From Ricinus communis (Eukaryota; Streptophyta; Magnoliopsida; Malpighiales; Euphorbiaceae), in the NCBI RefSeq assembly GCF_019578655.1, contig NC_063257.1:17112001-17176000 (forward strand): a DNA stretch of 64,000 bases. Reading direction: 5' to 3'. Below, piece by piece: positions 1 through 64,000 of the stretch. Each line of letters starts with the position of its first letter. Position 1 is the first letter of the stretch. The position numbers were made by a program, and so were the translations under genes. The notes beneath the pieces were generated by a model that made no database searches, was not told the DNA's origin, and saw only the letters and a program-made list of their open reading frames with translations.

Positions 1-1126
1 CTGAAATTAGAACTTTCAAGTTGATATTCAATTCATCTTAAAACAAGTACCTAAAAGTTTTTGTGCTTGAAAGCTATTCAAACCCAAAAATACCTTTATT
101 ATTCCTTATGCACCTAGCCAAACACACATCATGAATTCAAACGAAAGCCAAAGTACTCGTATATTCTTCTGGAAGATGCCCTTGCACTATGTGATACTCA
201 TTTCCTTTAAAGGATCCAATAAGTTCATATGACAGTAACTTCTAACAATTACCTAACCTTATTACCATCAAAACAACTGTTTAAACAAATAATTAAACAA
301 AGCTCAAGTTTAGAAGTTCATTTATGATCAAATTTAAAAATAGGTAAAATTAGGAAAAGATGGCAGATTGAACAAAAGAATGCATAACATTGGTAGAGCT
401 ACCATAAATATAGCATAAAAGCGAGTTGATTTAAACAAAATTGAAAATACAACACTTGCCCCTTTTCAATATAACCACTTCAATGATTTTAACTTCTTGC
501 AAGATAAAAAAGTGAAACCAAGAAAAGCTTAAGTGGAGAAATTAAGTTCCAAGCTGTTGTAAGCCAAAAGGAAGGAGACAAATTGCTATAAGAGGAAGAA
601 AAAATGTTGATGTACAAGAGAAATAGCCAAAGCAGCAAGCAGATTTTACACAAAATTTTGTAATGACCGTTAAGTTTTGAACGTTTGAAAGGCTATAACC
701 CTACAGTGGGTATGGAAGGTTGAGAATAGAACAGCCATTATGCAACTTCCCATTACATATGCGACATGATGGCTGTTATTTAGTACAATGTAGCACAGCA
801 GTTTGTGCTTCTCCTTGATGCAGAAAGCACAGAACCATAGAGAAAACAAATTTAAAGGCTTAAGAAATCCAGAACTATAACCTGTCACACAAGGTTTACG
901 TGGGTGTGACTTTCGAATCCTGAAGTAAAAATATTATACCAGAAGCTAATATATTTAAATTGCCATGCTGAGGAATTGTATAATGAGGAGCTCAGAATAA
1001 TTTGATGTCATTCAACTCTGCAAGCAAATTTTGGAACAGAAGCCTTCCACAGAATTTCCAGTGTAAGTCCCTGCCAAACAGACTCAAAGAGCCATTTTCC
1101 CTTAAACTGCTGTTTACAGAATTATG
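1..1126. other. Non-coding, no gene seen
   Basis: AT-rich sequence with only short, unconvincing ORFs on either strand. It lies downstream of the minus-strand FLX-like exon at 6495-7018, so it may be part of that gene's intron. I searched by eye for the next FLX-like exon on the minus strand here and did not find one. Confidence 0.5.
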
Positions 1127-1673
1127 TGGATAAGAAAAACATCAAGAAAATTAAAATTCAAAGAATTAAGAGATTTAGAATTTTGGTCTAATATTTACAA
1201 TTTCAATACCGAAAGAGTATTTCTACAATTTTCAGCTTTTCTGGAGCAGTAGTTAAAATATATCTTAGGAGTGTTTATTTTATTTTAAGTCTGATTTAGG
1301 AGGTTTAGTTGGTTTAGTATTTCCTAGTTAGTATTAATTTATAATTTTCCTTGTTAAGGATTCCTAATCTAAGTACTATTAGGACTAGCTTAGCCTATAA
1401 ATATTTAGGCTTGTAACAATTATTAGGGAGTTTATTTTCAGATTAATAAACAAAGATTTCCTACAAGTTGCTCATCTAGAATTGTGTGTTTCAATTCTCT
1501 TTAGGTGCGACTCCTAAACCTTCTAAGTGTTGACTCGTAGAAGTTTTCTATATTTTCTTTCCCATTTTTCTATTTCAGATATGAGCTTCTGTCAAATCAG
1601 ACCTAAATTCAATTTTAAAATGTTCATTTTCTGCAAAAATCAACATAAAACAGGTTATCAAAATCTGCCTACA
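1127..1673 (+). repeat. Element A 5' LTR
   Basis: Direct repeat of 3087-3646. Begins near TGGATAAG and ends near CCTACA. TATA box at 1396-1403. Confidence 0.7.
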
Positions 1674-2094
1674 TTAATTTTGGCCTCCTCGCCCCACTTC
1701 CACTACATCAATCACCATACCACTTCCGTCCACAATCTGCGATTTTTTTATGCATGCGGAGTGTATCAGAGCTTCAAGATCCTTGAAGTTTATTGATTAG
1801 ATTTTCGCAATAATAGTGACCAATGTTGAGCTGAATTCAAAGATTGATGCTAGGCATACAAGACATGAAGCAACAGTTACCCAAATTATGAGTTCAATTG
1901 GCTAATCGAGTAGACACAACAACTAACATATTAGAAGCTTGGATCAACTACTGATGAAAATGTTGCAAGACCACCAAATTTGATGCCCAAGTCTCAATGA
2001 CCAGCTGCAGGAGTTGATTAGGTGTTATAGGTTGCGCGTAGGAATGGTGGGAACATCAACAAATTAAGCAAAACTATGTAACCAAGAACACGAT

Positions 2095-2760
2095 TTGGCA
2101 GGAGACATCACCAAGAAAGTCAAGGTACATGTCCCAGATTTTGAGGGGAATGTAAATCCAACAATATTTTCTGACTGGTTATATAGTATCGACTCCCACT
2201 TTGATTGGTATCATATGGATTACAACCGAAGACTGAGGTTTTCCAAGATGAAATGTGCGGGGTTGACGAAAATATGGCAGTACGATGTTGAATATGAGTT
2301 GCAAATATAAGGCAACTTACAGGAAAAACGTTTGCCTTATAATTATCTTGAGAGGACTTGAGAACAGGTGTACGCTTTAAGGCAAGGCAACATGTCTTGA
2401 ATATAGGCAAAAGTTTGAAGAATTGGCAATTTGTAGAGAAATTATAGAGGCTCTTCACAAATTATGGGCCAACTTACGGCTGGTCTAAGAACAAATATCA
2501 AGAAAGAATTATTTAGGTATTAAGGGTTGAGTCAGCCATCTATAAAACGAATTGGGATTCAAGCTAGGGACTCGACAATTAAAAGAGGATTTGGGACAAA
2601 TTGTGCAACACCAAATTTACTACTTTGCAACCAGCCATTTTCTTCAAATACTACTAACGCTAAAGGAAAAGGTATGAATGCTTTAAATGTGGAGAAATTG
2701 AACAAATAGGATATCAATGTCCAGAGAAACAAAACCTGCACATTGGGGAAGAAAATGTTG
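2095..2760 (+). pseudogene. Element A gag remnant with broken zinc knuckle
   Basis: The first 71 codons (2095-2310) contain the pattern KVHVPDFEG, then FSDWLYSID and FDWY, typical of the N-terminal capsid part of plant Ty3/gypsy Gag. Frameshifts follow. In another frame a nucleocapsid knuckle is readable at 2679-2720: C-x2-C-x4-Q-x4-C, with Q (CAA) where the zinc-binding His of CCHC should be. No protease, RT or integrase follows before the 3' LTR. The element could only have moved with proteins supplied in trans, and is now inactive. Confidence 0.7.
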
Positions 2761-3086
2761 ATGAAGGTTATGAAGATAATTCAAGTAAGTTTGGAGATTA
2801 TTTGAATGACGATTTACAAGATGATTATCAATAGGTTGAAGAGGAACAAGAGGTCAAACTTTTTGTTCAAGTTACGAAAGATGCTCAAGCTATCTATTGC
2901 TAGTGTTCAAAAAGTGAATTTCATTATTCCTGATGAGTTCATAGATGAGCCTAAAAGGAGGCTTAAAGTATTTCCTTTATTACCAATTGTTAAGAAGGCC
3001 AAGTTCAAGTCCAATGTATTATTGTTTTTGCTTCTTAGGCATTTCAAAACTGGAGTCAAGTTTTCTTCAACCAGAGGAGAATCATA

Positions 3087-3646
3087 AGAATAAGGAAAAC
3101 ATCAAGAAAATTAAAATTCAGAAAATAAAGAGATTTGAAATTTTGGTCGAATATTTACAATTTCAATAACCGAATGGTATTTCTGTAATTTCTAACTTTC
3201 CTGGGTATTGCCCCTTTGCTGGAGCAATAGTTAAAGTTTATTTTAGGAATCTTTAATTTATTTCAAGTCTAATTTAAGAGGTTTAGTTAGTTTAGTATTT
3301 CCTAATTAGTATATTTCCCTAGTTTAGGATTCTTAATCCAAGTAGTGTTGGGATTAGTTTAATCTATAAATATCTAGGCTTGTAACTATTATTAGGGAGC
3401 TTTTTTTCAGATGTAATAAACAAAGATTTCCTGCAAATTGTTGCTCTAGAATTGTATGCTTCAATCCTCTTCAGGTGTGACTCCTAAACCTTCCAAGTGT
3501 TGACTTTTAAAAAGTTTTTTATATTTCCTTTCCTATTCTTCTATTTCAGATTTGAATTTCTGTCAAATCGGACCTGAAATTCAATTTTAAAACCTTTATT
3601 TTCTGCAAAGAGATATGTAGAACAGGTTATCAAAACCTGTCCTATT
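3087..3646 (+). repeat. Element A 3' LTR
   Basis: Second copy of the 1127-1673 repeat, with TATA box at 3365-3372. It is preceded by a purine-rich run (agaggagaa, about 3073-3081) that fits a polypurine tract. Confidence 0.7.
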
Positions 3647-5603
3647 TCACAGAAATTGTTGCCAGACTCAGCTTGAATTGCAAACAGCCATTCTTACTTT
3701 GTGCTATTTGCTTCCAAATATTACAGTATTAAAAACCCTAATTGTGCACACGAGTCTTAAACTTTCTAGCTTCCAATAAACCCAAAACCATCTATAAATA
3801 AATAGTTTAACTTGAAAATTATCTCAAGTCATTTCCACAATTTATTTTCATCTCAATATTCCAAATAAGTATCTGTATGTTCAAAGTGAATTTGCATGAA
3901 TAGACCTTGATTACGATCTGCCAAAGAGTTGGTTCCTTACACATTTCATTTCCATCCGTAAATTCTCTGTTTCAACTTCTGGAGCTGCACTAGAACAGTT
4001 AAGAGTAGGTCTGGACAGGAGGAATTTTTTTCTTTAGTTTGATGAGAAGGGGAACAAATTCCCTGCAGTATTAGGATAATGGGCAAGAGCAGAGGGGGAT
4101 CTAATGATTCGAGGATGAAAACAAAGAGATCGGAAAGTCTCACACTTGCTTCACGTTGCTGCCACTAGTGGTTCCAAAAATAACAATGTTTTGCAGGATT
4201 ACTATCTCACAATGTATTTCTTAATTCAATTCTCAAAGTACACAAAAGAAACTTTAAACCAGAAAAGCCCATTTGACAGTTCAAGTGACTTTAGAAATCT
4301 AGCATGGAGGACTTGAGAAAGAAAGGACACCTATGACCTTCCTCAATACTTTTATCATTCATGTTTTTTCTTTTGTTTTTTTTTTTTTTTGAGAAGGGAA
4401 GTTGCGCAATTTTTAGAACTAACTAGCACAAATTACAAAGAACTACCCAACTTTGGAAAAAGGATAAAGCATTTAAAAATATTAGTGCTCTTATGCAGTG
4501 TTTTTGCAGATTTTAGTTACCTAGATGACATAGTTGTTAAAGATGCAACCCCAATGTGTGTAATGTGGACAGGCGCCAGGAGCACCTAATAGGATACTAG
4601 GGTTGCAGGACAAACATAAGACGTGGGAACTTTATTGCCTAGGTTAGCACCTATTCAAGATACAAAGAGCAATAAAGCTGTATCTGTTATGTTTTCTGCC
4701 AAACTTTATAAACTTTTCCTTGTATATTTTATTCCAGTCATATTTTGTGCTTCAGTTTGAAGATGATTTAATTTTTATAGAAGATACATCAAATATAATT
4801 CTATAGGTATATAAGGTGTATGAAGAATGTAGTCATAGTTTTCTATCCCCCCTTATTTATAAGTAAAAACATGAAGATAATTTTTGTCAAAAGCAATTAA
4901 TTTGTTATTTAACTTTTTAGAGACTTGTCAAATTTTCCATTATTATGTAATTAGCTCTATGTATGTATTAAATTGACTTTGACCATAATAAGACACAAAG
5001 CATATTAGAAAAATAGCAATGTACAACGAGCTTTTCATAAAGTTAATAATAAAGTTGGATTCTGAAGATTTTCACATAATTACAATGCATAACAAACTTT
5101 TCTCAAGTTAAAAAGAGAGATGGACTCCAATATTTACAATTAAGCAAATCCATGCATATCTAAAAATCTGTACAATTTAGGGAAAAATTCATGTACACCA
5201 ATAATTTAACACATAAAAATAAGAAAGAGAACCCGGGAATTCCTTAAAGAAGAACAAGAAGGAGATCTAGGAAAGAGAACTATATTTATAAATATATATA
5301 ATCTGATTATAAGTTGGCTACTTGCTTAGGAGGTGTTATAATAATGAGAAAAAACAACAAAGAAGAATACAAGGAAAAGGACTGCTAATTTCGGTCCAAA
5401 AGAACAAACAAAGAGAAATAGATATAAAGAGAAGGCAAAAGACAAAGGCAAGGGTGCTGAAGCCTCTTGTAAGTAGGCTGCCACTTTCTCTCCTTTATAT
5501 ATTCTTTAATTATGGCTTTTTTCTAATATATCTTTCTTTTTCTTGATTAACCTTCTACATATTCCTTGTCTCTCTAGGTCTTTTTTTATTCCTGCATTGA
5601 TCC

Positions 5604-5640
<37 letters not shown>

Positions 5641-6494
5641 CTCTTTTCATGCTCTTTATTCCCTTATTTCGACTATTTTATTTTTTCCTTCCAAGTCCAA
5701 ACAAAGTTTGTGATACTGACATTTTATGTTCTAACATGGAAGAAATCAAAGTAAATGAAGAAGAGAAACAATAAGGCATAAGAAGTAAATAGCTGAATCT
5801 TTAATGAATGATCATGAAGGTTATTTTGGGCTTAATGATGATGTATAGTTCTCCAATGTTTGCAGGGTGTGCCACAATTGAATAGCTGACTTATGAATGA
5901 TTAGTCTAAATTTCTTAAATTTGAATTTACTAGCAAATTTCATTTATTTTACACCTCACCCCTCACACAAACTTGCCCTTGCACCTTGCTTTAAGGCTCC
6001 AAGGCCACATTTGAAACTAGGTAACTCATATTTTGAGGAAAACATATTTTTTCAGGGTTGGAATTGCAATGTTTTCAACAATTGAGGCACATTCTAATTG
6101 ACCCCATAACTCATGACATATGTCCTTTTTAATAATTGATCGCAATACTTGTTAATAAATTTCAATTGGAGGGGTTTCTCAAGGACGGTGACATTGTTTA
6201 ATCCTATATGTGATGCTGATGTGGCTTGGGGTTCCATTTTAGGCATGAAATGTAGACTTCAATTCCTGCAACTAATTGGAGCCCAGCGTTTGATAACATA
6301 AACTCAATACTTTGCACCTCAAAAGTTTAACTATAAACTTCAGCACCCTAATTGTCCACTTAAGTTGATTCCTTCTAACAAATAGAAAATGTTAATAAAA
6401 GAATTCCTCCTAATTATAATCCCAAATATAAGATGTTAGCAATGAATTATAAGTTGCATATGTACCAAAAAGAGGTAATTAAACTCTAAATTAC
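3647..6494. other. Non-coding, probable FLX-like intron or flank
   Basis: No convincing coding region on either strand. It holds a T-rich run near 4371-4391 and a (TC)15 tract at 5609-5638. It directly follows the splice donor of the minus-strand FLX-like exon. Confidence 0.5.
5609..5638. repeat. (TC)15 microsatellite
   Basis: Uninterrupted TC dinucleotide run in the sequence. Confidence 0.95.
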
Positions 6495-7018
6495 CTTCCT
6501 CTTTGAATTTCTTTTTGCATGGTCTGTATATCAGCTTCAATTGCTGCCACTTGCTGTGCCTCCGTTCTTGCCTTAGCAACATCGCTATTAATTGCACGCA
6601 ACTCTGCAGTAAGTTCCTGACGATGCACACTAAGTTTCTCTACATCTGCCGTAACCTGAACAAGCTCCGCTCTCAATGCATCGATTGACCGCACCTCCGC
6701 ATCCAATTTCAGTGATCTCTCGTACACCTCCCGCACCTGATCGTCCCTCTGGGCCTTTACATCAGCTGCGGCAGCTGATAAGTGTCTTAATTCATCGTCA
6801 ACGAGAGCGAGGTCTTGCTTTAATGCAAGGTGAGTGGCTGTGAGCTGTTGGTTGTCGAGAAGGAGGGTTTGAATCTCCCTGTGCTGAATAGCGATGCGGT
6901 CTTCGAGGATGGTTGATGGATGGTGGAGTCGAGGGACTCGGTTATGAAGGCGAGGGTCATCGACTGGAACTTGGCGGTGTTTTAAAGTATTGGGAGGCAG
7001 ATTGTTGCGTCCGGCCAT
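6495..7018 (-). CDS. FLX-like protein, first coding exon (partial gene)
   Basis: About 174 codons read without a stop. The protein has a short basic, Pro/His-containing N-terminus (MAGRNNLPP) and then a long heptad-patterned coiled coil starting STILEDRIAIQ. The segments LLLDNQQLTATHLALKQ and QKEIQRGR are characteristic of plant FLX-like proteins (closest by eye to the FLX-like 3 type), coiled-coil partners of FRIGIDA-type complexes that help FLC expression in Arabidopsis. The open frame ends at a good donor: AGGAAG|GTAATT, with GT at 6494-6493. The family normally continues with an acidic/basic helix and a Gly/Pro/Tyr-rich tail, which I cannot find in the 6.5 kb downstream, so exon 2 is either left of the window or lost. 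An in-frame ATG lies 12 bp upstream (7030); 7018 is preferred because relatives start MAGR or MSGR. Codon use and GC content are clearly higher than the surroundings. Confidence 0.8.
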
Positions 7019-7429
7019 TTGTTGCACCATGCGAGAACGGGGATTAAGCCACTAAGGTGAGATTGCCTCACATGGGAAATTAAAATGGTTTATTTAGGAG
7101 CAGCAGTTGTTTGCCGTGCCCTGCGCATAGTGTGATTATTATTTTAATTATAAAATTAAATTAATAGTTATAATTTAATAAATATTTTAATATTTAATAT
7201 TAATTTATAATATTTATAAATAATAATAAATTAATTTTTTAAAATATTATTAGTATAAATATATATTAGAAATATTTATTAATTAATTTTAATATAATAT
7301 AATTTGATACAATAATTGATATTATTATTTTTAAAATTAAAATTTTATTATATAATTAAAAAATTAATTTATTATTAAATATAATATTAAAAGTATTATT
7401 TAAAATATTATTTTCTAAATTAAAATTAT

Positions 7430-7840
7430 TATCTAATTAATAATTTAATATTAAAATATAATTTAATAATATATTATTTTTTAAAATATAATTAATATTA
7501 TTATCCGATTAGAAAATTATTTATTATTTAATTAATAATATAAATATTAAAATATAATCAATATATTATTTCTTAGGATAAAATTAATATTACTATATGA
7601 TTAGAAAACTATTTATTAGTTAATATAATATTAAAATATAATTAATATACTATTTTTAGGATAAAATCAATATTATTATCCGATTGAAAACTATTTATAG
7701 TTAACATAATATTAAAATATAAATAATATGCTACTTTTTAGATGGAATTAGTATTATTATCCGATTGGAAAATTATTTATTAATTAATATAATATTAAAA
7801 TATAATAAATATACTATCTTTTAGGATTAGAGTCGATTTA
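7430..7840. repeat. Degenerate ~85 bp AT-rich tandem repeat
   Basis: Four or five units, each containing a version of ccgattagaaaattattt followed by taatataatattaaaatataat. The anchor occurs at about 7505, 7595, 7680 and 7762, giving a period of about 82-90 bp. Confidence 0.7.
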
Positions 7841-8004
7841 ATTAGGAATATAACTTATTAATCAATAAATTAATAAAAAAATTATAAAATTACATATAAG
7901 CTTGAATCCCATGTTTTAAAAATAGTACGTGTGTCAAAATAAAAATTTTATGTTTCAAAAATTAAACACACATACCAAAAAAATTTTAAGTATCGGAAAT
8001 TAAT

Positions 8005-8006
<2 letters not shown>

Positions 8007-8058
<52 letters not shown>
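8007..8058. repeat. (AT)26 microsatellite
   Basis: Uninterrupted AT dinucleotide run. It can form a cruciform. Confidence 0.95.
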
Positions 8059-8061
<3 letters not shown>

Positions 8062-8309
8062 AACAATTGAACTTCGTTATATTTCTTTCTTTATATATAC
8101 CAATTTTTCCTACTGACATGTGGTTTAATTTAGCATTGTAAATTATAAATATACTAGTTGTATCTAGTGCGTTGCACGACTGTTAATATTATTTTGATTA
8201 TAAAATTAAATTGTCATATACAATTTAATAAAAAATTTAATATTAAATATTAATTTTAAGAATTCTAAAAATAATTGTAAACTAATTATTTTTAAATGTC
8301 CTTAATATT

Positions 8310-8867
8310 TGATGTGTCTAAATTAGTACTCGTAAGTGTACGAACCGTTCCTATAATAAGGATAAGTTTATCACGAGGTCGATCTCTCAAGGAACTATGA
8401 GGCCACTTATTATAAAGAATAATTATCAACACAAAACAATAAAAGTAAATATAAACACTCTAAATCAGTATTTTGAGAGAATAATATTCATAAAGTAAAA
8501 TAACTAAACAATAAATAAATATGCAATGCAAATGCAAATGCTTGTGATTTAAAACTATATACTAAAGATAGTTTTTAGTGTAGCCATTTACTTTGTAATC
8601 TCCTTGTTTTACTTTAAGCCTAGATCTAATGAATGAGATAATGATGTGTCTTTTCCTTTCGTCACTCAAACTAATGATGCAACTAAAGTTTCTTATACTA
8701 CATAGATTGAAGCAAAGTTGGTGTCTCTAATACATTCAACTTAAATATGTTCATAACAATTACTATTGCTAAATTAATATGATGGTTAACTAACAATAAT
8801 AACTGAAACTAATAAAGATGTGAAAGTAAAGAAATCATTCATTAAATAAATAAATAACAATGTTCAT
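8310..8867 (-). repeat. Family-C LTR of element X, left part (split by B)
   Basis: Reverse-complement homologue of the right part of the plus-strand LTR at 40019-41289 (shared words around gagtact, gaacggttc and the gatcgacc leader). It begins TGATGTGTC at 8310 and is broken at 8867 by element B; the rest resumes at 22114. Confidence 0.85.
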
Positions 8868-10423
8868 TGATGCGATGGTTATGCAACTACAACTAAGGCA
8901 GTGAACTTATCGATGCAGCCTAGCACAACGGCAAGTATTAAAAATATCGTATCCCTCGGGAAAGTGAAATCCTAGAGTTACTACTTCATTCCTTGTTATC
9001 TAGCTTAAAATTAATAATGGAAGTTTCTAAATTTACTAATGACTAAAAACTAAATTCTAAGTGTAATGCGAGAATGAATGAGCAAAGAGAATAATCAAGA
9101 CAAGAAAGCAAACCCAAAGAGGACCTAGACTTGTTGGCTACCAAACAAAGGATAACAAATTGTTGAGTCCGATTATGCTACCCCTGGATAGATTCTAAAC
9201 TGAATTTTGTTTCCCTCTTGAGACAACCAAATTCCTAAACTTAAGAACCTAAAACTGAAATCTCTTCCTAACAATTGATTACTAAGTTAGCCTTAAGCTT
9301 TAATCCACTTCTATTAAGCTTTGTTAATTCTTTATCCGGCAAATTAATTAAACTTATCTTTAAGTGAAAATTAACTTGTTCTTACAACCAAATTTCCAAA
9401 CTCAATTAGAATTTCTCAATTGTTAAAAGAATTCTATGAATAATACATTCAATGTAACAAAAACTAGAATTTCATTATTAATTGCAAAAAGAATACAAGA
9501 AAAGAAACTCAAATAATCTTAACAATTCAGTACAAAGCCAACATAGCAAGGAACCCCAATGGGTTCAATCAATCTAGCTACACATGTTCATGTCTAAAAC
9601 AAATAGGAATTCAATTACAATGAAAGAATAAAGAAATTGAAACATATACACCCTTTTCCTAGAATTAGATGAATAACTCAAAGCCTTGATCTGCATTGCA
9701 AATGATCTCTAGAATTGCCACTTAATCTGCTCCAAAACTCCTCTTCAATCTTCAATCTAATCCCAAGAGTCACGAATCTGATGTAACAAGGTGGGATCAG
9801 TCTCCTGGAATCCACCTTGAAATGTCTGAAACGCATATAGTAAAATTATAGGGGAAGATGAAGAGTCAAAATTGCAGATCTAGAACTCTCTCTTCTCTTT
9901 TTGGCTCATTCCTTTTATAATATGCGCAAACACGAGCGTGTTCTTAGCTCGTGTCCCTCAACACGGGCCGTTCCGAGCTGTATTGTTCTACATATGACCG
10001 AATGAATGGAATCGAGCAAGGGCGTGTTCTGGCCCGTGTCACCAATATAGCCGTGCTCTTGATCCTAGTATGGGTGTGTTCTGGCCCGTGTTAACCAACA
10101 CGGGCAGTGCTATGGGGCGTGTTACCCTCGGGAACTGTATTGCTTCAAGGTGCTTAAGCTACACGGCCTTAGAATTTCTACACGGGCTCCAACACGGGCC
10201 ATGTTGACTTTCTAAAAGTTAACCCAAGGTCAAACGCTTCTGATTACGTCCGTCTTCATCTGAAATTGATCTAAAATTGCTCAAACATTGATGATGGACC
10301 TCTAGAATCTCCTGGAATACAAAAGGACACAAAACACAGGTGATCTTGAAATAGAAACACAAAAGATGCTAAGAAAATGCACAATAATATGCAAGCAAAC
10401 ATGTGTAAAACTATGCATATTGA
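8868..10423 (-). repeat. Element B 3' LTR
   Basis: Direct repeat of 20554-22108. A TATA box (TTATAAAAGG) lies on the minus strand at 9911-9920, and the GC-rich word cluster (cacgggc/gcgtgt) at about 9930-10200 sits directly upstream of it. The inner terminus has decayed (atattga instead of atatca). Confidence 0.9.
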
Positions 10424-10461
10424 ATCACTCCACACTTAAGCTTTTGCTTGTCCTCAAGCAA
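10424..10461 (-). promoter_or_regulatory. Element B 3' polypurine tract and hairpin 2
   Basis: On the minus strand a perfect 7-bp stem TTGCTTG / CAAGCAA with loop AGGA (10444-10461) is followed by the purine tract aagtgtggag immediately before the 3' LTR. The tract should prime plus-strand DNA synthesis. The same module occurs next to the LTRs of D, G, X and Y. Confidence 0.75.
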
Positions 10462-11880
10462 TTAACAACACAACTCACAAAACCGTAGTCAGCAAGTCCT
10501 CAAAGTTCATGCCCCTAGGCTACAACAAATAGCATTCAACACATTTCGAAAGAAACTCAATTGTAAGTTAAGTTGCAAATTATTAGTAGAGAATGGAGAT
10601 AATATTAATGCACGAATAATTTAAACAAAAACTCAATAACAAATATCAAGAACCAATGCTTCACAGGGATCACTCAAGTCACTCAAAGTGTGTATAAGAT
10701 GAGAAACAAATCCCTCAAAGAAAATGCACAAAAGTCGCTTACCATAAGCTTGCTCATAAATTCTATCTCCACTACTGCGAAAAAATGAATGCCAAAATCA
10801 AAGGGTCTTTACCATTGTTGTCATGGGGCTAAGGTAAAGGTATGGAAATTTGGGAAAGAAGTGTGAAAATGCTGAAAATTCTTGCAATAAACAACAATGT
10901 ATGTTCAAAAAATTAAATGCCAAAAAATACAAAACATTTTCACTAAATCCTCAATTTGTAGAATAATGCTCGAAAATATTATCAATCTAATAAAGAGAAT
11001 AAGAAATAAAGAATTTTGTTATTTTTTTTAATGAAAACTGAACTAGCAGCTTATAAGAGAACTTCTGTAGAAAACTGAATAAAGAAAAGAGTAAAAATAT
11101 AGTTTGGATTGAAGGGAGCATCTAAAATATCAAAAGGATTTAGTGAATTCACCAACATGGCAAATGGCATTTTAAACCCAAATAAGAGAGAGCAAATCAC
11201 AAAAATTCCAGCATAAAGGTAAAAAAAAAGATAAAATGAAAAGGCTAAGATGTAAAGTGTGAAATTATATAAAATGAAGAAAAGGGTAAAGGCTCAACAT
11301 AGCTAATTAATGGAAACACAAAGGGTAGGCTTTTGGCCAAGTGCGATGAATCCTAAGTTACCCAAATCATTTAATGGTATTCACAAATTCATGTAATCTC
11401 AACAAGCATTACAGAGCAAGTTCTAGAAGCAAAAGCAAGTACAATGCATACTCAAACAAGAAATATAAAGAGCATATGTATAATGAATGCTCAACTGGCT
11501 TAAAATCTCACATTTGAAGTGTGGCATTAATTGGAATTGGTTCTCAACATCACTAATTGAATCATCACTTAAGAAACACATGTGTATGACATAATCAACC
11601 TTCTAAGTTAAAATTCGACAGCTCGAGAAATAATAACTAACACTAGTTTAACTCGGCAGAGTTGATGTATTAAACACCATTAATTATTCTCCAAGGACAA
11701 TGAACAACAAAGAAAAGTAACTGAAATTCTATAAATCAAATTGTCAATTAGCTCAAAAATAGCATACTTAAGTGCATAAAAACATAGTATCCTAATATCC
11801 TAACAATATACATAATCAGTGATAGCAATTCCAGATACAGCTAAAAGAAAATCACAACAAAGAGAAAGGAACATACGATT
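10462..11880 (-). other. Element B long non-coding 3' spacer
   Basis: No ORF of note. The part at about 10650-10833 is a block also found in elements D (46278-46460) and G (32250-32400), with the shared wording gagcaagcttatggtaa, then cccatNacaac and taaagNcc. It lies about 280 bp from hairpin 2 in all three elements. Confidence 0.65.
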
Positions 11881-11885
11881 TACTC

Positions 11886-11919
11886 ACCCCACACTTAAAG
11901 AACACATTGTCCTCAGTGT
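11886..11919 (-). promoter_or_regulatory. Element B internal hairpin 1 and purine tract
   Basis: Minus strand: stem ACACTG / CAATGT-type of 6 bp with one G-T pair, loop AGGA (11904-11919), then aagtgtgggg (11886-11895). This duplicates the 3' PPT module about 1.45 kb upstream of the LTR. Confidence 0.65.
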
Positions 11920-12051
11920 AAAACGAAGTGGGTACCTCGCATGGAAAGTACAAATAAGGGAAGCAAAATCAATAATATCCAAGTACATAACATGTATGAA
12001 AAATAAAGTAAAGAAAAGTAGAAAATGAAAGAAAATCTAGGGAAGATTGCC

Positions 12052-13653
12052 CTAATCATCTGCCGAGGCTGGTGGAATGAAAATCGGTGCGTCCTTAGTG
12101 GGGGCTATACTAATTGACAGTGGAGGGTTCTAAGTGGAAGGTGAGGCTGGTGGGGGCATCGGCGCATCCTCGGTAGGAGCTGTGCTTGTAGACGATGGAG
12201 GGTCCTGAGTGGCAGCTGGAACTGGTGGAGGCTGGGTTGCATCTGGAAAACAATCACTGAGGTCCAGCTCAATATCACCCAGATTATTAAAGAATCGCTG
12301 CACTCCATCATCCCTGCCAGAATCAGCTATCCGCTAGAGTTGAGCTGCTATCTGACTGACTGTGTAACCTGTCTCTCGAGGCCCTCCAAGAGCTGCTGCA
12401 GTACATCGTTAAAACCTTGGAGCTGTGCTCCGGTCTCCTTCCGGAACTGCCTAAACTCAGTGAAGTGCTATTGATGAAAGTCTGAAAGCCTGTCTAAGCG
12501 ATCAGCAAGAGCATCTATCTGAGCATTAGAAGTGCTGGCAGTATGTAAAGATGAAGCACTAGGAGAGGGGTTGAAAGCACATGCCACGTCAAGTATGTCT
12601 CGAGGTCGTAGCTCTGGTATGTCTACAGCTAGGTCCTGTTGTGCCCTAGCTCTGGCCTCCCTAGCCTTCCGCAAGACCCGACTGACTAATCTGTACTCTA
12701 TTCTATGGGGCCACTGAGAAGCTGTCATCATCCGCATGTTAATCATCTGGCGGACTCCCACTAGTAACATATCTCCTATCTGAGTCAGCTCACTCAAACA
12801 ACCATCTAGAACATCCAACCTCCTAGCCAACCGTGTGATGTAGGGGCCAAAACAGAGATGTATCTTCTTGGACTCCCTCATGAAGGTCCTGATCTGACTG
12901 GCTACGAGGTAGCACATATCCAACTTCCTGTGCTGATGTAGTGCCCAAAGGATAAAGACATCAGTCTACGTCACTACCCCAAAGCTCTCCTCTCTGCTTG
13001 TAATGGTGTAGACCAAAAGTGTATGTAAATATTGGAGCCGGTCTGGAATACTGGATGCCTTTGAGCAGCTCGGATAGTAATGCTCTAGCCTGGTCACAAT
13101 CTCATCCCACATCCTCTCATAAGGGATGCGGTGAGTATATAAGCACCCTGGTATGCCTCTTCAGTGATCTCCTATTGAGTCCATAGCCCCATGTGCATTC
13201 CAAACTGAGGCACGGTCATCGAGAACTGTCTGCCTCCCAGCCATTAAGAAATGGCATATGGCTGATGCTAATCAATGATCTGCTGTTGTAGAAAGAAAGT
13301 GCTGCAGAACTTTATAGTGAGCTCCCAGTAGGTGGGCTCGATGATGTCGAAGAAGCGAGCATATGGTAGGGTCTCAAAGAGCTCACTGACCTCTAGGGCT
13401 AGTTCGACCCTCTCTAGTGCGGTGAAGTCAATACACCGTCTAGTCCCAACTTGCTTCCATCGAAGAGATTGGAAGCACCGTTCATGATCTGCAGACTGAA
13501 AAGTAAGCATTGTCGGAGTGGTGGTAGTCGAGTGTCTTCCGGTACTAGTGGTACTAGTACCTACTACTGCTATGAAGAAAAGGCATCTGCATTAGTGTGA
13601 TGTCTCTTGTAGTGGGCCTATCGTGGAGGCTGCTGTCTGGTGCGCTTTGACAT
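12052..13653 (-). pseudogene. Element B ORF after pol (Athila-type, env position)
   Basis: Degenerate ORF of about 530 codons from ATG 13653 to stop 12052, broken by several stops and frameshifts. It starts with basic MSKRTRQQPP. A conserved middle follows: RWKQVGTRRCIDF, then FFDIIEPTYWELTIKF and FLQQQI (13268-13510), and a helical part with GPYITRLARRLDVLDGCL and MINMRMMTASQ (12468-12923). The C-terminus is Pro-rich. The same protein is encoded by element E at 61894-63491. It resembles the Athila ORF (ATHILA ORF-1 type) sometimes called env-like from its position. I see no signal peptide or membrane segment, so an envelope role is not supported. Function unknown. Confidence 0.7.
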
Positions 13654-14903
13654 TATACCTAAAAAGGTATTAGTCAGTAACAGAAGCATAGAAAATAACG
13701 CATACATAACAGCTAAATAATTCAAACAGCACAAAAAAAATATAGCCAAAATTTTGGTAGCATAACAACTGAAAATTTCTAAACAGAAAATTTGAGGCAT
13801 TTTCTCCTCAAATTCTTGCAAAGAAGTAATGGCCAATGGTATTCTAGCATAATTAATAAGCAACAGTTACTAACTTCCACAATTCAGCAATGTAGGGAAG
13901 ATTAAAAGAAAAGACAGAATTACACAATGAGAATTAAATAACTAAGCTAAACCTCAAACAATAATAAAAATTTAAAACTAAAAATTTAAAATGAAATAAA
14001 AAAAATAAAACAATATTAAATAAATAAGCAGAAAAAAAATAAGCAAAACAATATCAAATAAATAAACAGAAAAACAATAATAAAAAATAAAAAAATAAAA
14101 AATAAAAACTAAAACAAAAAGATATTAGAAAACAAAGAAGAAGACTTGCTTGGTTGATGGCAAAATGCGAAAAAATTGCACAAAGAGTGAAAAAACATAG
14201 AGAATACCCGAAAATAATATGAAAGAGTTAGAAATATTTTCTCTAAAAATGATCGTGATATGCCCGTGTTATGCTCGCGTATATATAGCCATTTTCCGCC
14301 GACACCCCCATGCTCTGGCCTGTGTGTCCGACACGGGCCATGTCCAAGCCGTGCTCCCAATCAAACCGCATCCTCAAACGCCTTATAATCAACACGGTTT
14401 AGACACAGGCTGCGTTGTAAACCGTGTGACTCTTGGAAATCGTGGAGCTCCAATTATTTTTATACCCAACATGCCCTAAGTAATCAAGCACGGGCCGTGT
14501 GGCTAGCACGGACCATGTTGTAAGCCGTGTGACTCTCAGAAACTGTGTAGCTTCATTGTTCCTAACCAACACGCTCTGGGCAATTAGGCACGGGCCGTGT
14601 AGAGCAGCATGGGCTGTGTCTGAAACTGTGTTAGTCTCGTATTGAAGCCCAAAAATGTGCTTTTACTCTATTTTGTGGACTAACACCTGTATAACTCAAT
14701 AATCTACACAACTAATTAATTTTCAACCAAAATAACATAAAAATGAAAAAAGTTAAGTTCAAAACCAACCGAAATGTAAAAAACAAGCTAAGTAGAAAGG
14801 ACAAGTCAAATGCTCAAAAATGCAGAAATGTAAAGGATAAGCTCAGGAATGCTTCCGAGAGCGCTTCTTTTAACCGAGTCGTGTAGCTGGACTCATGTAG
14901 AAG
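13654..14903. other. Element B spacer between pol and the last ORF
   Basis: No coding region. It contains an A/T simple-sequence stretch (about 13965-14125) and a cluster of GC-rich words of the form acacgggccgtgt (about 14268-14640) that repeats the vocabulary of this element's LTR. Confidence 0.7.
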
Positions 14904-16448
14904 GTCAATCTTGCTGAAACAAAACCATATTGACCCGCTCCTCAACCTCAAGCGAGTCTCCATGATAATGCTTCAAGCAATGGCCATTCACTTTGAAATT
15001 TCCCTTATCGGGATAATGCAACTCAACTGTGCCATATAGGAACACCTGTTGGATCACGAACGGTCCTGACCCAACGACTCCTGAGCTTCCTTAAGAACAA
15101 ACGGAGACGTGAATTATAGAGCAAAACTCGGTCCCCAACTTGAAACTCCTTGGAGTTCCTCAGTCACTTGTCGTGCCACTTCTTAATCAGCTTCTTATAG
15201 ATGAATGAGTTTCTATAAGCTGGCTAGCGCCACTTATCCAACTCATTGAGCTGCCACTGTCTCTATTTACCTACAGAATCAACATTAAAATTACAAGTTC
15301 TTAAGGCCCAAAGGGCTCTATGCTCTAACTCAATAGGTAAATGGCAAGCTTTCCCAAAGTGCATCATCTAACTTATTCGCCCAATCCTTCCTACTCACCC
15401 TCACGGTTTTCTCTAAGATGCGTTTCAAACCCCTATTGGTAACCTCTACTTTCCCACTAGTCTGTGGGTGATAGGGTGTAGAAAACATGTAGGTCACTCC
15501 ATATCACTGAAGTACTCTCTCCAGTTGAGCATTACAAAAATGAGTCCCTCTATTACTAATCAGTGCCCTAGGTGTGCCAAACCTAGTAAATAATCACTTA
15601 AAAAACTTAGTAACGATTCTAGCATCATCAGTCTGGAAAGCTTGCGCTTCCGGCCACTTAGAGAAATACTCAACAGCAATAAGGATATACTTATTCCCAA
15701 AAGAAGAAGGAAAGGGCCCCATGAAGTCAATGCCCCAAAAATCAAAAATCTCAACCGCTTGAATGCTCGTTTGGGCATCTCATCACGAGTAGAGATGTTG
15801 AATGATCTCTGGCATGCATCACAAACCTGCACAAATGCTCTAGCATCTGGAAAGATGGTCGGCCAATAGAATCCAACATCAAGAATCTTCCTAGCAGTGT
15901 GGTTAGCTGCTTGATAACCTCCCGTTGGTCCCTCATGGCAATGCCTCAAAATCTGGAGGATCTCCTCCCCATACACGCATCGCCGAATCACCTGGTTTAT
16001 ACAAACTTGAAATAAAAAAGGATCTTCCCAAATGTAGTACTTCAAATCAGCAAAGAATCTCTTCTTTTGCTGAAATGTCATGCGACTGAGACAAAACAAG
16101 ATCTTGTGTCTTCCCCCATTTCTCACTTTGACAAAGCCAGATCGTCAAATTGCATAGAAAGATGATCTGGTGCGATGATAACTAATCCAATGCGGTTTTG
16201 TTCTCTCAGTCAGACAGTCTATCGCTCTCAGCAGCAGTTCATTGGTCATACCCTCGGTGATGACCAGCAGTCCTTCCTGATTGAGTTGTCATACCCTTTG
16301 GTAAGACCTTTGCAATCAAGTAATTGACAAAAATGGAAAACCAAGGGACATCCAAAGATACCTTAATAGAGCATAAGTACTCATCTAAAAAACTGTCATC
16401 AATAGGCCTTTCATCAAGTGCATCTAGGCTCGGGTTCTCCAATCTCAA
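14904..16448 (-). pseudogene. Element B integrase
   Basis: C-terminal third of pol. The N-terminal HHCC zinc domain is readable in the ORF at 15560-16126 (ILRHCHEG, then ANHTARKIL and VCDACQR), preceded by [11 protein letters not shown]. The catalytic core is shifted out of frame and interrupted. The C-terminus with GHCLKHYHG and the EERVNMV tail ends at stop 14904-14906. The mature enzyme would cut target DNA and join the element ends; this copy is inactive. Confidence 0.8.
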
Positions 16449-16949
16449 AAGGTGATCTGCGGCCGAGTTCTCTGCACCCTTCTTATCCTTGATCTCATCT
16501 CAATGTCAAATTCCTACAAAAGCAAAATCTAACGAATGAGTCTCGGCTTAGCATCATGCTACCCAAACAAGTACCGAATGATCCGTGTAGACCACGGTCT
16601 TAGATAGTACCAAGTGTGAGCGAAACTTGTCGAAAGCGTATACCACAGGAAGCAACTCCTTCTCAGTAACTCCTGGGCATCTGTCAATATCTTGCTAGCA
16701 TAATAAATTGGTTGGAACTTATTGTTAATCCTCTGTCCTAAAACAGCTCCAACTACAAAATCACTAGCATTACATATTAGCTCAAAAGGCAGCCTCCAAT
16801 TAAGCGAAACCATAATAGGGGTTGTAGTTAGCTTCTCCCTAAGTAACTCAAAAGCCTGCAAACAATCATCAGAAAATATGAATGGAACATCTTTTACAAG
16901 CAATTGAGTCAAAGATCTAGCAATCTTAGAAAACTCTTTGATGAACCTT
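16449..16949 (-). pseudogene. Element B RNase H
   Basis: The segment LPFELICNASDFVVGAVLG corresponds to the first RNase H motif, but the catalytic Asp of the usual CDAS is Asn (CNAS). IYYASKIL follows, then frame breaks. It would have degraded the RNA template during reverse transcription. Confidence 0.75.
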
Positions 16950-17989
16950 CTATAAAAACCTGCATGACCAAGGAAACTCCTAATAGCCTTAACCGAGCTA
17001 GGAGGTGGCAACTTAGCAATGGTCTCTACCTTAGTTCTATCTACCTCCATCCCTGCATGTGAAATCTTATGCCCTAGCACAATACTCTCCTTTTCCATAA
17101 AATGACACTTTTCCCAATTCAGCACAAGGTTAGCTTCTACATAGCGCGCAACGCTCTAAGTTAAGCAAATAATGGAAGAAAGAGTTACCAAATATCGAGA
17201 AAACATCCAAAAACACCTCCATGGACTCTTCAATTATGTCATGGAAGATCGCCATCATACACCTCTGTAAAGTAGGAGGTGCATTGCACAAACCGAATGT
17301 CATCCTCTTATAAGTGAACGTACAATAGGGGCAAGTGAAATTGGTTTTCTCTTGGTCCTAAAATGCAATGAGAATATGAAAATAACCTAAAAAATCATCA
17401 AGAAAGCAATAAAACATATGCCATGATAAGTGCTCTAACATCTAGTCAATAAAAGGAAGGGGAAAATGGTCCTTCCGAGTTGCATCATTGAGCCTCCTGT
17501 AATCAATGCAAACTCGGAAACCAGTTACCGTCCTAGTCAATATTAGCTCATCCTTCTCGTTCTTAATCACCATCATGCCTCCCTTCTTAGGCACAACCTG
17601 CACAGGACTAACCCAAGAGCTGTCAGAAATAGGGTAAATCAAACCTGCATCTAGAAGTTTAATTACCTCTTTCTTGACTACTTCTTTCATATTTGGGTTC
17701 AACCGTCATTGTGGTTATACCATTACCCTGTAATTATCCTCCATCAGGATCTTATGCGAATAACAGTTGGGGTTGATTCCAAGAGTGTTTGCAATCTTGT
17801 ATGTAAAGGCCTCGGGATACTTCATAAGAGAAGCCAAAGTCATCTCCTTCTCCTCAGGAGTCAAATCAGCTGCAATGATTACCGACAGCTTCTCCGCCTC
17901 ATCCAAATAGGCATAGGTCAAGTGCTTAGGCAACTCCTTCAACTCTAGGGCTGGTGGCTCCTCAAGTGAAGGTCTCAATTTCTGCACCT
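16950..17989 (-). pseudogene. Element B reverse transcriptase
   Basis: Fragments in several frames: AYLDEAEKLSVIIAADLT (17715-17987), then EVIKLLDAGLIYPISDSSWVS and GFRVCIDYRRLNDATRKDHF (17442-17702), and later VLGHKISHAGMEVDRTKVE with FLGHAGFYRRFI (from 17125). The catalytic box reads FLDVFSIFG at about 17185-17210, where related copies have MDDFSVFG, so one metal-binding Asp is lost. Confidence 0.85.
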
Positions 17990-19072
17990 TGACCTGTCAA
18001 TATCAACAGAATGGTCAGCATACCTGCTGGGCTCACTAGCCAACAAACAAGCAAGTTGTTCCAACACATCCTCATTGGACAACTCCTCCTCATCTTCAAC
18101 CTGTAATGCTACCTGCAAAGGGTCATCAAATAATATCTCCTGCAATTGAGACTCCACAATATCATCCAAAACATCCATAGAATATATAGTATCATCATGG
18201 TCAAGTGAATATCTCATAAAAGTGCTAAGGTTAAAGGTAATAGTCTCATCACCTACTCTAAGCTGTAACTTCTCATCACATGCATCTATAACAGCCCTAA
18301 ATGTTGCAAGGAAAGGTCTACCTAGAATTAAAGGCACGCTACTCTCACCCTCCATATCCATAATAACAAAATCAATAGGAAATATAAACTTGTCTACCTT
18401 AACAAGTACATTTTCAACTATTCCCCTAGGATATTTCACAGTCCTATCTGCTAACTGTATGCTCATCCAAGTAGGTTTAGGCTCACTCAAATCTAATTTC
18501 TCAAACAAACTGCTAGGCATTAGATTAACGCTAGCTCCTAAATCAGCTAAAGCATCACTAATATGCAAATTACTAATAATACTGGGAACAATGGAACTCC
18601 TTGGATCACGCCTCTTTACTGGCAGCTTGTTTTGAAGAATGGCTGAGCACTCCTCATTTAATGTCACAAGTCCCAAGTCCTCCAGCTTCCTCTTGTTGCT
18701 TAGAATCTCTTTCAGGAACCTAGCATACCTAGGTATCTGTGATATAGCCTCAACAAAAGGTAGGTTAATCCTCAGCTGCTTAAATAAATCTAAAAACTTA
18801 CCAAACTGCTGATCAACCTTTTCCTGCTTCAACCTGGCAGGATATGAAATTGGAGGCTGGTATTCCCTCACACGACTCTTCTTCTTGTCCTCAGTTTGCA
18901 CAGGCTCTACCATCTTCTTAGCTGGCTCATCCTGCATAATAACATCATTATCAGCCATAGGTAAGGAACTAGCTAATTGCTTACCTGATCTCAAGGTGAT
19001 GGCCTTGACATGCTCCCTTGGGTTTGACTCTATGGTACTGGAAAGCATCCCTGGCTGTTTCTCAGCCAGCAT
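17990..19072 (-). pseudogene. Element B Gag C-terminus and aspartic protease
   Basis: An open stretch of 365 codons (17975-19072) carries the linker HVKAITLRSGKQL, a Lys/Glu-rich region, and then a retropepsin domain with active-site motif ADLGASVNLMP and the later ILGRPFLAT motif. Both motifs are intact here. The protease would have processed Gag-Pol. It continues into RT in other frames. Confidence 0.87.
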
Positions 19073-20385
19073 CTTAGAAATCTAGCCTATCTAATTCTCC
19101 AAATTCTGTATGGAGGCCTGCTGATTTCTAAGTGTTGTGTCCGTTTGTTGAAACCTGTTCTCTGAAGTGGACACGAACTTCATCATCAACTCCTCTAAAT
19201 TGGGTTTTGAGGTAGTTGAGGGACAACAGTCTGCTATTAGGGTTGCTGCTGGTGTAACCGCTGAAATCCTGGTGGACTCTAGGTGTTATTATTTGCTACC
19301 CAAAGTTGAGATGGTTTCTCCACCCTGATTGTATGTTTTGCTGTATGGGTTATTCTGCTACCTAGGCGCATCTCCCATATAATCAACTTGCTCATGGTCA
19401 GTAGAAGAAGATGAAGAAGAAGCAAACATACCTCTCCTATTACAGTTTGCACTGTAGTATGGGCCACCACAAAACTCACAGCCAAGCTGTGCTGCATGGA
19501 CTGGTATCTAGACCTGGTCAATCTTCTTGGCCAAAAGCTCCACCTGAGCTGCCAAGGCTGATGTAGAATCTACTTTGTTCACCACTTCTTGCAGTCTTGG
19601 CCTACTCTTGGAAGACTGCCACTGATATGTGTTCATGGCCATCTCCTCAATTAAGTTTTGGGCCTGCTCTAACGTCTTACTATTAATGGCCCCACTTACA
19701 GCTGCATCTACCATCTGCCTCGTGGCTAAGTTCAAGCCACTGTAAGAAGTCTTCACATGCATCCATAATGGCGAACCATGGTGTGGGCAACATCTCAGCA
19801 AGTCCTTGTACCTCTCCCACGCATCATACATGCTCTCATCATCAAACTATTACGCATTTTTGCAGTCTTAGCAGGAGGAAAGTACTTATAAAGAAACTTC
19901 TCAGCCAAAGAATTTCAAGTGGTGATGGTGTTGGCTGGTAGGGACTGTAGCCATCTCTTCGATCTATCCCTCAAGGAAAATGGAAATAGCTTAAGCTGAA
20001 TGGCATAATCGGTAGTCCCATTAATCTTGAAGGTATCACAAATCTCCAAGAAGTTCGCAATGTGGGCATTAGGATCTTTACTGGGCAAGCCCCCAAACTG
20101 CACACTCTGTAGCACCATCTGAATGAAATTTGGCTTAATTTCAAAATTATTCGTTGCAACAGGTGGCCTCAATATACTGGTGTGCATCCCCTCCAAGGAA
20201 AGTCTAGCAAACTCGTACATCATCCTGTTTGCTTCAGCGATGTTGTTGTTGCCGTCTCCCATATTTACTGGTGTATGGAAAAGAATCTCAATCTGCTCCT
20301 CCTCCTCCACGTCTAATCGCTTCCTCAGCTACTAGAGGGATCGCTCTGGTTTGGGCAGAGGGTCTACTGGTGCACTCCTGGTCAT
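19073..20385 (-). pseudogene. Element B gag
   Basis: Starts at ATG 20385 (MTRSAP), 146 bp inside the primer site, and is broken by two adjacent stops soon after. The capsid core is readable at 19915-20310 (NFEIKPNFIQMV, then [17 protein letters not shown] and [17 protein letters not shown]). The part at 19508-19831 has YDAWERYKDLLRCCPHHG. The nucleocapsid knuckle near 19450 reads C-x2-C-x3-Y-x4-C, with Tyr in place of the zinc-binding His that element E keeps. Confidence 0.85.
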
Positions 20386-20530
20386 AAACTATCTAAAATG
20401 AACAAGGCAGCAACAAACCAAATAAATAAATGAATGAATGAATGAATAAAAATAAATGATAAAAACAGAAAAGAAAAATGGCTAAAGTAACAAATAGCAA
20501 ATTTCAGTCTAGTTCTCAAACAAAGTGATT

Positions 20531-20547
20531 CCCCGGTAATGGCGGCA
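20531..20547 (-). other. Element B primer binding site (tRNA-Asp type)
   Basis: Minus strand TGCCGCCATTACCGGGG, a few bases inside the 5' LTR. It is four mismatches from TGGCGCCGTTGCCGGGG, the complement of the plant tRNA-Asp(GUC) 3' end. Confidence 0.75.
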
Positions 20548-20553
20548 AAAACT

Positions 20554-22108
20554 TGATGCGATGCTTATACAACTACAACTAAGGTAGTGAACCTATAGAT
20601 GCAGCCTAGCACAACGACAAGTATTAAAAATATCATATCCCTCGGGAAAGTGAAATCCTAGAGTTACTACTTTGTTCCTTGTTATCTAGCCTAAAATTAA
20701 TAACGGAGGTTTCTAAATTTACTAATGACTAAAAACTAAATTCTAAGTGTATTGCGAGAATGAATGAGTAAAGAGAAGACAAGAAAGCAAATCCAAAGAG
20801 GACCTAGACTAGTTGGCAACCAAACAAAGGATAACAGATTGTTGAGTCTGATTATGCTACCCGTGGACGAATTCTAAATTGAATTTGGTTTCCCTCTCGA
20901 GACAACCGAATTCCTAAACCTAAGAACCTAAAGTTGGAATCTCTTCCTAACAATTGATTATTAAGTTAGCCTTAAGCTTTAATCCACCTCTATTAAGCTT
21001 TATTAATTCTTAATCCGCCAAATTAATTAACCTTATCTCTAAGTGAAAATTAACTTGTTCTTACAACCAAATTTCCAAGCTCAATTAGAATTTCTCAATT
21101 GCTAAAAAATTCTATGAACAGTAATCAATACATTCAATGTAATGAAAACTGGAATTTCATTATTAATTGCAAAAAGAATACAAGAAAAGAAACTCAAACA
21201 ATCTTAACAACTCAGTACAAAGCCAACATAGCAAGGAACCTCAATGGGTTCAATCAATCTAGCTACACATGTTTATGTCTAAAACAAATAGGAACTCAAT
21301 TACAATGAAAAAATAAAGAAATTGAAACATATAGACCCTTTTTCTAGAATTGGATGAACAGCTCAAAGTCTTGATCTACATTGCAGTTGATCTCCAGAAT
21401 TTTCTCTTGATTTGCTCCAAAACTCCTCTTCAATCTTTAATCCAATCCCTAGAATCATGAATCTGACGTTAAAAGGTGGAATCAGTCTTCAGAAGCCGCT
21501 TTGAAATGCCTGAAACACGTCTAGCAAAATTATAAAGGAAGATGAAGAGTCAAAATCTTCGACCAGGAACTCTCCTTTTTTCTTTTTAGCTTGTTCGTTT
21601 TATACTATGCGTAAACACGGGCGTGTTCTCAGCCCATGTCCCTCAACAAGGGCCGTGTCCATGCCGTGTTGGTCTCCAAATGACAAAAGGAACAAAATCA
21701 ATCAAGGGCACGTTTTGGCCCGTGTCACCAACACTGCTGTGCTCTTGATCCTAGCATGGGCGTGTTTTGGCCCGTGTTAACCAACAAAGGTCGTGCTTTA
21801 GGGCATGTTACCCTTGGGAACCGTGTTGCTTCAAGGTGCTTAAGCTACAGGGCCTTAGAATTTCTACACAGGCTCCAACACGGGCTGTGTTAACTTTCCA
21901 AAAGTCAAACCAAGGTCAAATGCTTCTGATTACATCCTTCTTTGCCCGAAATTGATCTAAAATTACTCAAACACTGATGATGGACCTATAAAATCTCCTA
22001 GAATACAAAAGGACATAAAACACAGGTGATCTTGAAACAAAAATAGAATAGATGCTAAGAAAATGCATAATAATATGCAAGCAAACATGTGTAAAACTAT
22101 GCATATCA
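20554..22108 (-). repeat. Element B 5' LTR
   Basis: 1555 bp, from TGATGCG to ATATCA on the plus strand. A minus-strand TATA box (TATAAAAC) lies at 21597-21604, with the GC-word cluster upstream of it at about 21605-21900. About 7% diverged from 8868-10423. Confidence 0.92.
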
Positions 22109-22113
22109 TTCAT

Positions 22114-22852
22114 ATAGAAGTAAAGAGGCTAAACTAAGCACTTATGAGAACTAACCTAACATATTTAACCCAATGATCATAGTATTAAATAGAAAGACAT
22201 AAAACAATAAAGTAAAAATTTCATCTAGATTAAGAATTTCTTCAAGTAGGAAGATGATTGGTTCTCACTCTCTACTTCTTGAAAAGCTCCTTAGATTTTA
22301 AAAAGAGTAATAAAAACTAAACTAAAGTGTTTATGGAAGAACTGTAGAGAAAATAATGGTGGAGAGATGTAGAGAGCAGATAGGAGAAAACTCTCATCCT
22401 CCCCTAGAATTAGGTTTGTAGAGATATATATAGAGAAGAGTCCTCCTCTAAATAAGTCTCCCTAAGAGATGTATACCTAATGTAAGTCTATCTAATAGAT
22501 AAGACTTTAAGTATCTTTATCTTCACCAAATACTATCCCATAAATAACTCTTAATATAAATCCTAATAATTGTACAAGATGACTAAAATGTCCCATGAGC
22601 CTTGTAATCTTTGGCCAGTCCTTGCAAATAGCAGTCTATGCGTCTTAATCTTGGGCCTTGATATGAACATATCCAATTAAGCTTCTTTTTGAGTCTTTAG
22701 CTCCATTTTTTCCTCTCTTGGCCAATATTACCTGAAGATAGACAATTAAGTTTAAGTGAGGTAAAAGTACATAATTTCATCATATTATATATAGAAATAT
22801 TATTAAAGCTATAAAATACCCTTAAATATCTATATATAATTTAGACCGATCA
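22114..22852 (-). repeat. Family-C LTR of element X, right part
   Basis: Continues 8310-8867 after the B insertion and its ttcat duplication. It ends ...gaccgatca at 22852, the reverse complement of the TGATCTGTCC start of the LTR at 40019. TATA-like atatata near 22424. With the left part the LTR is about 1.3 kb. Confidence 0.85.
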
Positions 22853-22892
22853 AATACCCCCACACTTAAACCTTTACTTGTCCTCAAGTAAA
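22853..22892 (-). promoter_or_regulatory. Element X polypurine tract and hairpin 2
   Basis: Minus strand: perfect 8-bp stem TTTACTTG / CAAGTAAA with loop AGGA (22873-22892), then ttaagtgtgggggta next to the LTR. The stem differs from the TTGCTTG / CAAGCAA of elements B and D by paired changes. Confidence 0.8.
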
Positions 22893-23035
22893 TAGCAACT
22901 AAGAATTAACTTTTGCAAAAATCATGAAGAACATTCATACTCGACTTCAAGATATTATTCAAAAGAATCTCATTAATGCAAAGATCATGTCAACCTAAGA
23001 ACACTTGAATCTAATAATTTTCTTAAAAAGTTAAA

Positions 23036-24516
23036 TGATAGGCTATTTATGTAGCTACAATCTAAGGCAGTGAGCCTATCGATGCAGACTAGCACTAATG
23101 GCGAGTATCAAGGTCATATTCTCGAGAAAGGGTGATCCTAGAACTACTGTAGCATCTTTTTATTATCCAACCTTAACAAATCGATGAAGTTGCTATTCTA
23201 TTACTAGATGTAAGCAAAGTGATTAATTAAATGTCAAACAGTCTGAAAGGATTTCGTGAAACAATCAAAGGAAAAAGCAAACCCAAGAGGACTTAAGCTA
23301 GTTGGATTTTAGTGAAGGTAAAGATTATATTGATTACCAATTGCGATTACCCGTGAGCGGATTCTAAATTGAATTCGATTTCCCTCTCGAGAATATCATA
23401 CCCTTAAACCTAAGAACCTATACAATTGAATCTCTTCCTAAGGATTGATTTTAGATTAGCCTTAAAATTAAATTCACCGCTATTAAAAGTTGTTAATTCT
23501 TAATCCGGCTAGTCAATTACCCTTATCTCTAAGTGATCATTAACCAGTTCTTGCTATTCAAATTTCCAATTGCTAAACGAACTTCTCAATTACATAAAGC
23601 AATCTAAACACCACAACTCACAAGGTCTCATGAATAATGTGATTTCTCATTAATAATGAAAGCAAGAAGAAACAAGCATTGATAATCAAAGTCTCATAAA
23701 TATTAAAAGCAATCCAACAACATAGGAAGCCCAATGGGCTCAACAATTCTAGCTACTTATGCTAATAAGCAACACAAAGTAAGGAACAAATACATAAAAG
23801 CAATTTGAAAGCATGTACACCCTTCTTCTTCAAGTCGGATGAAAAGCCCTAAATCCCCAAATCTGAATGATGAACCCTAAATTACCTCTTGAATGCCTCC
23901 AAATCCACTCTTGATCTTCAATGTGATGTTTAAACCAATGTAATCCTTCCTTCAATAGGCGAAATAGTCTCCTAAAGTCGAATATTGAAGTCTGGAAAAG
24001 GATGGCTCATGCATGTATGTGTGAAATCAAGTCAGAAAATCGAACCCTAGCAAAATAATTTGCATTTGCCTATATAAATGTCTCAGCATGGCCTTGGTCA
24101 AGCCCGTGCTAATTAGCACGGACGAAGTCCAGGCCGTGCTGGACCTCTGAGTCCTGCAAGTGAGGGCTTCTACCTGGCCGTGCCCTTGCCAGTGCTGAGC
24201 CACCACGGGCCATGGTGGAGGTCGTGGTGGCCTCGGAAACCGTGCTAAAATGGCACTCTTGAGGGTCAAGTGTTGATGGTTCAGCACGGCCAGAGTCTAG
24301 GCCGTGCGTAACCTTAAAATGGTAGCCCTTGCTCAATTTTGATGGATTCTGGTTCGTATTTGCACATATTTCCCTCGACTACTGATAATGTCCATCGATA
24401 ATCACTTGAAACATGAAAGAAACCAAAATACAGGTGATTCTAGCATAAAACAAGATAACTATGCACAAAAATGGAAGTAATTGGGCATATAAACATGTAT
24501 AAAATGATGCACATCA
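23036..24516 (-). repeat. S1: solo LTR of an Athila-type element
   Basis: 1481 bp from TGATAGGC to GCACATCA, homologous to the LTRs of D/E and closest by eye to J. The flanks ttaaa and gtaaa are an imperfect 5-bp duplication. Minus-strand TATA box (atttatata) at 24071-24079, with GC-rich words (cacggcc, gtgctg) at 24085-24310. The surrounding family-C sequence joins smoothly across it, so it is a solo LTR left by LTR-LTR recombination. Confidence 0.85.
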
Positions 24517-25365
24517 GTAAACTCAATCATTGTTAATCAAAAGACTCAAGCATCCAATTCTTCCCACCTGTTTCACAACAAATAGTCTAACTCATCTTTA
24601 AAGGATATAACTATGATGCATAATCCAAATTATCATAACCCTATTCAAAGAGGCAAAACCTTCATTCATAACAAGAGATCAATAGAGATTTATACATTTT
24701 TTATCACTTGCTTTTCAAGCTCTTATACTTTTTTTCTTTTCTTTACACCTATTGGATTTTAATTTTTGATACTTGGGGAATTTCTTTCTTTCTTGAGATG
24801 TTATGTATTTTTATGTAAATATAAATATGGGTAATGAATGCACCTGGTTACTCAACAAAACATACATCAAGATGCTTTGTATACTCCTGATCTTAATTGC
24901 CTTTTTACGTGAAAATCGACATTGGTCATGAAGATTCTTGGTTACTAAGCAACTAAGATTAGTGAAGTAGAATTATATCACTTAGAGCTTTAACTTGCCC
25001 ATATCATATCTCATAAACTTAGGCAAGCCAATTTAGTAACAAGAAAATCATAATCTAGATCATACACTTCCAATTATATCTAACTCAAATTTGCAAACTA
25101 TTCATCATGTCCATATGCAAAGAATAGATACTTAATCATTTAAGTGCAAATAACTCATGAATTCACATTATACATGTTAAAAACTAACTCAAGAGTTCAA
25201 GAATCTTAACATAATAGTATTCTTTCATCGACTCTTATATCGAATAATAAGAAAAAACTGAGTAAAAGAATGTTAAAATATTACAAAATTTCACCAAAGT
25301 TATTAATTCTCATGGCATGGCATGTAAAGTTTAATTGAAGAAATATTCTATTTCTCAGCCCTACA

Positions 25366-25393
25366 CTTAGATTTGACATTGTCCTCAATGTCA
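25366..25393 (-). promoter_or_regulatory. Element X internal hairpin 1
   Basis: Perfect 8-bp stem TGACATTG / CAATGTCA with loop AGGA (25374-25393) on the minus strand, followed by aagtgtaggg. Confidence 0.75.
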
Positions 25394-25554
25394 TTGCATA
25401 TATAAAAATAAAGATCAAGAATAGAGGAAAAAGATAGAAAACTCTCCTAGAGGTTTGCAATGCATAGTAAGCCATGAACTTGAATTCCAATCTCAACCAT
25501 CCTAACCTTTTAGTTCTCAAATTAAAACATTTAATTTGAAGTCAAAATTGGGCA

Positions 25555-25755
25555 AGGAAATGGTGGAGTCGCAGGTGCCGCGACCTCGCAACATAAGTGC
25601 TGGTGCCGCTACTGCCCGCCTCGCAACCTCGTCCGTTGCGTGTGGCCCGCGACTAGCAATTGGCCCGTGACCTCGCGACTGGTGACCTTCTACTGCTGCC
25701 ATGGCTATCTTTTTCACAGCCTCATCCACTGCGTGTGATCCTACTTCTGCATAGT
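25555..25755 (-). repeat. GC-rich degenerate minisatellite of element X
   Basis: Markedly GC-rich in AT-rich surroundings. Repeated words of the type gcgtgtgg/cccgcgac and cgcgac recur about every 70-95 bp. Homologous tracts lie at 38160-38500 and 41290-41510. Confidence 0.7.
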
Positions 25756-25756
25756 T

Positions 25757-28700
25757 CTAAGTGATGAATCTAGGAATTATGAACTAAAGAACATCCATTT
25801 TAATATGCTTCCTTCATTTTATGGTATGCCTAGTGACGATGCATAAATATTTATTCGAGAATCTTATGCCGTAGTTCATACTTTCCCATTATTTGGATTA
25901 AATGAAGATCAACTAAGAATGAGGTGTTTCCCTTATTCATTGAAAGAAAGAGCAAAGGCTTGGTTAATGACCTTGCCTCCTAATTCTTTGAGAACTTGGG
26001 ATGAAGTCTATCAAAAGTTTATGAGTAGATTTTACTTACACCAAAAGACCAAAGAATTAAGAGCTGAAATTTCTAATTTTTATCAAGAGGATGCTGAATC
26101 TTTTCATGAAGCATGTGATCGCTTCAATTCACTTTTATTGTAATGCCCACACCATGGACTTCCATTCTCAATAACTAACCAATTATTTTATGATGGATTG
26201 ACACAACAATATCAATGTATGGTTGATAATACACCTAGGGGTGCTATATTAGAAAGGACAGCTGATGAAGTTTATGACATCTTTGAGATGTTAAGAGCCA
26301 ATTCTCAACAAAAGAGTGTGAGGACAAAAAGAGTAGGAGTAAGTGAAGTAGTAGCTAGTAGTGAGATGGCTATGCAATTAGCTGCATTGACTAAGCAAGT
26401 AAAATGCTTGCTTCAACAAAAAACTCACCAAACAATGAGGTATATGGTATTTGTGGTATTTATGGTTATGGTGCTAATGTTTGTTCATCTTTTGATAATT
26501 ATAGAGGAAATATGTATGACCAAACAAATTTGATGGATTTTCACCAACCCGTGCATCTATAAATGATCCTTATTCCAACACATATAACATAGGTTGGAGA
26601 AACCGTCCAAATCTTTCTTAGAAATATAATGACCAAAACCCACCATAATTGTTGATAAATCAAAATCAACCTTATTACCAAGACCAGTATTCTTAATTCC
26701 AAAGGAACTCCAATCCTTTCTTTCAAGATCAAGAACAAACTCTTTGATCTAATGAACAAAGGAAGCCAAATTTGGAAAAAAAACACTTCAATCATTTATG
26801 ATGGCTTCTCATGATAGGATGGAGAGGAATGGGAAAAAGACAGATTCTATTGAGGCTTTTAATGGAATGTTTAGAAGCTCAAATGGGACAAATTGTTGAA
26901 GTTGTTCAAGAGCTCAATAAAGAGAAACTGTCACGACCCGATATGTGGACCCGTGACTGGCACTAGGGAATGGATAGGCTTAAGGCCACCAAGACCCGTA
27001 GTAAGCCTTACTAATCGACATTTCAAATATGTATATAAAAATATAATATTATACCAGTCCAACATGCCATACACAAGTCTCTAACTGGACAATAATAATA
27101 CCACAATTTTGCTACAGACTAGAGCAAACATAACATGTCAGGTATACTACTGCAAAGAGTCTATAATTAAAAATATGAAAGTATAAATCAATTGCAATAG
27201 GCCCGATGGAGAAGGAAGTCGGACTGTCAACGCAGGACGACAGAGAATCCTAACTGTCACCTGAAAAATTAAATTTGAAACTGTCAGCCTCGAGAGTGAG
27301 TTAAAATCATATAATCCTAAACAAGTACAGTCTCCTCAATATAACATTTATTAAATCAGGATGTCATGTCATATTATATCAAAATACGTGTCATGCCATA
27401 ATTCAGAAAGAAAATACAATTGAAATACTTATGGGATGAGTGCCTCAGCAGAACCCTAACCCTCAATACTAGTAGCCTTCCGGCTCTCAACCAGGGTCCT
27501 TAAATCCAGCCTGATCACTTGATTCCCAATAAGCCCGCTCCCAGAGAGCAACGCTCGACCAGGGACCTTCCTCTGGCAGTCAAACTTCCATAGCCTAGAG
27601 AGTTATACTCGACTAGGGAAAAACCCAAAAATAACCATTACTATCTGTCTTAGATTATTATCGGTGCGCATGCGGTCCTAATGCAACCCATCAGATAGCA
27701 TGTTCTACTGTCGCCTCATCCTAATGTCACATTCATAACATATATAATAATTATAAACAGTATAATATAGGCAAACACCATTTATTTGATAACATATTAA
27801 GAATTAAAATTTAGTCATATTGAGTGAAGTAAACATGCAAATTATGTGCAATAATAATAATAATATTAAAATGACATTAAATATGATATTGATAATAAAA
27901 AAATAGATTTACTAATGACAATGCTAATAATATTAGTGATAATTATAAATCAATGAAATTATTCATAATAACGATGATAATAATTGTTATAATTATTAAT
28001 CAATTAGCATCGTATTTAATTTAGACATGACAAGGCACAGTTGAATTATATGATTTTAACTCACAGCTCATTGCTCGCAATCCGCCGGATGGACGGATTA
28101 TTTATTCATGAAAACACTCGGTTAATAAGATACTCTAAATTTTTCCTAGGCCTAGACTCTTAGATTAGACTGCCTAATAAAATTCAGACTCGAAAATTCT
28201 ACCGAAAATTCGGCAAAACCTCCTCTAAAATATGGACATTTACCCCCCGTATAACGGGTCTAGAACCTGCTGGAAACACTTCAATTATTCTGCAATTAAT
28301 TTACGGGAGTCGGGCCACCAAAACTACATTATTTTTCCCGACTCTGCAACACACCATAGATCGCAATTATTTTACAGACGGTCTGACATAATATTTATTT
28401 CGACAACCAACCCACACATAATTTTCTAGTATTTAAACTAATTCAACACAATAATTAATCACCCATAAATTGTAGCATTTATATTTAAATCACAACTAAG
28501 TAAATCCAATTAAATTAAATTATCCAAAATTGATATTTAATAGCAACAATATTTTCTAAAATTATAAAATAATCTTTAGGGTCTAAATAAAATTATACCA
28601 AGTCGAAAATCCAAAATTTTGCTCGTCCGGAAAACACCGGGGTCCGAAAGCCAGTACTGCTAATAGTGTCAAAATTCAAATTCAGAAGCGCCTACGTGAA

Positions 28701-30284
28701 GCTTGAGTTACGGGGAGTCTGAAAACATAAGAGTTTTGGTGAAAAACTCGCTGAAAGACACCGGATCGAGGCCGAAAAGTCTTGGCTCCAGTGAGGACAA
28801 ACACAGCTACCGGTGAGGAAATCATGGCTAGGAAGCTCAGCCTAGGGGTTTCCGGTGGCGGGGAGCTTGATTTCAGCATCATATGAGCGATTAGATGTCG
28901 GGCAGATGGCAGCTCATTTCTCCACGCGAACGTCACCAGCGAGGGAGGGAGGAAGAAAAAGGTGGCGCGATGGCAAGGAGGGGAAGGAGGAGAAGTCGAC
29001 AAGAGCACTGGTCATACTGTGGCCTAGGAGATGGTAGAAGCCGGGGGAGGGGGAGAGAGTGAGCAGCGGGGAGGAAGAAAGGTGGGGGTGGGAAGAAAAA
29101 GGGAGGAAGGTAAACCTTTTTATTAATTAATTATTATTATTAATTTTATTTTATTTTATTTCAGCTATTACAGAAACTATCAAGTCAACCTAAACAAGCC
29201 AATTCTATTACTACTGTTAGAAAATGTGAGGTTGTTAATAATATAATTACTACGAAAATTGAAATGAATTCTTTTTCTTATGCAGGTACACCTAAAAATG
29301 ATGGATTAGTGCAAATCAATAAGGAGAGCATATAAAAGAAAGAAAAAGTAGAGCCTAATATTAGGCTTGAGAAGAAAGAAAATGAAGCATTTTCTGTACT
29401 TGAATTCCATAAAGCAGCTCAGCCTTATAGACCATTTATTCGTTTTCTAAACCAATCCAAAGAGTACAAAAAGGATAAGATCTTTTTTAAAAGTATTGAG
29501 ATGCTCTCTAAAGTTAATACTAATTTACCTTTGTTGGATGTTATCAAGAATAAGCCAGCTTATATAAAGTTCTTTATAGAGTTGAACACCAATAAAAGGC
29601 GATATGCGAAAAATGAAATAGTACAAGTAACAAGTGTAATGCTTCAACATCAGTTGCCCCCTTAAGATGAAGGATCATGGTAGCTTCACCATTGATATCA
29701 CAATAGGTGACAAAAAGGTTACAAAAGCCATGTTAGATTTGGAAGCAAGCATAAACTTGATGCCTTATTCGATGTATGAACAACTTGGCTTAGGAGAGTT
29801 GAAGCCTACCACCATGGCTCTACAGCTTGCAGGTAAATTAATAAAATATCTTAGAGGTATAGTGGAAGACTTGCTAGTACAAGTGGTTTAGTTAATAATT
29901 CCTGTTGATTTTGTAGTGCTTGACATGGAAAACACACCAGCAAAGGATAAAGAGCAAACTATACTCCTTGGTAGACCTTTCATGGCAACTACTAGAACTG
30001 TAATTGATGTACATAATGAAAAACATACCATGACAGTTTTAGGAGAAACTATGGAATTTAAAGTGTTTGATTCTCTAACTTTATCTCCTAAATCTACTAT
30101 TGATAAGTGTTCATATAATTATTTAGATTCTCTTGTTTATGAACAATTATATAATGATATTCCATTCTTAATTGACAAGAGCTTTCGTGACACTTTAGAT
30201 GTTGGCATTAAAAGTATGAAGCCATACTTGAAAAGAATGGCTTATGACCAACAGGTGGAGTGCGCAGATGAACGCCCACCATGA
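25757..30284 (+). pseudogene. Element Y gag-protease, split by solo LTR S2
   Basis: Gag is readable from about 25763, without its N-terminus: NMLPSFYGMPSDDA, then RCFPYSLKERAKAWLMTLPPNS (25919-26143) and RTADEVYDIFEMLRANSQQ (26198-26533). The frame is cut at 26927 by a 2.2 kb solo LTR and resumes at 29178. The protease at 29667-30284 has the active-site motif as DLEASINLMP, with Glu for the usual Gly of DLGAS, and keeps ILLGRPFMATTRTVIDV. A stop follows at 30284, with no RT, RNase H or integrase before the 3' non-coding region. The element is gag-protease only (TR-GAG-like) and depends on partners. Both the active-site change and several stops make it dead. Confidence 0.8.
26928..29172. repeat. 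S2: solo LTR of a Ty3/gypsy (probably Tekay/Del-type) element
   Basis: It runs from TGTCACGACCCGA to TATTACA, 2245 bp, flanked by a perfect 5-bp duplication gaaac (26923-26927 and 29173-29177). Removing it restores the gag reading frame of element Y. Length and the TCACGACCC terminus fit Tekay/Del-like LTRs. The orientation is probably minus, because on that strand the start is AT-rich and followed by a C/T-rich leader. It contains no protein domain; the short ORFs at 28682-29037 lie in the purine-rich leader and are spurious. Confidence 0.85.
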
Positions 30285-30502
30285 GCATAATCAGGAATGT
30301 CTAGCTATAGATAATAAACTTAGCAATTGTATTTTATTTTTATGCATTTAAGTTATTTTTTTATTTTTAAAATTTTAGTGTTTTATGTTTAACTTGTAAG
30401 CCTATGAAGGAAACGTAAGTATTCCTATCTTCTTTGATTCTCAAAAGGCAACATTTCTCTATGTGAAGCAATTAGACCCCTTTTAAAAAATTTTACTTCT
30501 GA
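30285..30502 (+). other. Element Y, sequence after protease
   Basis: Non-coding. It joins 38158 once element G and one gggag copy are removed. Confidence 0.6.
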
Positions 30503-30507
30503 GGGAG

Positions 30508-31991
30508 TGAACGGGTTGTCGAAGCCCTTCAAAATAAATTACTGATTTTCCTAAACTAACTTGTAGAAATAGTGAAACCAGGTCGAATCCCAAGGGAACC
30601 AATGTGGATAGCTTCTCAAAGTAAAATAAAAGGGGGGTTTTTGAATGTTTGAATCAAAATTATAAATAAGCAGAAAATAATGAAGGCTGAATAGTAAATA
30701 AAAATCAATCTTAACAAAATTCCAATTCAAGAGTGCTAATTCCATCCAATTGTAATCATGATCATAGGCTAAAATATTAATTCTTCTATTCAAGTACTTA
30801 GTCTACTTATTCGAAAAAGCCGCAACAAGTGTAATTCTTCTAATATAATTGACTCAAACCCAACATCCAAATCAAAACTTACCATTAGTCAACTGGGCAC
30901 GATAGCGTTCCATATCAACTTAATGATAGCATTAAGAATAATGAGAATGACTAAACCAACATTAATTTAATTGAGATAACTGCAATTGAAATAACCTTGT
31001 TCCTTTATTTTCCTAGAGCTTATCATGCAAGCTATGTAATTCGAATAAGCCGTAATCACACACACATGAGCCAGCTCCTTGCTACTTGTGTCAATCGTTC
31101 ATGACAATTACGGATCACAAACTCAAAGTTTAGCAATAGAAAAATCAATATCAAAGTTGAGTCGTCAGTTCAATCAATATCAATAATTCATAAATAATAG
31201 GAACAAGAAATAAAGAATACTTGAATTAAAGAAGAATTCTGTTAAGCTCAAAGCCTCACAAAATCACAATTGAAATTTATTCACTCTTGAATTAGAAACT
31301 AGAAAACTTAGCCACTCATGGTGGAGTAAGAATTAACAAGAATTGTAGAGAGTAGAAGAAGAAATAAGAATATGAATATCAATTTGAATCTAAATCTGAA
31401 TCTCCATCTAAATCTCAATATCTAGCCGTCCTTATATAGGAAGTAAAACCTTAAACCCTAATAGAATCCTTATCAAAAAGAAATAAGCTTCCTATTTAAT
31501 CTTATCCCTACAAGAAATGATAAGATTAAAAGTGATCTAAATAAATTAAAACCCTAAATACATGGAAGAAAGTTCTATTAATCCAACACTTCCAAAAATA
31601 GAGGAGATTAACTAGGGATAGGTCCACCACAATGAAAACTCTGAAAATTTTGAAGCTCTCCTTAGCATCTTTTAGCAGCTCATGGGGTGCAAGGCGTGGT
31701 CACGCCTTGCTGATAGTAGTCTTCTGCACAGATTTCTGCGGAGCTTATGGGCTGTAAGGCGTGGTCACGCCTTGTCGACAGTGATCTTCTGTGCAGATTT
31801 CTGCGCTTCCTCCAAAAGACTTAGTTTTTGATAAATGATGACTTAAAACATGTCTTTAGGCTGGATTTTGCTCCATCCTTGATATTGCATCACCTAAGTC
31901 AGAATAAACATAATTTCCATAATTAAGTACATTATTCAACCAAATTGCAAGGAAATTCAACACGATAAATATAACTATTTGTGACTTATCA
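30508..31991 (-). repeat. Element G 3' LTR
   Basis: Runs TGAACGGG to CTTATCA on the plus strand. Minus-strand TATA box (CCTATATAAG) at 31431-31440. Two copies of the word aaggcgtggtcacgcctt lie upstream at about 31690-31775. A short hexamer run of gaatct type occupies about 31370-31420. Confidence 0.92.
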
Positions 31992-32030
31992 AATTCCCCT
32001 ACACTTAATTTATGCTTGTCCTCAGGCATA
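31992..32030 (-). promoter_or_regulatory. Element G polypurine tract and hairpin 2
   Basis: Minus strand stem TATGCCTG / CAAGCATA with loop AGGA (32011-32030; one mismatch), then aagtgtaggggaattt next to the LTR. Confidence 0.7.
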
Positions 32031-33324
32031 CCTCAATTCAACATACCAATTCTCCTTTTAACCTTCCTTTCATCTCTTTCAATCTCCTCAAATACCAAAT
32101 AAATTAAACATACATTAATGAGCTGAATAATAATGACAATCAAGAGATTAGCATTCATAGGATAAATTTTGTAAAAAGAACAAGTATCTCAATAATTCAT
32201 CAAAATCAAAGCAACGAGACTTAACACCCTTACATGGTTTCACTCAATATTCTCAAAGTGTTTAGGGTGCATTTACTCTTGGAATCAAAACAAAGCATGT
32301 TATTACCATAAGCTTGCTAATGAATCAAGTCTCCACCACTACACATGAATTAGATGCAAAAATCAAAGGGACTTTACAAAGGTTGTAATGGGGCTTAGGA
32401 AAGGGTGTGATAAAGGAAGAGCTGAGATGTTTCATAATTAAGACAAAAAGATTAGATTCTTGCATGGTAACTTATGCCACATCCACGAAACATATTACAA
32501 AAACTTTGAGATTTATTCCCACATTTTATATTAGCACTAAAAATCTTGGAGAAATAACATGTAATAATTCAATTCAATATATTTGATGAATACTTCTCCA
32601 ATTATCCTCTTTCATGAAAGGAATAAATATCAACTTCCTTTCCCCATTTTTTTCTTTTCTTTCTCTCTTTTTCTTTTTTTTGTTGTTGTTTCATTTGTAC
32701 CATGCAACACTTCCCTTCTTGTCTTGACAAGGGTAGAAAAATAGAGGTAGCAAACGAAAGGTCTTGGGTTAAACAACATGTGTTAAAAATAAAAAAGAAA
32801 ATGGAAAATAGGCTCAAAGTGGCTAACTAAAAGAGAAATCAACACGGTAGGTATTTTAAGAGTCTAAGAATAGGTTAATCCTAATTGCCCTTATCATATT
32901 AAAACATCAATCCAAAAATGTGGTCTCAATATGAATTCAGAAGCAAGTTCTAGAATAATCATACTAGTTTGATAACACTCAATAAAAAAATAATTAGAGC
33001 AAAATATAATGAACTGCTCTTTGGCTCAAAAGCTCACTTGAATGTTTACATTTGTATCAAGTCTTATGCATTTTTCAATCAATAAACTAATGAGATACCT
33101 TCGGATAGTTTTAAAGAAATACTAATCATGCTTATCCCCTTTCATGCATTGAAATTCAAACCAAAAATGTATTTCTAACTTACATGGTATTCCAGGTTAT
33201 CAAAATAAAACTCAAGGTTGCAAAAGAAGAATTAGAACATATGAATTAAAGCATACCTAATTATAAGCATAAAAAAAAATATTTTGAAAAAGTAAAGGAA
33301 ATCATGTAATTATCATATTCCTCC
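32031..33324 (-). other. Element G long non-coding 3' spacer
   Basis: No coding region. About 32250-32400 is the block shared with B (10650-10833) and D (46278-46460), again about 275 bp from hairpin 2. Confidence 0.65.
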
Positions 33325-33357
33325 CCCACACCTAAACTATACATTGTCCTCAATGTA
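33325..33357 (-). promoter_or_regulatory. Element G internal hairpin 1 and purine tract
   Basis: Perfect 7-bp stem TACATTG / CAATGTA with loop AGGA (33340-33357), then aggtgtgggggagg on the minus strand. Confidence 0.75.
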
Positions 33358-33574
33358 TCAAAAAGAAAATGGCTCACAAAAGAAATGAAAAGAAATATGA
33401 AACTCCCCTGATTTGCGAGCAATTCATACTGAATAGTGAGTGGTGATGGTGGGAAAGGAAGTAGAACCGCCTAGTAAAAATAGAAAGTTTTGGTGATGGC
33501 TGCTGCAAAAGAAAATAAAACGTTGGTGGCTATGGCAAAATAAAACGTTCTCTTTTCTTTTCTCTTTTTTTTTA

Positions 33575-33725
33575 AGCACAAAAATAAATAATAATAATAA
33601 AAATTAAAAATTAAAAATAAATTAAATTAAATTAAATTAAATAATAAAAAATTAAATAAATTAAATAAAAATAATAAAAAAATAAAAACAAAATAATAAT
33701 AAAAAAACAAAAAGAACAAAAAGAA
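33575..33725. repeat. A/T simple-sequence stretch
   Basis: aaattaaatt-type low-complexity run inside element G. Confidence 0.8.
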
Positions 33726-33734
33726 AAGTGGTTT

Positions 33735-34045
33735 GAAGTAAGGCGTGGTCACGCCTTATAAGAAGTGAGCTTCTGTAATTTTTTGGTGCAGTTTTTCAAA
33801 ACAAAACAGAAGACAGCTTGGAACAAGGCGTGGTCACGCCTTGTAAGAAGCGAGCTTCTGTAATTTTTTGGTGCAGTTTTTCAAGACAAAACAGAAGACA
33901 ACTTGGAACAAGGCGTGGTCACGCCTTGTAAGAAGCGAGCTTCTGTAATTTTTTGAATTTTTTTTTTGTGCAGTTTTGCAAAACAAAACAGAAGACAGCT
34001 TGGAACAAGGCGTGGTCACGCCGTGTAAGAAGCAAGCTTCTGTAA
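33735..34045 (-). repeat. Element G palindrome-bearing tandem repeat (~85-97 bp, 4 units)
   Basis: Each unit starts with AAGGCGTG-GT-CACGCCTT, an 8-bp inverted repeat with a 2-bp spacer, followed by a cttctg...gcag segment. Copies start near 33740, 33827, 33910 and 34007. The same word occurs twice in each LTR of G. Confidence 0.88.
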
Positions 34046-34145
34046 TAATTTTTTTTTAAAAAGAAATTAAAAACTAAAAACTAAAAACAAAATAAACTAA
34101 GTGAAAGAAAAAAAATAATAATAAAAATAATAAAAATAAAGCAAG

Positions 34146-34165
34146 TATTTGGGTTGCCTCCCAAT
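34146..34165 (-). other. Element G pol-end hairpin
   Basis: Minus strand ATTGGGAGGCAACCCAAA: a 5-bp TTGGG / CCCAA stem just after the last codons of pol. Similar words follow pol in D (about 45197-45215) and E (60645-60662). Confidence 0.6.
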
Positions 34166-34185
34166 AGCACAATTGTTTAACGTCG

Positions 34186-36619
34186 TTATGCTCGACGGAA
34201 TGATAAAATATTTGAGTCATCCAAATAAGTGAGGTGATCCAAAGGAAAACTAATGGAACATAAAGCAATTTCACCCTCATGGAAGATCTTCAATCTATGA
34301 CCATTCAGTTTGAAAATTTTATCCGAATCCAAGCTTCTAATTTCCACTTCTAAATTAGATTGTGCATCTAATTCTTTCTCATCACTAATATTTTCTTTTG
34401 CAAATACTTCCTGCACAATTGGATTAATTACATCAATATGGCAAAGAGAATGTAAATTATTAGGATATTTCATTGCATCGAAAATATTAAATTTAACAAT
34501 CTCTCCATCAAACTCTATGGAGAGAGTACCCTCATCTACATTAATCTTTGTCTTAGCAGTTTTCATGAATGGTCGTCCTAATAAAATCGAAGCTGATTTT
34601 AATGAGGAATTACCATCCATTTCCAAAATGTAAAAGTCGACAGGAAATATGAGCTCATTAACCTGCACCAAAACATCTTCAACAACTCCAAGGGGATGAA
34701 TATAAGAATGATCAGCTAATTAAATCATTACACCAGTCTTTTGCAAGTTATTTAGTTTCAATTCTTGATAGATAGAAAATGGCATGACATTAATGGAAGC
34801 TCCTAAATCTAACATGGCATGCTCAATTTTCGTATTACCAATAACACAAGGTAATGAAAACATACCTGGATCCTTGCATTTTTCAGGCATATTCTTTTGC
34901 AAGATGGCCGACACATTCTTACTTACCACCACTTTCTCTTTTTCCTTCATCCTTCTTTTGTTTGTGCATAATTCCTTCAAGAACTTTGCATATTTAGGAA
35001 TTTTCTTGATAGCATCCAATAATGGGATATTTATCTCCACCTTCCTAAATGTATCCAGGATTTCCTTTTCTTGCTCATCTTCTTTTGGCTTAGCTAATCT
35101 GCTAGGAAAAGGAGGTAATGGAGTGTGAGATGAAAGAGATAGAGGAGGATCGAATTTTACCCCACGTGATGCTTTAGAGGAAGCTTCTTTTTCTTCCTTT
35201 TCCTTGCTCGGTTCACTTTTCTTAAGTGGAATAGACCCTGAAGAAATCTCCTTTCCACTTCTAAGAAAAATTGCACTAACATTCTCCTTTGGATTTATCT
35301 CTGGTTGTGAAGGTAGTTTTCCAGAATTTTGAGCCTCCAATTTACTAACCGACGTAGCCAGTTGAGTAATTTGATTGCCTAAACTCTGAATGCTTGACCT
35401 TGTTTCCTGTTGAAATTGAAGAGCATTGTTAGCAAGATTTTGAACAATATCTTCCAAGGACATACCTGAATTAGAAGCTTGAGGTTGTCTATTGAAATTC
35501 TCAGAAGGATACTTTTGTTGTCCTCCTTGGTTCCCATAGCTCAAATTCGGGTGATCTCTCCATCCAGGATTGTAATGATTAGAAAAGGGGTCATACTTCC
35601 TTTGAGATTGACCAGTAAATTCGCCTAGAGCGTTAGCTTCTTGCATGGAGTCTTGTTGCAATGTTGGACACATATCGGTGGGATGTCCTTGCAGTGAACA
35701 TATTCCACAGACTTTTGCCATTTGCAATTGCCCTACAGCCATTTGACGAACCAAAGCAGTTAAATCAGAAATTTGATTTTCAAGATTTTTAGTACTTACC
35801 TCATTATCTCGCCTTGTAGCTCCATCAGCCCTTGTACCAAATTGCTGAGAATTTTCGGCCATGTTTGAAATTAATTGCTTGGCTTCTTCAGGCGTTTTAT
35901 CTACCAAAGCTCCACCACTTGCTGCATCAATCATACTCCTATCCATTGGCAATAATCCTTCATAGAAATATTGGATTAGGAGTTTCAGAGAGATTTGATG
36001 ATGTGGGCATTTAGCACACAGTTGCTTGAACCTTTCCCAATATTCATACAACGTTTCCCAGTGAACTGTGTTATGCCAAAAATTTCTTTTCTGATGTTGG
36101 CAGCTCTTGTTGCAGGGAAAAACTTGTCGAGGAACAATCTTTTCATCTTGTTCCATGTTGTTATTGAACTGGAAGGTAGATAATAGAGCCAATCCTTTGC
36201 TTTATCCTTCAAAGAAAAGGGGAAAGCTCTAAGATTTATTTGCTCTTCGGTCACACCATGTGGTTTCATTCCGGAGCATACAATATGGAATTCTTTCAAG
36301 TGTTTATGAGGATCTTCACCTGCACATCCACGAAAAGAAGGGAGTAAGTGAATTAAACCAGATTTTAATTCAAAATCAACTGCAATATTAGGAAATGTAA
36401 TGCATAAAGGTTGTTGATTTAAATCGGTGCAGCCTAGCTCTTTGAGAGTTCATTCGCCATGTTTTCTGTAACTTCTTGAAAAGAGATGCGTCGCCAATAG
36501 CTATATCTATTTCCTCTATGAGATAATTTTTTCTTTGCTTAGTCTCCTTTCTTAATTGGCTAGTCTTCTCAATTTCGTGGATTAAACCGCAAATCAATAT
36601 CTTGAGAAGAACGAGTCAT
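34186..36619 (-). pseudogene. Element G gag-protease with fused integrase tail
   Basis: Starts at ATG 36619 (MTRSSQD), with early frame breaks. The capsid core is readable at 35985-36299 (EEQINLRAFPFSLKDKAKDWLYYLP). A 490-codon open stretch (34720-36192) holds the end of capsid, a canonical knuckle C-x2-C-x4-H-x4-C (CGICSLQGHPTDMC), a Gln- and Lys-rich linker, and protease motif LDLGASINVMP. After a single CAA-to-TAA stop (about 34720) it continues through ILLGRPFMKTAKTKI to IFKLNGHRLKIFHEG, which is the last part of an Athila integrase. RT, RNase H and the integrase catalytic core have been deleted, with the protease joined to the pol tail. This is the best preserved Gag in the window. Confidence 0.88.
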
Positions 36620-36653
36620 AAACAAATAAATTAATCAATGAGAAACTAAAATA

Positions 36654-36673
36654 GGTTCCCGGCAGCCCCCAAA
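36654..36673 (-). other. Element G primer binding site (variant)
   Basis: Minus strand TTTGGGGGCTGCCGGGAACC next to the 5' LTR. It resembles the tRNA-Asp-type site of the other Athila copies with a small deletion. The cognate tRNA is uncertain. Confidence 0.5.
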
Positions 36674-36675
36674 TT

Positions 36676-38152
36676 TGAACGGGTTGTCAAGCCCTTCAAA
36701 ATAAATTCACTGATTTTCCTAAACTAACTTGTAGAAATAGTGAAACCAGTCGAATCCCAAGGGAACCAATGTGGATAGCTTCTCAAAGTAAAATAAAAGG
36801 GGGTTTTGAATGTTTGAATCAAAATTATAAATAAGCGGGGAAAATAATGAAGATTTGAATAGTAAATAAAAATCAATCTTAACAAAATTCCAATTCAAGA
36901 GTGCTAATTCCATCCAATTGTAATCATGATCATAGGCTAAAATATTAATTCTTCTATTCAAGTACTTAGTCTACTTATTCAAAAAAGCCGCAACAAGTGT
37001 AATTCTTCTAATATAATTGACTCGAACCCAACATCCAAATCAAAACTTACCATTAGTCAACTGGGCACGATAGCGTTCCATATCAACTTAATGATAGCAT
37101 TAAGAATAATGAGAATGACTAAACCAACATTAATTTAATTGAGATAACTGCAATTGAAATAACCTTGTTCCTTTATTTCCCTAGAGCCTATCATGCAAGC
37201 TATGTAATTCGAATATGCCGTTATCACACACACATGAGCCAGCTCCTTGCTACTTGTGTCAATCGTTCATGACAATTACGGATCACAAACTCAAAGTTTA
37301 GCAATAGAAAAATCAATATCAAAGCTGAGTCGTCAGTTCAATCAATATCAATAATTCATAAATAATAGGAACAAGAAATAAAGAATACTTGAATTAAAGA
37401 AGAATTCTGTTAAGCTCAAAGCCTCACAAAATCACAATTGAAATTTATTCACTCTTGAATTAGAAACTAGAAAACTTAGCCACTCATGGTGGAGTAAGAA
37501 TTCATAAGAATTGTAGAGAGTAGAAGAAGAAATAAGAATATGAATATCAATTTGAATCTGAATCTGAATCTCCATCTGAATCTCAATATCTAGCCGTCCT
37601 TATATAAGAAGTAAAACCCTAAACCCTAATAGAATCCTTATCAAAAAGAAATAAGCTTCCTATTTAATCTTATCCCTACAAGAAAGGATAAGATTAAAAG
37701 TGATCTAAATAAATTAAAACCCTAAATACATGGAAGAAAGTTCTATTAATCCAACACTTCCAAAAATAGAGGAGATTAACTAGGGATAGGTCCACCACAA
37801 TGAAAACTCTGAAAATTTTGAAGCTCTCCTTAGCATCTTTTAGCAGCTCATGGGGTGCAAAGCGTGGTCACGCCTTGGCGTGATGATCTTCACGCAGTTG
37901 CGGAGCTTATGGGCTGTAAGGCGTGGTCACGCCTTGTCGACAGTGATCTTCTGTGCAGATTTCTGCGCTTCCTCCAAAAGACTTAGTTTCTGATCAATGA
38001 TGACTTAAAATATGTCTTTAGGCTGGATTTTGCTCCATCCTTGATATTGCTCACCTAAGTCAGAATAAACATAATTTCCATAATTAAGTACATTATTCAA
38101 CCAAATTGCAAGGAAATTCAACACGATAAATATAACTATTTGTGACTTATCA
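36676..38152 (-). repeat. Element G 5' LTR
   Basis: About 1477 bp, direct repeat of 30508-31991. Minus-strand TATA box (TTATATAAGG) at 37598-37607. Two cgtggtcacgcctt words lie at about 37860-37935. Confidence 0.92.
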
Positions 38153-38157
38153 GGGAG

Positions 38158-40002
38158 CCATGTTGCAGCAGCAAATTTTCACACGGGCCCATAGTAGAGG
38201 CACGGCAGGGACGACACGGGCCCGAAGCAGTCAAGTAGCAACAGATCCAGCCGCGGGTCGCAAGGTGGCTGCGAGTTGCAGGGCACATGCAATGGACGAG
38301 GCCTCAAAAAAGACAACCGCGGCAGCAACACAAGGTCGCCAGCCGCGAGGTCGCGAGCCACATGCAGCGGAATAGCTCACAAGGTACACCATAGCGGCAC
38401 TAGCAAGAACACTGCGAGCTCATGGAGGAGCAGCCAAGCGCAGTGCGCGGACGGGCCTACGACGTAGGCAGACGCGGAAGCAGCTTGACGATGTAGTTCA
38501 CGCGAAAATTTTGAATTCTTGGCTATTTTTCGGCGAAAATTAAAATAATTATATCTAAAAAATTAGGGATTAATTATAATGAAAAATAGAGTTATTTTTA
38601 AGTTAAAATACTATCTTTAAAAATTAAATATATATCCATCTCTTCCACATAAATAGTCATCTCACTGATTTAGGATTTTATTTTAATTTTTTTAATTCTA
38701 GGATTTGTATTTATTTTTTAGGACATAACTTTTAATTATCTTAAGATTTAATCTTTCTAGTATATTTAGGATAGTTTATTATTTTCAATTTTTTATTTTT
38801 TATTTTTTTATAATTATTAATGATGTGTGTTCAAGTGTGCTTCTAAGATCTGGATGGTGGAGATTGGAATTCAAGTTTATTGCTTACTATGCATTGTAAA
38901 ACTCCAGGGGAGTATTATATCTTTTTCCTTTCTTCTTGATCTTTATTTTTATATATGCAATGACATTAAGGATGATGTCAAATTTAAATGTTGCAGAGGG
39001 AAATAGAGTATTTCTTCAATTAAACTTTATATGCCATGCCATGAGAATTAGCAACTTTGGTGAATTTTTGTAAAATTTTAAATTTTTCTACTCAGCTTTT
39101 TCTTATTATTCTATATAAGAGTCAATGAAAGAATGCAATTATGTTAAGATTCTTTAACTCTTGAGTTAGTCTTTAACATGTATAACTGTGAATTGATGAG
39201 TTATTTACACTAAAATTATCAAGTATCTATTCTTTGCATATAGACATATGATGGATAGTTTAGCAAATTTGAGTTGGGTATAATTAGAAGTGTATGATTT
39301 AGACTATGCTTTCCTTGTTACTAAATTAGCTTGCCAGAGATTGTAAGATATGATATGGGTAAGTTAAAGCTCTAAGTAATATGTTCTATTTTGCTAATTT
39401 TAGTAGTTTAATAACTGAGGATCTTCATGACCAATGTCAATTTTCGCGTAAAAAGGCAATTAAGATTATGAGTATACAAAGCATCTTAATGTATATTTTG
39501 TCGAGTAACTAGGTGCATTCATCATCCATGTTTGTATTTGCGTAAAAAGACATAACGTCTCAAGAAAGAAACAAATATCCTAAGTATCAAGTAAAAATCC
39601 AAAGGGTGTAAGAAAAGAAAAAAGTATAAGAGCTTCAAAAGCAAGTGATATAAAAAATATATAGATGTCTATTGATCTCTTGTTACGAATGAAGGTTTTG
39701 CCTTTTTGAATAGGGTTATGATAATTTGGATTATGCATTATAGTTGTATCCTTTGAAGATGAGTTAGACTATTTGTTGTGAAACATGTATGAAAGATTGG
39801 ATGCTTGATTCTTTTGATTAACAATGATCTAGTTTATATTTTCAAAGAAAATTATTATGATTCAAATGTTATTGGGTTGACATGATCTTTGCATTAGTGA
39901 GATTCTTTTGAATAATATTTTGAGGCTGAGTGTGAATGTTCTTCATGATTTTTGCAAAAGCTAATTCCTAAGTTGCTATTTACTTGAGGACAAGTAAAGG
40001 TT
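38158..40002 (+). mobile_element. Element Y non-coding 3' region
   Basis: Continues element Y after the G insertion. A GC-rich minisatellite (about 38160-38500) is followed by AT-rich spacer, a decayed internal hairpin 1 (tgacatt...gatgtca at 38961-38980) and about 1 kb of spacer to hairpin 2. ORFs crossing the GC-rich tract have no domain content. It is a plus-strand copy of what element X has in reverse. Confidence 0.75.
38160..38500 (+). repeat. GC-rich degenerate minisatellite of element Y
   Basis: Words such as gggcacatgcaatggacgagg and cgagccacatgcagcgg recur about 70 bp apart. Homologous to 25555-25755 and 41290-41510. Confidence 0.7.
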
Positions 40003-40014
40003 TAAGTGTGGGGG
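39979..40014 (+). promoter_or_regulatory. Element Y hairpin 2 and polypurine tract
   Basis: Perfect 8-bp stem TTTACTTG / CAAGTAAA with loop AGGA (39979-39998), then ttaagtgtggggg (40002-40014) four bases before the LTR. Confidence 0.8.
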
Positions 40015-40018
40015 TATT

Positions 40019-41289
40019 TGATCTGTCCAAATTATATATAGATATTTAAGGGTATTTTAGAGCTTTAATAATATATTTATATATATAATATGGTAAAAAA
40101 TATATGTTTTTACCTCACTTAAGTTTAATTGTCTATCTTCAAGTAATATTGGCCAAGAGAGAAAAATTTAGAGCTAAATACTCAAAAAGAAGCTTAATTG
40201 GACATGTTCGTATCAAGGCCCAAGATTAAGACGCATAGACTGCTATCTGCAAGGCCTGGCCAAAGATTACAAGGCCCAAGGGACATTTTAGTCATTTTGT
40301 ACAATTATTATGATTTATGTTAAGAGTTAAATATGGGATAGTATTTGGTGGAGATAAAGATACTTAAAGTCTTATCTATTAGATAGACTTATATTAGGTA
40401 TACATCTCTAATGAGACTTATTTAGAGGAGGACTCTTCTCTATATATATCTCTGGAAACCTAATTCTTAAAGGGGAAGGGAGTTTTCTCCTATATGCTCT
40501 CTACATCTGTCCACCATTATTTTCTCTACAGTTTAGTTTTCATTACTCTTTCTAAGATCTAAGGCACTTTTCAAGAAGTGGAGAATGAGAACTAATCATG
40601 TTCCTACTTGAAGAAATTCTAGATCTAGAGGAGTTTTTACTTTATTGTTTTATGTATTTCTGTTTAATACCATATGATCATTGGGTTAAATATGTTAGGC
40701 TAGTTTTGATAAGTGTTTAGTTTAGTCTTTTTACTTTTGTATGAATCTCGTTATTTATTTATTTAAAGAATGATTTCTTTACCTTCATATCCTTATTAAC
40801 TTCAGTTATTATTGTTAGTTAACCATCATATTAATTTAGCAATAGTTATTGTTATGAACATATTTAGGTTAAAAGTATTAGAAATATCATCTTTACTTTA
40901 ATATATATTGGTATAAGAAACCTAGGTTGCATCATTAGCTTGAGTGACTTAAGGAAAAGGCACATCACCATCTCATTCATTAGATCTAGGCTTAAAGTGA
41001 AATAAGGAGATTATTACGTAAATGGCTAGACTAAATACTATCTTTAGCATATAGTTCTCAATCATAAGCATCTGCATTTGCATTGCATATTTATTTATTA
41101 TTTAGTTACTTTATTTTATAGATATAAACACTAATTCAGAGTGTTTAGATTTACTTTTATAGTTTTGTGATGATAATTAATCTTTATAATAAGTGGCATC
41201 ATAGTTTCTTGAGAGATCGACCTTGTAGTGAACTTACCCTTACTATAAGAACGGTTCGTCCACTTGCGAGTACTAAACTAGACATATCA
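40019..41289 (+). repeat. Element Y 3' LTR (family C)
   Basis: Runs TGATCTGTCC to GACATATCA, 1271 bp, with TATA-like ctatatatatc near 40438-40449. It is about 8-10% diverged from the inverted X LTR (8310-8867 plus 22114-22852). Y's 5' LTR is missing. The LTR is followed not by unrelated flank but by the GC-rich tract of another family-C copy (Z). Confidence 0.85.
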
Positions 41290-41884
41290 AGACGCGGGCC
41301 ACACATAGCGGATGGGACCGCGAAGAAGACAATCACGGCAGCAGCACAAGGTCACCAGCCGTGAGTCGCGGGCCACACGTAGCAAATGAGGCTGCGAGGC
41401 GCGGACGAGGCCACGAGGCGTGCAACAGCGGCACCAACACTTACGTTGCGAGCTCGCGGAGGAGCTGTCAGGTCGCGACACATGCGACTTCACCACTTCT
41501 TTGGCTAATTTTGACTTCAAATTAAATATTTTAATTTGAAAACTAAAAAATTTGGATGGTGGAGATTGGAATTCAAGTTCATGGCTTTAATTTGCATTGT
41601 AAAACTCCAGGGGAGTATTCTATCTTTTTCCTCTCTTCTTGATCTTTACTTTTATATATGCATTGACATTAAGGACAATGTCAAATTTAAGTGTTGGGGA
41701 GGGAAATAAAATATTTCTTCAATTAAACTTTATATGCCATGCCATGAGAATTAGCAACTTTGGTGAATTTTTACAAGATTTTAAATTTTATACTTAGCTT
41801 TTTATTATTATTTTATTTAAGAGTCAATGAAAAAATGCAATTATGTTAAGACTCTTGAACTCTTGAGTTAGTTTTTAAAATGTA
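41290..41884 (+). mobile_element. Z: third family-C fragment
   Basis: Starts abruptly inside the GC-rich tract (41290-41510; the cgcgggccacac word twice, about 75 bp apart). It continues through the ggatggtggagattgg segment and hairpin 1 (TGACATT / AATGTCA, 41664-41683, then aagtgttggggaggg) and is cut at 41884 by LTR J. Non-coding. Confidence 0.75.
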
Positions 41885-42389
41885 TGATATGCATCATTTT
41901 ATACATATTTATATGCCCAATTGTTTATATTTTTATGCATAGTTATCTTGTTTTATGCCAGAATCACCTATGTTTTGTTTCCTTTCACGTTTCAGGTCAT
42001 TATCGAGGGACATTATCAGTAATTGAGGGAAATACGTGCAATTACGGACTAGAATCCATCAAAATTGAGCAAGGAGTAGCATTCCAAGGTTGAGCATGGC
42101 CTGAACTCTGGCCGTGTTGAACCATCAAATAGTCGACCTTCAAGAGTGCCATTTTGGCACGATTTTCGAAGCCACCACGGCCTCCACCACGGCCCGTGGT
42201 GGCTCAACACCGGCGAGGGCATGCCAGGAAGAAGTCGTGAGTTACAAGACGCAGAGGTCCAGCACTGCATGGACTCTGCCTGTGCTGATCAGCACGAGCT
42301 TGACCACGGCCGTGCTGAGACATTTATATAGGCAAATGCGATTTATTGAGCTAGCGTTCGATTTTCTGACTTGATTTCACAAATACAAG
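41885..42389 (+). repeat. J: 5' part of an Athila-type LTR
   Basis: Starts TGATATGCATC; closest to solo LTR S1 (reverse complement of about 24010-24516). The five preceding bases, atgta, are the expected target duplication. GC-rich words (cacggcc, gtggtgg) lie at about 42095-42320, with TATA box TTATATAGG at 42324-42332 directly after them. Broken at 42389 by the D/E array; the rest should lie beyond 64000. Confidence 0.8.
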
Positions 42390-43830
42390 TGATGTGCATA
42401 GAATACACACATCTAAATAGGGATTTTAAGGCAGAATTTATGTACATTTGGATGTGAATTGGTCCCAACATTCACCCTATGCATTTGTTTATATACTTTA
42501 GGTCCAAAAGAAGTCAAGGAGTGATAAAGGGAAGAATTGGACATCAAAGTTGCTGAAACAAGTCAAGTTTGCGCATCCCTAATCTGAACATGGTCGTGTT
42601 GGTTTCAACACTGGCCGTGTTCCCAACACGTGCACCAACACGGCCGTGTTGGTGCATCAAACATCAAAGAAACAGAAGTTTTAGGGAGCACGGCCACATA
42701 GAGTAACACGGGCATCAACACCAGCCCGTGTTGGGAACACGGCCACCAACACGGCCATGTTGGCTGGCGACAGGGGGAATTAGTTAAAAGAAAGAAGAGA
42801 GGAAAGAAAAAAGAGAGAGCGGGGGAGAACATCCCAAACCCTAATTTTTCTCTCCCTAAGGGTTTTCTGAGCTGAAACCAAAGGAAAATGAGACTTGGAT
42901 CAAGGTTTCAATCGGATTCCCTTCAAAGATTGAAGATTGGGCGAGGTTTGTTGATTCGTTTTCAAATCGAGCAAGAGGAACAAGAATCGATTCAATTCGA
43001 GCAAGAGGAATTGGGGCTGTTTACTCTCATCCAAGGGTGTAATCGGGTTTTCTCTACCTTTACTCATTGTTGTAATTGAATTCTTGTATGTTTTGATAAT
43101 GAATATGTTTAGCTAGATTGATTAAATCCATTAGGATTTCTTTACTATGTTGGCTTAATGTTATATTGTTGGATTGTTTGGGTTAGTTCTGTATTCTTCT
43201 TGCTTTCAGTATTAATAAGATAATGCATTATTCATGAGACGTTGTGAATTGTGTGTTTAGATTGCTTTGTGTGATTGAGAAGTCCATTTGGCAATTGAAA
43301 TCTTGAATAGCAAAAACTGGTTAATAATTGCTTAGAGATAAGGATAATTAACTAGCCGGATTAAGAATTAACAAAGCTTAATAGAGGCGGATTAAAGCTT
43401 AATGCTAATTTAAGAATCAGTCGTTAGGAAGAGATTCCAACTTTAGGTTATTAGATTTAGGAATTCGGTTATCTCAAGAGAGAAACCGAATTCGGTTAAG
43501 AATTCATCCACGGGTAGCATAATTAGACTCACCAATCCTTTATCTGTTGTTTGATTGCCAACTAGTTTAGGTTCCCTTTGGGTTTGCTTTCTTGTCTTGG
43601 TTATTTTAGTTATCAATTACTCCTGCATCTCCCTTAGAATTTAGCTTGTACCTATTAGTTAGTTTAGAAATTATTCATCAATAATTTTAGGTTAATATAA
43701 CAAAGAACAAAGGAGTAACTCTGGGCTTTCACTTTCCCGAGGAATATGACCTTGATACTCGCCATTAGTGCTAGACTGCATCGCTAGGTACACTGCTTTA
43801 GATTATAGCTAACACAAGTAGCACACATCA
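42390..43830 (+). repeat. Element D 5' LTR
   Basis: 1441 bp, TGATGTGC to CACATCA. A palindrome cluster lies at 42585-42775, and a telo-box-like AAACCCTA in the leader at 42836-42843. About 4-5% diverged from 46680-48104, with extra indels in the palindrome cluster. Confidence 0.9.
42631..42656. repeat. 26-bp perfect palindrome in the D LTR
   Basis: The half-site TGCACCAACACGG is followed directly by its reverse complement. It is the longest of many cacggccgtg-type words between 42585 and 42775. The D/E shared LTR keeps 22 bp of it at 46920-46941. Confidence 0.95.
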
Positions 43831-43836
43831 AGTTTT

Positions 43837-43853
43837 TGGAGCCGTTGCCAGGG
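43837..43853 (+). other. Element D primer binding site (tRNA-Asp)
   Basis: TGGAGCCGTTGCCAGGG, two mismatches from the complement of the plant tRNA-Asp(GUC) 3' end, six bases after the LTR. Confidence 0.85.
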
Positions 43854-43983
43854 AATGTTTGAAAACTAGAGTGAAATTTGCTATTTGTTAATTTAGCCAT
43901 TTTTATTTATTTATTTCTGTTTTGTTTGTATATATTTATTTAGTTAAGTTTATGATTCAGGTATTGAATGATAAGGAGGTTCA

Positions 43984-44891
43984 ATGTTAAATTCAAACTC
44001 TTTGTATGATGCGTTGGAAAATGGGATTAGGAACCAAGAGAGTGCTAAAAATTGGGATACCCGTGCATCTTTAGAAGCTCTAGTGGAATCATTTTGCAGG
44101 GCTACCAATCAACTCTCTACTCCTATCCTTTCATCTCAAGTTTTTTGTGAATTTTGTTGTGGTTTACATTTGAGTAATGATTGTCCATTGTATAGTGATG
44201 TTGCTCATTGTTCTTATAACTATGAACAGGTGAATTATACGGAAAGTTGGCCAAATAACTCGTATAGAAGCACTTACAATCAAGAGTGGAGCACTCATTC
44301 ACCTTTTGGATGGAGCTTAGATGGCCCAGAACCACCAGAATCTCAGCAAACACATCAGCAGCCTAATCTTGCACCTTCAACTCAAGATGAAGAGTTAGTG
44401 TCGGAGGAGCTGATGATGAGGTTCATTACAAGTCTTGATGATAGATTTTGACAAACAGAGAGGGTACTTGAAAGTCAACAAGCCTCAATTAAGAACATAG
44501 AGCATCAAGTAGGCTTGATCTTCAAGTTACTAGCTGAAGAGCAATTGGGAACTCCATCAAACGCTACTGAATCTAAGGAACACTTGAGCGCCATCACTTT
44601 GCGTTCAGGTGAGAATTTTTTTGGTTTATCTACTATGTTTGACGATGATGCTTCTGTGTAGGACGATTTCTTGAACATGGAGATGGAACCAGAAAAGGAA
44701 GAGGCGAACATAATTCCTTTGAAAGACTATCAACAGGAATGTACAGTTGATGATGTTGAGTTGCAGGTAGAGGAATTGTTGGTGGATTTTCCACAAGTCC
44801 CTTCGATGATGGAAGATGAGCACTAGTTATCCAATGAAGAAGTCTTGGAGGAGCTCGAGTTTCTTCTAGCAAGTGAACCAAGCAAAGACTG
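43984..44891 (+). pseudogene. Element D Gag tail remnant
   Basis: 155 open codons from 43984, then the same frame with stops. It has NQLSTPILSSQVFCEFCCG and a knuckle C-x2-C-x3-H-x4-C (CEFCCGLHLSNDC), an aromatic/Asn-rich segment (NSYRSTYNQEWS), SEELMMRFITSLDD, and the linker HLSAITLRSGE that precedes protease in relatives. The capsid core that should come before it is deleted, and the protease after it is deleted too. Confidence 0.75.
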
Positions 44892-45453
44892 AAGAAAACC
44901 ATCGACACTCCTGAAGAAATTGCCCAACCATCGATCCTTCCAATTGTTGAAACTCCAACTCTCAAATTGGAAGAGCCCCTACAACATCATGACTATGTTC
45001 AATTATATGAGGAGCGAGTTTTGCCCATCATACTGGCAGCTTGCTTGACAGTCGGGAAGAGGAAGTCGACGATTATCCCTTTAAGCGGATACTTGAAGCC
45101 ATTTTCTTGGAAGAAGGATGGATGGTCGTCAATCCCCACCGTTTGCTTTTCACCATGAGTCCAGCTAAGAAGACTCATCACATAAAAAAGAAGCGCTTTT
45201 GGGAGGCACCCTAAACTTTGTCTTTAATCTCTAATATTTTAACCTTTTGTTTTGAAACATTTTATTAGTTTTAGTTTTCATATTTTATTTAATTTTTGTT
45301 TCAGTTTCGGTTTTAATTCTTTATTTTATTATTTGCAGCCACTCCTCTACCACAGACTAATGGCATACGATATACTGTGATGCACCTCTTTTCACTCCCG
45401 GAGCCATAGTCAGGCGATTAGTTCTTTTCCCTTTTGCATTTCTTATATTTTGT
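44892..45453 (+). other. Element D pol-end relic and spacer
   Basis: Around 45150-45215 the sequence matches the end of pol in E (agtccagctaa, then aagaagcgc and a tttgggaggc hairpin-like word). Everything between the Gag tail and this point in a complete element is missing. No ORF is supported. Confidence 0.6.
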
Positions 45454-45490
45454 ACACTGAGGACAGTGTGTCCTTCAAGTGTGGGGTGGG
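45454..45490 (+). promoter_or_regulatory. Element D internal hairpin 1 and purine tract
   Basis: Perfect 6-bp stem ACACTG / CAGTGT with loop AGGA (45454-45469), then aagtgtggggtggg (45477-45490). Confidence 0.8.
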
Positions 45491-46640
45491 TGATATTTAT
45501 CCCATCTTAATTATTTGTTTATTCTTTGTGCAATTTTTTTAAAAAATTTAAAAATATTTCACTTTGTTTCTATGCTCTTACTGTTGACTTGCTTTTGAAA
45601 TCCTGTTTATGTCCATGTGATCGGGTAAAACCGATAGTGTTGAGTTTTGCAGAAGAATGTAAGATAATTAGTTTGAGTTTTGCACTAAGTTGCTTTGGTT
45701 TATTTAATTCTGTTTTGATGATTTTTGTTTGGAACCTACTCAAAAGCACACTTGTGAGAAATTGAGCCTAAATTGTAAGCATACACTTTATATGCTTGTA
45801 TTTATTTCTTGTTGAGAGTGCCAATTACTGTCTTTACTTTTAGAACTTGCACGGTAATGCTTATGAGGGCCATAAGGAGAGTTTAACACTTTAGTATGAT
45901 AGAGGCAATTAAGTTTTTCATTCTAGCCAAATAGCCTTCATTCGTTTATTGATTCTGTAGATAACCCCCTCATTCACCATTTTCTATCATATTTCTTATA
46001 GCAGCTTTCTTCAATCCAAAAGAAACTCACTCTATTACGTGAATGTTCTTCCTTTATGAAAAAAAAGAAAAAAAATAAATAGAAGAATAAGAGGGAAAGG
46101 TGATGAAAAGAAAGAAAGTAAGTGAGCTAAACATTTTGACTTGATTCCTATTTCCCACCTTGGACTATTGTTCATTGTTTATCCTTTATAATTTCTGTGG
46201 CTTGTGTGCAAGTCATTTATCTCATTGCAGAACACCATAGGTTCAACTCTTACTAAATTTACCTATCCTTACTTAATCCCCATTACAACCCTTATAAAGA
46301 CCTTTTAACATGGTTGTTGACTCTCCATAAATGGTAGGAGTAGGATTTAAGAGCAAGCATATAGTAATTAAGGCAGTATTTGATGCATTGAGCGATTTAA
46401 CACTATCCTTTAAACACTTTGAGTGACTTAGAGTGAATCTGGTGAGGAGTTGGTTCTGAATAATTTTGTTAAGACAGTATTTTGCGAATTATTGGTATCT
46501 TGGTTGTGATACTTGAATTGATTGCTTCGTTTCTTTTTGTTTGACTTACGCTTGTTAAGGATATGTGCAGGAGCTCTCTAGCTTGTCTGTCAGTTTAAGT
46601 ATTGTTCCTTAGTGGTTTATTTTCCTTATTTTACTTTTGA
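45491..46640 (+). other. Element D long non-coding 3' spacer
   Basis: No supported gene. Bases 46278-46460 are the block shared with B and G (ccccattacaaccc, taaagacc, gagcaagcatat and cactttgagtgactt). Confidence 0.65.
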
Positions 46641-46679
46641 TTGCTTGAGGACAAGCAATGAGTTAAGTGTGGGGTTATT
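46641..46679 (+). promoter_or_regulatory. Element D hairpin 2 and polypurine tract
   Basis: Perfect 7-bp stem TTGCTTG / CAAGCAA with loop AGGA (46641-46658), then aagtgtgggg (46665-46674) and the LTR. Confidence 0.85.
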
Positions 46680-48104
46680 TGATATGCGTAGAATACACAT
46701 ATCTAAATAGGGATTTTAAGGCAGAATTTATGTACATTTGGATGTGAATTGGTCCCAACACTCACCCTATGCATTTGTTTGTGTACTTTAGGTCCAAAAG
46801 AAGTCAAAGAGTGATAAAGGGAAGAATTGGACGTCAAAGTTGCCGAAACAAGTCGAGTTTGCACATCCCTAATCTGAACATGGCCATGTTGGTTTCAACA
46901 AGCGTGTTCCAACACGATACACCAACACGGCCGTGTTGGTGCATCGGTATCAAAAGCAGAAGTTTTAGAAACACGGCCACGAGAGGTAACACGGGCATCA
47001 ACACCGGCCGTGTGGGAACCTGACCACCAACGGCCGTGTTGGCGGCAGCGGGGAATTAGTTAAAAGAAAGAAGAGAGGAAAGAAAAAAGAGAGAGCGGGG
47101 GAGAACGTCCCAAACCCTAATTTTTCTCTCCCTAAGGGTTTTCTGAGCTGAAACCAAGGGAAAAGGAGACTTGGATCAAGGTTTCAATCGGATTCCCTTT
47201 AAAGATTGAAGATTGGGCGAGGTTCGTTGATTGGTTTTCAAATCGAGCAAGAGGAACAAGAATCGATTCAATTCGAGCAAGAGGAATTGGGGCTGTTTAC
47301 TCTCATCCAAGGGTGTAATCGGGTTTTCTCTACCTTTACTCATTGTTGTAATTGAATTCTTGTAGGTTTTGATAATGAATATGTTTAGCTGGATTGATTA
47401 AATCCATTGGGATTTCTTTACTATGTTGGCTTAATGTTATATTGTTGGATTGTTTGGGTTAGTTCTGTATTCTTCTTGCTTTCAGTATTAATCAGATAAT
47501 GCATTGTTCATGAGACGTTGTGAATTGTTTGTTTAGATTGCTTTGTGTGATTGAGAAGTCCATTTGGCAATTGGAATCTTGAATAGCAAGAACTGGTTAA
47601 TAATCGCTTAGAGATAAGGATAATTAACTAGTCAGATTAAGATTTAATAAAGCTTAATAGAGGCGGATTAAAGCTTAATGCTAATTTGAGAATCAATCGT
47701 TAGAAAAAGATTCCAACTTTAGGTTATTAGATTTAGGAATCCGGTTATCTCGAGAGAGAAACCAAATTCGGTTAAGAATTCATCCACGGGTAACATAATT
47801 AGACTCACCAATCCTTTATCTGTTATTTGATTGCCCACTAGTTTAGGTTCCCTTTGGCTTTGCTTTCTTGTCTTGGTTATTTTAGTTATCAATTACTCTT
47901 GCATCTTCGTTAGAATTTAGCTTATAGCTATTAGTTAGTTTATAAATTATTCATCACTAATTTTAGGTTAATAGAACAAAGAACAAATGAGTAACTCTAG
48001 GCTTTCACTTTCCCGAGGAATACGACCTTGATACTCGCTATTAGTGCTAGACTGCATCGATTGGTACACTGCCTTAGATTGTAGCTAACACAAGTAGCCT
48101 ATCA
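46680..48104 (+). repeat. LTR shared by elements D and E
   Basis: 1425 bp, TGATATGC to CCTATCA. It has a polypurine tract on its left side and a primer site on its right side, so it serves as 3' LTR of D and 5' LTR of E. Its palindrome cluster (about 46875-47045) is shorter than in 42585-42775 through several small deletions. Confidence 0.9.
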
Positions 48105-48110
48105 AGTTTT

Positions 48111-48127
48111 TGGCGCTGTTGCTGGAG
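48111..48127 (+). other. Element E primer binding site (tRNA-Asp)
   Basis: TGGCGCTGTTGCTGGAG. All three mismatches to the tRNA-Asp complement are C-to-T or G-to-A changes. Confidence 0.85.
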
Positions 48128-48249
48128 ACTTTTTGTGTGAACTAATCTAGCCATTTTTATTTTCTTTGTCTTTTCATTTTTTATTTATTCTTTATTATTG
48201 TATTTATTCTTGTGTTCTTTGGTTACTGTTTTTCCATTTCAGGTAGTTT

Positions 48250-49700
48250 ATGACCAGGAGCTCTAATCCTACTACTGTCGACCCTCTTGCTAAACCAGAG
48301 TGATCCCTCCATTTGTTGAGGAAGCGTATGTAAGAAGAAGAGGAGGCGCGGATAGAGTTTGAAGCCCTTGTGAATAAACTAGCAGGGATGGGAGACAACA
48401 ATCGGGTTGCGGATGAAGCCAGGACTATATACGAGTTTGCTAGACCTTCTCTTGAGGGGACACAGACGAGTATATTGCGACCATCTATAGCAGCCAACAA
48501 TTTTTTAAAATAAAGCCAAACGTGATACAAATGGTGTAGAATAGTGTACAATTTGGGGGACTGCCGAGCGAGGACCCAAACGCTCATATCGCCAACTTCT
48601 TGGAGATCTGCGACACCTTCAAGATAAATGGAACAACTGACGATGCCATTTGGCTGAGGCTGTTTCCTTTCTCTCTGAAGGACCAAGCGAAAAGATGGTT
48701 GCAGTCGCTCCCAGCCAACACTATTACGACATGGAGATGATTGGCTGAGAAATTTCTATACAAGTACTTTCCTCCAGCTAAGACTGCTAAATTAAGGAAT
48801 GACATTTCTTCTTTTGTGCAAATGGAAGACGAGAGCATGTATGATGCTTGGGAGAGGTACAAGGACTTAGATGCTGTCCACACCACGGTCTACCAGTCCG
48901 GATGCAAGTTCAGACATTTTATAGTGGTTTGAACCTTGCTACTAGACAAATGGTTGATGCAGCAGCAGGAGGGGCGCTGAACAGTAAGACGCCCGAGCAG
49001 GCTCAAAATTTAATAGAGGAGATGGCCATGAACAATTATTAGCGGTAGTCTTCTAGGAGCCGACCAATGAGGTAGGGAGTGGTCAATCATTTGGACTCCA
49101 CCGCATCCTTGGCAGCTCAAGTGGAGCTTCTGACCAAGAAGTTAGACCAGCTTCAGATGCCGGTTCATGCAGCCCAGATAAGTTGTGAGTTTTGTGGTGG
49201 CCCGCACTATAGTGCAAACTGTAATGCGGGAGGTATGTTTGCTTCAACTACTAATTCTTCATCTTCTATTATTTTCTGCTGATATTGAATAGGTAGACTA
49301 CATGGGTAATGCACCTAGACAGCAGAACAATCCATACAATAACAGATACAACCTCGGCTGGCGTAATCATCCAAATTTCGGATGGAGAAACAACAACGCC
49401 GGGGTCCACGAGGCTTCGAGAGCGCATCGGCCACCACCAGCGATGGCTGTACCATCACAGCTTCCTCCACCAGCCGAGAAGAAATCTAACTTGGAGGAAC
49501 TGATGATGAAGTTTGTCACGTTGACTGAGATGATGTTCCAGCAGACAGACAATGCTCTTAGAAATTAGCAGGCATCCATTTAGAATTTGAAGAGTCAGAT
49601 CAGGCAGATATCTAAGATGCTGTCTGAGAGGCCACAAGGATCACTCCCCAGCACAACAGAGTCAAACCCAAGGGAGCATTGCAAGGCTATCACCTTGTGA
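48250..49700 (+). pseudogene. Element E gag
   Basis: Starts at ATG 48250 (MTRSSNPTTVDPL), with an early stop. The capsid core [20 protein letters not shown] and [15 protein letters not shown] is readable near 48580-48735, followed by YDAWERYKDL. The nucleocapsid knuckle at 49184-49222 is C-x2-C-x3-H-x4-C with all ligands intact (CEFCGGPHYSANC), one residue shorter than the canonical CX2CX4HX4C. The tail has NNPYNNRYNLGWRNHPNFGW. Several stops and frameshifts. Confidence 0.85.
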
Positions 49701-49754
49701 TCAGGTAAGCAGTTATCTAGCTCTCTACCATTAGCCGATGGTGATGATGTTTCC

Positions 49755-50575
49755 ATGCAAGATAAGCCAACTAGGAAGGAGCCAGAGCTTGAGGCGATGG
49801 AAGAAGAGAAGGTGGAAGACATGCAAAAGAGCCTTGTGAGAGAGTACCAGCCACCAGTCCCCTACCCTGCTCGACTTAAGCAGGAGAAGGTTGATAAGCA
49901 GTTTGGTAATTTTCTTGACTTGTTTAAACAACTGCGTATTAACCTACCTTTTGTTGAAGCTATTTCACAGATGTCGAAGTATGCCAAGTTCTTAGAGGAA
50001 ATTTTGAGCAACAAAAGGAAGCTGGAGGATTTAGGACTAGTGACTCTGAATGAGGAGTGTTCAACTATTCTTTAGAACAAGTTGCCACTCACAAGGAGAG
50101 ATCCAAGGAGTTTTACTGTTCCCTGCATTATTAGCGATTTGTCTATTAGTGGTACATTAGCTGATTTAGGAGCTAGTATAAATTTAATGCCCACTAGTTT
50201 GTTTGATAAGTTAGGTTTGAGTGAACCTAAGCCCACTAGGATGAGCATTCAGTTAGCTGATAGGACTGTTAAGATTCCTAGGGTAATTATTGAAGATGTG
50301 CTTGCTAAGGTAGACAAGTTTATTTTTCCTGTGGATTTTGTAGTTATGGACATGGAAGGTGAGAGTAGTGTGCCTCTTGCAACATCTAGGATTGTTATAG
50401 ATGTTTGTGATGGAAAGCTTCAACTTAGGGTAGATTATGAGACCATTACCTTCGACCTAGCTACTACTATGAGACACTCTTTAGACCATGATGATGTTGT
50501 GTTTTCTATTGATATTCTGGATGATTTGATTGAATCTCATTTACAGGAAATATTGCTTGATGATCCCTTGTAGGT
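49755..50575 (+). pseudogene. Element E aspartic protease
   Basis: Two open stretches in the same region (49755-50075, 50082-50573). RLKQEKVDKQFGNFLDLFK precedes a retropepsin with intact ADLGASINLMP at about 50158-50192. A 21-bp in-frame deletion removes the conserved ILGRPFL motif between SSVPL and ATSRIVID, so folding of the active dimer is unlikely. Confidence 0.85.
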
Positions 50576-50741
50576 AGCTTTACAAGGAGAGAAGGAGGAG
50601 CTGTCCAACGAGCAAGTGTTGGAGCAGCTCACTAGTTTGTTGGCTATTGAGCCTAGCTGTTCTGCTGACCCTTTTCTTTCTCTTGAGAGGTCAGAAGTGT
50701 AGAAAGTAAACTCTTCTTTCGAGGACCCCCCAGCCTTAGAA

Positions 50742-51710
50742 TTGAAGGAGTTACCTAAGCACTTGAGCTATGGATTCTTGGATGAGGAAGAAAAGTTGCC
50801 AGTGATTATTGCAGCAGATTTGACACTTGAGGAGCGAGCAAAAACTCTAGATTCACTCAAGAGGTATAAGAAGGCCTTTGCCCACAAGATTGCTGATATT
50901 CCTAGGATCAACCCTAGTTTCTGTTCTCACAAGATTCTTATGGAGGATAGCTATAGACCGATGGTTCGACAGGCGGTGACAACTTGAACATGAAAGAAGT
51001 AGTGAAAAAGGAGTTAATTAAGCTCCTTGATGCAGGATTGATTTATCCTATTTCTAACAGTTCTTGGGTAAGCCCTGTGCAGGTTATGCCGAAGAAAGAA
51101 GGCATGATAGTAATTTGCAATGAGCAGGATGAGCTGATACCTACAGGGACGGTTATAGGATTCTAAGTTTGCATTGATTACAGGAGGCTTAATGATGCAA
51201 CTTGGAAGGATCACTTCCATCTTCCTTTCACTGATCAGATGTTAGAAAGATTGGCAGGACATATGTTTTACTATTTTCTTGATGGTTTTTCATGATATTT
51301 TCAGATCCCAATTGCACTTGAAGACCAAGAGAAGATGACTTTCACCTGCCCCTACGGGACCTTTGCTTATAGACGGATGCTTTTTGGTCCATGCAATGCG
51401 CCGGCTACGTTTCAGCCATATATGATGGCCACTTTTGATGATATGATTGAGGAGTCTATGGAGGTATTTATGGATGACTTTTCTGTTTTTGGTAATTTAT
51501 TTTCTCACTGTTTGGTAAATTTAGAACGCATGTTAGCTAGGTGCATTGAGGCTAACTTGGTGCTAAATTAGGAAAAGTGTCATTTTATGGTGAGAGAGGG
51601 AATTGTTCTAAAAGATTTCACATGCAGGGATGGAAGTTGATAGAGCTAAAATAGAAATAATATCTAAGCTACCACCCCATAGTTCTGTTAGGATTGTTAG
51701 GAGTTTCTTA
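50742..51710 (+). pseudogene. Element E reverse transcriptase
   Basis: Readable as LSYGFLDEEEKLPVIIAADLT, then KKELIKLLDAGLIYPIS, then CIDYRRLNDATWKDHFHLPF, TCPYGTFAYRRMLFGPCNAPA and the catalytic MDDFSVFG at about 51470-51493. Both active-site Asp residues are kept. It is broken by at least four stops or frameshifts, one of them VLN*EKCHF (CAG to TAG). Confidence 0.88.
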
Positions 51711-52104
51711 GGCCATGTTGGGTTCTACAGAAGATTTTTTTAGAAATTTCTCTAAGATTGCTAGGCCTCTTACTCAATTACTAGTTAAGGATGCACCTTT
51801 CGTTTTTTATGATGCATGTTTATCTTCTTTTGAGTTATTAAAGAAACTTTTGACCACAACCCCTATTATGGCTTCGCCTGATTGGGGGCTGCCCTTTGAA
51901 CTAATGTGCGATGTTAGTGACTATGTAATTGGAGCTGTGCTTGGACAGAGGTTTGATAAAAAGTTCCAACCCATTTACTATGCTAGCGAGACTTTGACAC
52001 GAGCCCAGGAACATTACACTACTGTAGAGAATGAGTTGTTGGACGTTGTTTATACCTTCGACAAATTCAGATCATACCTCGTCTTATCAAAGACCATCAT
52101 CTTC
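51711..52104 (+). pseudogene. Element E RNase H, 5' part (cut by F)
   Basis: An open stretch with FELMCDVSDYVIGAVLGQRF (catalytic Asp present), IYYASETLTRAQEHYTTVENE and YLVLSKTIIF, then the tcttc target duplication (52100-52104) and the start of F. The next codons, [10 protein letters not shown], are found at 59079. Confidence 0.88.
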
Positions 52105-53009
52105 TGATGCAACCAAGGATGCATCTAAGTCAACTAGCATGGATCCACTAGCCTATGGAGGACCAATGACACGAGCAAGGAGTAAAAAGTTCAAGCAAGC
52201 CTTAAATTCTTACTTGGAGCATGTTTTGAAGATGGCTAATGATGGTGCTTTTAATGAAGATAACAACGCCTTGAAGATAGTGACATTAATTGCTATTAAT
52301 GAAGCTTAAACTTCTGGTCATGGAACAAGGTCAAGGTCAAAGATCAGGGATCAAAGTCAACAGGTTTTCCTAGGGTTTCTAGAAGCATTGGGCCGCACAT
52401 TAGGGTTTCTAAAAGCATTGGGCCGCACATTAGGGTTTCTAGAAGCATTGGAGGTCTCACCTAACCCTAGGGCAGCCACCACTTATACTTAGAGAAGGAG
52501 GCAGCCACACATTAGAAGACTTTTAGGGTTTGATTCTTTATTGCTTATCTCTTAGTCCTTTTTAGGGTTAGAATCATTTCAAGAATCTATAAATAGAGCT
52601 ATGTATTTCAGCTAAAGCATATAAGATCAATATACATTTTTGAATGAAGTTTTATTTGAGTTGTTAACTCTTATTCCTTAAGGTGTTCCTTATTGAATTT
52701 CTTGAGATTAAATTAACTTGTTGGATTTAGTTTCACATCTACATGTTTGATCAATCAATTAACTTTTTATTAGTTTCTTGAGTTCTTTGAACATTCTTCA
52801 TCTATTTATAACTAAAGGGCTTAGTAGTTCTATTGCTAAGTTTGTTAGTTCCATAATCAATTGCAAACTTTCAAGTTAGATTTTGGGGCGACAAATTTGA
52901 ACTTATTGGTAAGGGTGCTTCCTCTTAAATAGGGAGAGCGTTTATCAGTTTGATTTTCTCACCATTACTTATCTTGGTGTTTGAACGTATCCGGTTCGAG
53001 TTCGTATCA
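52105..53009 (+). repeat. Element F 5' LTR
   Basis: TGATGCAACC to TTCGTATCA. It carries an orphan copy of the integrase tail (open to 52309), four TAGGGTTT words (52371, 52401, 52431, 52524; the first three at exact 30-bp spacing in a 30-bp tandem repeat), and TATA box TATAAATA at 52590-52597. Confidence 0.95.
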
Positions 53010-53011
53010 TT

Positions 53012-53023
53012 TGGTATCAGAGC
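53012..53023 (+). other. Element F primer binding site (tRNA-iMet)
   Basis: TGGTATCAGAGC, the complement of the initiator tRNA-Met 3' end, two bases after the LTR. Confidence 0.93.
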
Positions 53024-53641
53024 CAAACTTGTAAGTTGGTTCATTTTTTTCAATTAAAGAGTCTGTCTTCTATTTCATCTCAATTTTTGTTCGCATCATT
53101 ATAAAAAAAAGTATACTATTTTCATTGCTGCCCGCATACCAAGGCAGATTTTCAAAAAAGAAAAAGGAAGGAACGGAAAACTAACCCTAACCATTTGTGT
53201 TGGGTAGTTCTTGAAGAATTGACTCTTGATTGATTCATTCCGCAATTCCTTTTTATTAATTGGAGCTGTTCTTCATTCTTATAATTCTGATTTGGGTAAT
53301 TTTGTTTGTTTTCTCTTAAAAAGCTTTTCTTTTGGGTTAATTGAGTCTTGTTCGATTAGTTGTAAGCTTGTTTTGTTTACACGCTTATAATTTGTTTTAT
53401 TGATTCACGAGTGTTCTATTGAACTTCAGAATTAATAAACGTTAAGAGGTTGTGAAAAACTTATTCTTGTGATTACTAGAACAATTTGATTTAATTTCTA
53501 TAAGGAATTCAATTCTTTGTGAGTGAAACACGTGAGGGAGTGATCTTTTCTTGTTTTGCCTTTAACTATAAGAAGCCTCCAAAGTATAACACTTGATCAC
53601 GTCCTTTTTTTTGTTTTCTTTCCTAGTCTTTTGGTTTAAAC
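53024..53641 (+). other. Element F leader
   Basis: Non-coding 5' leader between the primer site and the gag ATG, T-rich, with no ORF of note. Confidence 0.7.
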
Positions 53642-54534
53642 ATGTCATCTGAACCATCATTGACTTTGGAAAATTTAGCTTATACATTGAGAGATGTAGT
53701 AAAACATATGATAAAACAATTTCAAAAACAAGATGACAAATTAACTAGGTTATTAAATGATATGCCTAAAACGTCTAAAGGGGATGGTTCTGATAATGAC
53801 CAAGAAAGTGAGTCTAAAGGGTCTAGACATAATCTCCAACCCAAAATTGACACTAATTTGGGTAGCATTAAGATGAAAATACCATCTTTTCATGGTAAGA
53901 GTGACCCTGAAGTTTATTTAGAGTGGGAAAAGAAGGTTGAAAGGGTTTTTGAATGTCATAAGTATAGTGAGTCTAAAAAGGTTAAACTTGCTATTGTTGA
54001 ATTTTGTGATTATGCTGCCATTTGGTGGGATCAATTGGTGAGTGGTCGTAGGCGTCATGGGGAACACGAAGTTGGTTCATAGGATGAGGTTAAACGCATT
54101 GTGCGTAAAAGGTTTGTGCCATCGCACTACCAAAGGGATTTGTACAACAAGTTACAAAATTTAGTACAAGGTAGTAAGAGTGTTGAGGAGTATTGGCAAT
54201 CTATGGAGATAACTATGATTGAGCCAATATAGATGAGGATAAGGAAGCCATAATGGCAAGATTTCTGCATGGTTTGAATTGTGATGTTGCTAACATAATT
54301 GAATTGCAGCATTATGTAGAGATGGAGGACATGTTGCACATGGCCATAAAGGTGGAAAAGCAATTAAAAATCAAGAGCAGAAGTGCTGCCCCTAGCTCAA
54401 AATGGAGTAACGCATGGAAAGGGAGCAACTAGCCCCCTAACAAGGGTCGTGAGGCATCAAAGGACATCAAGCCAGCCCCTAAATTTGATGTTAACACTAA
54501 ACCAACGACGCAAAGTGACCTCAAATCAAAGAAA
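53642..54534 (+). pseudogene. Element F gag
   Basis: ATG at 53642 (MSSEPSLTLENLAYTLRDVV). The capsid part has IKMKIPSFHGKSDPEVYLEWEKKVE and FCDYAAIWWDQL. Breaks: a stop at 54080-54082 where relatives have Trp (TGG to TAG), a frameshift near 54215, and a stop at 54430-54432. In the restored frame the downstream part includes MARFLHGL and IELQHYVEMEDMLHMAIKVE and leads directly to the zinc knuckle of the pol stretch, so gag and pol were one continuous frame. Confidence 0.9.
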
Positions 54535-57500
54535 GTGCAATGCTTCAAGTGTTTGGGGTATGGACATATATCTTCCCAATGTCCAAACAAGCGAACCATG
54601 GCAATTCGTGGTGGTGAAGTGGTCTTTGAGAGTGATGAAGAATCTGAACCAGGTGAGGAGGATTACCTAGACATGCCTGAGTTGGAAGAATGTGATGATG
54701 TGCAATTGGGTGAGGTTAGTAATGTACTTATAACTTTTAGAGCTCTTAATTTACAACCTATTGATGATGATGCTCAAAGGGAAAACATATTCCATACTAC
54801 ATGTAAAGTAAAAAACCATGATGCTAATTGTAGTTTAATCATTGATGGGGGTAGTTGTACTAATGTAGCCAGTGCTATGATGGTTGATAAACTTAGACTT
54901 CCAACTATTAAGCATCCTAAGCCATACACCTTGCAATGGCTTAATGATCAAAGTGGGATTAGAGTTACTAAGCAAGTACGGATTGCATTTAGTGTAAAGA
55001 AGTATAATGATGAGGTATTATGTGATGTTGTTCCTATGCAAGCATGTCATATGTTGCTAGGTAGACCATGGTTATATGATAGATCTATAATTCATAATGG
55101 TCGAACCAATGCATATTCTCTAATAATGGATGGAAACCCGTATGTTTTGGCACCATTAAGTCCTAAAGAAGTTTGTGAATTACAAAAAGTTGTAAAGGAC
55201 CGAATGGAAGCATATGAGAAAGAAAAAAGAAAGTGTGAGAGTGCACATGAAAAAGAAAAGGTGCACAAGCAAAAGGGGAGTTGTGTGGAAAATAATGAGG
55301 AGCGAGAGCAACGAGTGGTAAAAGGAGAGTTTAGCGAGGGTTTGCGCAAGAATGTGAGCAAAAGAACGAGTAAGGCGCAAGAAAAAGGGGAGGCAAGCGA
55401 GAAAAAAGTGAGTTTCTTAGTTAGAGAGCGAGACATGAGAAAGGCTTTGAGTGAAAACAGGCAAGTACTTGTACTTATGTACAAGGAGACTTTATTTAAC
55501 ACTAATAATCTTAACTCTTCTCTTCCTAGTGTGTTTATAAGTGTTTTGCAGGAATATGACGATGTATTTCCCGAGGAGTTACCTAGTGGGTTGCCACCAC
55601 TAAGGGGGATAGAGCACCAAATTGACTTTGTGCCGGGGTCATCCATTCCAAATAGACCAGCCTATAGAGTCAATCCCGAGGAGACCAAAGAGCTGCAACG
55701 CCAAGTTGAGGAACTACTAAGTAAAGGTTATGTTAGGGAAAGTCTTAGCCCATGTGTTGTTCCTATTTTGTTAGTCCCTAAGAAAGATGGGTCTTGGCGT
55801 ATGTGTGTTGATTGTCGTGCAATTAACAAGATTACCATTAAATATCGTCATCTTATTCCTAGGTTAGATGATATGTTAGATGAATTGCATGGAAGTGTTA
55901 TCTTTACTAAAATTGATTTGAGAAGTGGCTATCACCAAATTAGAATGAATATAGGTGATGAGTGGAAAACAACATTTAAAACTAAATTTGGTTTGTATGA
56001 GTGGTTGGTCATGCCTTTTGGCTTAACTAACGCACCAAGTACTTTTATGAGACTAATGAACCATGTTTTGCGTGCGTATATTGGTAAATTTGTGGTAGTA
56101 TACTTTGATGATATTCTGATTTATAGTAAGAGCTTTAGTGAGCATGTTGAACATGTTCGGATGGTGTTGATGGTTTTGCGTGAGAATTCTTTATATGCTA
56201 ACCTTGCTAAGTGTGATTTTTGCACAAACAAACTTGTGTTTCTTGGTTTTGTTATTAGTGAAAATGGAATTCAGGTCGATGAAGATAAGGTAAAAGCAAT
56301 TAAGGAGTGGCCAACACCAAAGAATGTTAGTGATGTGAGGAGCTTTCATGGGCTTGCAAGCTTCTATAGGAGGTTTGTCAAGGACTTCAGTACCCTTGCC
56401 GCACCACTTAAAGAGCTTGTAAAGAAGAACGTGAAGTTTCATTGGGGAGAACAATAAGAAAACACATTTAATATGCTAAAGGACAAACTTACTTCATCTC
56501 CCATTCTTTCACTTCCGGATTTTTCCAAAACTTTTGAATTTGATTGTGATGCTTCTGGTGTAGGTATTGGAGCTGTTTTAATGCAAGATGGGAAGCCAAT
56601 AGCCTATTTTAGTGAAAAGTTGAATGGAGCTAGCTTGAAGTATCCAACTTATGACAAGGAATTGTATGCTCTTGTGCGTGCACTCAATGTTTGGCAGCAT
56701 TATTTGCTACCTAAAGAGTTTGTGATTCACACGGATCATGAAGCATTAAAGCACTTGAAGGGACAGAACAAGTTGAATAAGCGCTATGCTAAATGGAGTG
56801 AATTCATTGAAGCATTTCCCTATGTCATTAAGTACAAGCAAGGTAAAGAAAATGTAGTTACTTAGATGCACTATCTAGAAGGTATGCTTTACTTGCTTCT
56901 CTAGAAACAAAATTGCTTGGTTTTGAGTATATCAAAGACTTGTATGTTGATGACCACGATTTTGGTTCTATTTTTTATGCTTGTGAACATGGTGCTATTG
57001 ATAAATTTTATAGACATGATGGATTTTTGTTCAAAGAAAAACGTCTATGCATTCCTATGTGTTCTATGCGTGAATTGCTTGTGAGAGAATCACATGAAGG
57101 TGGTTTGATAGGACACTTTGGTATTCAAAAGACTTTAGATGTTTTGCATGATCATTTCTATTGGCCTAAAATGAAATCTGATGTGAATAGATTATGTGCT
57201 AACTGTATTGTATGCAAGCAAGCTAAGTCTAAATCACAACCTAATGAGTTATACATGCCTTTGCCCATACCTAATTCTCCTTGGATTGACATATCTATGG
57301 ATTTTGTGCTTGGATTACCTAGGTCTAAGCATGGGCATGATAGTATTTTTGTTGTGGTGGATAGGTTTTCAAAGATGTCACACTTTATTGCATGTAGGAA
57401 AACCAATGATGCACAACATGGTGCTGAATTGTTCTTTAGAGAAATTGTACGTTTACACGGTATGCCTAGAACTATTGTCAGTGATAGGGACACCAAGTTT

Positions 57501-58373
57501 TTGAGCTATTTTTAGAAGACCTTATGGGGTAAATTGGGAACTAAATTACTTTTTTCTACTACATGTCATCCCCAAACAGATGGTCAAACTGAGGTAGTAA
57601 ATAGAACTTTGTCACAATTACTTAGGACCATAGTTAAACGAAACTTGAGAACATGGGAAGATTGTTTGCCGCATGTTGAATTTGCATATAATCGTAGTAT
57701 GCATTCTTCTACTCAATTTTGCCCATTTGAGATTGTTTATGGCTTTATTCCTTTCAGTCCTTTAGATTTGATTGCTTTACCTTTGAGTGAACAAGCGAAT
57801 TTAGATGGTGCAAAGAAGGCTGAATTTGTGTTGAAGTTGCATGAGCAAGTGCGTGCAAATTTGGAAAGACGCAATGAACAAATCACCAAACAACGCAATA
57901 AGGGCCGCGAAAGGATGGTATTTGAAGTTAGTGATTAGGTTTGGGTGCACTTCAGGAAGAATAGGTTTCCCAATCAAAGAAAATCAAAGTTGATGCCACG
58001 TGGTGATGGTCCATTTGAAGTAATAGAGCGCATCAAGGATAATGCATACAAAGTTGACTTACCTGGTGAGTATAATGTTAGTGCTACTTTTAATGTTGCT
58101 GATTTGTCTCTTTTTGATTTTGATGAAGGCGTTGATTTGAGGTCGAATCCTTTCAAAGAGGGGGGGAATGATGCAACCAAGGATGCATCTAAGTCAACTA
58201 GCATGGATCCACTAGCCAATGGAGGACCAATGACACGAGCAAGGAGTAAAAAGTTCAAGCAAGCCTTAAATTCTTACTTGGAGCATGTTTCGAAGATGGC
58301 TAATGATGGTGCTTTTAATGAAGATAACAACGCCTTGAAGATAGTGATATCAATTGCTATTAATGAAGCTTAA
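54535..58373 (+). pseudogene. Element F pol: knuckle, protease, RT, RNase H, integrase with C-terminal tail
   Basis: A 640-codon open stretch (54535-56457) has knuckle CFKCLGYGHISSQC, retropepsin motif IDGGSCTNVAS, LLGRPWLYD and RT with intact YFDDILIYSKS, through FHGLASFYRRFVKDF. A CAA-to-TAA stop (56455-56457) precedes RNase H (ECD-type [32 protein letters not shown]). A frameshift near 56866 leads to integrase: [21 protein letters not shown], catalytic Asp in [11 protein letters not shown] and VSDRDTKFL, and Glu in [12 protein letters not shown]. Stops at 57513 and 57936 replace Trp. The C-terminus reads NVSATFNVADLS, crosses the LTR boundary at 58169 and ends at 58373 after GPMTRARSKKFKQAL. 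Confidence 0.93.
58154..58168 (+). promoter_or_regulatory. Element F polypurine tract
   Basis: caaagagggggggaa immediately before the 3' LTR, inside the integrase frame (NPFKEGGN codons). Confidence 0.85.
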
Positions 58374-59073
58374 ACTTCTGGTCATGGAATAAGGTCAAGG
58401 TCAAAGATCAGGGATCAAAGTCAACAAGTTTTCCTAGGGTTTCTAGAAGCATTGGGCCGCACATTAGGGTTTCTAGAAGCATTAGGCCGCACATTAGGGT
58501 TTCTAGAAGCATTGGAGGTCTCACCTAACCCTAGGGCAGCCACCACTTATGCTTAGAGAAGGAGGCAGCCACACATTAGAAGTCTTTTAGGGTTTGATTC
58601 TTTATTGCTTATCTCTTAGTCCTTTTAAGGGTTAGAATCATTTCAAGAATCTATAAATAGAGCTATGTATTTCGGCTAAAGCACATAAGATCAATATACA
58701 TTTCTGAATGAAGTTGTATTTGAGTTGTTAATTCTTATTCCTTAAGGTGTTCCTTATTGAATTTCTTGAGATTAAATTAACTTGTTTGATTTAGTTTCAC
58801 ATCTACATGTTTGATCAATCAATTAACTTTTTATTAGTTTCTTGAGTTGTTTGAACATTCTTTATCTATTTATAACTAAAGGGCTTAGTAGTTCTATTGC
58901 TAAGTTTGTTAGTTCCATAATCAATTGCAAACTTTCAAGTTAGATTTTGGGGCGACAAATTCGAACTTATTGGTAAGGGTGCTTCCTCTTAAATAGGGAG
59001 AGCGTTTATCAGTTTGATTTTCTCACCATTACTTATCTTGGTGTTTGGACGTATCCGGTTCGAGTTTGTATCA
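58169..59073 (+). repeat. Element F 3' LTR
   Basis: 905 bp, the same length as the 5' copy. TAGGGTTT words at 58435, 58465, 58495 and 58588; TATA box at 58652-58659. Its first 205 bp encode the integrase tail. Confidence 0.95.
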
Positions 59074-59078
59074 TCTTC

Positions 59079-60597
59079 ACTGACCATTCAGCTTTGAGGT
59101 ATTTGTTTAATAAGCATGATGCTAAGCCGAGATTGATCAGATGGATTTTATTGTTACAGGAGTTCGACATTGAGATCAGAGATAAGAAGCGCGCAGAAAA
59201 TTTAGCAGCGGATCACCTATCCTGATTGGAGAATCCGAGCTTAGAAACACTTGACGAGAGTACGATAGATGATCGATTTCCAGAGGAGCACTTGTATTCA
59301 TTGAAGGTATACTCCGATTCTCCTTGGTTTTTTGATTATGCTAACTACCTTGTGGCTAAGGTCTTACCAAAGGGTATGACTTGTCAGCAAAAGAAGAAAT
59401 TCTTTGCTGATTTGAAATACTACATTTAGGAAGATCCCTTCCTATATTGAGTGTGTGCAGACCAGGTCATTCGTCGATGTGTTTATGGCGAAGAGAGTAT
59501 CCAGATTTTGAGGCATTGTCCGCAGAAGGCCATCAAGCGGCAAACCATACTGCTAGGAAGGTGTTGGATGCAGGCTTTTATTGGCCAACTATCTTCCAAG
59601 ATGCTAGGACATTTGTTCAGGTTTGCAATGCTTGTCAACGCTTAGGTCTCTGCCTGTGATGAAATGCCCCAAACTAGTATGCAGACTGTTGAGATATTTG
59701 ATGTTTGGGGTATTGACTTCATGGGACCCCTTCCCTTCTTCAAATGGCAATAAGTATATCCTCGTGGCTGCTAAGTATTTCTCCAAATGGCTTGAGGCAC
59801 AGGCCTTACCTACTGATGATGTCAGAGTTGTTTACAGGTTCCTTAAGAGGTTATTTGCTAGGTTCGACACACCTAAAGCGCTAATTAGTGACAGGGGAAC
59901 ACATTTATGCAACGCTCAATTAGAGAAGGCACTTAGGCGCTATGGTGTAACGCATCGGTTCTCTACTCCCTATCACCGACAAACTAGTGGGCAAGTTGAG
60001 GTTACTAATAGGGGTTTAAAACACAACTTAGAGAGAACTGTAGGTGTACGTAGGAAGGATTGGGCTTCGAAACTGAATGATGCATTATGGGCATTTAGAA
60101 CTGCATATAGGACCTCTGTAGGTTTTACGCCCTATAGGCTGGTGTATGGGAAGTCTTGTCATTTACCTGTCGAATTAGGACGTAGGGCTTTTCGGGCCCT
60201 TAAAACTTGCAATTTTGATGTTGATTCTGCAGGTAAGGAAAGACAATGGCAACTGAGTGAATTGGAGGAGTGGCGTCAACAGGCATATGAAAACTCTTCA
60301 ATTTACAAGGCTAAGACAAAGAAGTGGCATGATCAGAGGCTCAAATGTCCTAAGGAATTTCAGATTGGAGATAGATTATTGCTATATAACTCACATCTTC
60401 ATTTATTTCCAGGGAAGCTCAAGAGTCGATGGTCGGGGCTATTCATGGTTAAACAAGTTTTCCCATATGGCACAGTCGAGCTTCATCATCCCGAGAAGGG
60501 TGATTTCAAGGTCAATGGACATAGGCTCAAGGTGTATCACATAAACATGTTGGAGATTGAGCAGCGGGTTAACATGATTTTATATCTGCAAGGATGA
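59079..60597 (+). pseudogene. Element E RNase H end and integrase
   Basis: Resumes E after [22 protein letters not shown], then a CGA-to-TGA stop at 59222-59224 in HLS*LENP. Integrase N-terminal fragments follow ([12 protein letters not shown], then [12 protein letters not shown]). A frameshift after the first catalytic Asp (IDFMGP, about 59715) leads to a 324-codon open stretch ending at 60597. That stretch has the second Asp in ISDRGTHLCN, the Glu in QTSGQVEVTNRG, WAFRTAYRTSVGFTPYRLVYGK and the C-terminal FKVNGHRLKVYH. It is the best preserved Athila integrase core here. Confidence 0.9.
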
Positions 60598-61893
60598 TCC
60601 ATGTCGAGTCCAGCTAAATGACTCAAGAACCAAAAAGAAGCGCCATTGGGAGGCGTTCCCATTTTTAGTTTTATGTTTTTTGGTTTACTTTTATGTTATC
60701 AATTGTTTGCATGCTTGATGATCTTTAGAACACTTACTTTATATACTAAACATAGTTGTATGAATCTAGGGTTTAAGTAACTTAAGTCGGATTTTTGGTC
60801 ATTAGTGAAGACGGACTTCCCTGTTTGATATATTTTACTTAATTTATAGCCTAAATGTGTGCGTATATGTGTTAAATGCAGGTAGGGAGTTTGGCAACTC
60901 GAGGTGGCGAAAGAAAGCTCGGACTTCACCTGTCCACCATAGTTTCCATAGGCATCACGGGCTGCAACACCAGGTCATGCTTATCAGCACAGCCGGAGTC
61001 ATAACCGTGATGAATATGCATATAAAGGGTGTGGGAAAATAGCCATCCACCACGGCTTCTGAGGCCACCATAGGCTGCAACACCAGGGCATACCGGTCAC
61101 CACGCCCGTGGCCCAGCCTGTGATTGAGATGCACGTAAAGCACAAAGCAAAACCAGCCGTCCACCACGGCCGAAACACCAAGGCGGCAACACGGTCGTCT
61201 TTGACCGGTAGCAGCCATGCCCTCACCGGTGATGGATTGGCATAAGGATGTGGCTTTAGGGTTCAGCACGGGCTGAGTCTTGGCCATGCTGACCAGCACA
61301 GCCTTGCCCTCGCCCGTGCTGACCCCCGTGACTATATAAAAATGCCTTTTCAAAAATTTCCCTACCTTTCCCTCTCTATGCTCTAAGGTGATGTTTCTTC
61401 TTTGTCTTTGATTTTTCTTACCTGTCACGACAATTTCAAGTAAGTCTCTTCGCCTTTTGCTTTTATTTGATTAAATTTGAATTTTCTTTTATGCAATTTT
61501 TATTATTTAGGACATTTTGATATGCTTTAGTAGTTTGTTTTATTACAGTGCTTAAATTTGACTTAGATCAGATTTAGTTAAGACTAGTTGCTATTTTTAT
61601 GTGATTTTGAATAATGAAATGTTAAGTGTGAGGTTTGGCAGCAATAAAGTTTATTTATGGCATTTTATTATGAAAAATTGATAGCATAAATTTTCTTTAT
61701 TTGGTGCGTGATAAAGTGGGCTGGAATGTAATTGTGAATTAATTTTTTGTAGGAGATTGAGGCTTTAGTTTTAGTTTTAAGTCTAAAGTTTTATGTTAGT
61801 CAAATTATAGCCGTTATGCTGTTTAATTTTCGGTATAATTTATGTTAACTTGATTTCTTGTTGGAATACTAATGATTCACCACATTAGGCAAT
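60598..61893 (+). other. Element E spacer between pol and the last ORF
   Basis: Just after pol lies a hairpin word (TGGGA / TCCCA, 60647-60661) with loop ggcgt. A cluster of GC-rich words (accacggc, cacgggctg, cccgtgctgac) at about 60950-61325 uses the same vocabulary as the LTR. The rest is AT-rich with no supported gene. Confidence 0.65.
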
Positions 61894-63491
61894 ATGAGGG
61901 ACCGCGATCAATCACGTAAAAAGCAACTGCAACGCGCCGTTACCAGCAAGCGCCCATGCGGCGAAGGAACATCTTCCTCCACTTCACCTTCATCAGCACC
62001 AGCACCGGCACTAGCACCAGCACTAGCACCAGCACCAGCACCTCCACCACAATAACAACTAGTCCGAGTACGAAGAGCACCAGCTGCAAATCCACCCGCA
62101 CCTGGTTGACATCCCTTATGGACATTTCAGAATGCAGATAACGAGAGCCGCTTCCAAGTCATGAGATGGAAGCAAGTGATGGCTGAACGTTGCATCGACT
62201 TTGTATCCTTGGAGAGAGTAGGATTGGCTCAGGATGTGCATGTCCTATTCGAAAATCTGCTATACACATGATTCTTCAACATCATTGAGCCAACCTACCG
62301 TGAGCTCATAATTGAATTCCTCAGCACCTTCTTTCTGCAGCAACAGATCACAAACTGGCATAAGCCTAATGCAGTTTACTTCAGACTTAGAGGAAGTGAG
62401 TTCTTAATGTTAGTTCCACAATTCAGCATGCATTTGGGATTATGGACTAAGCAGGAGACCTCGGGCGACGAGTATCAAGGATGCATCTATGTCAACCCAA
62501 TCTCGTACGACACAATGTGGGATTCATTAGTACTCAGGCCAGAATCATACTACCCCAGCAGGTCTAAGGCGTCTAGCCTTCCGGATCATCTCCACTATCT
62601 CCATACTTTATTAGCTTACACGATTACAGGCAGGGGAGATAGTTTTGGAGCGGTCATACAGACCGATATATTCATCCTCTGGGCTATGCAACATCGTAAG
62701 AAGCTTGACTTGGGATATCTGTTGGCTCGTCAAGTCTGTTCATTCATAGTCGACGCCTAGAAGAAGATGCACTGCTGTTTTGCCCCGTATATGACTAGGC
62801 TAGCCAAAAGACTGGATGTATTGGACGACTGTCTGTTAGAGCTTTCACAGATTGGTGATATGACACCACTAGGGATTAGACAGATGATCAACATGCAGAT
62901 GATCACGGCTACTTGACACTCACATGGCATAGAGTATAGGCTCGTCAACGCAATAGTAAGGGAGGCTAGAGAGACAGCAGCTAGGGGAGCCCAAGACCCG
63001 ATGGCTGAGATTCCAGATGTTAGGATTCCTAATCCAGTTAGAGTGTTTATGCCTACATTTGGAGCCTCCTCTTCTTATTTTGTAGGGACATCGAGTGCTC
63101 AAATTAGTGCTTTGGCTGACCAACTAGATTGAGTCTGCGATTTTCAACAGCAACACTATACTGAGTTTGTGCAGCATAGAAAGGAGTTTGGGCAGTTTCA
63201 AGAGTAGACTAGGGCACAGTTTCAGGGTTTAAACGATATGCTCCAGCAGCTTATGCATGGGCTAGATAGGCAGGCCACCTAGACAGACTTAATGGCGGAG
63301 CAGATTTAAGAGTAGCGGAGACCGAAGCACAAAATCAGTGATTCATTGATGATATGGAGTTCGATCTAGCAGGTTGCTTCACAGACCCTATGCCACCACC
63401 ACCGCCCCCTCCTTCAGCTCCTTCCCCTACTCCTCACCCTCCAGCAGATCCGGCCAGTGAGGATGCGCCTTCGGCAAACTACAAGCAGTGA
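61894..63491 (+). pseudogene. Element E ORF after pol (Athila-type, env position)
   Basis: About 530 codons from ATG 61894. A basic start (MRDRDQSRKKQLQR) is followed by an Ala-Pro repeat (about 61995-62047) and a stop. The conserved body is RWKQVMAERCIDFVSLERVG, FFNIIEPTYRELIIEFLS, and FRLRGSEFLMLVPQFSMHLG in a 117-codon open stretch at 62407-62760; then CFAPYMTRLAKRLDVLDD, a coiled-coil-like Gln-rich part and a Pro-rich end (63385-63491). Stops at 62758, 62914 and 63130 plus a late frameshift. It is the same protein as 12052-13653 in B. No signal peptide or membrane segment is visible, so I describe it by position only. Confidence 0.75.
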
Positions 63492-63729
63492 AAAGAATTT
63501 GTGCTATTTTTCTTTTCCTTTTCCTTTTTATTTTACTTCTTTATTTTTATTTTACTTTATTTTCATTTCTTTTTGCATTTTCATTTTATGTTATTTTCTT
63601 TCATTTTCTTTTCATGTTATGTTATTTTAGTGGAACACTTTGCTTTGCCATCTTAATATGTACATTTAATATGATCTTCATTTTTTTATAGTGTGCTAGT
63701 TATGTTCTATACCCAGTTTTATTTTCTCT

Positions 63730-63763
63730 AACACCGTGGATAGTGTTATACTCAAGTGTGGGG
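63730..63763 (+). promoter_or_regulatory. Element E internal hairpin 1 (decayed) and purine tract
   Basis: aacac / gtgtt stem around a loop where relatives have AGGA (63730-63747), then aagtgtgggg (63754-63763). Confidence 0.55.
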
Positions 63764-64000
63764 TAGGTATCTGTGGCTCTATCCCTTAATTGTTTAAGGC
63801 AATGATAATGGACTATTCTTAGGATGTTAGGACCTAGGTTTTTCATGACATTTAAGTTTAGTTTGTTCTTTCGTAATTAATGACTTAATTCACAAACTAG
63901 TAATTGATTGTCCCTCTCGATCTTTTGTTCTTAAAAGCAATTTCACTGTATTCAATATGTCAATTTGGCCGGGTTAAACCGGTGTTACTCGAGTTCCTTG
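63764..64000 (+). other. Element E 3' spacer, cut by window end
   Basis: Non-coding start of the spacer that in D, B and G leads to the conserved block and hairpin 2. Confidence 0.6.

Follow-up and report, generated by a model that had tools for sequence, protein, structure and literature searches.

A duplicated, covarying hairpin beside the purine tracts of Ty3/gypsy elements in Ricinus communis: a candidate plus-strand priming unit

Background

In Athila4 and Calypso, a second PPT is located in the interval between pol and the LTR (Wright and Voytas 2002, cited in PMC2829016). The elements described here share with these env-containing Ty3/gypsy elements of the same lineage one putative extra PPT between pol and the 3' LTR, whereas the parts of the PMC2829016 account covered here mention no hairpin, fixed spacing or covariation for them. 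According to the same parts, Sireviruses (Ty1/copia) resemble the present elements in having several identical PPTs upstream of the 3' LTR, a paired element beside the terminal PPT and upstream copies without an attachment site; their inverted repeat encloses the PPT, has its right arm inside the LTR and is missing from the upstream PPTs (PMC2829016). In the elements of this study, by contrast, both arms lie upstream of the tract and the hairpin is found at both copies.

The central PPT of HIV-1 and PPT2 of Ty1 lie in coding sequence far upstream, and we know of no covarying hairpin at either. They are comparable in that they provide a second plus-strand start inside the genome (PMC2829016, in part), while for Ty3 the covered part of PMC5371799 states that no central PPT has been identified. 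Foamy viruses possess four repeated PPT-like purine elements, A-D, that differ in role: protease-RT binds the stem-loops containing A and B, element D equals the 3' PPT, and one of the purine-rich elements constitutes the central PPT. Unlike the arrangement reported here, these elements are in pol and the stem-loops contain the purine elements themselves, and the sections covered make no mention of a common hairpin-plus-tract unit at the 3' PPT (PMC6669543 for all of these points).

The window analysed here, a stretch of 64,000 nucleotides of the Ricinus communis genome (GCF_019578655.1, NC_063257.1, positions 17,112,001 to 17,176,000), is crowded with nested Ty3/gypsy elements. A sequence-only reading of the window had described two copies of one hairpin and purine-tract unit in each Athila-type family, one adjoining the 3' LTR (site 2) and the other further upstream (site 1), and had proposed selection on a structure; all eight sites that it named were recovered in place. 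The second PPT of Athila-type elements is known, and the hairpin is apparently new, no description having been found. In a search mostly outside subscription journals, the literature matches listed included no covarying hairpin at an Athila PPT; a study of Athila recombination (PMC2410132) mentions neither PPT nor hairpin, and one of Retand (PMC11963269) mentions a PPT once and a hairpin never. A full-text search for the sequence words gave, among the matches listed, unrelated papers. In viral contigs, one module pattern occurred in four contigs, judged chance by their context, and a search by integrase gave no relative; one pattern sought in genome contigs gave no match.

Results

Architecture of the module

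Read 5' to 3', the module consists of an 8-nt arm, an NGGA loop (mostly AGGA), a second 8-nt arm, 5 nt and the tract AAGTGTGGGG. A covariance model identified 11 modules in the window; they score 30.7-53.8 bits, compared with 14.2 bits for the next match (Table 1). As the model was built from 59 distinct modules including some of the window copies, the scores of these copies are partly by construction. Across all 44 sources searched with this model, the scores leave a gap between 24.5 and 17 bits. AGGA loops with at least five perfect pairs occur seven times in the 64 kb, and the tract (one mismatch allowed) stands behind all seven, while 40 Markov-1 simulations gave a mean of 1.0 AGGA hairpins (maximum 3), none with a tract behind. 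When sites were anchored by the tract only, pairing was best at a loop of 4 and a distance of 13, with 5.21 of 6 pairs, against a mean of 2.52 (sd 0.50) over all settings (loop 3-12, distance 6-44).

Table 1. Hairpin modules, tracts, LTRs and associated features, in positions of the window
Feature	Position	Strand	Remarks
D 5' LTR	42390..43830	+	PBS-like stretch from 43837
D site-1 module	45450..45486	+	ACACTG/CAGTGT stem plus two G-U pairs, loop AGGA; 52.9 bits
D site-1 tract AAGTGTGGGG	45477-45486	+	
D site-2 module	46638..46674	+	arms ATTGCTTG/CAAGCAAT, loop AGGA; 52.5 bits
D site-2 tract	46665-46674	+	followed by 5 nt, then LTR TG at 46680
D 3' LTR, also 5' LTR of the next element	46680..48104	+	94.5% identical to 42390-43830
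PBS-like stretch behind LTR 46680..48104	from 48111	+	
B site-1 module	11887..11923	-	one C-A mismatch; 53.5 bits
B site-2 module	10428..10464	-	tract AAGTGTGGAG; 49.1 bits
X site-1 module	25359..25395	-	arms TGACATTG/CAATGTCA; 45.3 bits
X site-2 module	22858..22894	-	arms TTTACTTG/CAAGTAAA; 2501 nt from X site 1; 53.8 bits
G site-1 module	33324..33360	-	arms ATACATTG/CAATGTAT; 51.4 bits
G site-2 module	31997..32032	-	one mismatch; loop-tract 12 nt; 30.7 bits
LTR TG behind G site 2	31991	-	5 nt past the tract
G 3' LTR	30508..31991	-	target-site duplication GGGAG at 30503-30507
G 5' LTR	36676..38152	-	target-site duplication GGGAG at 38153-38157
G gag and protease-like region	34348..36449	-	
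Y site-2 module, X type	39977..40013	+	53.8 bits
Decayed site-1 partner of 39977	38961..38987	+	1016 nt upstream; 14.2 bits, below the gap between true matches and noise; repeat D9
Site-1 module of another X-type element (Y area)	41662..41698	+	A-C closing pair; 45.8 bits
Site-1 module	63727..63763	+	one G-T and one C-A; 43.7 bits
Site 0, third tract AAGTGTGAGG, without NGGA hairpin	61624..61633	+	2.1 kb upstream of site 1

The interval of 5-15 nt previously given between hairpin and tract proved to be fixed: from loop to tract it is 13 nt in 87 of 92 GGA sites, i.e. 5 nt after an 8-bp stem, the others having 12 nt (four sites) or 14 nt (one site, judged a chance match). These sites come from 100 genome and 11 window sites examined, 19 of which are without GGA at that place. 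The loop had been described as AGGA, which predominates (66 sites), but NGGA is the more accurate form, as GGGA (5) and TGGA (4) also occur among tract-anchored sites pairing at at least 5 of 6 positions. The stems, taken as perfect or near-perfect, include exceptions in B site 1 (C-A), G site 2 (a mismatch) and site 1 of the Y area (A-C closing pair), and the module at 63727 is likewise imperfect, with G-T and C-A pairs.

Over arms, loop and tract, conservation among 17 sequences amounts to 0.77-2.04 bits per site (arms 0.8, loop 1.54, tract 2.0, with 0.49 in the 5-nt spacer; the G site-2 row stands one base out of register in this alignment). The flanks are little alike between families, with 0.13-0.28 bits upstream and 0.20-0.45 bits downstream of the module in the same sequences. 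At gathering thresholds, Rfam yielded three matches in the window, all to snoR71 (RF00097) and none on the modules. The matches lie in or beside gag-like stretches (26053-26160 and 48789-48891 on the minus strand, 19773-19868 on the plus strand), and the snoR71 model may pick up retrotransposon sequence.

Elements carrying the module

The window ORFs contain domains in the gypsy order (Retrotrans_gag, Asp_protease_2, RVT_1, RT_RNaseH, Integrase_H2C2 and rve). The PBS of Athila elements stands a few nt past the LTR and is complementary to tRNA-Asp; a tRNA-Asp 18-mer matches with 2-3 mismatches at the LTR ends 43837 and 48111 and at a third site, 20547 (minus strand); at up to five mismatches, four matches were found versus 0.4 expected by chance. 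The gap from the LTR CA to the PBS is 6 nt at these ends and 5 in Diaspora, and G has a different PBS stretch. The Tat sister clade is distinguished by an additional RNase H (PMC6317226, in part), a domain reported in none of the 15 ORFs scanned, these being a subset with broken frames. Relatives found by integrase are plant sequences that bear general names only. From their layout and partly matching PBS, the elements appear to be Athila-like members of Ty3/gypsy.

Element G (30508-38152, minus strand) has the GGGAG duplication on both sides, i.e. a 5-bp target-site duplication, and LTRs that are 97.9% identical (31 mismatches in 1473). Five queries for RT, RNase H or integrase, drawn from the window, gave no match in it at E 1e-4, and it retains gag/protease-like sequence together with both modules. 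Mobile without RT or integrase, G must owe its movement to the proteins of other elements; its keeping of both modules, as cis-acting sequences must be kept, is an observation pointing to a cis-acting role of the hairpin module. Element D contains between its LTRs only a short protease-like stretch (44524-44733), and constitutes a weaker case than G because its 3' LTR is common to the next element. The two share this LTR in the order LTR-D-LTR-gag (42390-48104 onward), and such an LTR-sharing tandem suggests recombination between elements. L074/L073 elsewhere in the genome is a mosaic element in which the family switch falls at the module.

Protease (49.6-50.7 kb), RNase H (51.7 kb) and integrase (59.6 kb) of the element that begins at 46680 are arranged around a nested element; the gypsy element at 52105-59074, with LTRs at 52105-53010 and 58169-59074 (97.6% identical) and RT and integrase between them, separates the RNase H part of another element from its integrase part. 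By domain order, the module at 63727 would be site 1 of the element starting with LTR 46680-48104, and the matching site 2 would fall past the end of the window. Around the module at 41662, X-likeness runs as far as 42387, immediately ahead of the D LTR, and probably does not extend to the site 2 of that module. The X-type copies 24014-25502 and 41885-42387 stop at a matching place (24014 and 42387, respectively) beside D-kind LTR-like sequence, as if sharing one old insertion.

Two copies per element

The host genome (315.5 Mb, 140 contigs) contains 4743 copies of AAGTGTGGGG and 153 of the reversed word. The first 100 places of AAGTGTGGGG, on part of contig C1, were picked without regard to the hairpin and all read: 42 are site 2 (adjoining an LTR start), 43 site 1, 6 site 0 (see below) and 9 other. 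In this assignment, g4573769 and g16726407, which are site 1 under a loose rule, were dropped as chance (45 to 43), and w10428 and g14983622, site 1 under the rule, were judged to be site 2.

Exact pairs of site 1 and site 2 on the same strand number 28, of which 27 are 984-1591 nt apart and one 2756 nt; no reverse-order pair within 3.5 kb is among them. The separation of 1.0-1.45 kb proposed for the window agrees with G (1328), D (1188) and B (1459) but not with X (2501), whose interval contains LTR-like sequence. In the Y area, the full modules at 39977 (site 2) and 41662 (site 1) are in the wrong order for one element. Absence of the hairpins from most intact relatives had been named as evidence against the sequence-only reading; the genome gives the opposite picture, with a site-1 module upstream, on the same strand, of 24 of 27 site-2 modules (20 of 22 in fetched loci and 4 of 5 in the window), by a hand count of covariance-model matches that takes site 2s with at least 1.6 kb upstream and omits three site-1-centred loci. 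The fifth site 2 of the window (39977) has its decayed partner (38961) at the right distance.

The hairpin is present in 46 of 46 site 2s (42 genome, 4 window), a class set by the LTR-start motif, and in 46 of 50 site 1s, a figure that is partly circular as the hairpin helps to define site 1. Site 2 is mostly followed by NNNTT and the LTR TG, which lies exactly 5 nt past the tract in D (46680) and G (31991); the LTR-start motif recurs in 2 of 50 site 1s, both considered misfiled site 2s. In D and G, AAGTGTGGGG is thus placed as expected of a PPT, as a purine-rich tract directly upstream of the 3' LTR, and it holds two T. The tract ends 5 nt before the LTR TG (31992-31996, 46675-46679) and the PBS starts about 4-6 nt after the LTR CA; each end of the cDNA may thus have some 5 surplus nt that integrase would remove. 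The interval between site 1 and site 2 was also considered as a former LTR and rejected, since that of D (45487-46664) had no match to the LTRs in a self-comparison.

Site 0, a third kind of AAGTGTGGGG-type tract set in conserved surroundings of its own, occurs on C1 at 7684875, 14199158, 15094397, 15132173, 15233059 and 16693696. The NGGA hairpin is present in none of these six, and in the three genome cases having an exact site 1, site 0 lies 2.0-2.1 kb before it. The second PPT of Athila4 and Calypso very probably corresponds to site 1 or site 0.

Covariation of the arms

Lack of significant covariation in a larger alignment would also have spoken against a selected structure. In the host genome, 59 distinct modules of 92 (alignment A1, from which four modules with 12-nt spacing were omitted to keep it gapless) give a covariation score of 0.648, compared with 0.233 (sd 0.021) for shuffles and at most 0.149 for slid registers; 88.3% of cells pair, and two-sided changes occur at 6 of 8 pairs. 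A second alignment (A2) of 18 representatives, chosen by hand at about one per family against score inflation by relatives, has 90.3% of cells paired and a covariation of 0.721, with slid registers at or below 0.168. It includes a second X copy (L031), whose differing stem adds one of the 16 changes counted below, and omits G site 2 (12-nt spacing).

Along a minimum-spanning tree built from the 18 hand-picked stems, 16 two-sided changes keep pairing, against a null mean of 2.7 and null maxima of 8 in 5000 and 10 in 2000. Site 1 alone gives 9 (null 1.6; 0 of 2000 reach 9) and site 2 alone 4 (null 0.7; 1 of 2000). When the arms are slid by -2 to +3, the count is 0-2. On the 59 modules the tree count is only 7 (null 1.58, maximum 6), because many steps pass through one-sided intermediates. 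Compensation is also seen within a family: X site 1 has TGACATTG/CAATGTCA and L031 has TGATATTG/CAATATCA, the two differing at pair 5 only.

Neither of the two loop-adjacent pairs shows a two-sided change, and the RNAalifold consensus comprises the outer five pairs only, all with two-sided change, around an 8-nt loop. Two of five measures do not exceed the shuffle controls, namely the number of pairs with a two-sided change (6) and of pair types (16), for which the shuffle means are 6.5 and 16.6 in A1 and 5.8 and 13.5 in A2. The case consequently rests on the frequency of letter matching and not on the number of varying pairs. New families were sought by excluding the known stems at pair 4; by eye, nearly all of the 26 places found are decayed known stems, and one place has a compensated T-A (C1:29431449).

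The duplicated structural module is real and bears strong signs of selection, the covariation evidence coming from one genome. The earlier proposal of selection on a structure is supported by these data: the arms change in pairs, and loop, tract and spacing are fixed while the flanks diverge.

Strand of action and alternative folds

A hairpin acting in plus-sense RNA should tolerate G-U better than A-C. The inner six pairs of 91 sites include 13 G-U and 20 A-C, and at pair 3 genome-wide C-A (CACTG/CAATG) is found 110 times versus 68 for T-G, about 3.1 standard deviations from equality by a hand calculation on mostly fossil copies with subfamilies pooled. ACACTG-type site-1 stems make up most of both pair-3 lists, and the change is the same, in the same CACTG context, on either strand. 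Plus-strand RNA is thus not favoured by the pair counts, which lack a G-U excess and lean, weakly, in the opposite direction, to a minus-strand DNA hairpin or a GGACAA sequence preference.

As RNA, D site 2 folds as the NGGA hairpin, whereas for D site 1 the favoured structure is a longer stem in which the tract is paired (-14.5 kcal/mol, against -5.9 for the AGGA hairpin). In 37-nt module RNAs, the mean pair probability of the NGGA stem is 0.65 in 25 site-2-like and 0.30 in 34 site-1-like modules, much of the remainder falling to a tract-pairing fold; many site-1 RNAs are therefore predicted to prefer a tract-masking fold. Folding-energy z values of the 11 window modules against dinucleotide shuffles range from -2.93 to +0.26, and since several are unremarkable, the hairpin would not be established by stability alone. 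As a conserved structure, pairing between 5' arm and tract was rejected, having no two-sided change and a covariation equal to that of shuffles. This pairing is somewhat better than that of shuffled/random arms (median fraction at least as good 0.047/0.091 for site 2 and 0.155/0.221 for site 1).

Discussion

The hairpin very probably does something in element copying. As the role of the module, plus-strand priming, both at the 3' PPT and at a second PPT, stands a little better than an even chance. A second internal priming site was one of several roles offered by the sequence-only reading; it is the one favoured here, with the second PPT of Athila4 and Calypso as precedent, although priming itself is a step beyond the observations. 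AAGTGTGGGG would be the PPT core, and the hairpin, whose loop lies 13 nt and whose stem base lies about 5 nt upstream, would help to define the primer. Site 2, which ends 5 nt before the LTR, would be the ordinary 3' PPT, and site 1, mostly 1.0-1.6 kb upstream, a second PPT without the LTR-end (att-like) sequence, marked as such by the tract and hairpin, which recur there with unchanged spacing.

In the mechanism proposed, RT making the minus strand would copy the tract, then meet the RNA hairpin and pause. With the enzyme paused, its RNase H would sit some 15 nt further back, where GGGG ends, and cutting of the RNA at that point would fix the 3' end of the primer. If the stem has 8 bp, 15 nt separate its base from the last G of GGGG. 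Between polymerase and RNase H, the distance is about 17-18 in HIV RT. For Ty3 RT it is about 13 bp (PMC5371799, in part). We infer priming at either tract, with the hairpin acting in RNA during minus-strand synthesis and site 1 serving as a second plus-strand start. Several points count against such a priming unit: A-C pairs outnumber G-U pairs, the NGGA probability at site 1 is low (0.30) and the RNAalifold consensus has five pairs. The tract of site 0, without the hairpin in all six cases, indicates moreover that the hairpin is not needed for every tract copy.

An extended version, for which the chance seems slim, treats the module as a two-state switch that times the two plus-strand starts of an element and so orders synthesis between the sites. 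The 5' arm and loop would have two alternative partners: pairing with the 3' arm would keep the tract accessible, and pairing with spacer plus tract would conceal it; the hiding fold would be stable in the commonest site-1 families and the free fold would occur mostly at site 2. No retroelement is known to us in which PPT use is under structural control of this kind.

Three other accounts of the module compete with priming. A packaging or Gag-binding signal appears unlikely, if the least so of the three: zinc knuckles would bind the G-rich NGGA loops, two per genome, and the link to the tract would be only positional. Retroviral packaging hairpins do show exposed G-rich tetraloops, conservation of the loop is second only to that of the tract (1.54 bits per site), and the gag-bearing G keeps both copies without RT or integrase. 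Packaging signals are, however, usually at the 5' end, and the fixed 13-nt distance to the tract (87 of 92) and the copy adjoining the LTR would be left unexplained. It is also possible that site 1 is the relic, without present function, of an old duplicated PPT region and that its arms were matched by template switching, through which imperfect palindromes become perfect; this can happen to palindromes in the absence of selection, the group recombines (L074/L073 belongs to one family upstream of site 1 and to another downstream), and the tree count on 59 modules is just 7 (null 1.58, maximum 6). This origin is improbable, given that the two-sided changes affect one to three pairs per branch (e.g., pair 5 between X and L031) and not whole arms, and that loop, tract and spacing stay constant while the flanks diverge.

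Control of RNA 3'-end formation, splicing or export, by analogy with foamy virus purine-rich elements, of which element C controls env splicing (PMC5294762, in part), is doubtful to a similar degree. Some site-1 copies run on with GTAAAC or GTACC, which resemble splice donors, but these words are family-specific and absent from X and G, and splicing is not expected at the LTR border where site 2 is located. Priming thus remains the preferred reading of the module.

The module constitutes a practical landmark for the 3' LTR borders of these elements. PPT selection by RNase H and the reasons for a second PPT have been studied mostly in HIV and in yeast elements. Should a covarying hairpin at constant spacing be part of the PPT in this abundant lineage of plant elements, it would provide a directly testable determinant of PPT choice.
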